A stretch of DNA of 43,861 bases from IMG/VR virus record IMGVR_UViG_3300030106_006417, positions 1 to 43,861 of that record; one strand, given 5' to 3'. The position numbers and the translations under genes were made by a program. Below, in pieces: positions 1-43,861 of this stretch (positions within the stretch are counted from its first letter, which is position 1; every line of letters starts with the position of its first letter). Source of the DNA: a virus. Below the pieces are notes generated by a model. It had not been told where the DNA came from. It was given only the letters and a program-made list of their open reading frames with translations, and ran no database searches.

Positions 1-1152
1 GCTGGACACTTTTCAGGTTCTGCACAAGTAGCAGTAAGCGGTGCTTTCGACAGTGGTTTTAGAATTTCAACTGCTTCTTCTATTTCAGGCTCTTCTGCAT
101 CAACGGGTAGTTTTAGTCATATATCTACAACTGATATAGATGTCACTCATGCGAATGAATTAATTGGTTTAACAAATGTCAGTGAATCTTTAGGAACTGT
201 TTCAAGTTCTGCTCAACTAGCAAGTGCTATTAGTGGTGCTTTTAATCAAGGTTTTACATACACAGGCGAAATATCTGGTAGTTCAACATCAACTGGTTCT
301 TTTGAATATTTATTTGCGGATTCCTATAATGCGGCTGTAAGTGCTTCACTAAGTGGTTTAGACCAATCTAATCACATTTCATCTTCTGCCCAATTAGCTA
401 GTGAAATTAGTGGTGCTTTCAGTAGTGGATTTATATACACAGGCATCATATCAGGTAGTTCAACCTCTACTGGCTCTTTTGATTACCTAAAATCTGATAA
501 TTGGGATATTGGAGATATTAGTGGCTTAACAGGCTATAGTTTAGGTAGTGGGTTATCATCCTCTGCACAAATTGCGGGTGATATATCAGGTAGTTTTTCA
601 AAAGGTTTTCAACTTAGAGAATATAGTCAAAGTGCGTTTGCTGGTAATATATCTGGTAGTTCATCAAGCACTGCTAGTTTTACAAAAATTTTTGCTGAAA
701 AATATATAGAAGGTGGTGCAGGAACTGGTATAAGTTTAGATAATCAAATAACAAGTTCTGTGGGATTTGCAGCCGATATTAGTGCTAGTTCAGAAGGTGG
801 TTTCGAATATGATGGATTAATTAGTGGTTCTTCAACATCTACTGCTTCATTTGCATATGTCAAAGTAAATGATTTTACAGTCAATTTAGCAGATAATCCA
901 CAGTTTACCACAATGTCTCAGAAAGAAACATTTGTGGTTCCAAATCACACATCAAAATCCTATGCTAGTGCTAGAACCGCACCAACTGCATCTGATTTGA
1001 TAAGCACTAGTTCTTATACAGACGTTCTAAGTGGAAACATTTGGATTAATAATAGTGATGGTAGTTTAAATTTTGCTTACATAAGTGGTTCACAAACCTC
1101 ACAATCAGGATATTTATTTTCGAAGAAAATAGTTGGATATGAGACACACTAA
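1..1152 (+). CDS. Tail-fibre/adhesin shaft protein (5' end outside window)
   Basis: The frame is open from base 1 to the TAA at 1150-1152, so this is the C-terminal 383 residues of a longer protein. It consists of repeats of about 60 residues with the pattern SSSAQLAxxISGAFxxGFxYTGxISGSSTSTGSF, at least four copies before about base 870. The Ser/Gly/Thr-rich, low-charge composition suits a beta-structured fibre shaft. The last ~90 residues differ and carry GNIWINNSDGSLNFAY, which resembles GEVWINPEDKKLYFTY and GEMWFNKSRNSIFYTW in the two genes downstream, so it is probably a shared C-terminal cap. An internal ATG at 760 is not a plausible start because the repeats continue upstream of it. The virion role is inferred from the repeats and from neighbouring tail genes. 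Confidence 0.75.
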   Translation, partial: AGHFSGSAQVAVSGAFDSGFRISTASSISGSSASTGSFSHISTTDIDVTHANELIGLTNVSESLGTVSSSAQLASAISGAFNQGFTYTGEISGSSTSTGSFEYLFADSYNAAVSASLSGLDQSNHISSSAQLASEISGAFSSGFIYTGIISGSSTSTGSFDYLKSDNWDIGDISGLTGYSLGSGLSSSAQIAGDISGSFSKGFQLREYSQSAFAGNISGSSSSTASFTKIFAEKYIEGGAGTGISLDNQITSSVGFAADISASSEGGFEYDGLISGSSTSTASFAYVKVNDFTVNLADNPQFTTMSQKETFVVPNHTSKSYASARTAPTASDLISTSSYTDVLSGNIWINNSDGSLNFAYISGSQTSQSGYLFSKKIVGYETH

Positions 1153-1189
1153 TGAGATACGATAATATATTAGATAGGAGCTTTAAGTT

Positions 1190-4100
1190 ATGGGCATGAG
1201 AGACGTAGTTGTTCTAAATACGACATCAAGTAGATTAGAAGTACAGCAAAGTAATGATTCCGTAAGAATTTTAGGAGATAGTAATAATATACTGTCAGTG
1301 GAAAATACTGCAGGCACTCCTATCTTCAGTATAAACGCTCAAAGTCAGTCTGCTGATATTGCAGGAAGTGTAGTAGTAACTGGCGATTTAAGCAGTAGTC
1401 TTGCTTCAAGTTCTAGTTTCGGTAGATTAGAATCTACAACACTTGTTGGAAGTGCAGCTAATATGACTAACACAGATTTTCAACTTGGAATAGTTTCTAG
1501 TTCACAACAAATGGCTTCAGAGATATCTGGTGCTTTCGATAGTGGTTTTGAATTTACAGGCACAATAGGAAAAGCAGTAGGTGTATTTAGTGCTGGTGGT
1601 GCTTTAATAAATGCTAATAAAGAACATACTGGTACTGGTCTTCGAAATGCTGCTTTACAATTTGGTGGAGCTTCTCCGTTAGGTCGATGCACTGAAGAAT
1701 ATAACGGTACTGCCTGGTCTGTGGGTGGAGCAAAAATTACTGCCGCAAACTATATGGCTTCCGCTGGTTACTTAACTTCTGCTGTATCTATTGGTGGCTA
1801 CTCTGATTTAGATGAAACAGAATTATATGATGGTACTACTTGGTCTGAAACTGGTAACTTAAATACTGGAAGATGTCAGTTAGGCGGAACTGGCGTTCAA
1901 AATGCTGCTATAGCTTTTGGTGGTTCAACTCCAAGTACTGTAGGTAATACAGAAACATTTAATGGTTCAACCTGGTCTGAAGTTGCTGATTTAATTACTG
2001 CTAGAAAAAGATTTGGTTCTGCTGGAACTCAAAATTCTGCATTAGCTTTTGGTGGACAGCCGACTTGTAATAATACAGAAGAATGGGATGGTGGAAGTTG
2101 GGCAACTGGTGGTAATTTACTTACGGGTGCTACTGGTATGGCTGGTGGTGGTGTGGGTTCTACTGTCAACGCTGCTATTAGTATTGGTGGTGCGAGTCCG
2201 GGACCCACTACCTGTGTAGAGGAATATAATGGTACAAGTTGGTCAGTTGGTGGTGCTTTAATAAATGGTAGAAACGATTTCGGTGCTGGTGGTTCACAAG
2301 ACTCTATTGTCGCTTTTGGTGGTTGTGTGCCAGCTGCTAGTACTTGTACAGAAGAGTATGATGGTTTCTTACCAGTATCTGCTAGTTTTGGTAAGTTAGT
2401 TGCAACGACAATTTCAGCTGATGCTTCAGGATTAGACAACACTGGTTTATCCGGCACAGTATCTGGTTCAACACAAATAGCAAGTGATGTAAGTGGTTCA
2501 TTTCAAAGTGGATTTGAATTTACAGGTACGATTGGACAAAGAACAGGAGTTTGGTCAAGTGGTACTGCATTACCAACTGCAACAAGAGCTATAGTTGGGG
2601 TTGGTAGTAAAAATGCGGCGATGTTCTTTGGTGGTAATACCGGCGGTTCATCTTTATCAACCAATCATCACTATAATGGTACGAGTTGGTCTGCTGGTGG
2701 TTCTTTGATTACAGCTACACAAGAAGCTTACACTGCTGGTACTGAATATGCTGCTTTATCTGCTGGTGGTAATTTCTCTAATCCATTGGACACCACACAA
2801 GAATATTATGGTGAGACTTGGGCTACTAGTGGTAATTTATCTACTGGTAAAGGATATGGTGCGGGATTTGGACTTCAAAATGCTGCTTTGGCTGTCGGTG
2901 GTCGTAGTGACGGTGCTACGCCTGCGGGCCCTCGAAATATAACCAATACTGAACAATATGATGGTTCAACTTGGTCTGAAGTTGGTGATTTGAATACTGG
3001 AGTTGATGGACTTGCCGGTGCAGGAACTATAAACGCTGGTATTGTCTTTGGTGGGCAGAAAGCGCCCTCACCTTTTCCCATCATAAATTGTACTGAACAA
3101 TATAATGGTTCATCTTGGAGTGTTACAACAGGTATGATTACTTCTAGATTAAATCATGGTGGTTCTGGTTTACAAAATGCTGCTATAGCCTTTGGTGGGC
3201 AACCAGGACCAGTATTTGGAGCAACAACAGAAGAATGGAATGGAACTGCCTGGTCAACATCTGGTGCTTTATCCACTGCTAGATATTCATCTAAAGACTT
3301 CACTGCAGATGCACATAATGCTATAATGGCTGGTGGAAGGAATCCAGGTACTGTGTCTTGTACTGAAACATACACTGGTTTTAACGTATCCGCATCATTT
3401 GGTAGATTAAATGCGAATACAATATCTGGTGATATTTCAAGCGCTGAAGGTGCGAATGATGGTACAGGCATAGTATCAGCTTCATCTCAATTAGCAACTG
3501 ATATTTCAGGTAGTTTCGATAGTGGTTTTGAATTTACAGGCACATTAGGTATACGAGGTGGAGTTTGGTCAGCAGGCGGTGATATGATTATTGGAAAAAT
3601 AAATGCTGTAGGTTTTGGTCTTGAAAATGCCGCACTCAGTTTAGGCGGGCAGAGTCCATCTCAATGCTGTACGGAACACTACAATGGTACTTCGTGGTCA
3701 AGTGGTGGTACACCTGCAAATGGCTGTTACGGTAGAGGCGGTGATGGAACTGAATATGCAGGAATAGTTTTTGGTGGTTATCACCCTGCTCCTAATAGTT
3801 CTGCAACTGAAGAATATTATGGTGAGACTTTTGCTGCTGGTGGTGCTTTGTCTACTGGTAGAGGTTATTTAGGTGGTGCTGGTACACAAAATGCTGCTAT
3901 AGCTTTTGGTGGTTTCACACCATCCGTAACTGATGTAACTGAAGAATACAATGGAACATCTTGGTCATCTGGCGGTTCAATGATTAATACCAGAGGTAAG
4001 ACTGAAGGTGCTGGTGCTCAAAATGCTGGATTAGCTGTTGGTGGTTATAACCCTACAAATCTTAGTGCCACAGAACATTACGATGGAACGGCTTGGTCTG

Positions 4101-7100
4101 CAGGCGGTGATATGAGTGCCGCAAGAAAATCTTTATCTGTAACTGGTATTGAAAATGATGCTCTTAGAGTTGGTGGTTCAGGAGGAACAAAATCAGAGGT
4201 AGAACATTACGATGGTGTTGCTTGGAGTATTGGTGGTTCAAAAAACAATGATAATCATTGTGCTGGAGCTGCTGCGGGGACTAGAACCAATGGATTGTAC
4301 TTTGGTGGGGGTAATCCGAGTACAGGATTACATGAGTGTACAGAACATTATGAGAGTTACGTTGCATCTGCTTCATTTGGTAAAGTAATTGCATCAACAC
4401 TTTCAGGCGATGGTGGTGCTTTAGAAAATCTTATACCTAGTTCTTTTGTTTCAAGCTCAGAACAAATCGCCTCAGATATAAGTGGTTCATTTATTCAAGG
4501 ATTCGAAGTCAGTGGTGATATAAGAACAGATTCAGCAACACCGACTGGCTCAGCCTTAAATGCTTTTGAAGTAAATAGAAGTATGTTGCATGGCAGAACT
4601 TTTCATGCGGCGTTTGGTGATGCAGAAGCTGGTGCTGTGGTTGGTGGAATTAATGCCGCACTCTCTCCTTCGCCAACAAGATTTTTAGATTCAACTCATG
4701 AGTACGATGGGATTAATTATACAGTTGGTGGTGCTTTAATAACAGCACGATTTGCAGGTGGTTCAGCAGGTTCTCAAAATGCTGGTCTCTATGCTGGTGG
4801 TGCAGATGCACCAAATTCAAGCACAAGTTGTAATGAACATTACAACGGTACTTCGTGGTCTGCAGGCGGCACACTACCACAAAACGTCTGTGCTTGGGGT
4901 AACTGTAATGGTACACAAAATGCTGCTCTAATTATAGATGGTCGCTTTCCTAACTCTCCTGCATCACCAGGTCAATGTTCGTTTGAATATGATGGTACAA
5001 CTTGGACTAAAGGTGGGGTTTTAAACATGGAAGGATGTAGGTCTCACTTTGCCTACTCTGGTGTGCAGAATTCAGCATTAATGATTGGTGGTATAGCACC
5101 TACAAGTCCTAATGATGCCGCGGGAACTGTAGAGGAATATGATGGCACAGTTTGGACTTTAGGAACCACACTACCATTAGGTTTCTCCTCAAATGCACGT
5201 GGTATTAAGGGTGGGTATTTAGCTGCAGCTGGTGGTAGTACAAACTCAGCATTAGCGGTTGGTGGAAATCAACATATCAATCAATGTTATGGTATACTTG
5301 CAGCTGAGTATGACGGTACTACTTGGACATATAGACAAAGATTAGGTTCTGGTTTAACATATGGTGCCGGTGCAGGTAGAAGTTTAGACAGAGCATTTTT
5401 CACAGGCGGTAGCTCAACCTATAATCAAACAGGTGAATTCAGTGGTTTGAAGTTTCCAACAACAGACCCGCATGTGGCTTCACAATCAATAAATTACATA
5501 CCAACGGTATCTACAGGTTCCTTTGGTACTTTAAATGTAAGAGAAAGTTTTATCGGTGATGGTAAGAATTTAGATAATATTTTACCCGATACAAGTTGTA
5601 AATTAGTTTACAATGTCAACCAAATAATTGAAGATGTAACAGGTTCATTTGCACATGGTTTTGAGTTTACTGGTAATTTAGGATACAAACCAGGTACTTG
5701 GACATCAGGACCAGATACTGTTGTCAATCATTGTCGTGATGTTGGAAGTAGTGGAACAGCAACTGCTGCTTTATTAGCTGGTGGTACGCACGGAAATGCG
5801 ACAAGTGCTAGTTACGAAACAGAGGAATATGATGGTTCTACTTGGAGTCAATCTACAAGAATGATTGCTAGTAGAAGATGTCATGGTATGTTGGGCAGTC
5901 AAAATTCATCTATGGTTTTCGCCGGTGAAGCTAACAGTAGTTATTTAACTGGTCATGTACAAACTTTCCCTACTTGTTCAGTTGAATTCTACAATGGTTC
6001 AACTTGGTCAGCAGGTCCGAATCTTCCTTCTAATTTTGGAAGCTCAACAGATGGTGTTGGTTGCACACATGATGAAGCATTACTATTATGTTCAAACCAG
6101 TCTTTTTCTTTCAACGGTACATCATTCACAACTGAGGATAAATTACACGTCAATAACACTCATGGAGCAACAGTTGGAAATGTAAACGATGCTATAACAG
6201 GTGGTCGTAATCCAGGCATAAATTTATCAGAAACTTGGGATGGTACAACTTGGTCAATAAATAAACATATGTTGACAAAGAGAAGAGGACATTGTGCTTT
6301 TGGTTCAGGTACGAATATGGCTCTATTTCATGGTAGTGCGCCCGGTGCTGATTCAGGTGGGGCGTCAACAGGCACAGAGATGTGGAATGGAACAACATGG
6401 TCTATAGATGCTAGTATGACCCTTGGGAGAACTTGGCATGGTGGTTCAACTCAATCCCCAACTTCAAATGGTTTATCAGGTTTAGCAGTTGCTGGTGCAG
6501 CACCAACATCTATAAATGGAGCTAAAACTGAACTTTATGAAGGTCATTATCACAATGTGACAGGTTCATTCAAATGTTTAGATGCAGGTGAGGTGTTCAT
6601 AGGTGGTAATCCACAACTTTTTGTAGATACAAGTGATGAATCAATTGAAAATACCGCAAAACTCGAAGTAGAAAAAGAATTCAACATTCCAACATTTACG
6701 ACTTGTGCGGCAACTGCTTCTTACGGAGAAGTTTGGATAAATCCTGAGGATAAGAAACTGTATTTCACTTACGGTGGTAGTTGGACAACTGCTAATCCTC
6801 AATCAGGTGATGATACTAGAAACATTGGTTTTGGAACATCTATTTGTGCTGCGGTTGCTGTTAAGGGAAACGGAAAAACAGAGGAATATAATGGTATTGT
6901 TTGGAGTAGTAATTCACCTACTACAAATCTTAATGTAGCAAGATACTTCGGATGGGCTTGGGGAACCTACGAATCTGCTGTTCTTGCTGGTGGAAATTCA
7001 CCTAATTCACAATGCACAGAAGAGTGGAATGGTACGAGTTGGTCTGCCGGCGGTGCTTTAGGAAATAGTAGATTATGTGATCATGGTGCCGGTAGTAGTG

Positions 7101-7687
7101 TAAATACAGGTTTGATGTTCGGTAAGAATCATCCTTCCAGCGATGGTTCAACAGAATCTTACAATGGAACTACTTGGTCAGACACTGGACATGATTTGAT
7201 AACACCAAGATTCAAAGGCGCTGGTTCTGGTACGGAAAATGCTGCCCTTATGATGGGTGGATGCACTCCATCAAAAGTTGCTTGTACTGAAGAATATAAT
7301 GGTTCATCTTGGGCAAATGGTGGTGCTTTACCATTAGCACTTGCTGGTTATGGAGGACCTGGTGCAGGAACGGGTACACAGAATGACAGTATATTCTACA
7401 CAGGTGGAAGATTTTATCACTCAAGCCTTACTGATACTGGTATGTGTACACCATCATTTTCACAATCCTCAGTTCAGATGTACAATGGTACTTCTTGGTC
7501 AGCAGCTGAATCACTTACATATGGTAGACAATGGTCTGCACTTGCTGGTGGTTCTAGTCGTGGAGCATTAGCAACGGGTGGGTACGCAGGTATTAGTAAT
7601 CAATATCCGGCGGGCTATGAGTATGATACTTCCACTTTTACTGAAGAGTATCACGGACCTGAGATTCACACAGTTGAAATAGGATAA
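1190..7687 (+). CDS. Giant kelch beta-propeller adhesin (six propellers)
   Basis: A 2165-aa protein. The N terminus (MGMRDVVVLNTTSS) matches that of the next gene (MAIRDAIVLNTTGS), which supports the start at 1190; AGGAG lies just upstream. About 110 residues of shaft-like sequence are followed by kelch-type repeats of 40-55 residues with consensus GxQNAAIAFGGxxPxxxxTEEYNGTSWSxGGxLxTAR. I count 36 repeats in six groups of six, each group the size of one six-bladed propeller. Groups are separated by the shaft module (SASFGxLxATxISGD...VSSSxQxAxDISGSFxxGFEFTG) seen in the gene before. A GEVWINPEDKKLYFTY cap-like segment lies before the sixth propeller instead of at the end. There is no enzymatic galactose-oxidase signature, so a receptor or glycan binding tail fibre is the best inference. 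Similar kelch-rich structural proteins occur in marine myophages. Confidence 0.8.
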   Translation: MGMRDVVVLNTTSSRLEVQQSNDSVRILGDSNNILSVENTAGTPIFSINAQSQSADIAGSVVVTGDLSSSLASSSSFGRLESTTLVGSAANMTNTDFQLGIVSSSQQMASEISGAFDSGFEFTGTIGKAVGVFSAGGALINANKEHTGTGLRNAALQFGGASPLGRCTEEYNGTAWSVGGAKITAANYMASAGYLTSAVSIGGYSDLDETELYDGTTWSETGNLNTGRCQLGGTGVQNAAIAFGGSTPSTVGNTETFNGSTWSEVADLITARKRFGSAGTQNSALAFGGQPTCNNTEEWDGGSWATGGNLLTGATGMAGGGVGSTVNAAISIGGASPGPTTCVEEYNGTSWSVGGALINGRNDFGAGGSQDSIVAFGGCVPAASTCTEEYDGFLPVSASFGKLVATTISADASGLDNTGLSGTVSGSTQIASDVSGSFQSGFEFTGTIGQRTGVWSSGTALPTATRAIVGVGSKNAAMFFGGNTGGSSLSTNHHYNGTSWSAGGSLITATQEAYTAGTEYAALSAGGNFSNPLDTTQEYYGETWATSGNLSTGKGYGAGFGLQNAALAVGGRSDGATPAGPRNITNTEQYDGSTWSEVGDLNTGVDGLAGAGTINAGIVFGGQKAPSPFPIINCTEQYNGSSWSVTTGMITSRLNHGGSGLQNAAIAFGGQPGPVFGATTEEWNGTAWSTSGALSTARYSSKDFTADAHNAIMAGGRNPGTVSCTETYTGFNVSASFGRLNANTISGDISSAEGANDGTGIVSASSQLATDISGSFDSGFEFTGTLGIRGGVWSAGGDMIIGKINAVGFGLENAALSLGGQSPSQCCTEHYNGTSWSSGGTPANGCYGRGGDGTEYAGIVFGGYHPAPNSSATEEYYGETFAAGGALSTGRGYLGGAGTQNAAIAFGGFTPSVTDVTEEYNGTSWSSGGSMINTRGKTEGAGAQNAGLAVGGYNPTNLSATEHYDGTAWSAGGDMSAARKSLSVTGIENDALRVGGSGGTKSEVEHYDGVAWSIGGSKNNDNHCAGAAAGTRTNGLYFGGGNPSTGLHECTEHYESYVASASFGKVIASTLSGDGGALENLIPSSFVSSSEQIASDISGSFIQGFEVSGDIRTDSATPTGSALNAFEVNRSMLHGRTFHAAFGDAEAGAVVGGINAALSPSPTRFLDSTHEYDGINYTVGGALITARFAGGSAGSQNAGLYAGGADAPNSSTSCNEHYNGTSWSAGGTLPQNVCAWGNCNGTQNAALIIDGRFPNSPASPGQCSFEYDGTTWTKGGVLNMEGCRSHFAYSGVQNSALMIGGIAPTSPNDAAGTVEEYDGTVWTLGTTLPLGFSSNARGIKGGYLAAAGGSTNSALAVGGNQHINQCYGILAAEYDGTTWTYRQRLGSGLTYGAGAGRSLDRAFFTGGSSTYNQTGEFSGLKFPTTDPHVASQSINYIPTVSTGSFGTLNVRESFIGDGKNLDNILPDTSCKLVYNVNQIIEDVTGSFAHGFEFTGNLGYKPGTWTSGPDTVVNHCRDVGSSGTATAALLAGGTHGNATSASYETEEYDGSTWSQSTRMIASRRCHGMLGSQNSSMVFAGEANSSYLTGHVQTFPTCSVEFYNGSTWSAGPNLPSNFGSSTDGVGCTHDEALLLCSNQSFSFNGTSFTTEDKLHVNNTHGATVGNVNDAITGGRNPGINLSETWDGTTWSINKHMLTKRRGHCAFGSGTNMALFHGSAPGADSGGASTGTEMWNGTTWSIDASMTLGRTWHGGSTQSPTSNGLSGLAVAGAAPTSINGAKTELYEGHYHNVTGSFKCLDAGEVFIGGNPQLFVDTSDESIENTAKLEVEKEFNIPTFTTCAATASYGEVWINPEDKKLYFTYGGSWTTANPQSGDDTRNIGFGTSICAAVAVKGNGKTEEYNGIVWSSNSPTTNLNVARYFGWAWGTYESAVLAGGNSPNSQCTEEWNGTSWSAGGALGNSRLCDHGAGSSVNTGLMFGKNHPSSDGSTESYNGTTWSDTGHDLITPRFKGAGSGTENAALMMGGCTPSKVACTEEYNGSSWANGGALPLALAGYGGPGAGTGTQNDSIFYTGGRFYHSSLTDTGMCTPSFSQSSVQMYNGTSWSAAESLTYGRQWSALAGGSSRGALATGGYAGISNQYPAGYEYDTSTFTEEYHGPEIHTVEIG
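1579..7659 (+). repeat. Kelch repeat array, 36 blades in six groups
   Basis: Protein-level tandem repeats, divergent in DNA. Approximate propeller limits are 1579-2367, 2543-3381, 3557-4357, 4555-5448, 5690-6551 and 6841-7659. Each has six blades ending in a TEEYNGTSW-like strand. Propellers 1-3 are close to consensus; 4 and 5 have longer loops and weaker FGG motifs. The sixth starts with a shortened blade, and its last blade carries extra sequence, so closure of that ring may be atypical. Counts are by eye. Confidence 0.75.
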
Positions 7688-7700
7688 AAAATAATTATGA

Positions 7701-7708
7701 TATTTATA
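7701..7708 (+). promoter_or_regulatory. Candidate late promoter element TATTTATA
   Basis: TATTTATA lies in the 41-bp gap, 20 bases before the ATG at 7729, and is followed by ACGGAG as ribosome binding site. The same octamer sits in the gaps before 14007, 21881 and 24537. It is the reverse complement of the T4 late promoter TATAAATA, so its direction of action is uncertain. Confidence 0.35.
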
Positions 7709-7728
7709 TTAAATAACGGAGACTCTAA

Positions 7729-10700
7729 ATGGCCATAAGAGATGCCATAGTTCTAAATACTACAGGTAGTAGTTTTGAAGCTTTACAGTCTGGTGATACA
7801 GTAAGAGTTAAAGGAGACTTATTGGTTCAAGACTCCTCTGGCACATCACTTCTTTCTGTTGGCACTTCCGATACTACTGTTACTTTAGGCGGTAGTGTAA
7901 CTAGTAGTGCTATAATTAGTGGAAGTTCAACCTCAACTGCTTCTTTTGGAAGATTTGTTGCCACAACATATACTGGTGATGCTAGAGAAATAGCCTCTAC
8001 GCTCCCACGCTCCGCTGGTATAATTTCAGGTGCAGCTCAAATTAGAGATGATGTAAGTGGTAGTTTTGTAAGTGGATTTAGTTTTGGAGCAACTGCTGAC
8101 CAACTTTATGTGGGCGTAAGTGGTTCTAACTCAGAGCATTCTGCTAGTGTTTCAGGCAGTACAAGAGCAATGGCCGCTAGTGGTTCAGATTTAACACATT
8201 TAAAAAGTGATGAGATTGGACACATTAGAGGTATAGTTGGCGCCGGTACTTTTACAGCCGGAGATGCTTTAGGAACTGGTCGTGGTTATGTATTAGGTGC
8301 AGGTTCTCAGAATGCTGCACTAGCCTTTGGTGGATATGGCCCAAGTAATACAAGAAATAAAACGGAACATTATAATGGAACAAGTTGGTCAGAAGGTGGT
8401 AACTTAAATCAAAATCATCACAATGGACAGATGGGTGCCGGTTGGGGAGTTGAGTATGCCGCTATAAAAACTGGTGGAAATGGTCCTGGTCTTACTACTT
8501 CCACAGAAGTATACAATGGTACTTCTTGGTCTGAAATACAAAATAAAACTGTCGGACAATGCTGTGGTGGGGGTGCTGGTACTCAAAACGCTGGTGTTGC
8601 TTTTGGTGGAAACCCATCACCTAATACTACAGAACATTGGAATGGAACTTCGTGGAGCACTGGTGGTACAATGATTGCTGGTGGTGATAGAATAAATTGT
8701 GGAGCTGGTTTAGAAAATGCTGCTCTAGCTGCCGGTGTAGGTGGTTCACCTACTCCTAATACTTGCACAGAGGAGTATGATGGTACGAGTTGGTCTGCTG
8801 GTGGAATTCTAAGTGATAAAAAAAGTCGTGCCGGTACTGCGGGAACACAGAATGCAGCTATTGCAATTGATGGACTTAATGGTTCATCCGATGATGTTTC
8901 TCTACATTACGATGGTGCTAGTTGGTCAGTGGGTGGTAGTTCACTTCACAATAAATTTGATGTTGCTGCAGTTGGTGTACAGTCAGCCGCATTGAAGTTT
9001 GGTGGAACATATTTTCAAACCTGTACAGAACAATACAATGCTAATTACACAAACACAGGTAGTTTCGGTAGAATAGAAGCTGGTTATATCGTAGGTAATG
9101 CAGAAGATATAAAAGGACAAATTCCAAGAGATGCTGGATTGGTTACAAGTTCTGCTCAATTAGCTACTGATATATCAGGTAGTTTTACAAGTGGATTTAA
9201 TTTTGGTGCACCAGCGGATAGTCATTTTATAGGCGTTAGTGGTTCAACACCTACGCCAGGTGTAAGTGGTTCTGAAACTCACTACAGTAGTAGTGTCGGA
9301 CATCCTGCTGAAATATATGCAAGTGGTTCAGCATCTGGTTCCGACCACTCATTTCAATTGGTTGATGAATTAGGACACATTAAAGGTGTGGTTGAAGCAG
9401 GTGCGTGGTCATTAGGTCCAAATATAAATAATCCAAGACAAGATAATGCCGGTGCCGGAGTTCAAAATGCCGCACTATCCTTCGGTGGTTATCCTCCAAC
9501 TGGCGATACAGAAATTTACAACGGCACTACGTGGTCTGAACTTAATGATTTAAACTTAGCTAGAGCAAATGGTGGTGGTTTAGGAACTGTAGATGCCGCA
9601 CTGTATATGGGTGGACAGCCCACTATATCATGCACTGAGGAGTGGAATGGTACATCCTGGTCTGAGGTTACGAATATGACTACTGCTAGAGCTAATAATC
9701 AAGGAGTTGGTACTCAGAATGCTGGATTGATATTTGGTGGTAATCCAGGTATCGCGACAACAGAAGAATATAATGGTACTAGTTTCTCTGCAGGTGGTTC
9801 ATTAATTACAGCAATTTTCGGAGCCGGTGGTGCAGGAATTCAAAATGCGGCATTGAAATTTGGTGGTAGCACTCCATCAGTATCTAACACTACAGAACAC
9901 TACAACGGAACATCTTGGACTGCTGGTGGTAATTTAATCACTGCTAGAACTTATCTAAAAGGTGCGGGTGTAGAAAATAGTGCTCTTGCAGTTATGGGGC
10001 TTCCAGCAGCTGGTACGCTTACAGAACATTATGACGGTACTTCTTGGTCTGCTGGTGGTAGTCTGAACATAGCGAGATCTAGTGGTGCTGCTACAGGTGT
10101 TTCACACGCTGCTATAGCTATGGGTGGAGCACCAGCAACCTCTCATAGAGAATCAACTGAGTTATATGAAGGAAGTTTTTCCAACTCAGGTAGTTTCGGT
10201 AGAATAGAAGCAACAATATTAAAAGGGAATATAATCGGTTTGCAAAACTATTTAGTAAGAAGTGATAACATAGTTTCAGGTTCAGCTCAGATTAGAGTTG
10301 ATGTCAGTGGTAGTTTTGATGAGGGATTTAGTTTTGGTGCTAGCAATGCCCGTTTATTTGATGGGGTAAGTGGTTCAAGATTTACGCCTGGCGTAAGTGG
10401 TTCTGAACAATTTTACAGTTCAAGCTTTGGACACGTCACAGAACATATTGGAATAAGTGGTTCACATCCAAGCGGTGGTGCAGATTACTCACAACTACTT
10501 GAATCTGAAGCTGGACATATCAGAGGGAAAATCGTCAGTGGAGTTTGGTCTTCAGGTGGTGCTTTAATCACTGCTAGAAAAGTTGGTTCATTGGGTACAG
10601 GTGTAGAAAATGCAGCTCTAGCAGGAGATATACGAGGAGCACCTAATAATGACGCAGAAGAATATAATGGTACTGCTTGGTCGGTAACTGCCGATATGAT

Positions 10701-13700
10701 AAACGCGAGAGGTTTTGGTGCCGCAGCCGGAACTCAAAATGCTTCATTTTTTGCCGGTGGTACAACACCCGGTACATATGCCGTACCTACGGAAGATTAC
10801 AATGGAGTTTCATTTTCAAATATTGCGAATAGTAATCTAAACACTGGTAGACAAAAAATTGGTGGTGCTGGCTCTCAGAATGCTGGATTAGTATTTGGTG
10901 GCACACCATCGGCGCCAAAACAACAGACAGAAGAATGGAATGGTGTTGTTTGGACTGAAGCTGGTGCTACCGCATATTTAAGTGATGCTGGTTATAATAT
11001 TGTTGGAGCTGGTATTCAAAATGCCGCCCTAGCTATTGGTGGTCAACCATCATCTGCTAGAAAAGTAAGCACTGAACATTATGATGGTACTTCTTGGCGT
11101 GCCGGTGGTACTTTGATTACTACTAACGGGCATAAAAGAAGTGGTGCTGGAACTGAAAATGCTTCTTGGGTTGCGTTTGGTCAAGCTCCAGCTAATAGTA
11201 CACATACAGAGGTTTACGATGGTATTGCTTGGACATCTACTGCTAATGCAATTACAGCTAGATCATTGGCTGGTGCCGCCGGAACAGGCGCAGTTGGGTT
11301 AGCTTTTGGTGGATATAATCCAGGTCAGTTGAGTTGTACAGAACATTGGGATGGTGGTTTTGAAAATACAGGTAGTTTTGGTAGAATAGAATCAGCTCGT
11401 TTTGTTGGAGATGCCAGTGATTTAAGTAGTAGTTTAGGCTTAGTTGAATCTTCGGCAACTATTGCTAGTGATATAAGTGGTTCATTTTCATCTGGTTTCA
11501 ATATTGCTGTAAGAAAAGGTGGTTCAGCAAAAGATTTAATAAATGACGAAGGAGCAATCTTAACAGACCCAACAAGATGGTGTTGGACTTCATCTTCATT
11601 CAACGACCCACAGAATTATTCACTGAGAAGTACATTAAAACCCAGAGGACATTTTCAAGTCGATAGAAGGCATATAAACGCGGGAAGTGGTTCACTTGCT
11701 ACTTGGAGTCAAGGCACACCATTAATTAGCAGAAAAAGAACTCTAATTGGTGGTTCTACAGGACCTAGAGATGCTATTATGCTAGTAGGCGCAGGGCAGG
11801 GTGAATATGGCGGCTGTGGTAGAACTGAACTTTACGATGGTGTTGCTTGGTATGAAGGAAAATTTCAAAGTAATGGTAGAAGAGGTAAGATAGCCTTTGG
11901 AACACAGAATGCAGGAGTGGCACATGGTGGCAGAAGTATACATACATATAAGAATGATACAGAGAATTGGGATGGTATTAGTTGGACTACTGTAATATCA
12001 CATAACAGTGCCGTATCATGTTCAATAGATGGAATAGGATTTGGAACTCAAAATGATGGATTAATAGTATCATTTGCTTCAGGCAGTCCATCCTCTTGTC
12101 AAGACATTTGTCATTATGATGGAACTACTTTTTCTCGAGGTGCTGAAATGGTATATTCACAGGCTGCTGCCGGTGGTGCTGGTGACTCGGATTGTGCTAT
12201 TATTTTCGGAGGAAACCCTTCAGGAAATAGAAAACAAACACAGGAATATAATGGTACTAGTTGGGTTCAAAGAGCAAATCTTACATTTCCTGCAACTTTG
12301 AAATCAGGCGCTGGTGAAAATTACAGAAGGTCATGTCAGGCATTAGGTTTTGGTGGATTGACTCCAGGAAGAACAGTTAATGCAGAAGTTTTTGATTCAA
12401 CTATTAACTCTTGGTCAACAACTGCCGCACTAAGTAAAGGAAGAGGATATGCTGGAGTTCAAGCAGGTAATAATCAGTCCGCCTACGCCGTAGGTGGATT
12501 TCATCCCGCACCAGATTTCGATGGGGCAAATGCAGGAACTTTAGAAGTAGAGTATTACGATGAACATCTTATCGGTACTGGTTCATTCGGAAGTGTTATT
12601 GCTGGACAATTTTGGGGTGATGGAACAGGTGTATCTGCTTCATTATTCAGCAAAATATTATCAGGCTCACTATCAAGTTCTGCTCAAATAGCAGACGATA
12701 TTTCAGGTTCTTGGTCTAGTGGTATTGTAGCAAAAGGAGATATCATACCAGGTATTACCGATGGTGTTTGGTCAACTGCGAATTGTATACCCGGCCGAAG
12801 TACACCCAATGCTGCTGCTGGTGGATGTTTTAGAAGTAATACGATGTATGGCAGTGGTTACGCCCCCTCCCAACCCAAAGATACTTGGCTATACAATGAT
12901 ATAAGTTGGCGAGCTGCTGGAGAATTATTTAATCAGACTAATCCAACCTATAATGCAGAAATAGTTGGTGGTGAAACAAACTTTATGTTTCTTGGTGGAG
13001 ACCAATCTTTAGATAGAAATCAAATTTACGATGGCAAAGCTTGGTATCAAAATTCTAATTTACCAAATCCTCATTCCGTAACTTTGGGTGTTGCGGGTGC
13101 GGGTGATCCGAAAGTTGAAACTCATATCACAGGTAAAAGTCCTGCTTGTAACGGTCTCCATCTAATATGGAATACATTAGCTTGGTCAGTAGGTCCAGGT
13201 TTATCAATGGAACAGACATCACATAATTCAGTCGGTGGTGGTTCAGCAGTTTTGAATTATGGTGGTATGAACCCCAGTGCTGGATGTGAAATAGTACAGC
13301 GGTGGGATGGTACAACTTGGGCTCACGGACAACCTATGAATGTAGGACAACGCTTTGGTGCTGGTTTCGGTTCAGGTGTCAATGATGCACTTATCAATAC
13401 TAATTGTCATAATTTGTCACCTGCTCACAGTGGTACTCAGGTTTGGAATGGTACTAGTTGGAAAATTGGGAATGCTTCAACATTTAATAGGAAAATACCA
13501 ACTAATTTTGGTGGTGGAAACGGAACGCATGGGCTTGCAACTGGAAATCAACCATCTCCAACATCATTTGAAGAATGGAATGTATATTATTGTAATGATG
13601 CTACAGGTTCATTTGGAGCAGTTCAGCCAAAATCAACCTTTAGAGTAACTAATTTTACAGCAACGGGATCAGTTTTTAGATTACCAATTTTCAATGAACA

Positions 13701-13953
13701 TGATACAAGTGCACATTACTTTGTTTCAAGATCAAAACAACCAGGTGAGATGTGGTTTAACAAATCAAGAAATTCAATATTTTATACTTGGGAAAGTTCT
13801 AGTATTTCAACAAGTATGTGCGGAAGTTCAGGTGAAGGTGATCCAAACAATCAATACACTCAATCATTCAAAGTCTCAACTGTTATAACCTCACAAATAT
13901 CTTCAAGTAGATATACGGGAAGTTGGGGTGAGATTGAACAAGAATACATTTAG
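7729..13953 (+). CDS. Giant kelch beta-propeller adhesin (five propellers)
   Basis: A 2074-aa paralogue of the preceding gene, sharing the N terminus and the kelch consensus (NAALAFGG...TEHYNGTSWS.GG). The first ~180 residues contain ISGSSTSTASFGRF, identical in style to the shaft repeats of the gene at the window start. I count 30 blades in five groups of six, separated by linkers that hold the shaft module. The first three also carry a longer insert (GVSGS...GSE.HYSSS.GH...ELGHIKG.V) that the 2165-aa paralogue lacks. The fourth and fifth propellers are more degenerate. The protein ends in a cap with GEMWFNKSRNSIFYTW. It is probably a second tail fibre or a partner fibre subunit. The start is set by ACGGAG seven bases before ATG and by homology to the paralogue. 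Confidence 0.8.
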   Translation: MAIRDAIVLNTTGSSFEALQSGDTVRVKGDLLVQDSSGTSLLSVGTSDTTVTLGGSVTSSAIISGSSTSTASFGRFVATTYTGDAREIASTLPRSAGIISGAAQIRDDVSGSFVSGFSFGATADQLYVGVSGSNSEHSASVSGSTRAMAASGSDLTHLKSDEIGHIRGIVGAGTFTAGDALGTGRGYVLGAGSQNAALAFGGYGPSNTRNKTEHYNGTSWSEGGNLNQNHHNGQMGAGWGVEYAAIKTGGNGPGLTTSTEVYNGTSWSEIQNKTVGQCCGGGAGTQNAGVAFGGNPSPNTTEHWNGTSWSTGGTMIAGGDRINCGAGLENAALAAGVGGSPTPNTCTEEYDGTSWSAGGILSDKKSRAGTAGTQNAAIAIDGLNGSSDDVSLHYDGASWSVGGSSLHNKFDVAAVGVQSAALKFGGTYFQTCTEQYNANYTNTGSFGRIEAGYIVGNAEDIKGQIPRDAGLVTSSAQLATDISGSFTSGFNFGAPADSHFIGVSGSTPTPGVSGSETHYSSSVGHPAEIYASGSASGSDHSFQLVDELGHIKGVVEAGAWSLGPNINNPRQDNAGAGVQNAALSFGGYPPTGDTEIYNGTTWSELNDLNLARANGGGLGTVDAALYMGGQPTISCTEEWNGTSWSEVTNMTTARANNQGVGTQNAGLIFGGNPGIATTEEYNGTSFSAGGSLITAIFGAGGAGIQNAALKFGGSTPSVSNTTEHYNGTSWTAGGNLITARTYLKGAGVENSALAVMGLPAAGTLTEHYDGTSWSAGGSLNIARSSGAATGVSHAAIAMGGAPATSHRESTELYEGSFSNSGSFGRIEATILKGNIIGLQNYLVRSDNIVSGSAQIRVDVSGSFDEGFSFGASNARLFDGVSGSRFTPGVSGSEQFYSSSFGHVTEHIGISGSHPSGGADYSQLLESEAGHIRGKIVSGVWSSGGALITARKVGSLGTGVENAALAGDIRGAPNNDAEEYNGTAWSVTADMINARGFGAAAGTQNASFFAGGTTPGTYAVPTEDYNGVSFSNIANSNLNTGRQKIGGAGSQNAGLVFGGTPSAPKQQTEEWNGVVWTEAGATAYLSDAGYNIVGAGIQNAALAIGGQPSSARKVSTEHYDGTSWRAGGTLITTNGHKRSGAGTENASWVAFGQAPANSTHTEVYDGIAWTSTANAITARSLAGAAGTGAVGLAFGGYNPGQLSCTEHWDGGFENTGSFGRIESARFVGDASDLSSSLGLVESSATIASDISGSFSSGFNIAVRKGGSAKDLINDEGAILTDPTRWCWTSSSFNDPQNYSLRSTLKPRGHFQVDRRHINAGSGSLATWSQGTPLISRKRTLIGGSTGPRDAIMLVGAGQGEYGGCGRTELYDGVAWYEGKFQSNGRRGKIAFGTQNAGVAHGGRSIHTYKNDTENWDGISWTTVISHNSAVSCSIDGIGFGTQNDGLIVSFASGSPSSCQDICHYDGTTFSRGAEMVYSQAAAGGAGDSDCAIIFGGNPSGNRKQTQEYNGTSWVQRANLTFPATLKSGAGENYRRSCQALGFGGLTPGRTVNAEVFDSTINSWSTTAALSKGRGYAGVQAGNNQSAYAVGGFHPAPDFDGANAGTLEVEYYDEHLIGTGSFGSVIAGQFWGDGTGVSASLFSKILSGSLSSSAQIADDISGSWSSGIVAKGDIIPGITDGVWSTANCIPGRSTPNAAAGGCFRSNTMYGSGYAPSQPKDTWLYNDISWRAAGELFNQTNPTYNAEIVGGETNFMFLGGDQSLDRNQIYDGKAWYQNSNLPNPHSVTLGVAGAGDPKVETHITGKSPACNGLHLIWNTLAWSVGPGLSMEQTSHNSVGGGSAVLNYGGMNPSAGCEIVQRWDGTTWAHGQPMNVGQRFGAGFGSGVNDALINTNCHNLSPAHSGTQVWNGTSWKIGNASTFNRKIPTNFGGGNGTHGLATGNQPSPTSFEEWNVYYCNDATGSFGAVQPKSTFRVTNFTATGSVFRLPIFNEHDTSAHYFVSRSKQPGEMWFNKSRNSIFYTWESSSISTSMCGSSGEGDPNNQYTQSFKVSTVITSQISSSRYTGSWGEIEQEYI
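8244..13590 (+). repeat. Kelch repeat array, 30 blades in five groups
   Basis: Approximate propeller limits are 8244-9045, 9403-10176, 10541-11358, 11694-12569 and 12763-13590. Blades follow the pattern of a glycine/alanine-rich strand with NAA.AFGG, a loop, then TE.YNGTSW. The inserted linkers between propellers are 60-120 residues. Counts and limits are by eye from the translation. Confidence 0.75.
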
Positions 13954-13970
13954 AAAAAATAAAGATTTTA

Positions 13971-13978
13971 TATTTATA
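13971..13978 (+). promoter_or_regulatory. Candidate late promoter element TATTTATA
   Basis: The same octamer as at 7701, here in the 53-bp gap 28 bases before the ATG at 14007. CGGAGG serves as ribosome binding site downstream. Confidence 0.35.
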
Positions 13979-14006
13979 GATACAACAATTAATTCGGAGG
14001 ATTAAA

Positions 14007-14276
14007 ATGGCTTATTATTATATTGTACCAACTGGCAAAAAAGGATTTATAACCCATGAAGATAATGAAAGAGCTCATGTTGCTAATTATCCTGGTGATA
14101 TTTTCGTAACTGAAAATTCAGAATGGGCTACACGTGTCGGAGCGGTTGAAAAAACAAAGGCTGAAGCACAACAAATTAGTGACGATTGGATAGATGCTCA
14201 TAATGCTGAACTTACAAGTAGTGCAATTTGGGATGCTGATACAATGGAGAGTAGTTCATATTCTGTTATACCATAA
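14007..14276 (+). CDS. Small protein of unknown function (89 aa)
   Basis: Not recognised. The 89-aa product starts MAYYYIVPTGKKGF and has a mixed, slightly acidic composition with no signal peptide or membrane segment. The middle (TKAEAQQISDDWIDAHNAE) looks helical. A strong CGGAGG Shine-Dalgarno lies seven bases before the ATG, and a TATTTATA element lies further upstream, so it is probably expressed late as its own unit. Its place directly after two fibre genes would fit a small virion accessory or fibre chaperone, but nothing in the sequence proves that. Confidence 0.7.
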   Translation: MAYYYIVPTGKKGFITHEDNERAHVANYPGDIFVTENSEWATRVGAVEKTKAEAQQISDDWIDAHNAELTSSAIWDADTMESSSYSVIP

Positions 14277-14333
14277 AAAAAATCGTATTTGGGTTATTTA
14301 ATAGATAGTTATAATTAAATTAAGGAAAAAGTT

Positions 14334-15068
14334 ATGAGTGACATGCAAAGAGATGAAAAGAATACCGATATCGCTGTAGCTGAAGATTTGAAGCCAATTC
14401 TAAATGTATTGGGTGAAGAAGATTCTAAGGCTATTGCTGTTCTAAGGGATGAATTAGTAGACAATTGGAAAAAGAAACAAATATTTCGTACTGAAACAGA
14501 GATGAGAATATCAGTATTGAATGATGCTAAGCATCCAACAGACGCCTCAAAGTATTGGCAATCTGTGCGTGAGATGGGTGCTATGTTTGATGCCTTAATG
14601 GGTCTTTCTTTTGATATGAGAAAAAATGCTGTAGTTGCGGAAAGGTTACAAAGAAAAATGATGAAGGCTGAGAGAAAAGGTGATGATTTAGGAATGAGGG
14701 AAATTCAGATAGACATAGATCAAAATTTGTGGGAGAAAGCCAATATGCGTTCTACGGCACATGATAGGGTACGTGAACTCAAACTTTGGTCTAAGATAAA
14801 AGATGAATTAGATAATGGTACTTTTGATAATGAAAATGTTGATGCTCATCAAGCAGTCTCCTATTCTCATATTCTAACTAATCGTGTAAAATCGTTAAGT
14901 GAACATTCTCAACCAGCAGAAGTTGTAAATGCTGCTGGGCCACTACAAACAGTTCAAAGGTTGATGACAAAAGATGGTAAATTAAAACAATTTGATGGTA
15001 AAGCACCAGAACTGCCAGTCAAAGAAAGAGAACCTCAGTTAACAGATGGCGAAGATAAAAATGAGTAA
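14334..15068 (+). CDS. Helical protein of unknown function (244 aa)
   Basis: Not recognised. The 244-aa product is rich in charged residues, with long predicted helices (around residues 90-160, including MRKNAVVAERLQRKMMKAERKGDD) and an acidic/proline-rich tail (PELPVKEREPQLTDGEDKNE). No catalytic motif, signal or membrane segment is visible. AAGGAAAAAG precedes the ATG. It ends two bases before the halogenase-like gene and so may be cotranscribed with it. A scaffold, assembly or regulatory role is possible but unsupported. Confidence 0.75.
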   Translation: MSDMQRDEKNTDIAVAEDLKPILNVLGEEDSKAIAVLRDELVDNWKKKQIFRTETEMRISVLNDAKHPTDASKYWQSVREMGAMFDALMGLSFDMRKNAVVAERLQRKMMKAERKGDDLGMREIQIDIDQNLWEKANMRSTAHDRVRELKLWSKIKDELDNGTFDNENVDAHQAVSYSHILTNRVKSLSEHSQPAEVVNAAGPLQTVQRLMTKDGKLKQFDGKAPELPVKEREPQLTDGEDKNE

Positions 15069-15070
15069 AA

Positions 15071-16570
15071 ATGAAAAAAATTTTAGTAGCCGGTGGAGGA
15101 CTATCAGGTTTTATTAGTGCTTTATATGTAAAAAAAGTTTTTACAAATGTAGAGGTTTCTTTGGTACATTCTTCTGATATAGGTATATTAGGAGCTGGTG
15201 AAGGAACCACACCACAGTTCAAAAAACTTCTTGATATACTCAAAATAGATAAAAGAGACTTTCTAAAGAAAACCAAAGGAACATTAAAACTTGGAATACA
15301 GTTTGATAATTGGAATGGTGATAAAGACTCTTACGTGCATGGATTTGGTGATACAGTTTTTAAACCTGAGTCTAAAGATAGAACCGAAGAGGAAAATAGA
15401 CTTGCACTAATTCATTATGGTATATCTAAATCCATACATGTAGATAAATTATCTTGTTTAAAGTCTCTCATAGATAATTTTAAATCATCACTGTTTTTAT
15501 CTAATCAAGAACAAAATATAACTACTGATTCATACATTGATGCTTTACACTTGGATGCTCATTTGTCAGCTGAATATTTAGAGAATATTGCTAAAAGTAG
15601 AGGTGTAAAAGTTATTGAAGATAAAATTTTAGACTTTGAATTAAATCAAGATGGTTTCATTACAAAAGTTATCGGTGATAGTGAAAACTATGATTGTGAT
15701 TTCGTATTCGATTGTACAGGCTTCGCAAGAATGATTATTGGTAAAAAATATGAGACTGAGTGGGTATCCTATAAAAATCATTTAACATTAGATTCAGCAT
15801 TTTCATTTCAATTACCGATAGATTCGGAAAAAATAAAACCTGCTACAATTGCCACCGCTATGAATTCGGGATGGATGTGGAAGATACCATTAACTTACAG
15901 ATTTGGTTGTGGTTACATATATGACAGTAATTTTATAACTGAAGAGGAAGCTATAAAAGAAGTTGAACTTCACTTAGACACTCAGATAGAAATTGTGAAT
16001 AGATTTAAATTTAATGCCGGTAGATATGAGAATAGCTGGGTGAAAAATTGTTGTGCTATAGGCTTGAGTTCAAATTTTACAGAGCCACTTGAAGCAACAT
16101 CAATTTGGTTACAGTTTTTATCCTTATCTAAGTTGATGGAGTGTAACTTTTTTGATTTATGCAAAGACAAAAATATTGTTGATGATTATAATAACTATGT
16201 TGCTGACCTATCAGATTTGACTATGAACTTTCTTTATTTCCACTATATGACAAAAAGAAATGATACTCCATTTTGGAAAACTTACAGTGAGAGAACAACT
16301 ATCCCAAAGCAATTGAAATCTCTAATTGATTTTTGGAATCAGAAAGCTCATACTCCGCATGATGAAGATATGTTGGGAGATGTTTTTGGGGTAGCATCGT
16401 ATCTAATGGTTGGACATGGAAATAAGTTTTGGAACAAAAAATCATCAAAAGATTATTGTGATGTTAGAAATTTAGATAATGTAGAAAAGTTTGTATCAAA
16501 TATTCCAAAAATAGAAAACTTTCTTTTAGAAAAGTCTATTACACACGAAGATTTTTTAAGGTATTTATAA
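15071..16570 (+). CDS. Flavin-dependent tryptophan-halogenase-like protein
   Basis: A 499-aa protein, close to the usual length for the PrnA/RebH family. An FAD-binding GGGLSG lies at residues 8-13 and GAGEGTTP at 41-48. K73 in GTLKLGIQF lies where the family's catalytic lysine forms the hypohalous-acid adduct. The signature WxWxIP is intact as WMWKIP (268-273), and PLEATSIW follows near residue 340. Known members use FADH2, oxygen and halide to chlorinate or brominate tryptophan, free or within peptides; the substrate here is unknown. It heads an overlapping operon with five 2OG oxygenases, a glycosyltransferase and a sulfotransferase, and its stop overlaps the next ATG (TAATG). No flavin reductase is in the window, so host FADH2 would be needed. 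Tryptophan-halogenase-like genes are known from marine myophages. A related flavin monooxygenase activity cannot be excluded. Confidence 0.88.
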   Translation: MKKILVAGGGLSGFISALYVKKVFTNVEVSLVHSSDIGILGAGEGTTPQFKKLLDILKIDKRDFLKKTKGTLKLGIQFDNWNGDKDSYVHGFGDTVFKPESKDRTEEENRLALIHYGISKSIHVDKLSCLKSLIDNFKSSLFLSNQEQNITTDSYIDALHLDAHLSAEYLENIAKSRGVKVIEDKILDFELNQDGFITKVIGDSENYDCDFVFDCTGFARMIIGKKYETEWVSYKNHLTLDSAFSFQLPIDSEKIKPATIATAMNSGWMWKIPLTYRFGCGYIYDSNFITEEEAIKEVELHLDTQIEIVNRFKFNAGRYENSWVKNCCAIGLSSNFTEPLEATSIWLQFLSLSKLMECNFFDLCKDKNIVDDYNNYVADLSDLTMNFLYFHYMTKRNDTPFWKTYSERTTIPKQLKSLIDFWNQKAHTPHDEDMLGDVFGVASYLMVGHGNKFWNKKSSKDYCDVRNLDNVEKFVSNIPKIENFLLEKSITHEDFLRYL

Positions 16571-17184
16571 TGTTTATTTTTAGAAAAGAAAAGTCAATAC
16601 CTGATGATTTATGTGATGCTTTTATAGAAACCTTTGAAACATGTCCAGAAAGTTATAGACATCGTGGTGTGGTTTCAAACAAAAAAGATGGAGTTTATCA
16701 AGATAAAGATGTAAAACTTTCTACCGATATTTCTTTTAATCCTTCTATGGAAACAGATTCATTTTGGGGGGATAAAATAAGCTACACAGTAAATACTTTA
16801 TACGATGCTATGACGGAGTATAGAAGTAGATATCACGTTGCTTTCAATAATATTGATAAGTTCAAAGTAGGAAATCTTTTTAATATGCAAAAGTATGAAC
16901 CAGGTGAAGCATACTACAAATATCATTGTGAAAGAGCTGGTATGAAACATTCCGATAGAATTTTAGTGTGGATGATTTATCTGAATAATGTTTATGATGG
17001 TGGGGAAACTGAATTTTTTTACTACCATCATTATGAACCTGCCAGAAAAGGAACATTACTGATATGGCCAACAGATTGGACTCACCTACATAGGGGTATA
17101 TTAAGTAATACAGAAAATAAATATATATTGACAGGTTGGTACACTTTTTTAACTGAAGAGGAGAAAGAAAATGGAAAGGATTAG
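16570..17184 (+). CDS. 2OG-Fe(II) oxygenase, prolyl-4-hydroxylase-like
   Basis: A 204-aa protein with the C-terminal double-stranded beta-helix pattern of the P4H superfamily: KYEPGEAYYKYHCE, YLNNVYDGGETEF, KGTLLIWP, LHRG, then NKYILTGW. Likely iron ligands are H119, E121 and H174, with K184 in place to bind 2-oxoglutarate. The second ligand is glutamate (HxE) where most members have aspartate (HxD), which is unusual but occurs in some active enzymes. The family couples oxidative decarboxylation of 2OG to hydroxylation of a peptide or small molecule. Its ATG shares a base with the halogenase stop and it overlaps the next oxygenase by 14 bp, so translation is probably coupled. The substrate is unknown. 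Confidence 0.85.
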   Translation: MFIFRKEKSIPDDLCDAFIETFETCPESYRHRGVVSNKKDGVYQDKDVKLSTDISFNPSMETDSFWGDKISYTVNTLYDAMTEYRSRYHVAFNNIDKFKVGNLFNMQKYEPGEAYYKYHCERAGMKHSDRILVWMIYLNNVYDGGETEFFYYHHYEPARKGTLLIWPTDWTHLHRGILSNTENKYILTGWYTFLTEEEKENGKD

Positions 17185-17821
17185 TGGACTTAGTTATGGA
17201 GTAAGACCGTGTAATTTTAATGACTTCTACTATTTCAGAAATGCACTATCGGATGAGATGATTGAAGAAATTCATAAAATGGTTTACGACAATAATTATG
17301 AATTTAAAAAGGGTGGAACTGGTTATGCTGAAGCTGGTGGTATAGATCAGGATAATTCTAATAACAGAGATATTGCTTACATTCCGTGGGTAGAACATTC
17401 AAATATGATTTACACATATTTGGAAAGTTGTGTAATTAAAGCAAATCAAGAAATATTTCAGTTTGATATTCAGTATGTAACCGACTTATTACATTACGTT
17501 ATATATCCGACACCAAATCAGCCTGATACATTAGGACAGGTTAGGGAAACAGGTGGTCATTTGGACTGGCATATGGACATCGGTCAAGGTATGGTGAACA
17601 GAAGAAAATTAGCAACAACTGTTCAACTAAGTGACCCAAATGATTACGAAGGCGGTGATTTTCAAATATGGTATGGTGGAAGTGAAGGATTTATAACTTT
17701 ACCAAGAGAAAAAGGTGATATACTTATATTCCCAAGTTTTTATTTACATAGAGTAACTCCAATAACAAAAGGTGAGAGAAGAGCACTTGTGTTTTGGACA
17801 GGAGGAGAACCATTTAGATGA
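17171..17821 (+). CDS. 2OG-Fe(II) oxygenase, PKHD/PiuC-like
   Basis: A 216-aa protein with a complete facial triad: H134 and D136 in GGHLDWHMD, H193 in SFYLHRV, and R203 in KGERRALVFW as the 2OG anchor. GGDFQIWYGG and KGDILIFPS are the expected core strands. The overall pattern is that of PKHD-type hydroxylases such as PiuC, though the lineage assignment is by eye. It overlaps the upstream oxygenase by 14 bp and the downstream one by 4 bp (ATGA). The start at 17171 is supported by GAAGAGGAG upstream. The substrate is unknown; hydroxylation of a peptide, nucleotide sugar or other small molecule are all possible. Confidence 0.88.
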   Translation: MERISGLSYGVRPCNFNDFYYFRNALSDEMIEEIHKMVYDNNYEFKKGGTGYAEAGGIDQDNSNNRDIAYIPWVEHSNMIYTYLESCVIKANQEIFQFDIQYVTDLLHYVIYPTPNQPDTLGQVRETGGHLDWHMDIGQGMVNRRKLATTVQLSDPNDYEGGDFQIWYGGSEGFITLPREKGDILIFPSFYLHRVTPITKGERRALVFWTGGEPFR

Positions 17822-18432
17822 GTTTAGAATTTATATCAAATGAACATATGTTGTTTCCAACACCACTCTGGCAAGTTCAGATTAAAGGTGTGGATAATGA
17901 TGCGATCAAAAAATATGTTTACCATTTAAGGGATACTACAGAGGGAGTTGTTATATCTAATAGAGGTGGATGGCATTCAAAAGATATTTTGGAGCCAATT
18001 CCTGAAGCTTTGGAAAATTTATTTAGTAATTTCCAATCATTCGTAAATCAGTATTGTGCACAAATAACAGGTTTGAATCAATTAAAGATTGGAAATTTTT
18101 GGTTTAATATTAATTCGAAATACGATTACAATAGAACACACGATCATCAAAATAGTATTTTATCTGCTGTGTATTACATTGATGCTATAGGAGATAATAT
18201 TGGTTCGTTTGTCGCTGAAAGAGATGATTCAGCAGAGTTTTTTCTTGGCACTTATAAAAATATAACTCCATTCACATCTACAAGTTTTTCAATTACTCCA
18301 TTAACAGGATTTGCTTTCATAATGCCGTCTTGGGTTTTACATTCTGTTGAACAGAACTTTGAGGATAGGGATAGAATTTCATTAGCTGTCAATTTTATAA
18401 GACATGACATTGAGGAAAACCCTTATGTCTAA
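17818..18432 (+). CDS. Putative 2OG-Fe(II) oxygenase (TIGR02466-like), copy 1
   Basis: A 204-aa protein starting close to MLFPTPLWQ, the hallmark N terminus of the TIGR02466/2OG-FeII_Oxy_5 group. The core motif THDHQNSILSAVYYID (H108, H110) is followed by MPSWVLHSVEQN (H175) and DRISLAVNF (R185), giving the His/His and Arg positions expected for metal and 2OG binding. It is the most divergent of the three members of this group here and lacks the KGKLGD tail shared by the next two. ATGA overlap with the preceding gene implies coupled translation. Activity and substrate are untested for this group in phages. Confidence 0.8.
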   Translation: MSLEFISNEHMLFPTPLWQVQIKGVDNDAIKKYVYHLRDTTEGVVISNRGGWHSKDILEPIPEALENLFSNFQSFVNQYCAQITGLNQLKIGNFWFNINSKYDYNRTHDHQNSILSAVYYIDAIGDNIGSFVAERDDSAEFFLGTYKNITPFTSTSFSITPLTGFAFIMPSWVLHSVEQNFEDRDRISLAVNFIRHDIEENPYV

Positions 18433-19072
18433 TAATTCAGATGCAAATATTTTTCAAATGTTTTCAACACCATTATATGTAAGTAACTACAAAGGTGATA
18501 TGACAGAAATAAATAATTATTTACACAGCATTGAGTTGCATGAACATAATCCAGGTTATGGTATGATTTCAAAAGATAGTTATCTTATAGACAATCTGAT
18601 TTGTAAACCATTAGCAGATTTTATACATAAATCTATGACAGACTTTGCTATTAACTGTATGGCACTAAATGAGGAAATCTTTTTTTCTCAAAGTTGGATA
18701 AGCGGTAAAGCTCAAGGTGCTTCACATAAAGCACATTCTCATCCCAACACAATCATCGCATCTGTATTTTACTTTGATGCCGAAGAAGGAGATTCCCCAA
18801 TATGCTTTAGTAAAGAAGCCAGGTCTTTAAATAGAAGTTACATAGAGCCAAGTCTAAGAGATGACTACCAACAAAACATTTTTGCTCAAGATGAAATATA
18901 TTACTATCCTAAGAGAAATGATTTAATAATATTTCCATCTTGGTTAATGCACGGTGTTCCCCCAAATCAAAAACCAAAAATTAGAAAAGTCTTAGGAGTG
19001 AATGCTATGACAAAGGGAAAGTTAGGAGATCGTGAAACAATAAGCGAATTGGATTACAAAAGATATGTATGA
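18425..19072 (+). CDS. Putative 2OG-Fe(II) oxygenase (TIGR02466-like), copy 2
   Basis: I place the start at ATG 18425 rather than the in-frame ATG at 18404. GAGGA lies nine bases upstream of 18425, and the protein then begins MSNNSDANIFQMFSTPLY, so the FSTPLY motif falls near the N terminus as in its relatives. The 215-aa product has HKAHSHPNTIIASVFYFD (H104, H106), FPSWLMHGV (H176) and R187 in KIRKVLGVN. The C terminus TKGKLGDRETISEL matches the next gene closely, so the two are probably tandem duplicates. It overlaps the neighbours by 8 bp on both sides. Confidence 0.82.
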   Translation: MSNNSDANIFQMFSTPLYVSNYKGDMTEINNYLHSIELHEHNPGYGMISKDSYLIDNLICKPLADFIHKSMTDFAINCMALNEEIFFSQSWISGKAQGASHKAHSHPNTIIASVFYFDAEEGDSPICFSKEARSLNRSYIEPSLRDDYQQNIFAQDEIYYYPKRNDLIIFPSWLMHGVPPNQKPKIRKVLGVNAMTKGKLGDRETISELDYKRYV

Positions 19073-19745
19073 GTTAAAAAGAGAGGGAGACACCGATACA
19101 ACGGTGTTGGGTTTATTTCCAACACCACTGTATACCACAATAATACCAAATGAATTTTCCGTTGCTGCTAATTTTTTTGATAATTTAGAGCATGAAACTA
19201 ATAAAGGTGGAAAGGAAATAGATTACGGAACACATTCAAAGAATACTTATGTGATGCATGAACCAGAGTGTAAGGATTTAGCAGATTGGATTTTAGTTAG
19301 AGTAAAAGATTTTGCTGAGAGTGTCTTACGATATGATTATGAGGATTATACCTTTTCACAGACATGGGTGACTTTTAAAGAACCAGGACAATCACATATT
19401 GCACATAGTCATCCAAATTCACTTATATCAGCAGTTTTTTTCTATGGATATGGCACTGATGAAACACCAGCTATAACATTTCACAAAATGAGTGGCATGC
19501 ATTCAATGCCTAATCTTCAAGCAAAAGTAAAATCTGATAGAACGGATGCCGAATTTAGCTGGGATACATTTAATATTAGTTTTCAACCTGGTCTTTTAAT
19601 AATATTCCCATCTCACTTTTATCACTCTGTGCCAAAAAACACCACAGATTTTACGCGAAAAAGTTTATCTATGAACATAGTTCCAAAAGGTAAGCTCGGA
19701 GACCCAAACAGTTTAACAGAACTATGGTTTGAAAAGGTAATTTAA
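19065..19745 (+). CDS. Putative 2OG-Fe(II) oxygenase (TIGR02466-like), copy 3
   Basis: A 226-aa protein with LFPTPLYTT at residues 17-25, SHIAHSHPNSLISAVFF (H114, H116), FPSHFYHSV (H187) and R198 in FTRKSLSMN. It ends in PKGKLGDPNSLTEL, nearly the tail of the previous gene, which marks the pair as paralogues. It is the fifth oxygenase in a row and abuts the glycosyltransferase gene without a gap. The enzyme class is well supported by the motif layout; the substrate is not known. Confidence 0.82.
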   Translation: MYELKREGDTDTTVLGLFPTPLYTTIIPNEFSVAANFFDNLEHETNKGGKEIDYGTHSKNTYVMHEPECKDLADWILVRVKDFAESVLRYDYEDYTFSQTWVTFKEPGQSHIAHSHPNSLISAVFFYGYGTDETPAITFHKMSGMHSMPNLQAKVKSDRTDAEFSWDTFNISFQPGLLIIFPSHFYHSVPKNTTDFTRKSLSMNIVPKGKLGDPNSLTELWFEKVI

Positions 19746-20624
19746 ATGGAAAAATATTTTGTTTGGCACATCCAAGGTGGATTAGGTAAAAATGTTGCCG
19801 CAACATCACTTTGTGAAGATATAAAAAGAACCAATCCTGATAGAAAGCTGATCATGGTTGTTAGTTGGCCTGAAGTGTTTCTAAATCATCCTAATATTGA
19901 TAGGGTTTACAACATCGGACAAACTCCACACTTTTATGATAATTATATTCATAACAAAGACACTATGATTTACAGACATGAACCATATAATCAGAGTGGA
20001 CACATCCATAGAAAGACACATTTGATAGAAAATTGGTGTCATCTACTTAATCTACAATATAGAGAACAGACTCCTAAAGTAATTATCAATTATGCTCAAC
20101 AACAACTAGTGGGTATGTGGAACAGAGAAAAACCTACAATGGTACTACATACAAATGGTGGGCCAATTGGTAATCAAAAATATCCCTACAATTGGTGTCG
20201 TGATTTACCACCCGAATTAGCTCAAGCAATTGTTGACAAATTTCACAAAGAGTATCATATATTTCAAATTTGTCGCACAGATTCGGTGACTTTAGATAAT
20301 GTTGAACGAATAGACCAACAGTTGAGTAATTTAGAGTTGTTTTCTTTACTAGCTAGTTCTAAGAAAAGAGTTTTGATTGATAGTTGTCTACAACATGCAG
20401 CGACTGCTTTTGGATTACAATCAACTGTTGTATGGGTAGGAACATCACCAATGGTTTTTGGTTACAAACTACATAAAAATGTAGTTGCTAAAGTTCCGAA
20501 TAAAAAGAACCAGTTGATAGGTTCATATTTATTTGACTATCAGTTTGAAAATAACATTCATGAATGTCCTTATATAAATGTAAATGAAATGTTTGATGTT
20601 AATCAATTACTAAGAGAATTATAA
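19746..20624 (+). CDS. GT9/heptosyltransferase-like glycosyltransferase
   Basis: A 292-aa protein. The N terminus reads VWHIQGGLGKNVAATSLCEDIKR then RKLIMVVSWPEVFLNHPNIDRVYNIG, the layout of the GT-B fold N-domain in heptosyltransferases (glycine loop, a helix, then a strand and HPxxDRVY). The C-domain has LELFSLLASSKKRVLIDSCLQHAATAFGL, like the donor-binding region where a helper Ser/His stretch precedes HxAAAxG. Family members transfer sugars from ADP-heptose or related nucleotide sugars. It is somewhat short for GT9, so donor and acceptor are open. It begins directly after the last oxygenase stop and its own stop overlaps the sulfotransferase ATG (TAATG). Confidence 0.65.
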   Translation: MEKYFVWHIQGGLGKNVAATSLCEDIKRTNPDRKLIMVVSWPEVFLNHPNIDRVYNIGQTPHFYDNYIHNKDTMIYRHEPYNQSGHIHRKTHLIENWCHLLNLQYREQTPKVIINYAQQQLVGMWNREKPTMVLHTNGGPIGNQKYPYNWCRDLPPELAQAIVDKFHKEYHIFQICRTDSVTLDNVERIDQQLSNLELFSLLASSKKRVLIDSCLQHAATAFGLQSTVVWVGTSPMVFGYKLHKNVVAKVPNKKNQLIGSYLFDYQFENNIHECPYINVNEMFDVNQLLREL

Positions 20625-21442
20625 TGAAACAAAAGTTATTTTTTCAATCATCGTTACCAAGGGCTGGCTCAACTTTATTACAGAATATAGTTGCACACAA
20701 TCCTGATTTTTATTCATCACCTACTTCAGGCTTAGTGGACTTAATGTTAGGTACTAGAATAGGATATAATGAAAATCCAGAGTCAAAAGCAGCTTCATCA
20801 GAAGAATGGAAAGCTGGATTCTTAGGATATTGTAGAGCTGGATTTGACGGTTATATGAAAGCATTGACAGACAAGCCATATTTCTTCGATAAAAGTAGGG
20901 CTTGGGGGCCTTACTACTCTTTGGTAGAGATGATTGTACCTAATCCTAAAGTGGTGTATATGGTAAGAGATTTTAGAGCAATTTACTCTTCAATGGAAAA
21001 ATTATTCAGAAAAAATCCTGATGTCGACCCAAAAATTTTGAATAATATCGATATGACTGGCATTACAACCGATCAAAGAGTTACGCACTGGGCTAATACT
21101 CATCCAGTTGGGTTTACAATTACTAAATTACATCAATGTCTATTGGATGGTACTGCAAAAAACTTTTTATTTTTCAAATATGAAGAATTTTGTCAATCGC
21201 CAGATGAGCATATGAAAAAAATGTATGAATTCTTTGAATTACCTTATTATCAACATAATTGGGATAATATAGAACAAATCACACACGAAAATGATGCGGT
21301 GCATGGAATATTCGGAGACCATAAGATAAGAAATAAATTAGAAGCACAAAAAGAAGATTTTTATGAAATTTTAGGAAATTATACCTGTGATAGAATAAAA
21401 AATGAGTATAAATGGTTTTATGATTACTTTAATTATCAATAA
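20624..21442 (+). CDS. PAPS-dependent sulfotransferase
   Basis: A 272-aa protein with both cofactor motifs of the sulfotransferase family. The 5'-phosphosulfate loop is SSLPRAGSTLLQNIV (residues 9-23), and the 3'-phosphate site is VVYMVRDFRAIYSSMEK (110-126, with R115 and S122). The middle and C-terminal segments (FFKYEEFCQSPDEHMKKMYEFFELP) match the family's late helices. It would move sulfate from PAPS to a hydroxyl or amine on a sugar, peptide or small molecule in the cytoplasm. As the last gene of the modification operon it could sulfate a product of the upstream oxygenases or glycosyltransferase. Confidence 0.88.
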   Translation: MKQKLFFQSSLPRAGSTLLQNIVAHNPDFYSSPTSGLVDLMLGTRIGYNENPESKAASSEEWKAGFLGYCRAGFDGYMKALTDKPYFFDKSRAWGPYYSLVEMIVPNPKVVYMVRDFRAIYSSMEKLFRKNPDVDPKILNNIDMTGITTDQRVTHWANTHPVGFTITKLHQCLLDGTAKNFLFFKYEEFCQSPDEHMKKMYEFFELPYYQHNWDNIEQITHENDAVHGIFGDHKIRNKLEAQKEDFYEILGNYTCDRIKNEYKWFYDYFNYQ

Positions 21443-21461
21443 AATACATTTTCAGATATTT

Positions 21462-21469
21462 AATAAATA
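21462..21469 (+). promoter_or_regulatory. AATAAATA, candidate late promoter element
   Basis: AATAAATA in the 53-bp gap before 21496 fits the NATAAATA late promoter form of T4-like phages in the forward direction. It is overlapped by a near copy of the local TATTTATA element (TATTTAATA). An ACGGAG ribosome binding site follows. The gap is very AT-rich, so chance occurrence is possible. Confidence 0.3.
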
Positions 21470-21495
21470 TATATAATTAACAACGGAGTTATAAA

Positions 21496-21798
21496 ATGGC
21501 AAAAGAAATAAAATTTACTGATGAAGAATTAAAATCACTTTCTGATTTAGCGCAAGGGTATCAGACAACACAAGCAGCTTTCGGACAACTAAGAGTTCAA
21601 AAAATACTTTTGTCTCAACAAAAAGATGCTTTAGAAGAGGCTGAAGTTAAGCTTGAATCAGATTATATTGAACTTCAACAGAACGAACAAAAAATAGTGA
21701 AAGGTTTAAACGATAAATATGGACCTGGTCAACTAGACCCACAAACTGGAGTCTTTACACCAACAGAAATAGTTCAAGAAAAAGCTGAAGAAAGTTAA
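21496..21798 (+). CDS. Small coiled-coil protein of unknown function (100 aa)
   Basis: The 100-aa product is almost wholly helical and acidic, with a probable coiled coil from about residue 20 to 70 (QLRVQKILLSQQKDALEEAE and on), then GPGQLDPQTGVFTPTEIV. It carries no catalytic, signal or membrane motif. ACGGAG precedes the ATG. It lies alone between the modification operon and the sheath gene, with a possible promoter on either side, and small coiled-coil proteins near the sheath gene are common in marine T4-like phages. Its function is unknown. Confidence 0.7.
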   Translation: MAKEIKFTDEELKSLSDLAQGYQTTQAAFGQLRVQKILLSQQKDALEEAEVKLESDYIELQQNEQKIVKGLNDKYGPGQLDPQTGVFTPTEIVQEKAEES

Positions 21799-21837
21799 AT
21801 AAATTCCTACCTCAGTGTATTTTGAAAATTTTCTTTA

Positions 21838-21845
21838 TATTTATA
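21838..21845 (+). promoter_or_regulatory. Candidate late promoter element TATTTATA before sheath gene
   Basis: The octamer lies in the gap 35 bases before the sheath ATG, within an extended AT stretch (TATATTTATATATAA). Sheath is among the most strongly expressed late genes, which makes a promoter here likely. TAGGAG follows as ribosome binding site. Confidence 0.4.
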
Positions 21846-21880
21846 TATAATCGATAATTATTTAATTTAGGAGAAAAAAA

Positions 21881-24376
21881 ATGGCAGAAAGAATCGTCAG
21901 TCCTGGCGTCTTTACGAGAGAAAGGGATTTATCTTTCTTACCAGTTGGCATCGGTGAAATCGGTGCAGCAATAATAGGACCAACACTCAAAGGTCCTTCT
22001 TTTGTACCAACTGTAGTAAGAAATTTTCAAGAATTTGAGAATACCTTTGGAGGGTATTCCGAAGATTATTACACTTCATTCACAGTAAGAGAGTATTTAA
22101 GATCCGCTGGGTCTGTTACTATAGTTAAAGTTGGACACATAGGTGGTTATACTGCTGGAACTGTAAACCTAGTGGTTAGTGGTGCTAATGCAACAGCCGC
22201 CGCAGCTAGTTTTCCAAATACTGTGGTTGCTACATTTGCTCCTTCAGCTTTGAACAGTAGTGGACTTGGTTCCATAAGTGGTTCATTGGGTGGTAGTGTA
22301 ATTGCTAATTCATTTACATTAAACTTAGCAGGAACTAATGCTACCGCTAGTCTAACAGAACAATCTATTTTAGAGGCTGGTGTAGGTGCATTATTTTCAG
22401 ACGCAGTTGGTTCTGAACCATTACAGCCATCTATCGGTGCTACAGCAGCGCCTGCTTACACATATAAACATTTTAAATCAGCTATCAGTTCTTCAAAAGC
22501 TAACGGATATGTGGTTGGTGCAAGTTCAACATTAAGTCTTGAAACACATGCTTCAGGTCTCGACTTCGGTGGTGGAACGACTACTGTTAATGAAACAACT
22601 TATGAGACAACTATAACTGGTAATAAAGATGCACAAGCTGCTCGTACACCTTACATTCAATCGCAAAAGGTTGGTGGTAGTGTTACAAACCTGTTTAGAG
22701 TTTATCAAAGAGTAGATGGTGCGGCATCAAACTTTTACTATGTAGTAATTGGTGATGTAAAAAGACCACAAAATTCAAACTCAAGTGCGGATTTTGCTCA
22801 GTTTTCATTATCGGTATATAATTCTGCGGGTAATTTAGAAGAAGGGCCTTACACCAATTTGAACTTAGACCCAGCATCACCTAACTTTGTTGCTAAGGTG
22901 ATTGGAGATCAGTTTCAAACTGTAACATCCGCTGGTGAAGTTGTTACTCACGGTGAGTATGCTAATAGGTCGGAAAGAATCCGTATAGGTGATTTTGATG
23001 AGAAAACATTTACTGGCGCACCAGCACTACAACCTATGGGTTTTGCTGCTGTACTAGAACCTATTGTTGCTACAGCATCTGTGCCTACTGGCTCTTTCAA
23101 TCATGAACAAATATCAACAACTCTTCCTAATGCTTATAATGAAGACATACCTTATGGGTGGAAAATCAGTAGAGCTTACTTTGTGGATGAGGAGTTGGAT
23201 ACTAATTATCAATATCATTCAGCTATTCCAAATGGCGTGGACAATGGTAATAATGTGGCATTCTCATTAGAGGATATGCAGGGATTTGGTACAGATAGTT
23301 CACTTGAAGCTACAAAATTCACTAATTTTGTAACCAGAGGAGCGGATGCTTCCTCTCCAAATGGTGCAACATTAACAATATCCGCATCTGCACAACAGTT
23401 AAAATTTGCTGTTCCGTTTCAACAAGGATTTGATGGTGTTAATCCTTCTATAGAACCGAAAACTGGTGGAGATATCAGTGCTAGTAACATAATGGGATTT
23501 GATTGCTCTTCAACTACTGCGAGTGGTTCTGTTGCTTACAAAAGAGCTATTGATACCGTAAGTAATCCTGATGAGATTGACATTAATATGTTAGTAACTC
23601 CTGGTGTTATTCATAGTTTACATCCTGTAGTGACTAATCATGCGATGGATAAAGTAGAGTCTCGTGCTGATTGCTTCTATGTGATGGACTCAGCAGCTTG
23701 GGGTGATAATGTTTCAACAGCAGTTGATAATGTCGCAACATTAGATACTAATTATGTAGCAACTTACTATCCTTGGGTAAAGATAGATAATCCTGACACT
23801 GGTAAAGGACTGTGGGTTCCACCTTCAGTAGTGATACCTGGTGTGATTGCTTTTACAGATAGTGTGGCACATGAATGGTTTGCACCTGCTGGATTGAATC
23901 GTGGTGGATTAAGTTCTGTAAGGATAGCTAAGAAAAAGCTAACTCATACAGACAGAGATACATTGTACGAAGCTCGTGTAAATCCGATTGCGACATTTCC
24001 TGGTCAAGGGGTTGTTGTGTTTGGACAAAAAACATTACAAGCTAGACCATCTGCTTTAGACAGAATCAATGTAAGAAGACTACTTATCAGATTGAAGAAG
24101 TTTATTGCTTCCTCAAGCAGATTCTTAGTATTTGAACAAAATGATTCATCTACAAGAAGCAGATTCTTAAATATTGTAAATCCGTTCTTAGAATCAGTAC
24201 AGTCCAACAGTGGACTAAGTGCTTTTAGAGTTGTGATGGATGACTCCAACAATACACCTGATGTCATTGATAGAAATCAGTTGGTTGGACAAATATTCAT
24301 ACAACCTACTAGAACTGCTGAGTTCATTGTATTGGACTTTACAGTATTACCTACGGGTGCTGCATTTCCTGAGTAA
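21881..24376 (+). CDS. 18: Contractile tail sheath protein (gp18-like)
   Basis: An 831-aa protein. The N terminus (MAERIVSPGVFTRERDLSF, then GAAIIGPTLKGPSFVPT and TFGGYSEDYYTSFTVREYL) is the conserved start of myovirus sheath proteins. The C-terminal domain (ALDRINVRRLLIRLKKFIASSS, FLNIVNPFLESVQSNSGL, TAEFIVLDFTVLPTG) matches the inner tube-contacting core and the C-terminal arm. The middle (about residues 90-500) is a Ser/Thr/Ala-rich, more variable outer domain, longer than in T4 gp18 (659 aa). It assembles around the tube and contracts on infection. A rho-independent terminator lies directly after it and the tube gene follows. Confidence 0.95.
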   Translation: MAERIVSPGVFTRERDLSFLPVGIGEIGAAIIGPTLKGPSFVPTVVRNFQEFENTFGGYSEDYYTSFTVREYLRSAGSVTIVKVGHIGGYTAGTVNLVVSGANATAAAASFPNTVVATFAPSALNSSGLGSISGSLGGSVIANSFTLNLAGTNATASLTEQSILEAGVGALFSDAVGSEPLQPSIGATAAPAYTYKHFKSAISSSKANGYVVGASSTLSLETHASGLDFGGGTTTVNETTYETTITGNKDAQAARTPYIQSQKVGGSVTNLFRVYQRVDGAASNFYYVVIGDVKRPQNSNSSADFAQFSLSVYNSAGNLEEGPYTNLNLDPASPNFVAKVIGDQFQTVTSAGEVVTHGEYANRSERIRIGDFDEKTFTGAPALQPMGFAAVLEPIVATASVPTGSFNHEQISTTLPNAYNEDIPYGWKISRAYFVDEELDTNYQYHSAIPNGVDNGNNVAFSLEDMQGFGTDSSLEATKFTNFVTRGADASSPNGATLTISASAQQLKFAVPFQQGFDGVNPSIEPKTGGDISASNIMGFDCSSTTASGSVAYKRAIDTVSNPDEIDINMLVTPGVIHSLHPVVTNHAMDKVESRADCFYVMDSAAWGDNVSTAVDNVATLDTNYVATYYPWVKIDNPDTGKGLWVPPSVVIPGVIAFTDSVAHEWFAPAGLNRGGLSSVRIAKKKLTHTDRDTLYEARVNPIATFPGQGVVVFGQKTLQARPSALDRINVRRLLIRLKKFIASSSRFLVFEQNDSSTRSRFLNIVNPFLESVQSNSGLSAFRVVMDDSNNTPDVIDRNQLVGQIFIQPTRTAEFIVLDFTVLPTGAAFPE

Positions 24377-24394
24377 TCAGAGAGTGTAAAGATT

Positions 24395-24426
24395 AAAGGG
24401 GAGTAATTATGCTCCCCTTTTTTTTA
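24395..24426 (+). terminator. Rho-independent terminator after sheath gene
   Basis: A perfect 9-bp stem, AAAGGGGAG (24395-24403) paired with CTCCCCTTT (24412-24420), closes an 8-base loop and runs into a T tract. It lies 19 bases after the sheath stop codon. It separates sheath from tube and would allow different transcript levels for the two. Confidence 0.9.
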
Positions 24427-24495
24427 TTTGTAAAAACTATGAAAAAACTATGAAATATTTGGTGTATCTTTTGTATCGATTTTTCGTTTTGTTTA

Positions 24496-24503
24496 TATTT
24501 ATA
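24496..24503 (+). promoter_or_regulatory. Candidate late promoter element TATTTATA before tube gene
   Basis: The octamer lies 33 bases before the tube ATG, downstream of the terminator, in the context TTTATATTTATATATGAG. This is nearly the same 14 bases as before the sheath gene. Its position after a terminator argues that transcription restarts here. The 160-bp gap otherwise holds only the terminator and AT-rich sequence. Confidence 0.45.
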
Positions 24504-24536
24504 TATGAGAATTAAAATATTAATAGGAGAACTGAA

Positions 24537-25025
24537 ATGCCAGATTTAATAGATCCTTCAGAAATTATGTTCACTCCGTTTGAACCAAAAACGAAGAATC
24601 GTTTTATTATGTATGTTGAAGGAATACCCGCATATCTGATAAGAGCAGTCGCTAGACCACAAATTACATTCGAAGAAATTGTTTTAGACCATATCAATGT
24701 TAAAAGATATGTAAAAGGAAAGGGTGAATGGCAACCACTACAGATTACTTTGTATGACCCAATCGTTCCATCTGGCGCACAAGCAGTAATGGAATGGGTT
24801 CGTTTACATAAAGAGTCTGTTACTGGTAGAGATGGATATTCAGACTTCTATAAAAAAGATGTTACATTTAATGTCTTAGGTCCTGTTGGAGACAAAGTTG
24901 AAGAGTGGACACTAAAAGGTTCTTACATTCAGGATGCCAACTTCGGTGAAATGAGTTGGGATTCAAATGAGCCTGCTGACATTACATTGACATTACGTTA
25001 CGATTACGCAATCCTACAATTCTAA
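24537..25025 (+). CDS. 19: Tail tube protein (gp19-like)
   Basis: A 162-aa protein, the same length as T4 gp19 (163 aa). It begins MPDLIDPSEIMFTPFEPKTKNRFIM and contains VARPQITFEEIVLDHINVKRYVKG and LKGSYIQDANFGEMSWDS, then ends in a beta-rich LTLRYDYAILQF, as in tail tube monomers of T4-like phages. It stacks in hexameric rings inside the sheath to form the DNA channel. Its place after the sheath gene is the standard T4 order. TAGGAG lies eight bases before the ATG. Confidence 0.93.
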   Translation: MPDLIDPSEIMFTPFEPKTKNRFIMYVEGIPAYLIRAVARPQITFEEIVLDHINVKRYVKGKGEWQPLQITLYDPIVPSGAQAVMEWVRLHKESVTGRDGYSDFYKKDVTFNVLGPVGDKVEEWTLKGSYIQDANFGEMSWDSNEPADITLTLRYDYAILQF

Positions 25026-25034
25026 GGAGTTTAT

Positions 25035-25244
25035 ATGAGTTTTTTAACAGAAATGTTATCAAGCGATGCCAAAATATCGTCTAAGAGAACAGTTGGTTTC
25101 GCAGCATTTTTTATGTTAATATGTAGTTGGGGTGCTGATACCTTTACTACATTTGAGGTTAAAGATAAGATACTTGAGTGTTTTATGTACATCTCAGTAG
25201 TTGGACTTGGAGTTACAGCTGCAGAAAAATTTGGTAAAAAATAG
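25035..25244 (+). CDS. Small two-TM membrane protein, holin-like candidate
   Basis: A 69-aa protein with two probable membrane segments, about residues 20-36 (VGFAAFFMLICSWGA) and 47-62 (ILECFMYISVVGLGVTAA). A short charged N terminus with SSDAKISSKR precedes them and a basic tail (EKFGKK) follows. Size and topology fit a class II holin or another small phage membrane protein, but no lysis gene is nearby in the window. The SSKR-then-TM pattern is seen in small phage inner-membrane proteins of unknown role. Ribosome binding site AAGGAG. It sits between the tube gene and the gp26-like gene, an odd place for a lysis gene. Confidence 0.75.
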   Translation: MSFLTEMLSSDAKISSKRTVGFAAFFMLICSWGADTFTTFEVKDKILECFMYISVVGLGVTAAEKFGKK

Positions 25245-25276
25245 TTATAGTTCGAATTAATTAATAGGAGTCAATT

Positions 25277-26023
25277 ATGGCAGAAGTAAAGTTCCCTACG
25301 GAAGTAGTGGATCTGCCGTCAAAGGGTTTACTTTATCCAAAAGACAACCCTCTATCTTCAGGACAAGTAGAAGTAAAGTACATGACGGCTCGAGAAGAGG
25401 ATATTCTCACATCCGCTAATTTAATAAAAAAAGGTTTAGTTGTTGAAAAACTTTTAGAATCTTTGATTGTTGATAAATCAGTAAAAGTAGATGATTTGTT
25501 AATAGGAGATAAGAATGCTATACTAATAGCTGCTCGAATACTGGCATATGGAAAAGAATATGAAGTAGAGATAGGTGGACAAAAAGTGATAGTGGATTTG
25601 ACTACACTTAAAGATAAATTTTTAGATGAGTCTTTGATATCAGAGGGAGCAAATGAATTTGAGTTCGAATTACCTGCTACAAAGAGAAAGTTGACTTTTA
25701 GACTATTAACATCAGGTGATGAAAAGATAATAGACAAAGAAGTTCAAGGATATATGAAAGTTGGTGATGGTATCGGTTATGAATTAACCACAAGATTAAA
25801 ACATCAAATAGTTTCCATAGATGGTGATGCGAAAAGAGCTAGTGTCAATGGTTTCGTAGAAAACGAATTCTTATCAAGAGACTCTATTGCATTCAGACAA
25901 TATTCCAATCAAATAACACCCGATGTCGATATGACATCAACATATACAGATCCTGATGGTGATGAAAAGGAGTTTGTGGTCCCGATGACCGTTCAGTTTC
26001 TTTGGCCTTCCGCTAAGTTATAA
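25277..26023 (+). CDS. 26: gp26-like baseplate hub / tail assembly chaperone protein
   Basis: A 248-aa protein of the T4 base-plate (gp26) type, with VVDLPSKGLLYPKDNPLSSG at the N terminus followed by VEVKYMTAREEDILTSANLI and SLIVDKSVKVDDLLIGDKNAILIAARI. It ends FLWPSAKL. It lies just before a second frame that continues the coding signal to 26222, and then a 59-aa gene and the tape measure. That is the position and organisation of the G/GT tail-assembly-chaperone pair in other tailed phages, so a chaperone role for this protein is a reasonable inference. Ribosome binding site TAGGAG. Confidence 0.85.
   Translation: MAEVKFPTEVVDLPSKGLLYPKDNPLSSGQVEVKYMTAREEDILTSANLIKKGLVVEKLLESLIVDKSVKVDDLLIGDKNAILIAARILAYGKEYEVEIGGQKVIVDLTTLKDKFLDESLISEGANEFEFELPATKRKLTFRLLTSGDEKIIDKEVQGYMKVGDGIGYELTTRLKHQIVSIDGDAKRASVNGFVENEFLSRDSIAFRQYSNQITPDVDMTSTYTDPDGDEKEFVVPMTVQFLWPSAKL
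25997..26006 (+). promoter_or_regulatory. Candidate +1 programmed frameshift site (TTTCTTTGGC)
   Basis: In the gp26-like frame this reads TTT CTT TGG C. A tRNA-Phe on TTT (25997-25999) can re-pair perfectly with TTC one base downstream, and CTT followed by TGG C resembles the release factor 2 shift site CTT TGA C. The upstream limit of the +1 frame is a TGA at 25986, and the zero-frame stop is at 26021, so any shift must occur between them. Confidence 0.45.
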
Positions 26024-26222
26024 AACAGAAATACAAGAACAAATATTCCAAATAGCTTTTAATTCTCAGGGCATGTTATCCTTTACAGAAGTGTATAACA
26101 TGCCTATTTACTTACGAAGATTTTACTTCAAAAGACTTCAGAAGCACTATAAACAGCAATCAGAAGAGATTGAAAAAGCAAAACAATCAAAAAAATCAAC
26201 TCATCCTAATTTCAAAAAATAA
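26001..26222 (+). CDS. +1 frame extension of the gp26-like protein
   Basis: An open frame without a usual start codon at its 5' end (open from 25989, first in-frame ATG 26073). It reads FFGLPLSYKTEIQEQIFQ, IAFNSQGMLSFTEVYNMP, IYLRRFYFKRLQKHYKQQ and a lysine-rich tail to TAA at 26220. The sense-like composition upstream of the ATG suggests it is translated from before 26073, and so as a fusion of about 314 aa with the gp26-like protein by a +1 shift. The alternative is a separate 49-aa protein from 26073. The pattern (short helical extension with a basic tail, just ahead of the tape measure) is that of the T extension in gpGT-type chaperones. Confidence 0.6.
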   Translation, partial: FGLPLSYKTEIQEQIFQIAFNSQGMLSFTEVYNMPIYLRRFYFKRLQKHYKQQSEEIEKAKQSKKSTHPNFKK

Positions 26223-26232
26223 GATAATCTGA

Positions 26233-26240
26233 TATTTATT
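26233..26240 (+). promoter_or_regulatory. TATTTATT, weak variant of the late element
   Basis: GATATTTATTATTG lies 38 bases before the ATG at 26279 and differs by one base from the TATTTATA element found before four other genes. It is listed as a weak candidate only. Confidence 0.2.
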
Positions 26241-26278
26241 ATTGAATCAATCCACACAAAAATCACACGGAGATTATT

Positions 26279-26458
26279 ATGGCTGATAAACAAGGCATGG
26301 TATATAAATTCTTTCAGAAATGGAAAGAAAAACGACTCAATAAATTCGCAAAGGATATGTTAAAAGACAATCCGAGTTTAGAAAAAGATTTAAGACAAAT
26401 GGATAACAATATGCAACAGTTACTCGCAAAACTTAAAAAACAAGGAAGTAGAAGATAG
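26279..26458 (+). CDS. Small basic protein (59 aa) before the tape measure
   Basis: ATG at 26279 with ACGGAGA six bases upstream, TAG at 26456-26458, and the tape-measure ATG two bases later. The product, MADKQGMVYKFFQKWKEKRL followed by KFAKDMLKDNPSLEKDLRQM, is helical, lysine-rich and lacks membrane segments. The good ribosome binding site, the absence of competing frames and the tight spacing make it a real gene. Its role is unknown; position suggests a tail-assembly accessory that may act with the chaperone or tape measure. Confidence 0.75.
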   Translation: MADKQGMVYKFFQKWKEKRLNKFAKDMLKDNPSLEKDLRQMDNNMQQLLAKLKKQGSRR

Positions 26459-26460
26459 CG

Positions 26461-28368
26461 ATGGCTGATGAACAAAACAGATTAAACCTTTTAAAACAGC
26501 AAACCGAAGAGTTAGAAAAACAACAGTCAATTAAAAAAACTCTTTTAGAAAATGATGCAAGGTTTGGTAAGCCTACTTTGGAAGCTATAGAAAAGCTGAC
26601 TAGTCAAATTAAAGAAAATGAAGCAGAAATCACTAGATTAGTAAATGCACGAAATTTATCAAATGATCTTAGTTTAGAAAAAGAAATTGATAAATTAAAA
26701 AATTCTGCTTTGAATGCTTTGAATGACCAAATCGGACTTACAGCTACACTAGATGTTTTACAAGATAATCTCGTTAATGGTTCTGAAGAAGAAGTAAAAA
26801 ATGCAACAAGATTTGCTCAGATACTAAATGGAATAAGTGATGGCACGCAAGACTTAGAGTCTATTCTGAATATTATAGTAAATGAAGATTTAGGACAATT
26901 TAACAAAGGATTAGATGATATTGCGACAGTGCTTGAAAACGCAAAAAACGAAGGTGAAGACCTAAGTCAAAAAATAAAAATTAAACAAGATTCCATAGAT
27001 TCTGCAGAAGCATTTGCAAATAAGGTAAAGGAATTTACCGATCTATTGTCGAGTCCAACCGCGCTCGGAACAGCAACTTTAGCAGTAGTAGGTAGTTTAC
27101 TAAAGGATCTCGCCGATACTGCTTTAGAAGTCAGACAAGAATTTGGAACATCTGCAGGTGAATCATTAAAAATAGCAGGTAATCTTAAAATTGCTGGTAT
27201 TCAAGCAAAGTTACTTGGTGGAAGTGCGACAGAAGCTGAAGCAGCCGCAAAAGGTTTGGTGCAAGAGTTTGGAAGCTTAGATGTTCTTACAGCCTCAACT
27301 GCTAGTGGCGTGGCTTCGTTAACTGCTAGATTTGGTATCGGTGGTGCTAATGCCGCGAAATTACTTAAACAATTATCAGCAATTAACGGTGAGAGTATAG
27401 AGACTAATATCAATACATTAGAAACTGTTGGTAATTTAGCTGAAGCCAATAGAGTCGCACCAGCATTAGTGTTAAATGATTTAGCTGAAAGCACTGAGAC
27501 ATTTGCTAAATTTGCCAGTGATGGTGGTGATGAATTAGCTAGAGCAGCTATTGAAGCTAGAAAATTAGGTTTGAATTTAGGAACGGTAGATAAAATAGCA
27601 GAATCATTACTAGACTTTGAAAGTTCAATTGAAGCCCAATTAGAAGCTCAGGTTTTGTTAGGTAGGTCACTCAATTTAGATAGAGCCAGACAATTAGCAC
27701 TTTCAGGTGATTTAGAAGGAGTATTAGCTGAGGTAAAGAATCAAGTCGGTGGTGCTGCAGAGTTTGCTAAGTTAGATGTTATACAAAGAAAGGCTTTAGC
27801 AGCTGCTGTAGGGTTAGAAGTAAGTGAATTATCAAAACTAGCAGCTGGCGAAGACACAGTAAAACAGGCTACAGAAGAAAGAAATAAACTTTTGATGAGA
27901 AATATGGCTATCGGTGCTGCTGCGGGTGCAGCTTTAATAGCAACTGCTATGGCTTTGAAAGCCATAGTTACAGGTGGAACTAGTATTATAAAAGACGCTT
28001 TTGCGGCTAGTAGAGGTGCCGCGGCAGGAATTGCCGTAGGTGGTTTTATTGGCGGTGCGGCAGGTGCTTTGGCTACAGCCGCACCCGAATTAGAAACCGG
28101 CGGTGAAGTGACGGAAACAGGTATGGCAAAGGTTCACAAAGGAGAGGTTTTCTCAGGCACTAAGAACGAAATGGGATTTGGTGGTGCCGATATGACAGAA
28201 ACTAACGGACTTTTAAGTAAGATTGCCGAAAATAACGTAGATTTTACAGAAACTAATAAAATTCTAAAACAAAACAACACAGAAATGAAATTATTAAGAG
28301 AACAGAATGAGTTTTTGATGAATAAATTCATAAGAGGTCAGGAAAGTTTAAGTTTAAGTAATACTTAG
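26461..28368 (+). CDS. Tail tape-measure protein
   Basis: A 635-aa protein with a long coiled-coil N terminus (LLKQQTEELEKQQSIKKTLL, residues ~8-50 and beyond), long helical stretches, and an alanine/glycine-rich hydrophobic region at about 480-540 (AIGAAAGAALIATAMALKAI and AAAGIAVGGFIGGAAGALAT). Near 545-565 is GGEVTETGMAKVHKGEVF, the type of segment found near the C terminus of tape-measure proteins. It sits where a tape measure is expected, just after the chaperone-like genes. It would set tail length inside the tube and is the functional counterpart of T4 gp29, though length and sequence are too divergent to claim orthology. Confidence 0.78.
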   Translation: MADEQNRLNLLKQQTEELEKQQSIKKTLLENDARFGKPTLEAIEKLTSQIKENEAEITRLVNARNLSNDLSLEKEIDKLKNSALNALNDQIGLTATLDVLQDNLVNGSEEEVKNATRFAQILNGISDGTQDLESILNIIVNEDLGQFNKGLDDIATVLENAKNEGEDLSQKIKIKQDSIDSAEAFANKVKEFTDLLSSPTALGTATLAVVGSLLKDLADTALEVRQEFGTSAGESLKIAGNLKIAGIQAKLLGGSATEAEAAAKGLVQEFGSLDVLTASTASGVASLTARFGIGGANAAKLLKQLSAINGESIETNINTLETVGNLAEANRVAPALVLNDLAESTETFAKFASDGGDELARAAIEARKLGLNLGTVDKIAESLLDFESSIEAQLEAQVLLGRSLNLDRARQLALSGDLEGVLAEVKNQVGGAAEFAKLDVIQRKALAAAVGLEVSELSKLAAGEDTVKQATEERNKLLMRNMAIGAAAGAALIATAMALKAIVTGGTSIIKDAFAASRGAAAGIAVGGFIGGAAGALATAAPELETGGEVTETGMAKVHKGEVFSGTKNEMGFGGADMTETNGLLSKIAENNVDFTETNKILKQNNTEMKLLREQNEFLMNKFIRGQESLSLSNT

Positions 28369-28377
28369 GAGATAATA

Positions 28378-31300
28378 GTGGCATTAAAAGATTTAGCATC
28401 AGATTTATCAGCGTATAAAGGACAAACCACACCTACTGCTATAGACAGTCAGATAAAAGAAGGTGTTGACTTTTTTCCTAACGATGATGCAAGCGGATTC
28501 ACTCCTAAAACAAACTTAGAGTCTCTATATAATCAGGTTAGGGAAGGAAATGTTGTATCGCCAAGAACACATGATGGTACATACTATGCTAATTTAAATC
28601 CTATTGAGGGTAGAAAATCAGGATATGAATTAAATCCTGTAACATATGGATTTAGCAGAAGAGGACCAAATCCACCTAGTGAGGCTCACAATGATGGTAT
28701 ATTTTATCCACCATTCGGAGCTTCAGGTTTAAATCAATTGTTCGAGCAAACAACTCTTTACAATATTAATCAACCAGGAGATGAAGAAGCACCATTTACA
28801 ATTACAAATCAACCTGCTGGAAATGCTTACAACTCACCATTTCAACCATTACCACCATATAACTTTTTAAATTCACCAATAGCAAATGTCGTAAGTATGT
28901 TCAATGAAGACCCATTCTCAGTAACATATGGTACAAAGAGTAATCCAATCAGAGGTGATAAAGAATTTAATAATAGAACTTACTACCATAGTGGAAGACA
29001 GCCTGCTGGTTTAAACAGAGATTTTCCTTTCATACCTAACGCCCATAAAATTGCTGTGGTAAATACAGACGCAAATAAAACTTTTGATGTAACTACAATG
29101 GATGATATGGTGTATGGTGGATATAATTTACCAACACAGAATAGTAGCGCTGGTAGTGCTACAATAGACATAATTCATGATAAAAGAAGAGGTGTGTATA
29201 ACGAAATGGTAAACACATTTTTTGAACATCAACCATTTCCACCTTTTCAAGAACCAAATGTTAGTTACACAAATCAAAGATACTTTAGTGAAAACAATGG
29301 TAAGTCAATTCATATATCACCAGCTGGACAATTAAAAGCTGGATTTCGATATGGTGCGTATCAAACGGCACCTGCAGGTAACACAAGCGAACAATTTGTA
29401 AATTTTAATCCAGGTAATGAATTAACTGATGTAAGTTCAGCACCTCATACTACTGAGGTTACACTGGGAGATAGGCTTTCTGTTTATGATAACTACTCAA
29501 CTAATGCCATTCCAACAAAAATGGTTCTTGATGGCGATAATATTCTCACACCATGGCCAGATAGAGCCAGTACAAATTTACTAAGTGCTTTTCCTTCTAC
29601 AGATGATAATCCTTATGATATTGGTACTGTAATCACAAGCAACATAAGCGATTTTTTTGATAAAAAATCTGGTGTGGAAAAAGACGGATATGATGATTTA
29701 TTTGAGTTTAAAAAAGGACAATTTCAAAATGTGCCTGATGGTTTAAGCACAAACAATAAGTTTGGATTTAAATCCTATAGATCCGTTGCTAATTCAGGCC
29801 CTTTTGCCGGAAATGATAGACATCCATTTATACTGAGAGAAGTTGGAAATAATTGGGGAATCGATATATTCGAAGCTGGTTCCATCGGAGAAATAATCGG
29901 TGGAATGATTACATCAGGCGCACCTGGTCTTACTGGTTTGATCGATAGAAATGTTACAGATAAAGTGAGAATAGCAAAATTTTTAATATCCCCACAGGGT
30001 GTGAGTTTTGCGCTTAAACAAGTAGCAATGCAGACTTTGAATCCAACAATTGAATCTAAGATTTGGAATCCACTTTCTCTCTTTGGTGTTGTTGGTATGT
30101 CAGATTTTGCTGATTCGATAGACAGTATTGTGCGAGGACCAAGGGGTTTCGATGATATCCTAACAAGTCTTAAAGGTATGGTTAAAGCAGCTGCGAGTAT
30201 TGCATTTCCCATTGGACACGTTGAAAGACACTTAGGTGGTGGGCATGTTACAGATAGATACGAGAATGTAATAAAGAAAAATGTTCCTTTAGGTTCACCG
30301 ATAACGAAAGTAATTAAGGGGAATGACGCGAGACGGGAAAATTATGGTAGATTGGCGGCAGCTGCTGTCACCTTTGGTATGACACCTAAAGAAATCGATG
30401 TACCAAAATCAGATACAGGTATTGGATTTTTAGACAATTATATAGATAAAAAAGTAGAAAAAGCAAAAGATAGTTTATCAGATGCACAGCTGGTTCCGAC
30501 TTTTACTATGATGAATCCAAACAAATATTTATTTCCAATCTCATCTGCTCCAAAATCTATTGAAGAGGGTGTTCCATCATTTACAGGCACAGCGGATTTA
30601 GCTCTTACTGATATAAAGAAGGCACAAAAAGGTGGTGATTCGCGAATGTCTGAAGACGGTATAACCAGAGGTGGTACTTTTAATAAACACAGCAGTCAGC
30701 AACAAGGTGATGAATTAATAAAAAGACACTCTACACTCGCTTACAACAAATTAAACAAATCAAGTGCATATGAAGATAATTTAAGAGATGTAAGTTTATT
30801 GAGTAGGAATGAAAGTAGCGATATTGATAATACAATAATTGTAAAACGTGGTTTAGATAAAAAAATCAATGATGGTATTGGAGCATATGATAGCGCAACT
30901 GTGAATGATGGCAAGGTTCTATCAAGCCATATCGGTGTCATCAAAGGTGATGAATCAAGTCCAAATGTAGATAAAATAAATATGATTCCAATAGTTGATG
31001 GCGATGGAACAGAAGGAGAGGGAAGATCTGGTATCATAATGGATAATCCTGATTTTATTAAATTTAGGTTCAGAGATATTATTAATAAGAAATTTTTAGT
31101 TTTTAGAGCAATATTAGATGGTATATCTGATACTGTTACGCCAGAGTATAATCCACTAGAGTATATCGGAAGACCTGATAAACTCTACACCTACAAAGGG
31201 GTTGAAAGAGATATATCATTTAATTTCAAAGTATATCCTAAGACTAAACAAGAACTACCTGTTCTGATGGAAAAGATGAATTATTTAATCGGTATGTGTT

Positions 31301-31761
31301 ACCCATCTTACACAGATAACGAAAGAATGATTGCTCCTTACATGGAACTCACATTAGGTGATATGTTTGTTGACGCGCCTGGTATTTTAACAGGCTTAAC
31401 CGTCAATGTTGAAGAAGCCTCGACTTGGGAAATAGATGAAGGATTACAATACCCACACTTTATAAGTGCCCAATGCACATTTAAATACATCGGAAGGTAT
31501 ACACCTGTGGCGCTTGGAAAATTTTATGATTTGTTCTGGCTAAGTGATAATAGACAAACTAATGCTGATGGTTCTAAAGGAAAGCCTGTCGGAACTTATG
31601 CGGAAAATCCAGCAATAAAAAGCAAGAATAATGCCATACAAAATAGCTCTAATGTTCCCAATAGGTTGGATAAATACAGATGGATTAATAGATTGACTGG
31701 CAATACCATGCAAGATGGTAGACCAGTAAAACAAGAATCTGCAGCCAACGGAGCAGGTTAA
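28378..31761 (+). CDS. Large baseplate/tail-tube-cap protein with gp48-like C-terminal domain
   Basis: An 1127-aa protein read from GTG at 28378, with TAGGAGA five bases upstream and the frame's first credible residues MALKDLASDLSAYKGQ. The first ~550 residues are Pro/Asn/Tyr-rich and not recognised (for example PFQPLPPYNFLNSPIANVV). The C-terminal part (about 889-1050) has FKFRDIINKKFLVFRAIL, GRPDKLYTYKGVERDISFNF, LMEKMNYLIGMCYPSY and FISAQCTFKYIGRYTP, a tube-like fold pattern seen in baseplate tube caps such as T4 gp48/gp54. The domain call is by eye and moderate. It lies after the tape measure, in the order expected for gp48. It is about three times the length of T4 gp48 (364 aa). Confidence 0.6.
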   Translation: MALKDLASDLSAYKGQTTPTAIDSQIKEGVDFFPNDDASGFTPKTNLESLYNQVREGNVVSPRTHDGTYYANLNPIEGRKSGYELNPVTYGFSRRGPNPPSEAHNDGIFYPPFGASGLNQLFEQTTLYNINQPGDEEAPFTITNQPAGNAYNSPFQPLPPYNFLNSPIANVVSMFNEDPFSVTYGTKSNPIRGDKEFNNRTYYHSGRQPAGLNRDFPFIPNAHKIAVVNTDANKTFDVTTMDDMVYGGYNLPTQNSSAGSATIDIIHDKRRGVYNEMVNTFFEHQPFPPFQEPNVSYTNQRYFSENNGKSIHISPAGQLKAGFRYGAYQTAPAGNTSEQFVNFNPGNELTDVSSAPHTTEVTLGDRLSVYDNYSTNAIPTKMVLDGDNILTPWPDRASTNLLSAFPSTDDNPYDIGTVITSNISDFFDKKSGVEKDGYDDLFEFKKGQFQNVPDGLSTNNKFGFKSYRSVANSGPFAGNDRHPFILREVGNNWGIDIFEAGSIGEIIGGMITSGAPGLTGLIDRNVTDKVRIAKFLISPQGVSFALKQVAMQTLNPTIESKIWNPLSLFGVVGMSDFADSIDSIVRGPRGFDDILTSLKGMVKAAASIAFPIGHVERHLGGGHVTDRYENVIKKNVPLGSPITKVIKGNDARRENYGRLAAAAVTFGMTPKEIDVPKSDTGIGFLDNYIDKKVEKAKDSLSDAQLVPTFTMMNPNKYLFPISSAPKSIEEGVPSFTGTADLALTDIKKAQKGGDSRMSEDGITRGGTFNKHSSQQQGDELIKRHSTLAYNKLNKSSAYEDNLRDVSLLSRNESSDIDNTIIVKRGLDKKINDGIGAYDSATVNDGKVLSSHIGVIKGDESSPNVDKINMIPIVDGDGTEGEGRSGIIMDNPDFIKFRFRDIINKKFLVFRAILDGISDTVTPEYNPLEYIGRPDKLYTYKGVERDISFNFKVYPKTKQELPVLMEKMNYLIGMCYPSYTDNERMIAPYMELTLGDMFVDAPGILTGLTVNVEEASTWEIDEGLQYPHFISAQCTFKYIGRYTPVALGKFYDLFWLSDNRQTNADGSKGKPVGTYAENPAIKSKNNAIQNSSNVPNRLDKYRWINRLTGNTMQDGRPVKQESAANGAG

Positions 31762-31770
31762 GGATAAGTT

Positions 31771-32052
31771 ATGTCTAGATACAAAAATACAACGGTAAAA
31801 AAAGATAAAGATGGTAAAAACTATTACTCTGCAACAATAATCAGAGGTATACCACTAAGTGATGGAGACTTATTTGTTTTTCCTGTAGATGGAGACAGAT
31901 TTGATACTCTTGCTCAAAGATATTACAACGACTCAAATCTTTGGTGGATAATAGCAAAAGCTAATAATATGATTGACGGAACTATGGGTTTAGATCCTGA
32001 AAAAAGAGTAAGAGTACCTATAGATATAGAAAAAATAATACAATCGGTTTAA
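31771..32052 (+). CDS. LysM-like small baseplate protein
   Basis: A 93-aa protein. Residues about 45-75 (DRFDTLAQRYYNDSNLWWIIAKANNM) carry the LysM-like pattern used by small phage baseplate proteins such as T4 gp53 and P2 gpX to bind partner subunits or peptidoglycan. A beta-rich N terminus (GKNYYSATIIRGIPLSDGDL) precedes it and VRVPIDIEKIIQSV closes it. AGGATAAG precedes the ATG and its stop is one base from the next gene, so it is cotranslated with the two giant baseplate genes. A role at the hub/wedge junction is inferred. Confidence 0.65.
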   Translation: MSRYKNTTVKKDKDGKNYYSATIIRGIPLSDGDLFVFPVDGDRFDTLAQRYYNDSNLWWIIAKANNMIDGTMGLDPEKRVRVPIDIEKIIQSV

Positions 32053-32053
32053 A

Positions 32054-35000
32054 ATGATAATAAGAAATATAAGTAATCCAATTCAAGAAACATTGAAAGC
32101 TAGAGAGCGAGCTTTAGCCAGAAAAACCGCCACTCCAAATGAATCAACTGAAGAAGGAACATTACACTATGGTGACTTAGCTACACGTTCAACATTTGTC
32201 ACTATGGCTTCAGCAAACGGATTGGGAAGCGACAGAAGAATAATACAAGGTGGAGAGCTAAGTGGGAGAGAAGACATTAGTAGTAGATTTGGTTTCGATT
32301 TTGACGGTATTCGTGGTGCCTATTTAGATGGGGGAATGGGTGCTTCAGGCGAAGGTTACAGACCAATAAGTGGAATTAGTAATATTTCTGTAGTTTATAA
32401 AGGTGGTTACAAAGCAATAAGAGAGGCAACAGTCAGTTGGGCAGTAAGTTCATTTGCAGATTTAGATGACTTAACTCCCGCCTTTCTTACTATTGGTAAA
32501 TCAGTTCTTTTAGAATGGGGCTGGGTGTTTTCTAATCCAAAAATTAATAGAATGATATCGGAAAATAGTTTTATAGTTAGGGATGCTGGTACTTTTACAT
32601 TTCATCCAGATGTTTTTCAAGACCCACAATCAAGAATCGAAGCCGCAGGTGGGAATTTTGACGTGTTGTTTGGAACAGTTTCTAATTTTGATTATCAACT
32701 AAATGACAGCGGTGGATTTAATTGTACAACTAAAATAGTGAGCACTGGAGTTAATATGTTTAACTCTCAGAATAATCAGGCTAATACACCAGAAATTCAA
32801 ACTGTAAAGTTGACTAAAGAGCAAAGAATTGAAAATGAAAGCAAAGCCAATATGGATGGATTGGTTTCAAGTATATTGAATTTAGAAAAAATATTTTTCC
32901 TTAAAGTCGCGGGTTTGTCAGGAAATGTATTCGGTTGGGATGGTAGCAACCCTTTTGGCACAATGAGTAAAGGTGTTACGATAGATTGGGTTGATGGTTT
33001 CTTATTCGATGAAAATTTTGAAGGTTCATCTTTTAGCAAAGAAATAGAACCACTAACAGCTGGTCGTGGGTTTACTAAAAGCTTCATTTGTTACATAGGT
33101 AAGGAAAAAGAAATAGCATTTTCACATTTGGATTACACAGCCTTAGATGGTGTAGATTATGCGAGTGATGACTTTTTTGTAAGCTTTGGTTGGCTAGAAG
33201 ATAATCTATTTACAAGATATCTTTCATATGCAAACTCTCCCGGTGGAGAGATACTTAACACCTTCAGATCAGTAGAGCCGGAAAGGGATGGAAATGGGAA
33301 ACCCATATTGAATTACGGTAAAACCACAGATGGGTTCGAAATAAATTTAGGTGCGGATGGTAATTATTATTATTTTGATAAAGATGGAAAAAAACAAAAT
33401 TTAGAACAAGCACCAACTCCAACTGATGACCCAACTATAACAAAATATAAAAATAGGTCAGTTCTTATCAGAAGTCATCCGAAACTTTTACCGATAGACC
33501 CTTTGCGATTCTTTTTACCTGGACAAAACATACCTGCTATATCAGTGGCGATTAGTGATGTAGTTGGCGCAGAAAAATCGGATATGATAAGAAATCATTT
33601 CAAAATATTATTCAACATTAATTCAACACCAGATAAAGAGTTTTTAGATTTAAGATATGAAGACGCACAATATGGTAGACTCAGAAGGGTGATGATTAAC
33701 ACCAAAGAAATAAAAAGGGCTTTTGGTATTGATATTGGTAAGACATTTAACGCGTATGGTAAACATATCTTTAAAGACTCAGAGGTTAAGCCACCAAAAA
33801 GTATGCAAGAAGGTATCAAAAGACTTTTGGTAAACCTAAGTGCTAATTTTCATAACTTTTGGAATTTCGAAATAGTGGCAGATACAATCAACACTACTAA
33901 TATGAAAGTCGTTGACACAAATTCAACACCAGAATTCGACCAAAAATTATATTCTGAATTCAAAGAAAACTCACATATTATACAGAAAAGAGGGGTTTTT
34001 AAGTTTCCGGCATACACACTCGGTAGTATAGTTAAAAGTCAAGAATTAGCTTTCAAAATACCTGATTCACAGGCTATTAGTGCTATGTATGGTTCTAATC
34101 AAAACAGAGATGGTGGGATTGTTTTAGACACTTCAAATGAAAACAGTATACTGCAAGCAGTTTTTGCCAATGATACAACATCTGGATATCAAGATACAAG
34201 ATTTCAAAATATGGAGAAGGCTCATAAATTAGTATCAGAAGGTGGACACAAAATCGGTGCGAAAACCATATCCGATAAAATAACATTTGAGGGTTCTGTA
34301 GAGATAAATGCAGGTGGTAACTGGTGGTCTTCATTTAGCAATCTTTTGAATACCGGTGAGCCACTGACTGGTGTGGTTGGCGAGGCAACAGGTTTGTCAC
34401 AAGCTCAGGTCGAAGCAATGACCGAAGGAATCTACAAAAATGCAGAAATAAAAGCCGAAAATGATAAATTTAATTTTAGTAAAAGTTTGAGCGAATTGCT
34501 GAAAGCTGAAGACTCTGATAACCAAAATAAAATAGATAAATTAGAAGAGGAAATTCAAGCTATCAGAGATAATGATGAGAATTACGAAGGTGGATTTTTC
34601 TTTGGAATTGGTGCAAGACTGACAAGAATAGCTCAAATTCGTATAAGTGATAAAAATAAAAGTATAAACAAATTAAGAAAAGGTGATTTAGGAAAGTTTT
34701 ATATCCTTAAACCAGCAACTAATGGAACTGATAATGTTGAGGGCAGTGGATTTCAAATCAGTCTTTTCACCGCTGGTGTCTCTATAGTAAAATCTCATTT
34801 ATATAGTTTTGATAAAGACTCAGCTGTTTATCAATCAAATTATTTAATACCCGCTGAACTTAGCCTCACTATAGATGGTGTCGGTGGTGTGTTGCCTGGT
34901 GAAATCATACAAACAGACTATATCCAAGCAAAATATAATACACCTATCAAAAACGAAGATAGATTTATAGGGCCATTTGCGTACTTTCAAATTTTCGGAA

Positions 35001-36739
35001 TAGAACAAAAGTTGGATGCCAGTAGTTGGGATACAAGTATCACAACAAAGATGAGGGTGAATAACAATGTATTGGAAATGGATGCTGGGGATGTGATTAG
35101 AATCATAGATGAAACCAAACAAGCAAACCTCGCACCTGTCGAAGCAATAGAGGCTGAGGGTGAAGCTCAGATACCCGGACAATTCAATACGAGGACTGGT
35201 GGTAGATATGGTGCTGAAGGCAACTTCGATCCAGAAATAGGAATTACAAATAACCCAAATGTCGTTTTCGACCCTACTAATAAGACACCAGAACAACGAG
35301 CTGCAGAAAGACAGACTTTAAGACAAAGTACAGTTAAATTTGGTGTTGAGGGTACGAAGACTTCCACATATGATATATTGAGACTGACTCCAAGTTTTGA
35401 ATTAGTGAGACCACCATCACCTCCTTTTGAAGATGAAAATAGATTTATAGAAACCACTAAAGCTATTAACAGTATCGCTGAGGAAGACGAAAAAAATGCA
35501 CTTGAAGCAGGTTTGTTTGACGATGTTCCAATTATAGATTTTACACCACCAGATGAAGAATTAGAACCTACTGTACCAAACCGATACCTACGTGCTGAAG
35601 AAGAGGAAACCAAAAGACAAATGGAAAAACTTCAGATAAAAAAAGGCACGATTATAGATAAGGGAACTGTTGAAAAGATTATTGATGAACAGGCTGGTGA
35701 TGAAAAAGTTTCCCTAACACCTGTTGTAAGCCAGGCAGTGCCAGATGTTAAGGTAGAAACGAAAAATCTAGAAGAATCATCGAATGAATCAGACAATTCA
35801 GACGAAAAGTCCTCAGAACCCAAAGTCGTTGTCAATAAGGAATTAGAAGAAAAATTAGATTCTTCTTTACCTGAGACTTCCGATGACAGAGGTGTTGAGG
35901 CTGTACAACAAGCAACAGGAGTATTAGGTAAGACAACTCTATATTCAGGTTTGGTAAATTTATTTTCAAAAAATAAATCTGAAAATTTAAATGAGTTAGA
36001 AAAGGCTGGAAGAGGTAATGAAATGGAAAAAATAGTTCCAAAAAGAAAGTCACATGCACGCAGAGATATCGATAGAAGAAAGGCAAGGTTTGCAGAACAA
36101 CAAGAACGCGCTAGACGAGAAGGCACTCTGAGACAAACCACTATTACAACAAATGTGGATTCTCAGGGTAATGTAACTCAAACAATAGAAAAGAATTTTG
36201 AAGAAGAAACCAAAACTTCAGATATATTTGATAAAGTCAAATCAGCTAACAGAGAGGCAACTAAGGCGGTTAAAACCGAAGTCATAAATGTAGAAAAAGA
36301 AATACCAAAGGTTGAGACTAAAGAACCAAACTTTGCCTCAACTTATTTTGGTGGATATGATCAAAATGATAAATACTTATATGAATTGATACCAGGTTGG
36401 AGAACCGTAGGAGCTGGTGGTGATAGACCATCTGCAGTAAGTTTTAGAAACAGAAGACAAAAATTTTGGGATGAAATGATTGAACCACAGAAAGACTTAA
36501 ATAATGTTTCTACTGCAAGAACATTTGGTTCGCCAGTAATTTTTTCCTACAATACAACGAAATCTCCTATTGGTGAGAAACCTGAATATGCTGAAAGCGA
36601 TGAATCTGTTGTAAAAGAAAGTTTCGAAAAATTAAAAGGGCAGTTCGCTGATTCGAGAAACGATGGTGATGGTTCTGATGTTACTTGGACTCCAAGATTC
36701 TCAAGACCTAACCCATCAGCTAAAGGTAGAAAAGCGTAA
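32054..36739 (+). CDS. Giant putative baseplate hub/structural protein (1561 aa)
   Basis: A 1561-aa protein beginning MIIRNISNPIQETLKARERA. Around residues 110-165 it has YRPISGISNISVVYKGGYKAIREATVSW and then LTPAFLTIGKSVLLEWGWV, a pattern I associate with baseplate hub proteins of other myoviruses (an approximate match by eye). A coiled-coil stretch lies near 800-860 (KIDKLEEEIQAIRDNDE). The C-terminal ~500 residues are acidic, low-complexity and helical (EEDEKNALEAG, ETKRQMEKLQIKKG, SSNESDNSDEKSSEPK), ending in a more ordered segment with FGGYDQNDKYLYELIPGWR. It is among the largest genes in the window. Its place after tape measure and cap genes fits a hub or wedge component; an exact T4 counterpart cannot be named. 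Confidence 0.6.
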   Translation: MIIRNISNPIQETLKARERALARKTATPNESTEEGTLHYGDLATRSTFVTMASANGLGSDRRIIQGGELSGREDISSRFGFDFDGIRGAYLDGGMGASGEGYRPISGISNISVVYKGGYKAIREATVSWAVSSFADLDDLTPAFLTIGKSVLLEWGWVFSNPKINRMISENSFIVRDAGTFTFHPDVFQDPQSRIEAAGGNFDVLFGTVSNFDYQLNDSGGFNCTTKIVSTGVNMFNSQNNQANTPEIQTVKLTKEQRIENESKANMDGLVSSILNLEKIFFLKVAGLSGNVFGWDGSNPFGTMSKGVTIDWVDGFLFDENFEGSSFSKEIEPLTAGRGFTKSFICYIGKEKEIAFSHLDYTALDGVDYASDDFFVSFGWLEDNLFTRYLSYANSPGGEILNTFRSVEPERDGNGKPILNYGKTTDGFEINLGADGNYYYFDKDGKKQNLEQAPTPTDDPTITKYKNRSVLIRSHPKLLPIDPLRFFLPGQNIPAISVAISDVVGAEKSDMIRNHFKILFNINSTPDKEFLDLRYEDAQYGRLRRVMINTKEIKRAFGIDIGKTFNAYGKHIFKDSEVKPPKSMQEGIKRLLVNLSANFHNFWNFEIVADTINTTNMKVVDTNSTPEFDQKLYSEFKENSHIIQKRGVFKFPAYTLGSIVKSQELAFKIPDSQAISAMYGSNQNRDGGIVLDTSNENSILQAVFANDTTSGYQDTRFQNMEKAHKLVSEGGHKIGAKTISDKITFEGSVEINAGGNWWSSFSNLLNTGEPLTGVVGEATGLSQAQVEAMTEGIYKNAEIKAENDKFNFSKSLSELLKAEDSDNQNKIDKLEEEIQAIRDNDENYEGGFFFGIGARLTRIAQIRISDKNKSINKLRKGDLGKFYILKPATNGTDNVEGSGFQISLFTAGVSIVKSHLYSFDKDSAVYQSNYLIPAELSLTIDGVGGVLPGEIIQTDYIQAKYNTPIKNEDRFIGPFAYFQIFGIEQKLDASSWDTSITTKMRVNNNVLEMDAGDVIRIIDETKQANLAPVEAIEAEGEAQIPGQFNTRTGGRYGAEGNFDPEIGITNNPNVVFDPTNKTPEQRAAERQTLRQSTVKFGVEGTKTSTYDILRLTPSFELVRPPSPPFEDENRFIETTKAINSIAEEDEKNALEAGLFDDVPIIDFTPPDEELEPTVPNRYLRAEEEETKRQMEKLQIKKGTIIDKGTVEKIIDEQAGDEKVSLTPVVSQAVPDVKVETKNLEESSNESDNSDEKSSEPKVVVNKELEEKLDSSLPETSDDRGVEAVQQATGVLGKTTLYSGLVNLFSKNKSENLNELEKAGRGNEMEKIVPKRKSHARRDIDRRKARFAEQQERARREGTLRQTTITTNVDSQGNVTQTIEKNFEEETKTSDIFDKVKSANREATKAVKTEVINVEKEIPKVETKEPNFASTYFGGYDQNDKYLYELIPGWRTVGAGGDRPSAVSFRNRRQKFWDEMIEPQKDLNNVSTARTFGSPVIFSYNTTKSPIGEKPEYAESDESVVKESFEKLKGQFADSRNDGDGSDVTWTPRFSRPNPSAKGRKA

Positions 36740-36748
36740 AGGAATATT

Positions 36749-37810
36749 ATGGCTAGAAAGAAAAAAAATAGAGGTAAGAAAACTAATAAGGTTAAGCCAG
36801 AAGTAAGACAAAAGATATCTGCTTTGGAGACTCCTATTGAGCCTAGTAATTCAGATGTATTAGACAGAATAATCAGAGAGAGAGCTGGAAAAACATTTAG
36901 TGTAGATCCTGATATTGACAAAGTTAGAGCCTACACTGCCAGAGTAGAAAGTGTTGGAAAAAAAACAAAAAAAAGAGAGTTTTACTATAATGATGGTAAA
37001 TTTGTAAAAGAGGGTGTAGATTACCATACTTACTACACTACAAACTTAGAACAATACTATATGACTGGCGTTGGATTTAGTAGAAATAGCAAATTAATTT
37101 TTTCGCTTAGAGACGAAAGTGATTTTGCAGTATATAATCTATTAAAACCAAAACAATCCTTAGTAGTGGAACCAAATGCAAATATTGCTCCAACTGAAAA
37201 AGATTATAAAAAAGGAATTATGACTAGGTATTTTGCAAAAAAAATTACAGAGGTGAATTCTAAGATAATGGAAATTACTAAGGAAAAAATGGATGCTTCA
37301 CCACTTTATCGATATGTGTCACTAACTTGGCTACTCACTGGTGAAAAGACACAAGTTTTTTTAGCAAACAGAAGGTCTATAGAACAAGCTGCAAGAGTTA
37401 TGCCATCTATAGGTAAGTTTGTTCCTACATTTCAATTCTACAGAAAACCTAAAAATAATCTTAAAACTAAGCAAGGTGTTATGGATAGATTAGGTATACA
37501 GGAAACAAACATTGACATACCTGTAGTAGAAAATACGAAAATAAAAAAAGGAAAGGATTCTAAAAGCCGTAAAGGAAGAAAGAAAAGAAGAACATCATCA
37601 CAATCAAATCCATTTGGTTTGACAGGCACGCATACTATGCCAGATGGCACTGTGATGCCAGGTTCAACGCATGAGGAATACTTAGAAGCAGTTGCTGCTA
37701 ATCAAGAACAACAGAATACTACTGGTGGAGCAACCAGTGGTGGAACTACATCTACAACAACTGGTCCTCCAGCAGGCGTTACAAGCGGTGGAGCTGGTGG
37801 TGGATATTAA
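36749..37810 (+). CDS. Putative virion structural protein, unknown (353 aa)
   Basis: The 353-aa product has a strongly basic N terminus (MARKKKNRGKKTNKVKPEVR) and a beta/alpha body with LEQYYMTGVGFSRNSKLIFSL. A second basic patch (KKGKDSKSRKGRKKRRTSSQ, about residues 258-277) follows, then GTHTMPDGTVMPGSTHEEYL, a short motif I have seen in phage structural proteins. It ends in a Gly/Thr/Ser tail (TTGGATSGGTTSTTTGPPAG). No enzyme motif is seen. GGAATATT precedes the ATG, ten bases after the 1561-aa gene. A baseplate or neck attachment role is inferred from context only. Confidence 0.55.
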   Translation: MARKKKNRGKKTNKVKPEVRQKISALETPIEPSNSDVLDRIIRERAGKTFSVDPDIDKVRAYTARVESVGKKTKKREFYYNDGKFVKEGVDYHTYYTTNLEQYYMTGVGFSRNSKLIFSLRDESDFAVYNLLKPKQSLVVEPNANIAPTEKDYKKGIMTRYFAKKITEVNSKIMEITKEKMDASPLYRYVSLTWLLTGEKTQVFLANRRSIEQAARVMPSIGKFVPTFQFYRKPKNNLKTKQGVMDRLGIQETNIDIPVVENTKIKKGKDSKSRKGRKKRRTSSQSNPFGLTGTHTMPDGTVMPGSTHEEYLEAVAANQEQQNTTGGATSGGTTSTTTGPPAGVTSGGAGGGY

Positions 37811-37866
37811 TTTTTGTATTTGAGGTTTTAATGTAATACTTATAGATAAATTAATAGGTTATAATT

Positions 37867-38565
37867 ATGAAAAGTCAAGTCTTAGACAAAGGCTTTATTG
37901 AGGTTGTTGATTCATTAGGAAATGATTTAACAGTAGTCAATTCAGCTAGAGTATCATTCGGTAAAAGAAAAAAGAAATGGGATAAGTCAGATGAAAGATT
38001 AGTTCGTTATCTCGCAAAGTACAAACACTATTCCCCTTTCAGACATTTACAAGTTCAATTCCATATTAAAGCACCAGAGTTTGTTATGAGACAATGGTAT
38101 AAACACGTGGTGGGTATTGAAACCACATCTAATAGCTCAGCCAAAGATCATGCTTGGAACGAAATCAGTGGTAGGTATGTGCCTGTTGAAGATTTCTACT
38201 ATCCCTCAGTTTGGAGAAAACAATCAGATGATAATAAACAAGCATCTGAAGGGGTGTTGGATGATTTACAGCAAAAGAGAATGGATATGGTTTTCAATGA
38301 ATATATGAGACAAGTAGAGATGGCTTACGATAGGATGATTGATGTCGGTATGGCTAAAGAACAGGCAAGAATAATCTTACCATTGAATCAATACACAGAA
38401 GTTTATTGGACAGCATCGTTTCAAGCTATTATGAACTTTATCGAATTGAGGAATGAAAAGACATCACAAATAGAAATACAAGAGTATGCTAAAGTATTAT
38501 TAGATTTGATGCGTGACGTATACCCTATGACAACTAAGTTGTGGTCTGAGGCGCACGGTTGGTAA
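37867..38565 (+). CDS. thyX: Flavin-dependent thymidylate synthase ThyX
   Basis: A 232-aa protein with the ThyX layout. HYSPFRHLQVQF is at residues 54-65, and the modified signature RQWYKHVVGIE (75-85) leads to WNEISGRYV (97-105), the variant of RHRxxSxNExSxR found in phage enzymes. LPLNQYTEVYWTASFQAIMN follows, as does the helix ending in RDVYP. It makes dTMP from dUMP using FAD and methylenetetrahydrofolate, supplying phage DNA synthesis. It overlaps the next gene by 7 bp. A possible promoter lies in the 56-bp gap before it, but nothing clear is visible. Confidence 0.92.
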   Translation: MKSQVLDKGFIEVVDSLGNDLTVVNSARVSFGKRKKKWDKSDERLVRYLAKYKHYSPFRHLQVQFHIKAPEFVMRQWYKHVVGIETTSNSSAKDHAWNEISGRYVPVEDFYYPSVWRKQSDDNKQASEGVLDDLQQKRMDMVFNEYMRQVEMAYDRMIDVGMAKEQARIILPLNQYTEVYWTASFQAIMNFIELRNEKTSQIEIQEYAKVLLDLMRDVYPMTTKLWSEAHGW

Positions 38566-39860
38566 TAGTAGAATCTCACAGAGAATGGAAAAAATTTATG
38601 GTGGAGTTTGGTAAAGAAAACTCTATTGTGATTCCGATAGCTTGTGACAAAAATAAACATCCGATTGATACCAAACTTTGTTTACTTTATATTAAAATGT
38701 TAGATGGTTCTCTTGAGGAATATGTACTACCATTCAGACATTCTGATGCTATAAACTTAAAACCTAGCTATATGAATAAAACAGTAACAGATAGGGATGT
38801 TTTTACATATGATAAAAAAAAGTTATTGCATTTCTTAAAGTGGGATAATATAACAGATATGCAAATGCACTACTATATGTCTAAAAACCAACCATTACCA
38901 ATTGATGATGTAACCACTGGTGCTCACGAATATTTTTATAGAATTCATTATAAAACTAAGAATATTAATTGTATCATCCCAATGATGAAACATATAGAGT
39001 GGTGTAGAAAACTAGTCGACTATTTAAAACTAACTGTTTTTATAAAACCAGCAAACAGTAGTGTGTTGAAAATTTACAATGATGATGTTATTGAAAATTT
39101 ACAACAGATAGAACAAAATGGATTACAAACTACAAAAGGTATGGTGTATTCAGAGTATAATCCATACACATCTACAGGCCGCCCATCAAATAGATTTGGT
39201 GGTATGAACTTTGCTGCCCTAAACAAAAAAGATGGAAGTCGTAAACAATTCATAAGTAGATTTGGTAAAGATGGTATGTTGATAGAAATGGATTATGATG
39301 CTTATCATCTGAGACTAATTGGTGATGAGATAGGTTATGACTTTCCAAAGGGCTCTGTACATAAACATATGTCAAAACTTTATGGTGTCGGATACGATGA
39401 AGCAAAATCACTGTCATTCCAATATTTGTACGGACACATACCTGAAGAAGTTTTGAAAAAGAATCCATTCTTTAGAAAAGTTCAAAAATACATAGATGCT
39501 GTTTGGAGTGAATATAAATCATCAAAATCCATTAAATCTAATATTTATAGTAAGAGGATAAGACAAGAAAACCTTTCAGATATGAATAAGAATAAGGTTT
39601 TCAATTATCTTATTCAGTTGACAGAAACAGAAAGTAATATGAGAATGTTGTCAGAGCTAATACCAAAGATAAGCAGTTATAAAAGTAAATTAGTTCTATA
39701 TAGCTACGACTCATTTCTGTTTGACTTTTATTTGCCAGATGGTTTAGATTACATACATAAAGTAAAGAAAATCATCGAACAGAGTGGTAAGTTTCCAGTA
39801 AAAGTTGGTAAGGGTTGGAACTACCACGAAATGAAAGATATAACAAGGAAATTTAAATGA
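38559..39860 (+). CDS. Family-A DNA polymerase-like protein with altered motifs
   Basis: A 433-aa protein starting at TTG 38559, overlapping thyX by 7 bp; GAGG lies seven bases upstream. ATG 38598 would remove conserved-looking exonuclease-fold sequence. The C-terminal half aligns with the Pol I palm/fingers. TGR is at 206-208. Motif A EMDYDAYHLR has D245 at the place of E. coli D705 and H250 at E710. Motif B has K283, F287, Y291 and G292 matching K758, F762, Y766 and G767, but Y279 at R754. N349/Q353 match N845/Q849, and motif C YDS has D384 at D882 but Tyr and Ser at H881 and E883. The N-terminal ~150 residues look like a degenerate 3'-5' exonuclease fold without a clear DxE. It may be a specialised polymerase or an inactive accessory factor. 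Confidence 0.78.
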   Translation: MVIVESHREWKKFMVEFGKENSIVIPIACDKNKHPIDTKLCLLYIKMLDGSLEEYVLPFRHSDAINLKPSYMNKTVTDRDVFTYDKKKLLHFLKWDNITDMQMHYYMSKNQPLPIDDVTTGAHEYFYRIHYKTKNINCIIPMMKHIEWCRKLVDYLKLTVFIKPANSSVLKIYNDDVIENLQQIEQNGLQTTKGMVYSEYNPYTSTGRPSNRFGGMNFAALNKKDGSRKQFISRFGKDGMLIEMDYDAYHLRLIGDEIGYDFPKGSVHKHMSKLYGVGYDEAKSLSFQYLYGHIPEEVLKKNPFFRKVQKYIDAVWSEYKSSKSIKSNIYSKRIRQENLSDMNKNKVFNYLIQLTETESNMRMLSELIPKISSYKSKLVLYSYDSFLFDFYLPDGLDYIHKVKKIIEQSGKFPVKVGKGWNYHEMKDITRKFK

Positions 39861-41830
39861 TTACAGATTTAAATAAGATTATCAATGAATGGGCTTTTCG
39901 TACTCATAATGGTAAACCTAATCCAAAGAGTATGGCTCATCAAATTCTATTAGAAGGGGTTCTAAAAGATTTTGGTTGGAGTTTTGAACAAAGAGATGAA
40001 TTGCTATACACTCTCATGGAACAACCATCGGATAGAGAAAGATTGATGAAACAGGTTATAAAATACAAAAACAAAGATGGTGAAGACAAAGAGATAACAG
40101 TTGGTGGTGCATTAAAGCAGGGTGAAGAGCATCCGGCTTATGAAAAAGCAAAACAAATTACGGATACAGGTGATGATAAACAATCCAAAGGATTGGAACC
40201 AGATGATTTCGAAAGGTTTTCGGACAAAAATAAACCAGATGAAAAAGAAGACGAACCACCAAAAGTAAAAGCCGATGAATTAAAAAAAGAATTACAGGGT
40301 GAAATATCAGATCACTTAAACTACGAACAAAGAATATCAAATATTGAAGCCAGGTCAGATTTTGAACAAGACACAAAGGAAGATGAAAAACTAAAAAAAG
40401 AACTTAGAGAGATGAGAGATTCTATGGATACACTTGAAGGTGACTTTAAGGATAGAGCTGCTACTTTAGTTGCAATAGCACATCTTTATGGTAGAAGAGA
40501 AAACTCAGGCTTTGGTAAAAATAATTTAGGTTTAGCAGATAGAGATCAGTTACTTAAAAACAAAGAAAATTTAATGGAATTATATGACGATGCTAAACCA
40601 GAGTTAGTAGAAAAGGGTGTTAGAAAAATAAGAAAAAATAAAGTTAGTGAGGATTTTGTAAATGAATCATTTGATACTTTACCAAAGCCATTACAAGAAG
40701 CCTTGGCTAGAAAGGGTAAAGTTGGTAAGCCTGCTGAAAAACAACATTTTCTTGGTTATGTGAGAGAAGATGGTTCTGTAACTTCTGATGTAAATGATCC
40801 TGACATCAAAAAGGATGAAGATGGAAAACCTGTGGTAAAGAGAGGTGGACTTCCAAGTAAAGATAGAGCTCGTTTGATTTGGAGAATGTATATAGAACAA
40901 GGTGGTATTGATGCTTACACAGGTTTACCTTTGGACTTGGAGTCTATGGATTTGGAGCATGTCGTTGGGTTTAAAAATGATGATGCTGGTGAACCGTCAA
41001 TGGATGATTATCTAAATAGAGAACACGAAGCAAATCATGTATTATGTTCTTCAAGAGCTAATCAGTTAAAATCAGACTCAAACATGGAAGACTTTTTTGA
41101 GTCTAAGGTTGATATTCTAAAAGATAAGACACCCGAAGATTTTGAGAGAATGGAAAAGGGATTTAAACAGGCAAATGAGATGATTCCAACAACAGAACAA
41201 ACAGCTCTAAGATTAATGGATGAGGTTTCTTTTAAGAAAAAGGGTGGTGGAGCTATTTCAAAATCAGAGTATGAATCTTTACCAGAAGATGAGAGACCAG
41301 AGTTGCAAACAACAGATGCCGGAACACCAAGAGTGGCTACTGCTAGACTAAATGAAAATGTTACTGTAGAAACATTATCTCAAGAATTTGAAAATGAGGA
41401 TAAATACTATAAAGAAGTGAGAGATACGCTGTTAGAAAACACTGATGATAAAAAAGAAAGAGAAAAAATTCTAAGAATAAAATCAAAAATTGGTAAAAGA
41501 ACCTTAAATGCTTTGGGTTTATCAGCGCAGGTTATTGGTCCTGATGGTCGTAGAACCAATGCTATCTCTAACTCAGATGAGTTTTATCGTGCTTTTTTAG
41601 AGTCAATGGCTGATGCTTCACCAGAAGAACAACAAGAGTTAAAGAAGGCGTGGTTTGAAGCCTCGAGATTAGCTGCAAGTGAAGAGGTTCGAGCAAAAGG
41701 AAAACCAGAGCAAACTAATCAGTTTAGAAAATTTTTAAGAGAAAAGGGTATACCTTCAGATAAGGTTTTAGAAAATCCACAATACAAAAAGTTATGGTCA
41801 TATAAAAACGATGACGGTGAGACAGTATAA
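39857..41830 (+). CDS. Large protein with an HNH-nuclease-like domain (657 aa)
   Basis: A 657-aa, very charged protein (many K/E/D) with coiled-coil segments near residues 130-180. Around 350-405 it reads RMYIEQGGIDAYTGLPLDLE, MDLEHVVGF, then HEANHVLCSSRANQLKSDSN. The LEHVV histidine, the YTG and the N...L....N..K residues fit an HNH nuclease fold; there are no CxxC zinc pairs. The N terminus (LNKIINEWAFRTHNGKPNP) and the ITVGGALKQGEEHPAYEKAK segment are not recognised. The ATG overlaps the polymerase stop (ATGA). It could act in recombination, packaging or host-DNA degradation. The HNH call is moderate. Confidence 0.6.
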   Translation: MITDLNKIINEWAFRTHNGKPNPKSMAHQILLEGVLKDFGWSFEQRDELLYTLMEQPSDRERLMKQVIKYKNKDGEDKEITVGGALKQGEEHPAYEKAKQITDTGDDKQSKGLEPDDFERFSDKNKPDEKEDEPPKVKADELKKELQGEISDHLNYEQRISNIEARSDFEQDTKEDEKLKKELREMRDSMDTLEGDFKDRAATLVAIAHLYGRRENSGFGKNNLGLADRDQLLKNKENLMELYDDAKPELVEKGVRKIRKNKVSEDFVNESFDTLPKPLQEALARKGKVGKPAEKQHFLGYVREDGSVTSDVNDPDIKKDEDGKPVVKRGGLPSKDRARLIWRMYIEQGGIDAYTGLPLDLESMDLEHVVGFKNDDAGEPSMDDYLNREHEANHVLCSSRANQLKSDSNMEDFFESKVDILKDKTPEDFERMEKGFKQANEMIPTTEQTALRLMDEVSFKKKGGGAISKSEYESLPEDERPELQTTDAGTPRVATARLNENVTVETLSQEFENEDKYYKEVRDTLLENTDDKKEREKILRIKSKIGKRTLNALGLSAQVIGPDGRRTNAISNSDEFYRAFLESMADASPEEQQELKKAWFEASRLAASEEVRAKGKPEQTNQFRKFLREKGIPSDKVLENPQYKKLWSYKNDDGETV

Positions 41831-42231
41831 TGAAAACCCAACTGCTCTGTACCTTTACTGATAAGGGAAGTTTAGATGATGTTGTAGAACTAATTATGGA
41901 ATGTAATGATATACTCTATAATAAGATTTATGTTTTTGAAAATGGTAAAGATAAATCACAATTAATTTGCACATACAATGTAGAGTATGAGGATGACCAT
42001 ATTTCAGAAGATATACCAAATACAATTTCACTTCATAGAAAAAAACAAACTAACACATTATACACTATTAATGCTCTGAATGAAGTTATAAGAGAACTCA
42101 ACAATGGTATATTAGATAAGAAATTTTCTATACCTTGGGATGACTATTATAATTCTTTACTACTTACGAATGATGATGGCTTGAGTAAAATACCTACAAA
42201 AATATATAAAATTATTAATACAAAAGATTGA
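41830..42231 (+). CDS. Protein of unknown function (133 aa)
   Basis: Not recognised. The 133-aa product begins MKTQLLCTFTDKGSLDDVVE and continues LIMECNDILYNKIYVFENG, CTYNVEYEDD and IPNTISLHRKKQTNTLYTIN, a mixed alpha/beta pattern with one or two cysteines and no membrane segment. Its ATG shares a base with the previous stop (TAATG), making it the last gene of the thyX-polymerase-HNH operon. It ends just ahead of the gene 32 leader. A replication accessory role is suggested only by position. Confidence 0.65.
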   Translation: MKTQLLCTFTDKGSLDDVVELIMECNDILYNKIYVFENGKDKSQLICTYNVEYEDDHISEDIPNTISLHRKKQTNTLYTINALNEVIRELNNGILDKKFSIPWDDYYNSLLLTNDDGLSKIPTKIYKIINTKD

Positions 42232-42246
42232 AAAAAAAATTGTATT

Positions 42247-42288
42247 TAACTAAAAAGTTAGATACTTATTATAGGTTACAAAAGTAAC
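42247..42288 (+). promoter_or_regulatory. Two small hairpins in the gene 32 leader
   Basis: TAACT-AAAA-AGTTA (42247-42260) and GTTAC-AAAA-GTAAC (42275-42288) lie in the 93-bp gap before gene 32. T4 gene 32 is autoregulated through an RNA pseudoknot and an unstructured A/T-rich leader, so these hairpins may be part of a similar control element. Both stems are only 5 bp and the fold is untested. The rest of the gap is AT-rich with AAGGAGAA as the ribosome binding site. Confidence 0.3.
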
Positions 42289-42324
42289 TAATAAATGCTA
42301 ATTAACTAATAAGGAGAATAACAA

Positions 42325-43083
42325 ATGGATATTAATTCTATTCGTAAGCGTCTTAATCAGCTTCAAACAACAAACAATCGAACTTCAAACCTATGGAAAC
42401 CTCAACCAGGAAAACAAGTAATTAGAGTTTTACCTTATAAACATAATAAGGATAATCCTTTTATTGAATTGTTCTTTCATTTTGGTTTGAATAATAAAAC
42501 CTATCTTTCACCAATCACATTTGGTCGTCCAGACCCAATTGAAGAGTTTGCACAAAAACTTAAAACAAGCGGTAACAGAGAAGAGTATCAGATGGCTCGT
42601 AAATTAGAGTCAAAGATGAGAACCTTTGCACCAGTAATCGTTCGTGGTGAAGAAACTCAAGGTGTTCGTTTTTGGGGATTTGGTAAGACGGTCTATCAAG
42701 AACTACTTTCAGTTATAGCAGATCCAGACTATGGTGATATTACAGATGCCGTAAGCGGTCGTGATGTATCAGTAGAGTTTATTACTGCTGAAGAAAGTGG
42801 TGCTTCATTTCCTAAAACTTCTATTCGTGTAAAGCCTAATCAAACTCCAATCGTTGAGGATAAGGCACAGCTAGAGGCTATGTTGGATAATCAAAAAGAC
42901 ATTACTGAATTATATCAGGAACTCTCATATGAAGAGCTTACAGATGTGTTAAATCAATGGTTGAATCCAGAAGCTTCTTCTGATGATAAAGAAGAAACTG
43001 CACCTGTGTCGGCTGTTGCTGCTGAATCAGCAAATACTGTTGAAGATGCCAGTGCCGCATTTGATGAGTTGTTTAGTAAGTAA
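42325..43083 (+). CDS. 32: Single-stranded DNA-binding protein (gp32-like)
   Basis: A 252-aa protein, shorter than T4 gp32 (301 aa). The N terminus (MDINSIRKRLNQLQTTNN, then LWKPQPGKQVIRVLPYKHNK) has the basic, helical cooperativity segment and the start of the OB-like core. FFHFGLNNKTYLSPITFGRPDPIEEF follows where gp32 binds zinc, but the whole protein contains no cysteine, so the zinc site is absent. VRFWGFGKTVYQELLSVIAD and DPDYGDITDAVSGRDVSVEF are core motifs. An acidic tail (EASSDDKEETAPVS, EDASAAFDELF) fits the partner-binding C terminus. The neighbouring uvsX and the leader fit a replication/recombination unit. Confidence 0.9.
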   Translation: MDINSIRKRLNQLQTTNNRTSNLWKPQPGKQVIRVLPYKHNKDNPFIELFFHFGLNNKTYLSPITFGRPDPIEEFAQKLKTSGNREEYQMARKLESKMRTFAPVIVRGEETQGVRFWGFGKTVYQELLSVIADPDYGDITDAVSGRDVSVEFITAEESGASFPKTSIRVKPNQTPIVEDKAQLEAMLDNQKDITELYQELSYEELTDVLNQWLNPEASSDDKEETAPVSAVAAESANTVEDASAAFDELFSK

Positions 43084-43096
43084 ATAAAGTGTAGTT

Positions 43097-43169
43097 GGGG
43101 CTGTAGCTCAGTTGGGAGAGCGCTACACTTGCACTGTAGAGGTCGCAGGTTCGATTCCTGTCAGCTCCA
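43097..43169 (+). tRNA. tRNA-Ala (anticodon UGC)
   Basis: Full cloverleaf. The acceptor GGGGCTG (43097-43103) pairs with CAGCTCC (43162-43168). The D arm is GCTC...GAGC, and the anticodon stem CTACA/TGTAG has loop CTTGCAC and anticodon TGC at 43130-43132. The T arm is GCAGG-TTCGATT-CCTGT. The discriminator is A at 43169 and CCA is not encoded. It lies between gene 32 and uvsX. Confidence 0.95.
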
Positions 43170-43190
43170 CTATTTAAATAGGAGAAACAA

Positions 43191-43861
43191 ATGTCAGTAA
43201 AAGACGATTTGGCTGGGGTTTTAGCGGATTCCCTAAATAAAAAATTCAAAGATTATAAGGTTGCATATTTCTTAGATGGCGCACAACAAACACCTACTGA
43301 TATAAGAGAGTTTATATCAACGGGTTCAACAATGTTAGATTTAGCAATATCTAATCGCCCTAATGGTGGTATTGCAGTTGGTAGGATTACAGAGTTGAAT
43401 GGATTGGAAAGTAGTGGTAAATCATTAGTTGGTGCTCATCTACTTGCCGAAACTCAAAAGAAAGGTGGTGTTGCTGTTTACATAGATACAGAGACAGCAG
43501 TAAGTGAAGATTTCTTAGAAGTTATAGGTGTGGATATTGGTAAAATGTTATATCTACATTTAGAAACAGTGGAAGATATATTTGAGGCTATTGAAGAGAT
43601 TGTGACTAAAGTAAGAGAATCAGATAAAGACAGATTAGTAACTATCTTAGTTGATTCACTCGCAGCTGCTACAACTAAAGTTGAGTTAAATGCAGATTAT
43701 GACAAAGATGGTTGGGCTACTTCTAAAGCTATTGTAATCAGTAAAGCTATGAGAAAGATTACTCAAATGATTGGTAGACAAAGAATTGCTTTAGTGTTCA
43801 CTAATCAGCTGAGACAAAAATTAGGTGTAATGTTTGGAGACCCGTGGACTACTTCAGGTGG
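43191..43861 (+). CDS. uvsX: UvsX/RecA-like recombinase (3' end outside window)
   Basis: The first 223 residues of a RecA-fold recombinase, running off the window. Walker A is GLESSGKS (71-78). IDTETAVSE carries the catalytic glutamate, Walker B is TILVDSLAAAT, and FTNQLRQKLGVMFG matches the L2 region entrance. STGSTMLDLAISNRPNGGIAVGRITE is the conserved lead-in. TAGGAGA lies seven bases before the ATG. Phage context and T4-like neighbours favour UvsX over bacterial RecA; the missing C terminus would help decide. It promotes strand exchange for recombination-dependent replication and would load on ssDNA with gp32. Confidence 0.92.
   Translation, partial: MSVKDDLAGVLADSLNKKFKDYKVAYFLDGAQQTPTDIREFISTGSTMLDLAISNRPNGGIAVGRITELNGLESSGKSLVGAHLLAETQKKGGVAVYIDTETAVSEDFLEVIGVDIGKMLYLHLETVEDIFEAIEEIVTKVRESDKDRLVTILVDSLAAATTKVELNADYDKDGWATSKAIVISKAMRKITQMIGRQRIALVFTNQLRQKLGVMFGDPWTTSG

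Follow-up and report, generated by a model that had tools for sequence, protein, structure and literature searches.

Serial six-bladed kelch propellers at the shaft joints of two giant, probable fibre proteins of a T4-like phage

Two giant genes of a T4-like phage probably encode long virion fibres in which kelch binding heads have been inserted, and are exchanged, at the joints of the shaft. This reading, which we consider likely, builds on findings that could be established here: the number of blades and their predicted fold, the point of insertion, border-exact replacement in two relatives and the site of variability. The window, i.e. the whole stretch of DNA analysed, is 43,861 nt long and corresponds in full to the IMG/VR record IMGVR_UViG_3300030106_006417, from an environmental T4-like phage. 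It encodes a tail sheath (45% identity to Microcystis phage Mel-JY01), a tube and a baseplate hub, the genes of which lie close by, downstream of the fibre locus, as well as a gp32-like SSB and a RecA/UvsX-like protein. From these contractile-tail and T4-type replication genes, the genome carrying the fibre locus would be classed as that of a T4-like myovirus. The locus is composed as follows.

1..1152, plus strand: fibre gene 1, truncated at its 5′ end by the contig start (only the C-terminal 383 aa visible), no propeller in the visible part
before 99, plus strand: partial shaft module of fibre gene 1
100-264, 289-441, 466-618, 667-804, plus strand: four full shaft modules of fibre gene 1, joined by ISGSxTSTGSF links
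after the four full shaft modules, plus strand: distal tip module of fibre gene 1 (GNIWINNSDGSLNFAY)
1190..7687, plus strand: fibre gene 2, encoding protein A (2165 aa), reading frame intact
1190..1393, plus strand: N-terminal domain of protein A (MGMRDVVVLNTTSSRLEVQQ...)
1394..1564 (A-S1), 2375-2533, 3395-3541, 4370-4519, 5510-5680, plus strand: shaft modules of protein A
1577..2362, plus strand: propeller A1, six blades (HMM and AlphaFold2 model)
2543..3382, plus strand: propeller A2, six blades (HMM)
3554..4354, plus strand: propeller A3, six blades (HMM; the model includes the shaft module on each side, 3389-4507)
4553..5482, plus strand: propeller A4, six blades (HMM)
5687..6538, plus strand: propeller A5, six blades (HMM; one blade only half detected)
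6557..6790, plus strand: distal tip module of protein A (VTGSF...GEVWINPEDKKLYFTY)
6767..7669, plus strand: propeller A6, six blades, C-terminal, behind the tip module (HMM)
7729..13953, plus strand: fibre gene 3, encoding protein B (2074 aa), reading frame intact
7933..8088 (B-S1), 9052-9207, 10186-10338, 11368-11508, 12574-12735, plus strand: shaft modules of protein B
8089..8241, 9208-9396, 10339-10536, 11509-11694, plus strand: extra segments of protein B from shaft to propeller, absent from A
8242..9036, plus strand: propeller B1, six blades (HMM)
9397..10173, plus strand: propeller B2, six blades (HMM)
10537..11358, plus strand: propeller B3, six blades (HMM)
11695..12552, plus strand: propeller B4, six blades (HMM)
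12757..13596, plus strand: propeller B5, five blades by HMM and a divergent first blade by alignment
13600..13953, plus strand: distal tip module of protein B (ATGSF...PGEMWFNKSRNSIFYTW)
14007..14276, plus strand: p89, small conserved gene directly 3′ of the fibre genes, a common neighbour of kelch fibre genes
14334..15068, plus strand: p244, conserved neighbour gene

Protein A thus consists of an N-terminal domain, which is probably the attachment end, five repetitions of a shaft module followed by a six-bladed propeller, the tip module, and a sixth, C-terminal propeller. Protein B starts with an N-terminal domain and one intact ISGSSTSTASFG link, followed by five shaft-propeller units and the tip module. 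Of 75 kelch gene clusters for which the downstream sequence was long enough, 43 have the p244 gene within 900 nt behind them, and its product may possibly be an assembly factor or chaperone. A sulfotransferase gene is also present in the gene block.

A sequence-only reading of the locus had counted, by hand, 66 kelch-like blades in 11 groups of exactly six, and the tally was upheld when blades were counted with an iterated blade HMM over proteins A and B. The HMM detected 65 blades, 36 in A (6,6,6,6,6,6) and 29 in B (6,6,6,6,5), and alignment to the first blades of the other groups added the 66th, which opens the last group of B (GVWSTANCIPGRST...). Blades are repeats of ~45 residues with the consensus EEYNGTSWSAGGALITARYGLAGAGTQNAGLAFGG, in which GG is followed by Y and then by W, and the 11 propellers of the window share at most 48% pairwise protein identity. 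The expected arrangement of six plus five propellers is thereby recovered by repeat detection, and the counts fall in multiples of six in relatives as well: in 73 IMG/VR loci, groups contained 6 (196 groups) or 12 (25 groups) blades, and only nine groups had other counts, several of them truncated by a contig end. Shuffle testing covered only DNA matches to two degenerate motifs, one for the blade (8 matches) and one for the shaft (7 matches), neither of which had a match in any of 100 dinucleotide shuffles.

Each blade group starts with a unit that lacks the TEEYNG strand, and most groups end with an extra TEEY-like strand, which is weaker in A4 and B4. The missing first strand and the spare terminal one fit a ring closure in which both chain ends would lie in one blade. 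The AlphaFold2 model of propeller A1 (pLDDT 84.4, pTM 0.85) has 24 strands and matches the kelch domain of NS1-BP (5yy8) with a Z score of 29.2 over 246 residues, and Keap1 with a Z score of about 27.7. When propeller A3 was modelled together with its shaft flanks, 24 propeller strands were again obtained, with a pLDDT mostly of 82-97 in the propeller and under 50 in the shaft of this single-chain model. The groups are therefore predicted to close into six-bladed rings, as had been proposed, since 24 strands are predicted and the match to closed six-bladed kelch rings extends over the whole length. At the sequence level, the propeller profile matches KLHL2 at 2.4e-15 and also Keap1 chains. Taken together, repeat signature, homology and the modelled closed ring of four-stranded blades would place the propellers in the kelch beta-propeller superfamily.

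The shaft module, present in five copies each in A and B, is the repeat of fibre gene 1, where four full copies plus partials are connected by ISGSSTSTGSF-type joints, in agreement with the earlier reading. Two further points of that reading held in part. The placement of a propeller exactly at the ISGSSTSTGSF point applies strictly to A, whereas in B propellers 1-4 are preceded by an extra 54-69 residues between GFxF and the propeller. Similarly, a shaft module generally lies between blade groups, except that the sixth propeller of A sits after the tip module. That propellers are inserted into the shaft is supported by two relatives, G001 and G002, in which this joint is bridged by the short ISGSxTSTGSF link in some cases and filled by an entire propeller in others, both states at times occurring in a single protein. 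Their orders are SSSS-P-S-P-S-P and SS-P-S-P-SS-P-S-P (S, shaft module; P, propeller), with short links at the empty joints, and the first junction of gene 2, filled in the window, is empty in both. Like the window, the relatives have several paralogous fibre genes, G001 three and G002 two, of which the second runs off the contig. These are built from the same kinds of parts (N-terminal domain, shaft, propellers and tip), and G001 has the same downstream gene block; the relatives differ from the window in propeller number and position, and in having several empty shaft joints. The N-terminal domains identify window A as the counterpart of gene 2 (nearest in G001/G002, 38/74 identical) and B as that of gene 3 in G001 (35/70). 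A tree of the 50-column shaft modules was mostly unresolved except for G001/G002 pairs and was not used for ancestry.

The shaft module recurs in phage proteins ending in Peptidase_S74, and the repeat is thus shared with other phage fibres. Two such fibres, L084 and L087 (ISGSSTSTGSFG shaft, Peptidase_S74 end), have the same module, including SSAQIATDISGSFTAGFEFTG-KISGSSTSTGSFG, but their joints are empty or occupied by other segments, never by propellers, and the S74 end is missing in A and B. Peptidase_S74 is an intramolecular chaperone of trimeric fibres, which some fibres have and many do not. Pfam gave no match to a C-terminal S74 chaperone in A and B or in what is visible of gene 1, which is still compatible with their being fibres. 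We infer from the shared shaft and the nearby tail genes that A and B would be virion fibres, their shaft putatively trimeric.

Comparison of G001 and G002, both metagenome assemblies of repeat-rich genes with intact reading frames, suggests that the heads are exchangeable. In gene 2, their DNA is 90.9% identical up to aa 298 (end of shaft S4), about 45% identical across propeller 1, and back at 81% from aa 612, where S5 starts. In gene 1, too, the terminal propeller has been replaced between conserved flanks. Overall, shafts are 73-100% identical, and comparable propellers 36, 45, 63 and 86%; as the last pair indicates, turnover does not affect all heads. Among the wider set of 73 loci, propeller similarity is also lost in patches, e.g. 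in L050 vs L075, while an apparent loss in L013 vs L009 was merely a contig end. The heads therefore look like cassettes replaced exactly at the shaft borders, presumably through recombination between shaft repeats, although, despite the intact frames, some residual chance of assembly mis-joins in G001 and G002 has to be allowed.

Variability within the blade is also localized. Among 1684 blades of the family, entropy is highest at the two residues following ..TAR and at the residue after GG, and the window's own 65 HMM-detected blades peak at those positions too. The ligand residues of Keap1 presumably fall in the same two loops. Top-side or Nrf2-site residues of Keap1 include Tyr334, Arg380, Arg415, Tyr525 and Tyr572 (PMC12266349, PMC9150106). 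The NGT and EEY motifs were considered as glycosylation sequons and a sulfation site, respectively, but were not taken as evidence of modification, since cellular kelch blades conserve these positions for structural reasons. We infer, as the earlier reading did, that the proteins may be adhesins whose heads would bind host receptors, an idea strengthened by whole-head replacement and loop variability.

No Pfam family was matched by proteins A and B or by the visible part of gene 1. Both giants match phrog_27227 (5.8e-166 and 1.4e-157), a PHROGs family without assigned function or described architecture; the kelch identity consequently derives from profiles built here, profiles of PDB sequences, and structure. 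Relatives were missed by whole-protein tblastn and single-protein patterns but recovered with the propeller alignment and with a DNA pattern of the shaft made by hand, and at least 588 relatives were found in IMG/VR among 599 candidate stretches examined. Among 50,697 isolate phage records, no clear homologue of the kelch fibres was found. With Keap1, KLHL2, KLHL12, NS1-BP and the designed SAKe proteins, the propellers have in common the fold of six four-stranded blades, the GG/Y/W signature, a ring closure joining N- and C-terminal strands, and variable loops on one face. Unlike these, they are viral, lack a Pfam match and occur as five or six serial propellers per chain, each between shaft repeats. 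Being self-contained and uniform in size, they would lend themselves readily to direct binding assays. The kelch fold is also found in proteins of Pectobacterium phage CBB, Pseudomonas phages PhiPA3, Noxifer and PS119XW, and Burkholderia phage BcepSaruman, some annotated as virion proteins, with structural matches at 14-22% sequence identity; we have not seen the serial shaft arrangement described for them.

Other explanations of the propellers have to be weighed. They could be decoration that lengthens, stiffens or shields the fibre, with the receptor bound by the tip module only, which is the situation in many tail fibres. The conserved tip module common to the fibre genes and the propeller pair that is still 86% identical between relatives would suit such a role; we nevertheless find it improbable, since a mere spacer would need neither the replacement of whole propellers between conserved shaft and N-terminus nor variability peaking in the loops that bind ligand in Keap1. 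It could also be that the propellers hold the phage weakly and transiently to particles, mucilage or glycans without determining the choice of host, much as the Ig-like domains on some phage heads serve as a search aid. Eleven heads in one gene pair point to avidity, and genes with a single propeller, as well as double propellers, are found widely among environmental phages, but the low identity among heads speaks against a purely generic binder, and we hold this option to be about as improbable as the decorative one.

Less probable again is that the proteins serve not as adsorption fibres but as whiskers or decorative filaments attached to the tail or head. This idea is prompted by phage CBB, the tail of which bears unusual hair-like structures; its kelch proteins, of which one is in the virion, have no obvious counterparts in the related Rak2-like phages, and the hairs are not identified there as kelch proteins (PMC5259590). 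In the present phage, moreover, the shaft belongs to the family of S74-type fibres and the genes lie near tail genes. That the blades are a mere repeat artefact, produced by assembly expansion or low-complexity sequence, is unlikely in the extreme, given the divergence of the 11 propellers, the frames open throughout and the multiples of six in 73 other loci.

We thus favor virion fibres with inserted heads, each fibre running from an N-terminal attachment domain through a repeated shaft to a distal tip. A complete six-bladed propeller would sit at a shaft joint in place of the short ISGSxTSTGSF link, which is sterically possible because the entry and exit strands of a kelch ring are adjacent in the same closing blade. 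As binding heads, the propellers would project from the shaft and contact host-surface molecules through their variable top-face loops, and, being at most 48% identical in pairs, the heads may have different ligands. Conserved flanking shaft repeats would permit exchange of whole propellers by phage-phage recombination, altering the binding repertoire without disturbing the fibre. Whether this amounts to a modular, multi-specific fibre of varied kelch heads, in which the shaft joint is a standard socket for gaining, losing or swapping entire heads between phages, seems to us evenly balanced.

Kelch domains in phage structural proteins were already known; for the serial, apparently swappable array in a fibre shaft, no description was found in the open-licence literature, and the replacement of a whole propeller between G001 and G002 at the shaft borders is new here. 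Known tail fibres usually have one receptor-binding tip each, and host-range change is mostly pictured as a change of that tip. Five or six serial propellers, of which a single one is replaced while the others and the shaft are kept, would mean that several binding options are held together and, if this is true, host range would evolve one head swap at a time with the other heads retained. As the family is abundant in IMG/VR and has no clear homologue among the isolate phage records examined, it may represent a common attachment system that culture collections miss.

Genes A (1190-7687) and B (7729-13953), which encode the two giant fibre proteins, are both intact on translation. An iterated blade profile found 65 kelch blades in 11 clusters, six of six blades in A and, in B, four of six and a last one of five, for which the alignment shows the blade that completes the six. 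The sequence-only reading, which had counted 66 blades in 11 groups of six, divided into 6 + 5 propellers, is thus recovered. The opening unit of the clusters lacks TEEYNG, beginning at the W strand, and a lone TEEY-like strand follows the last unit in most of them (weaker in A4 and B4, the fourth propellers of A and B); five whole units and one split unit make six blades, predicted to close into a ring. Clusters are likewise mostly multiples of six in 73 IMG/VR loci, where 196 have six blades, 25 have twelve, and nine have other counts, several of the nine at contig ends. Genes of ~600 aa encode back-to-back double propellers, 12 blades lacking a long linker, in loci L036, L045, L046, L057, L067, L069, L073, L076, L077 and L081, and mostly adjoin single-propeller genes of ~320 aa.

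AlphaFold2 modeling of the first propeller of A (A1) with the 11 window propellers gave a pLDDT of 84.4, a pTM of 0.85 and 24 strands, although of its five models three were poor and two good. Modeling of shaft-propeller-shaft, which used 34 sequences, gave five consistent models, again with 24 propeller strands, pLDDT being mostly 82-97 in the propeller and mostly under 50 in the shaft. Foldseek and VIA-align 2 matched the A1 model to kelch domains of six blades, with Z scores of 29.2 for NS1-BP, up to 28.7 for designed SAKe proteins and about 27.7 for Keap1, and a sequence profile matched KLHL2 at 2.4e-15; a single propeller is therefore predicted to resemble such domains, as had been proposed. 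Among 1684 blades, variability is highest at the position following GG and the two positions that follow ..TAR, and the same three vary most in the window's own blades. The top-side and Nrf2-contact residues of Keap1 presumably fall in the same loops, of which one follows GG and the other the conserved R, and this analogy supports the variable loops as a putative binding face of the propellers. Those Keap1 residues include Tyr334, Tyr525, Tyr572, Arg380, Arg415 and Arg483 (PMC12266349, PMC9150106).

The shaft module spans ~50 residues, (S)TGSFG...GD...SSAQIA.DISGSF..GF.F. In the truncated gene 1 (1-1152) successive modules are joined through.G.ISGSSTSTGSF., and in protein A a propeller takes the place of this link, typically between GFEFTGTIG and SASFG. 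Since B has 54-69 additional residues ahead of propellers 1-4, and A6 sits behind the distal tip module, the claim that propellers lie exactly at the shaft joint holds for the link position in A and needs softening for B1-B4 and A6. The extra B segments, between shaft and propeller (8089-8241, 9208-9396, 10339-10536 and 11509-11694), are SGS-rich and end in GHIRG or GHIKG in three of four copies. The shaft DNA pattern retrieved two relatives, G001 (IMGVR_UViG_3300017909_003024), with three consecutive paralogous fibre genes, and G002 (IMGVR_UViG_3300030330_005136), with a complete gene 1 and a gene 2 cut by the contig end. By N-terminal domain, gene 2 is the counterpart of window A and gene 3 that of window B. 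Joints within one of their proteins hold either a propeller or a short ISGSATSTGSF link, the order of shaft modules (S) and propellers (P) in G001 being S S S S P S P S P, tip, P in gene 2 and S S P S P S S P S P in gene 3; the first joint of gene 2 has a propeller in the window and is empty in both relatives. That the same joints carry link or propeller supports the insertion of propellers into the shaft. In loci L114 (9701-15055) and L115 (9638-13906), fibres of the same shaft family carry different segments flanked by ISGSxTSTGSF motifs, and one of these segments looks by eye like a cupredoxin-like domain. Such fibres suggest that the motif serves generally as a joint at which domains are inserted.

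The two relatives, G001 and G002, are similar enough for a comparison of their DNA. In gene 2, DNA identity is 90.9% up to aa 298, the final residue of shaft S4, similarity collapses in propeller 1 (36% protein identity), and DNA identity recovers to 81% where S5 begins, at aa 612. Gene 1 shows the same kind of replacement in its terminal propeller (45% protein identity), again between conserved flanks. Similarity is lost, too, where propeller 4 begins and the G002 sequence ends. Identity is intermediate for propeller 2 (63%), high for the conserved propeller 3 (86%) and 73-100% for the shafts. G001 propeller 1 is closer to G002 propeller 2 (53%) than to the G002 propeller at its own position, which suggests that propellers have moved from one position to another. 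Across the wider family, the flanks can be aligned and the propellers cannot in many pairs; other pairs lack this pattern.

Shaft-module homologues occur in phage proteins ending in Peptidase_S74, an intramolecular chaperone of trimeric fibres and spikes; S74 is absent from A and B, whose distal tip module is shared with gene 1 and the G001 and G002 genes. The 43,861-base IMG/VR virus contig that makes up the whole window encodes a tail sheath, tail tube, baseplate hub, gp32-like protein, RecA/UvsX-like protein, ThyX and tRNA-Ala, and because of this gene content the phage is, as far as sequence can tell, a T4-like myovirus. The closest sheath is that of Microcystis phage Mel-JY01, 45% identical across the entire protein, and Flavobacterium immuto phages rank among the top matches as well. 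Similar propellers occur in genome contigs, including two Flavobacteriaceae bins and two SAR11 single-cell genomes, although bins may hold stray phage contigs. Two large genes adjoin ThyX, 38559-39860, with a homologue in Mel-JY01 (28%), and 39857-41830, with an HNH-like stretch by eye; no convincing family was found for either. Behind the fibre genes lie:

Window 14007-21442 and locus L106 340-5493: conserved block behind kelch fibre genes, with p89 and p244 (conserved genes downstream of B), five 2OG-Fe(II) oxygenases, a glycosyltransferase-like gene (by eye) and a sulfotransferase.
Window 15071-16570: tryptophan-halogenase-like gene inside the oxygenase block (Pfam E 1e-104).

The halogenase-like gene has weak matches in two of 73 related loci. 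The downstream order is mostly kept in G001 and in many uncultured kelch phages with different linkers joining the propellers, and of the 75 kelch clusters with enough downstream sequence, 43 are followed by p244 at a distance of no more than 900 nt. Among isolate phages there was no strong match for p244 or for the propeller.

Kelch domains have precedents in phages: a virion protein of CBB is reported to have one (PMC5259590), a gene of cyanophage P-HM2 has one (PMC3037559), and long-read marine viral data are enriched for kelch repeats (PMC9238414). In the openly licensed literature we found neither serial whole propellers within a fibre shaft nor any exchange of them described. The initial observation was right and its interpretation is supported, with small corrections. 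A and B are probable phage fibres with putative kelch binding heads, of a kind already known; what is unusual is the serial, socket-like arrangement of the propellers together with the replacement of single heads.

Follow-up and report, generated by a model that had tools for sequence, protein, structure and literature searches.

The stretch of DNA analysed here (the window; 43,861 nucleotides of viral origin, IMG/VR record IMGVR_UViG_3300030106_006417) carries at positions 15071-21442 eight plus-strand ORFs, each overlapping or abutting the next: a halogenase, five 2-oxoglutarate (2OG)-type oxygenases, a GT9-fold glycosyltransferase (GT) and a sulfotransferase (ST). The cassette lies behind two giant fibre genes and ahead of the tail sheath gene (Table 1). 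An eight-gene overlapping operon had been predicted from the sequence alone, and the ORF coordinates bear this out; the junctions then named (TAATG, ATGA, a 14-bp and an 8-bp overlap) are all present. The 29-bp overlap created by the mechanical start of oxygenase 4 at 18404 shrinks to 8 bp with the ATG at 18425, which has GAGG ahead of it. The counterpart junction in the related contig L294 likewise overlaps by 8 bp, and 18425 is our preferred predicted start.

Table 1. Features of the cassette and its surroundings, in window positions.
Feature	Position	Strand	Remarks
Giant fibre gene FIB1, 2165 aa (proposed substrate)	1190..7687	+	About 29 kelch-like E-x-[YWF]-[ND]-G-x-x-W repeats, Trp-rich
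Giant fibre gene FIB2, 2074 aa (proposed substrate)	7729..13953	+	Same repeat type as FIB1 and related to it
Small protein, 89 aa	14007..14276	+	55-71% identity in L294, L295, L299, L300 and L307
All-helical linker W14334, 244 aa	14334..15068	+	First gene of the conserved unit; AF2 model all helix, pLDDT 73
Flavin-dependent (tryptophan-type) halogenase	15071..16570	+	PF04820 Trp_halogenase, 1e-104; window-specific insertion
Oxygenase 1, prolyl-4-hydroxylase-like	16570..17184	+	PF13640, 8e-10; HxE...H, Lys replaces Arg
Oxygenase 2, PiuC/PKHD-like	17171..17821	+	PF13640, 8e-13; PiuC, 1.5e-10; HxD...H...R
Oxygenase 3	17818..18432	+	PF13759; HxH...H...R
Oxygenase 4	18425..19072	+	PF13759; HxH...H...R; mechanical ORF start 18404
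Oxygenase 5	19065..19745	+	PF13759; HxH...H...R
GT9-fold glycosyltransferase (GT)	19746..20624	+	AlphaFold (AF2) pLDDT 88.5; Foldseek to 3tov, WaaC, WaaF, TibC
PAPS-type sulfotransferase (ST)	20624..21442	+	PF13469 Sulfotransfer_3, 2e-16
Protein of 100 aa	21496..21798	+	Precedes sheath, right edge of variable slot; conserved in most sheath-set relatives
Tail sheath (context)	21881..24376	+	phrog_23, 1e-68

The enzyme families named in the original prediction were recovered in Pfam for the halogenase, the oxygenases and the ST, and the catalytic positions examined across the cassette are intact. The halogenase has the sequence motifs of the PF04820 flavin-dependent tryptophan halogenases: an FAD-binding GxGxxG (GGGLSG), the catalytic K73, the WMWKIP already reported as intact (W268MWKIP) and E341, the Glu after EPL; K73 and E341 are the conserved Lys and Glu that align with halogenase active-site residues. 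Two oxygenases belong to 2OG-FeII_Oxy_3 (PF13640) and three to 2OG-FeII_Oxy_5 (PF13759). The former have the metal triad HxD/E...H plus a basic residue for 2OG binding (H119xE121, H174 and K184 in oxygenase 1; H134xD136, H193 and R203 in oxygenase 2). Predicted oxygenases 3, 4 and 5 carry the PF13759 motif HxH (or HxD)...H...R, whose positions among 58 sequences are H in 58, H in 46 or D in 12, H in 58 and R in 57. HxH is thus the family norm, found also in the solved member 3bvc, and we rejected the idea that it marks decay. Oxygenases 4 and 5 are 34% identical to each other. The at least three subgroups first proposed are not clearly distinguishable, since there are two Pfam families, with HxE and HxD variants within PF13640.

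The ST was correctly called a PAPS enzyme: besides its Pfam match it has both the 5′ (PRxGST) and the 3′ (R...S) phosphate-binding motifs of PAPS-dependent sulfotransferases, whose positions vary little or not at all in 20 relatives (R13, G15, R115 and S123 invariant). Its best PDB relatives are TPST1 and TPST2. The catalytic base of tyrosine sulfotransferases is the Glu of GEET, and the aligned position of the ST reads TPTS; because this Glu is not conserved, tyrosine sulfation is not indicated and we dropped it as a specific claim. The GT (292 aa) has no match in Pfam, to GT9 or otherwise, and a profile search against the PDB reached only E 0.22, to WaaF, but the fold of its AlphaFold model agrees with the predicted GT9-like enzyme. 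The closest folds in Foldseek are GT9 structures, namely 3tov and the heptosyltransferases WaaC, WaaF and TibC. It shares 33-50% identity with the GTs that accompany the ST in other phages.

The fibre repeat has a 45-residue period and the motif [YW]-[ND]-G-x-x-W; it is kelch-like by motif and period only, and FIB2 has no Pfam kelch match, nor any Pfam hit whatsoever. Trp makes up 1.94% of FIB1, against medians of 0.41-0.52% in control fibres. However, the residues conserved in the repeat (Y, W and NG) resemble those normal for a kelch blade and are perhaps buried, so that the richness in Trp is no evidence of a halogenation site, and we rejected it as proof of halogenation. The 89-aa protein stands behind the fibre in cassette loci and is labelled in most fibre-set loci. 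The linker is 37-86% identical in 18 relatives; its fold search returned no significant match. Neither the fibre nor the linker gene found a match among 50,697 isolated-phage records at the tblastn thresholds used, with low-complexity filtering on.

Much of this arrangement recurs in other phages. Contig L294 has the identical cassette gene order at 56-88% identity, minus the halogenase, and every gene shared with it is under purifying selection (dN/dS 0.055-0.22). The array is present, in whole or in part, in about a dozen further records, some of which also encode APS kinase and an adenylyltransferase, and contigs that have diverged to about 45-58% identity keep the five oxygenases and the GT as colinear orthologues, mostly with the ST. 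Judged from gene order, identity and selection, the cassette without the halogenase is a real, inherited unit. The linker and the repeat fibre belong to it as well, and so do APS kinase and adenylyltransferase in several relatives. The halogenase gene is absent from all 14 related records and from the equivalent L294 junction. We therefore rejected it as an ancestral member; on this comparison it is a single-gene insertion found only in this window. A single-sequence scan of IMG/VR found no relatives of it, whereas an alignment-based scan did. The dedicated tailoring pathway originally proposed for this late structural region thus finds support for the oxygenases, the GT and the ST, and not for the halogenase, which lies outside the conserved unit. 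Because gene order is conserved, selection is purifying and the checked active sites are intact, neither unlinked, randomly gained genes nor lost active sites speak against such a pathway.

The array tracks one type of repeat fibre, in both directions and across phages with differing structural genes. Of 15 cassette loci, 13 have the fibre, and the remaining two contigs start after its position; none of 240 control loci has it (0/80 each of the sheath, ST and halogenase sets). Among 37 loci chosen solely for the fibre repeat and having 2.5 kb or more of sequence behind it, at least two oxygenases adjoined the fibre in 34 and an ST in 20. Since many of the loci are nearly the same, few are independent; after dereplication the figures are 8/11 and 4/11. 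In L299, L302 and L307 the GT and ST genes have fibre genes between them, and in AG-345-L05 fibre genes alternate with oxygenase, ST and GT genes. Related GT and ST genes also stand behind giant ORFs in other phages. Since relatives keep the order of the unit, always beside one fibre type where that end is sequenced, the phage's own fibre is probably what the enzymes decorate.

Sulfation may be equipped with its own donor in some of these phages. In 47 dereplicated ST loci, the GT lies no more than 8 genes away in 40 cases and APS kinase in 36; an ORF of 500 aa or longer is among the 5 genes upstream in 34, and in 29 the ST directly precedes APS kinase. L300/L301, L303 and L307 have APS kinase, adenylyltransferase and DUF2061 in addition, and relatives with the first two would have their own PAPS supply. 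Searches for isolated-phage relatives of the APS kinase gave no match (tblastn thresholds, low-complexity filtering on), and no relevant literature was found on a phage sulfotransferase combined with APS kinase.

We consider it fairly probable that the cassette is expressed late and matures the tail fibre, hydroxylating, glycosylating and sulfating the repeats of the phage's own fibre and in this phage perhaps halogenating them too. In the scheme that we infer, as to late expression, substrate, order of reactions, modified residues and benefit alike, the giant kelch-like fibre would be made in the host cytoplasm, where the five oxygenases would hydroxylate side chains of its repeats. The GT would then attach a sugar, possibly onto a new hydroxyl, and the ST would transfer sulfate from PAPS, for which several relatives also encode the synthesising enzymes, onto the sugar or a side chain. 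The additional halogenase of this phage may halogenate exposed Trp or Tyr of the repeats; a viral relative, VirX1, acts on diverse substrates, to go by the title of Gkotsi 2019 as cited in PMC10452541. The adhesin would thereby acquire a chemically altered surface, with changed receptor binding or protease resistance. TibC, which glycosylates repeat adhesins (PMC4358343), is one of the structural matches of the modelled GT and would favour fibre modification. Counting against it, tail-fibre regions are known to be hypervariable (PMC3909814, PMC7029224).

The main rival to fibre maturation, which we regard as unlikely, is that the enzymes alter the LPS, capsule or S-layer on the surface of the infected host to block superinfection or re-adsorption, the fibre adjoining them since receptor recognition and alteration travel together. 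WaaC and WaaF are indeed among the best matches of the GT fold, and the glycosyltransferases of the pelagimyophage host-recognition cluster are so interpreted in PMC7029224. However, the array follows one fibre type through phages with different structural genes, sits among late virion genes and includes five protein-hydroxylase-like oxygenases with no obvious role in LPS. A pathway tailoring a small molecule or natural product, hinted at when metabolomics was suggested for this locus, is improbable: halogenases, oxygenases, sulfotransferases and glycosyltransferases are classic tailoring families, but no PKS, NRPS, terpene or RiPP-precursor scaffold enzyme was recognised among the annotated genes of the window and neighbouring cassette loci, and the constant partner is a fibre gene.

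We give still less credence to auxiliary metabolism, in which the oxygenases would draw down 2-oxoglutarate, a published proposal for the 2OG oxygenases of cyanophages in connection with NtcA signalling (PMC3037559), and APS kinase would aid host sulfur assimilation; it leaves unexplained why five distinct, separately conserved oxygenases keep a fixed order with one fibre type, and why the ST so often directly precedes APS kinase. Just as hard to credit is a chance gathering of unrelated accessory genes in the hypervariable slot that separates fibre from sheath. This slot is variable: many sheath-set relatives have the fibre directly before the sheath block, L097 has there a beta-propeller-like and a TPR-oxygenase-like ORF, L124 a GT2-like ORF, and the halogenase is an isolated insertion. 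Yet colinear orthologues persist at the divergence described above, and the shared genes are under purifying selection, which largely refutes chance for the five oxygenases, the GT and the ST; the halogenase is not covered by this argument.

Fibre maturation also has to be set beside known systems. Single members of these families had been said to occur in marine phages, which is true but understated, as Syn10 and HTVC008M already have multi-gene groupings. In cyanophage Syn10 (HQ634191; VirX1, PDB 6qgm) a halogenase likewise follows tail-fibre-like genes and precedes several HxH oxygenase genes; however, there are two tandem halogenases, no GT-ST pair within the stretch read and no [YW]NG..W repeat in the fibres. 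Its characterised halogenase, VirX1, is about 26% identical to that of the window. The VirX1 locus presumably also has a SapC/DUF6065-like gene, which the window's cassette lacks. Pelagibacter phage HTVC008M has the closest isolated-phage halogenase (39.6%), adjoining an oxygenase near the sheath, with an oxygenase stack nearby, but the oxygenase-halogenase pair lies between the small and large terminase genes, and GT, ST and repeat fibre are absent there. In collagen, 2OG hydroxylases act on a repeat protein and glycosyltransferases afterwards; the proposed logic is alike, with no homology to the phage fibre, and is an analogy only. The TibC/AAH autotransporter heptosyltransferases (BAHT) have a GT9-type fold and act on a large repeat adhesin (PMC4358343), but the phage GT is shorter and lacks the CxxC motif of the four-Cys iron finger of TibC, for which reason we dropped BAHT membership; its TM-score to TibC is about 0.57, and LPS heptosyltransferases such as WaaC are as close. 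The host-recognition clusters and metaviromic islands of marine phages also have fibre genes in the company of GTs or Fe(II)-dependent oxygenases, within structural regions that are hypervariable (PMC3909814, PMC7029224). These papers give categories of genes, and the passages concerned contain no oxygenase-GT-ST unit of fixed order that goes with one fibre type.

More broadly, there is about an even chance that phages possess a multi-step fibre protein maturation, in which ordered hydroxylases, a GT and an ST, in several relatives with their own PAPS supply, are passed on together with a single class of repeat fibre in different phage lineages, halogenases and other enzymes being added on. 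The 2OG oxygenases, reported in 76 of 153 cyanophage genomes (PMC10452541), rank with the most common marine-phage genes whose role is unexplained; a metabolic role has been proposed (PMC3037559). A fixed-order unit tied to one fibre would offer at least part of them a substrate in the adhesin of the virion itself. Such a unit further suggests that APS kinase genes of viruses can serve sulfation and not sulfur assimilation, and orphan viral halogenases would gain a possible protein target.

The original prediction of eight abutting or overlapping ORFs is borne out in the 43.9-kb virus record, junctions included. Pfam assigns the first gene to the tryptophan halogenases (1e-104), the next five to the oxygenase families PF13640 (two) and PF13759 (three), and the last to the sulfotransferases (ST; 2e-16). 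The seventh gene, predicted to be GT9-like, has no significant Pfam match, but the label stands at the fold level: its AlphaFold model (pLDDT 88.5, built on a 36-row alignment) matches GT9 3tov, WaaC, WaaF and TibC. In our alignment, halogenase GGGLSG, K73, WMWKIP and E341 line up with RebH and viral relatives, and WMWKIP is intact as proposed. Oxygenase 1 carries HxE...H with Lys, oxygenase 2 HxD...H...R, and oxygenases 3–5 HxH...H...R. Decay was considered for HxH and rejected, since it recurs in 46 of the 58 relatives compared and in 3bvc, a PF13759-like protein of solved structure, which makes it the family pattern. ST residues R13, G15, R115 and S123 are invariant across 20 relatives. The tail sheath is long, with a variable N-terminal half, and its closest isolated match is in Microcystis phage Mel-JY01 (45%).

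Features of the window and of compared loci (L-numbers).
Feature	Location	Size	Remark
Giant repeat fibre FIB1	1190..7687	2165 aa	upstream of cassette
Giant repeat fibre FIB2	7729..13953	2074 aa	upstream of cassette
Small gene	14007	89 aa	upstream of cassette
Small gene, linker	14334	244 aa	upstream of cassette; all-helical
Cassette	15071-21442		+ strand; halogenase, oxygenases 1–5, GT9-fold glycosyltransferase (GT), ST
100-aa gene	21496	100 aa	downstream of cassette
Tail sheath	21881-24376	831 aa	downstream of cassette
Tail tube			downstream of cassette
Conserved gene after last oxygenase	L348:15220-15867	about 215 aa	example from L308-L372; resembles another 2OG oxygenase
Slot equivalent to cassette, sheath relative	L097:7335-9595		339-aa beta-propeller-like ORF; TPR protein with oxygenase-like C-terminus
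Kyanoviridae locus (AG-345-L05, MH319754)	L169:4094-29185		large fibre-like genes alternate with oxygenases, two STs, glycosyltransferases, carbamoyltransferase
Halogenase–sulfation cassette	L050:7829-11539		sulfotransferase-2-like, Asp-hydroxylase-like oxygenase, fused APS kinase-adenylyltransferase (252 aa), DUF2061, halogenase; named by eye

A scan using oxygenases 4 and 5 retrieved 14 viral loci. ORFs in these and the other compared loci were labelled with HMMs that were built for this analysis and may cross-match among oxygenase classes; all compared loci are best matches rather than random samples, and IMG/VR records are mostly fragments. The gene order sought elsewhere was found in L294 (14007, 14334, five oxygenases, GT, ST, 21496, sheath; 56–88% identity), but without the halogenase. 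Comparison of the window with L294 gives a dN/dS of 0.055–0.22 in every cassette gene they share, and the sheath has 0.17 (Nei–Gojobori, dS partly close to saturation). The five oxygenases of L300/L301 and L295-L298 are colinear orthologues of the window's (about 44–61%), and L303 has a similar set, partly broken or duplicated. With such orthologues in relatives and only 34% identity between oxygenases 4 and 5, the array must be old. A Flavobacteriaceae-binned MAG contig (L254) has the unit in shortened form, with 14334, two oxygenases, GT, ST and two repeat fibres.

The window's halogenase is an addition to the unit. It has no match in the 14 related records, which as fragments do not prove absence from the genomes, and its nearest relatives are about 40–43% identical. 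In 52 halogenase clusters, drawn non-randomly from 80 best matches, an oxygenase lies within 6 genes in 35 and a sulfation gene in 13. One locus (L018) combines a carbamoyltransferase, oxygenases, two STs, halogenase, an APS kinase-like gene and an adenylyltransferase. The L050-type cassette, distinct from the window's, recurs in about 13 similar loci and suggests that a halogenation–sulfation link has arisen independently in phages.

STs about 44–52% identical to the window's are paired with a related GT in many phages. Among 47 dereplicated ST loci, 40 have this GT at most 8 genes away (directly preceding in 23), 36 an APS kinase (directly following in 29), 30 an adenylyltransferase and 26 DUF2061. 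Upstream of the ST, an ORF of 500 aa or more lies no further than 5 genes away in 34. Pfam supports the L182 copies (APS_kinase 2.6e-9, CTP_transf_like 1.7e-5, DUF2061 2e-16); the adenylyltransferase product would be APS. APS kinase was labelled in 2 of 160 halogenase- and sheath-set loci, one of them (L018) adjoining STs, and no PAPS genes were seen in the window. In Dyella and other bacterial genomes (L273, L275, L279, L292) the ST gene adjoins a very large ORF (1345–2590 aa; Gly-rich in the first three), possibly a bacterial adhesin with fibre-tailoring logic. Two Synechococcus single-cell genomes (L257, L259) hold STs 42–43% identical to the window's, on contigs that are possibly phage DNA from infected cells.

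The 45-residue fibre repeat, which carries the motif E-x-[YW]-[ND]-G-[TS]-x-W-[ST] (1258 motifs across 179 ORFs), is found in 13 cassette loci out of 15; both exceptions are contigs that begin inside the cassette. The repeat is found in 0/80 sheath-set, 0/80 ST-set and 0/80 halogenase-set loci, control sets that differ in length and ecology; the Fisher test of these counts ignores kinship, and its p-value is given no weight. The repeat as sole query gave 65 loci, many near-identical. Where at least 2.5 kb lies behind the last repeat fibre (n = 37), at least two oxygenases occur in 34, the linker gene in 34 and ST in 20; dereplicated by the linker gene at 80% (n = 11), oxygenases remain in 8 and ST in 4. 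These oxygenase counts are a minimum, since the HMMs leave the oxygenase-like gene of about 215 aa unlabelled. HMM labelling found no GT in fibre-set loci; the GT is therefore part of the unit's T4-like branch only. In L348, the fibre-side locus examined in full, neighbouring structural genes are unlike the window's T4-like sheath region, so the fibre–array association is not merely shared ancestry of one genome.

Halogenase–oxygenase groupings near tail genes were already known from Syn10 and HTVC008M, and Mizuno et al. list Fe(II)-dependent oxygenases with fibres in metaviromic islands (PMC3909814); an earlier account of the fixed-order unit was not found in the mostly open-access literature searched. 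In cyanophages, the oxygenases were suggested by Sullivan et al. to have a 2OG/nitrogen role (PMC3037559), and pelagimyophage GTs have been interpreted as surface-altering (PMC7029224). Modification of the host surface remains the main rival explanation of the cassette, since the fold of the GT fits LPS-type enzymes just as well. The repeat Tyr and Trp resemble kelch-blade structural residues and may be buried; therefore, we name no target residue. The simplest reading of the genes, their order, motifs, selection and linkage is that the cassette is a maturation system for the phage's own fibre; substrate, reaction order, products and benefit are our interpretation. The phage's own adhesin would thus be hydroxylated, glycosylated and sulfated and, in this phage, possibly halogenated.
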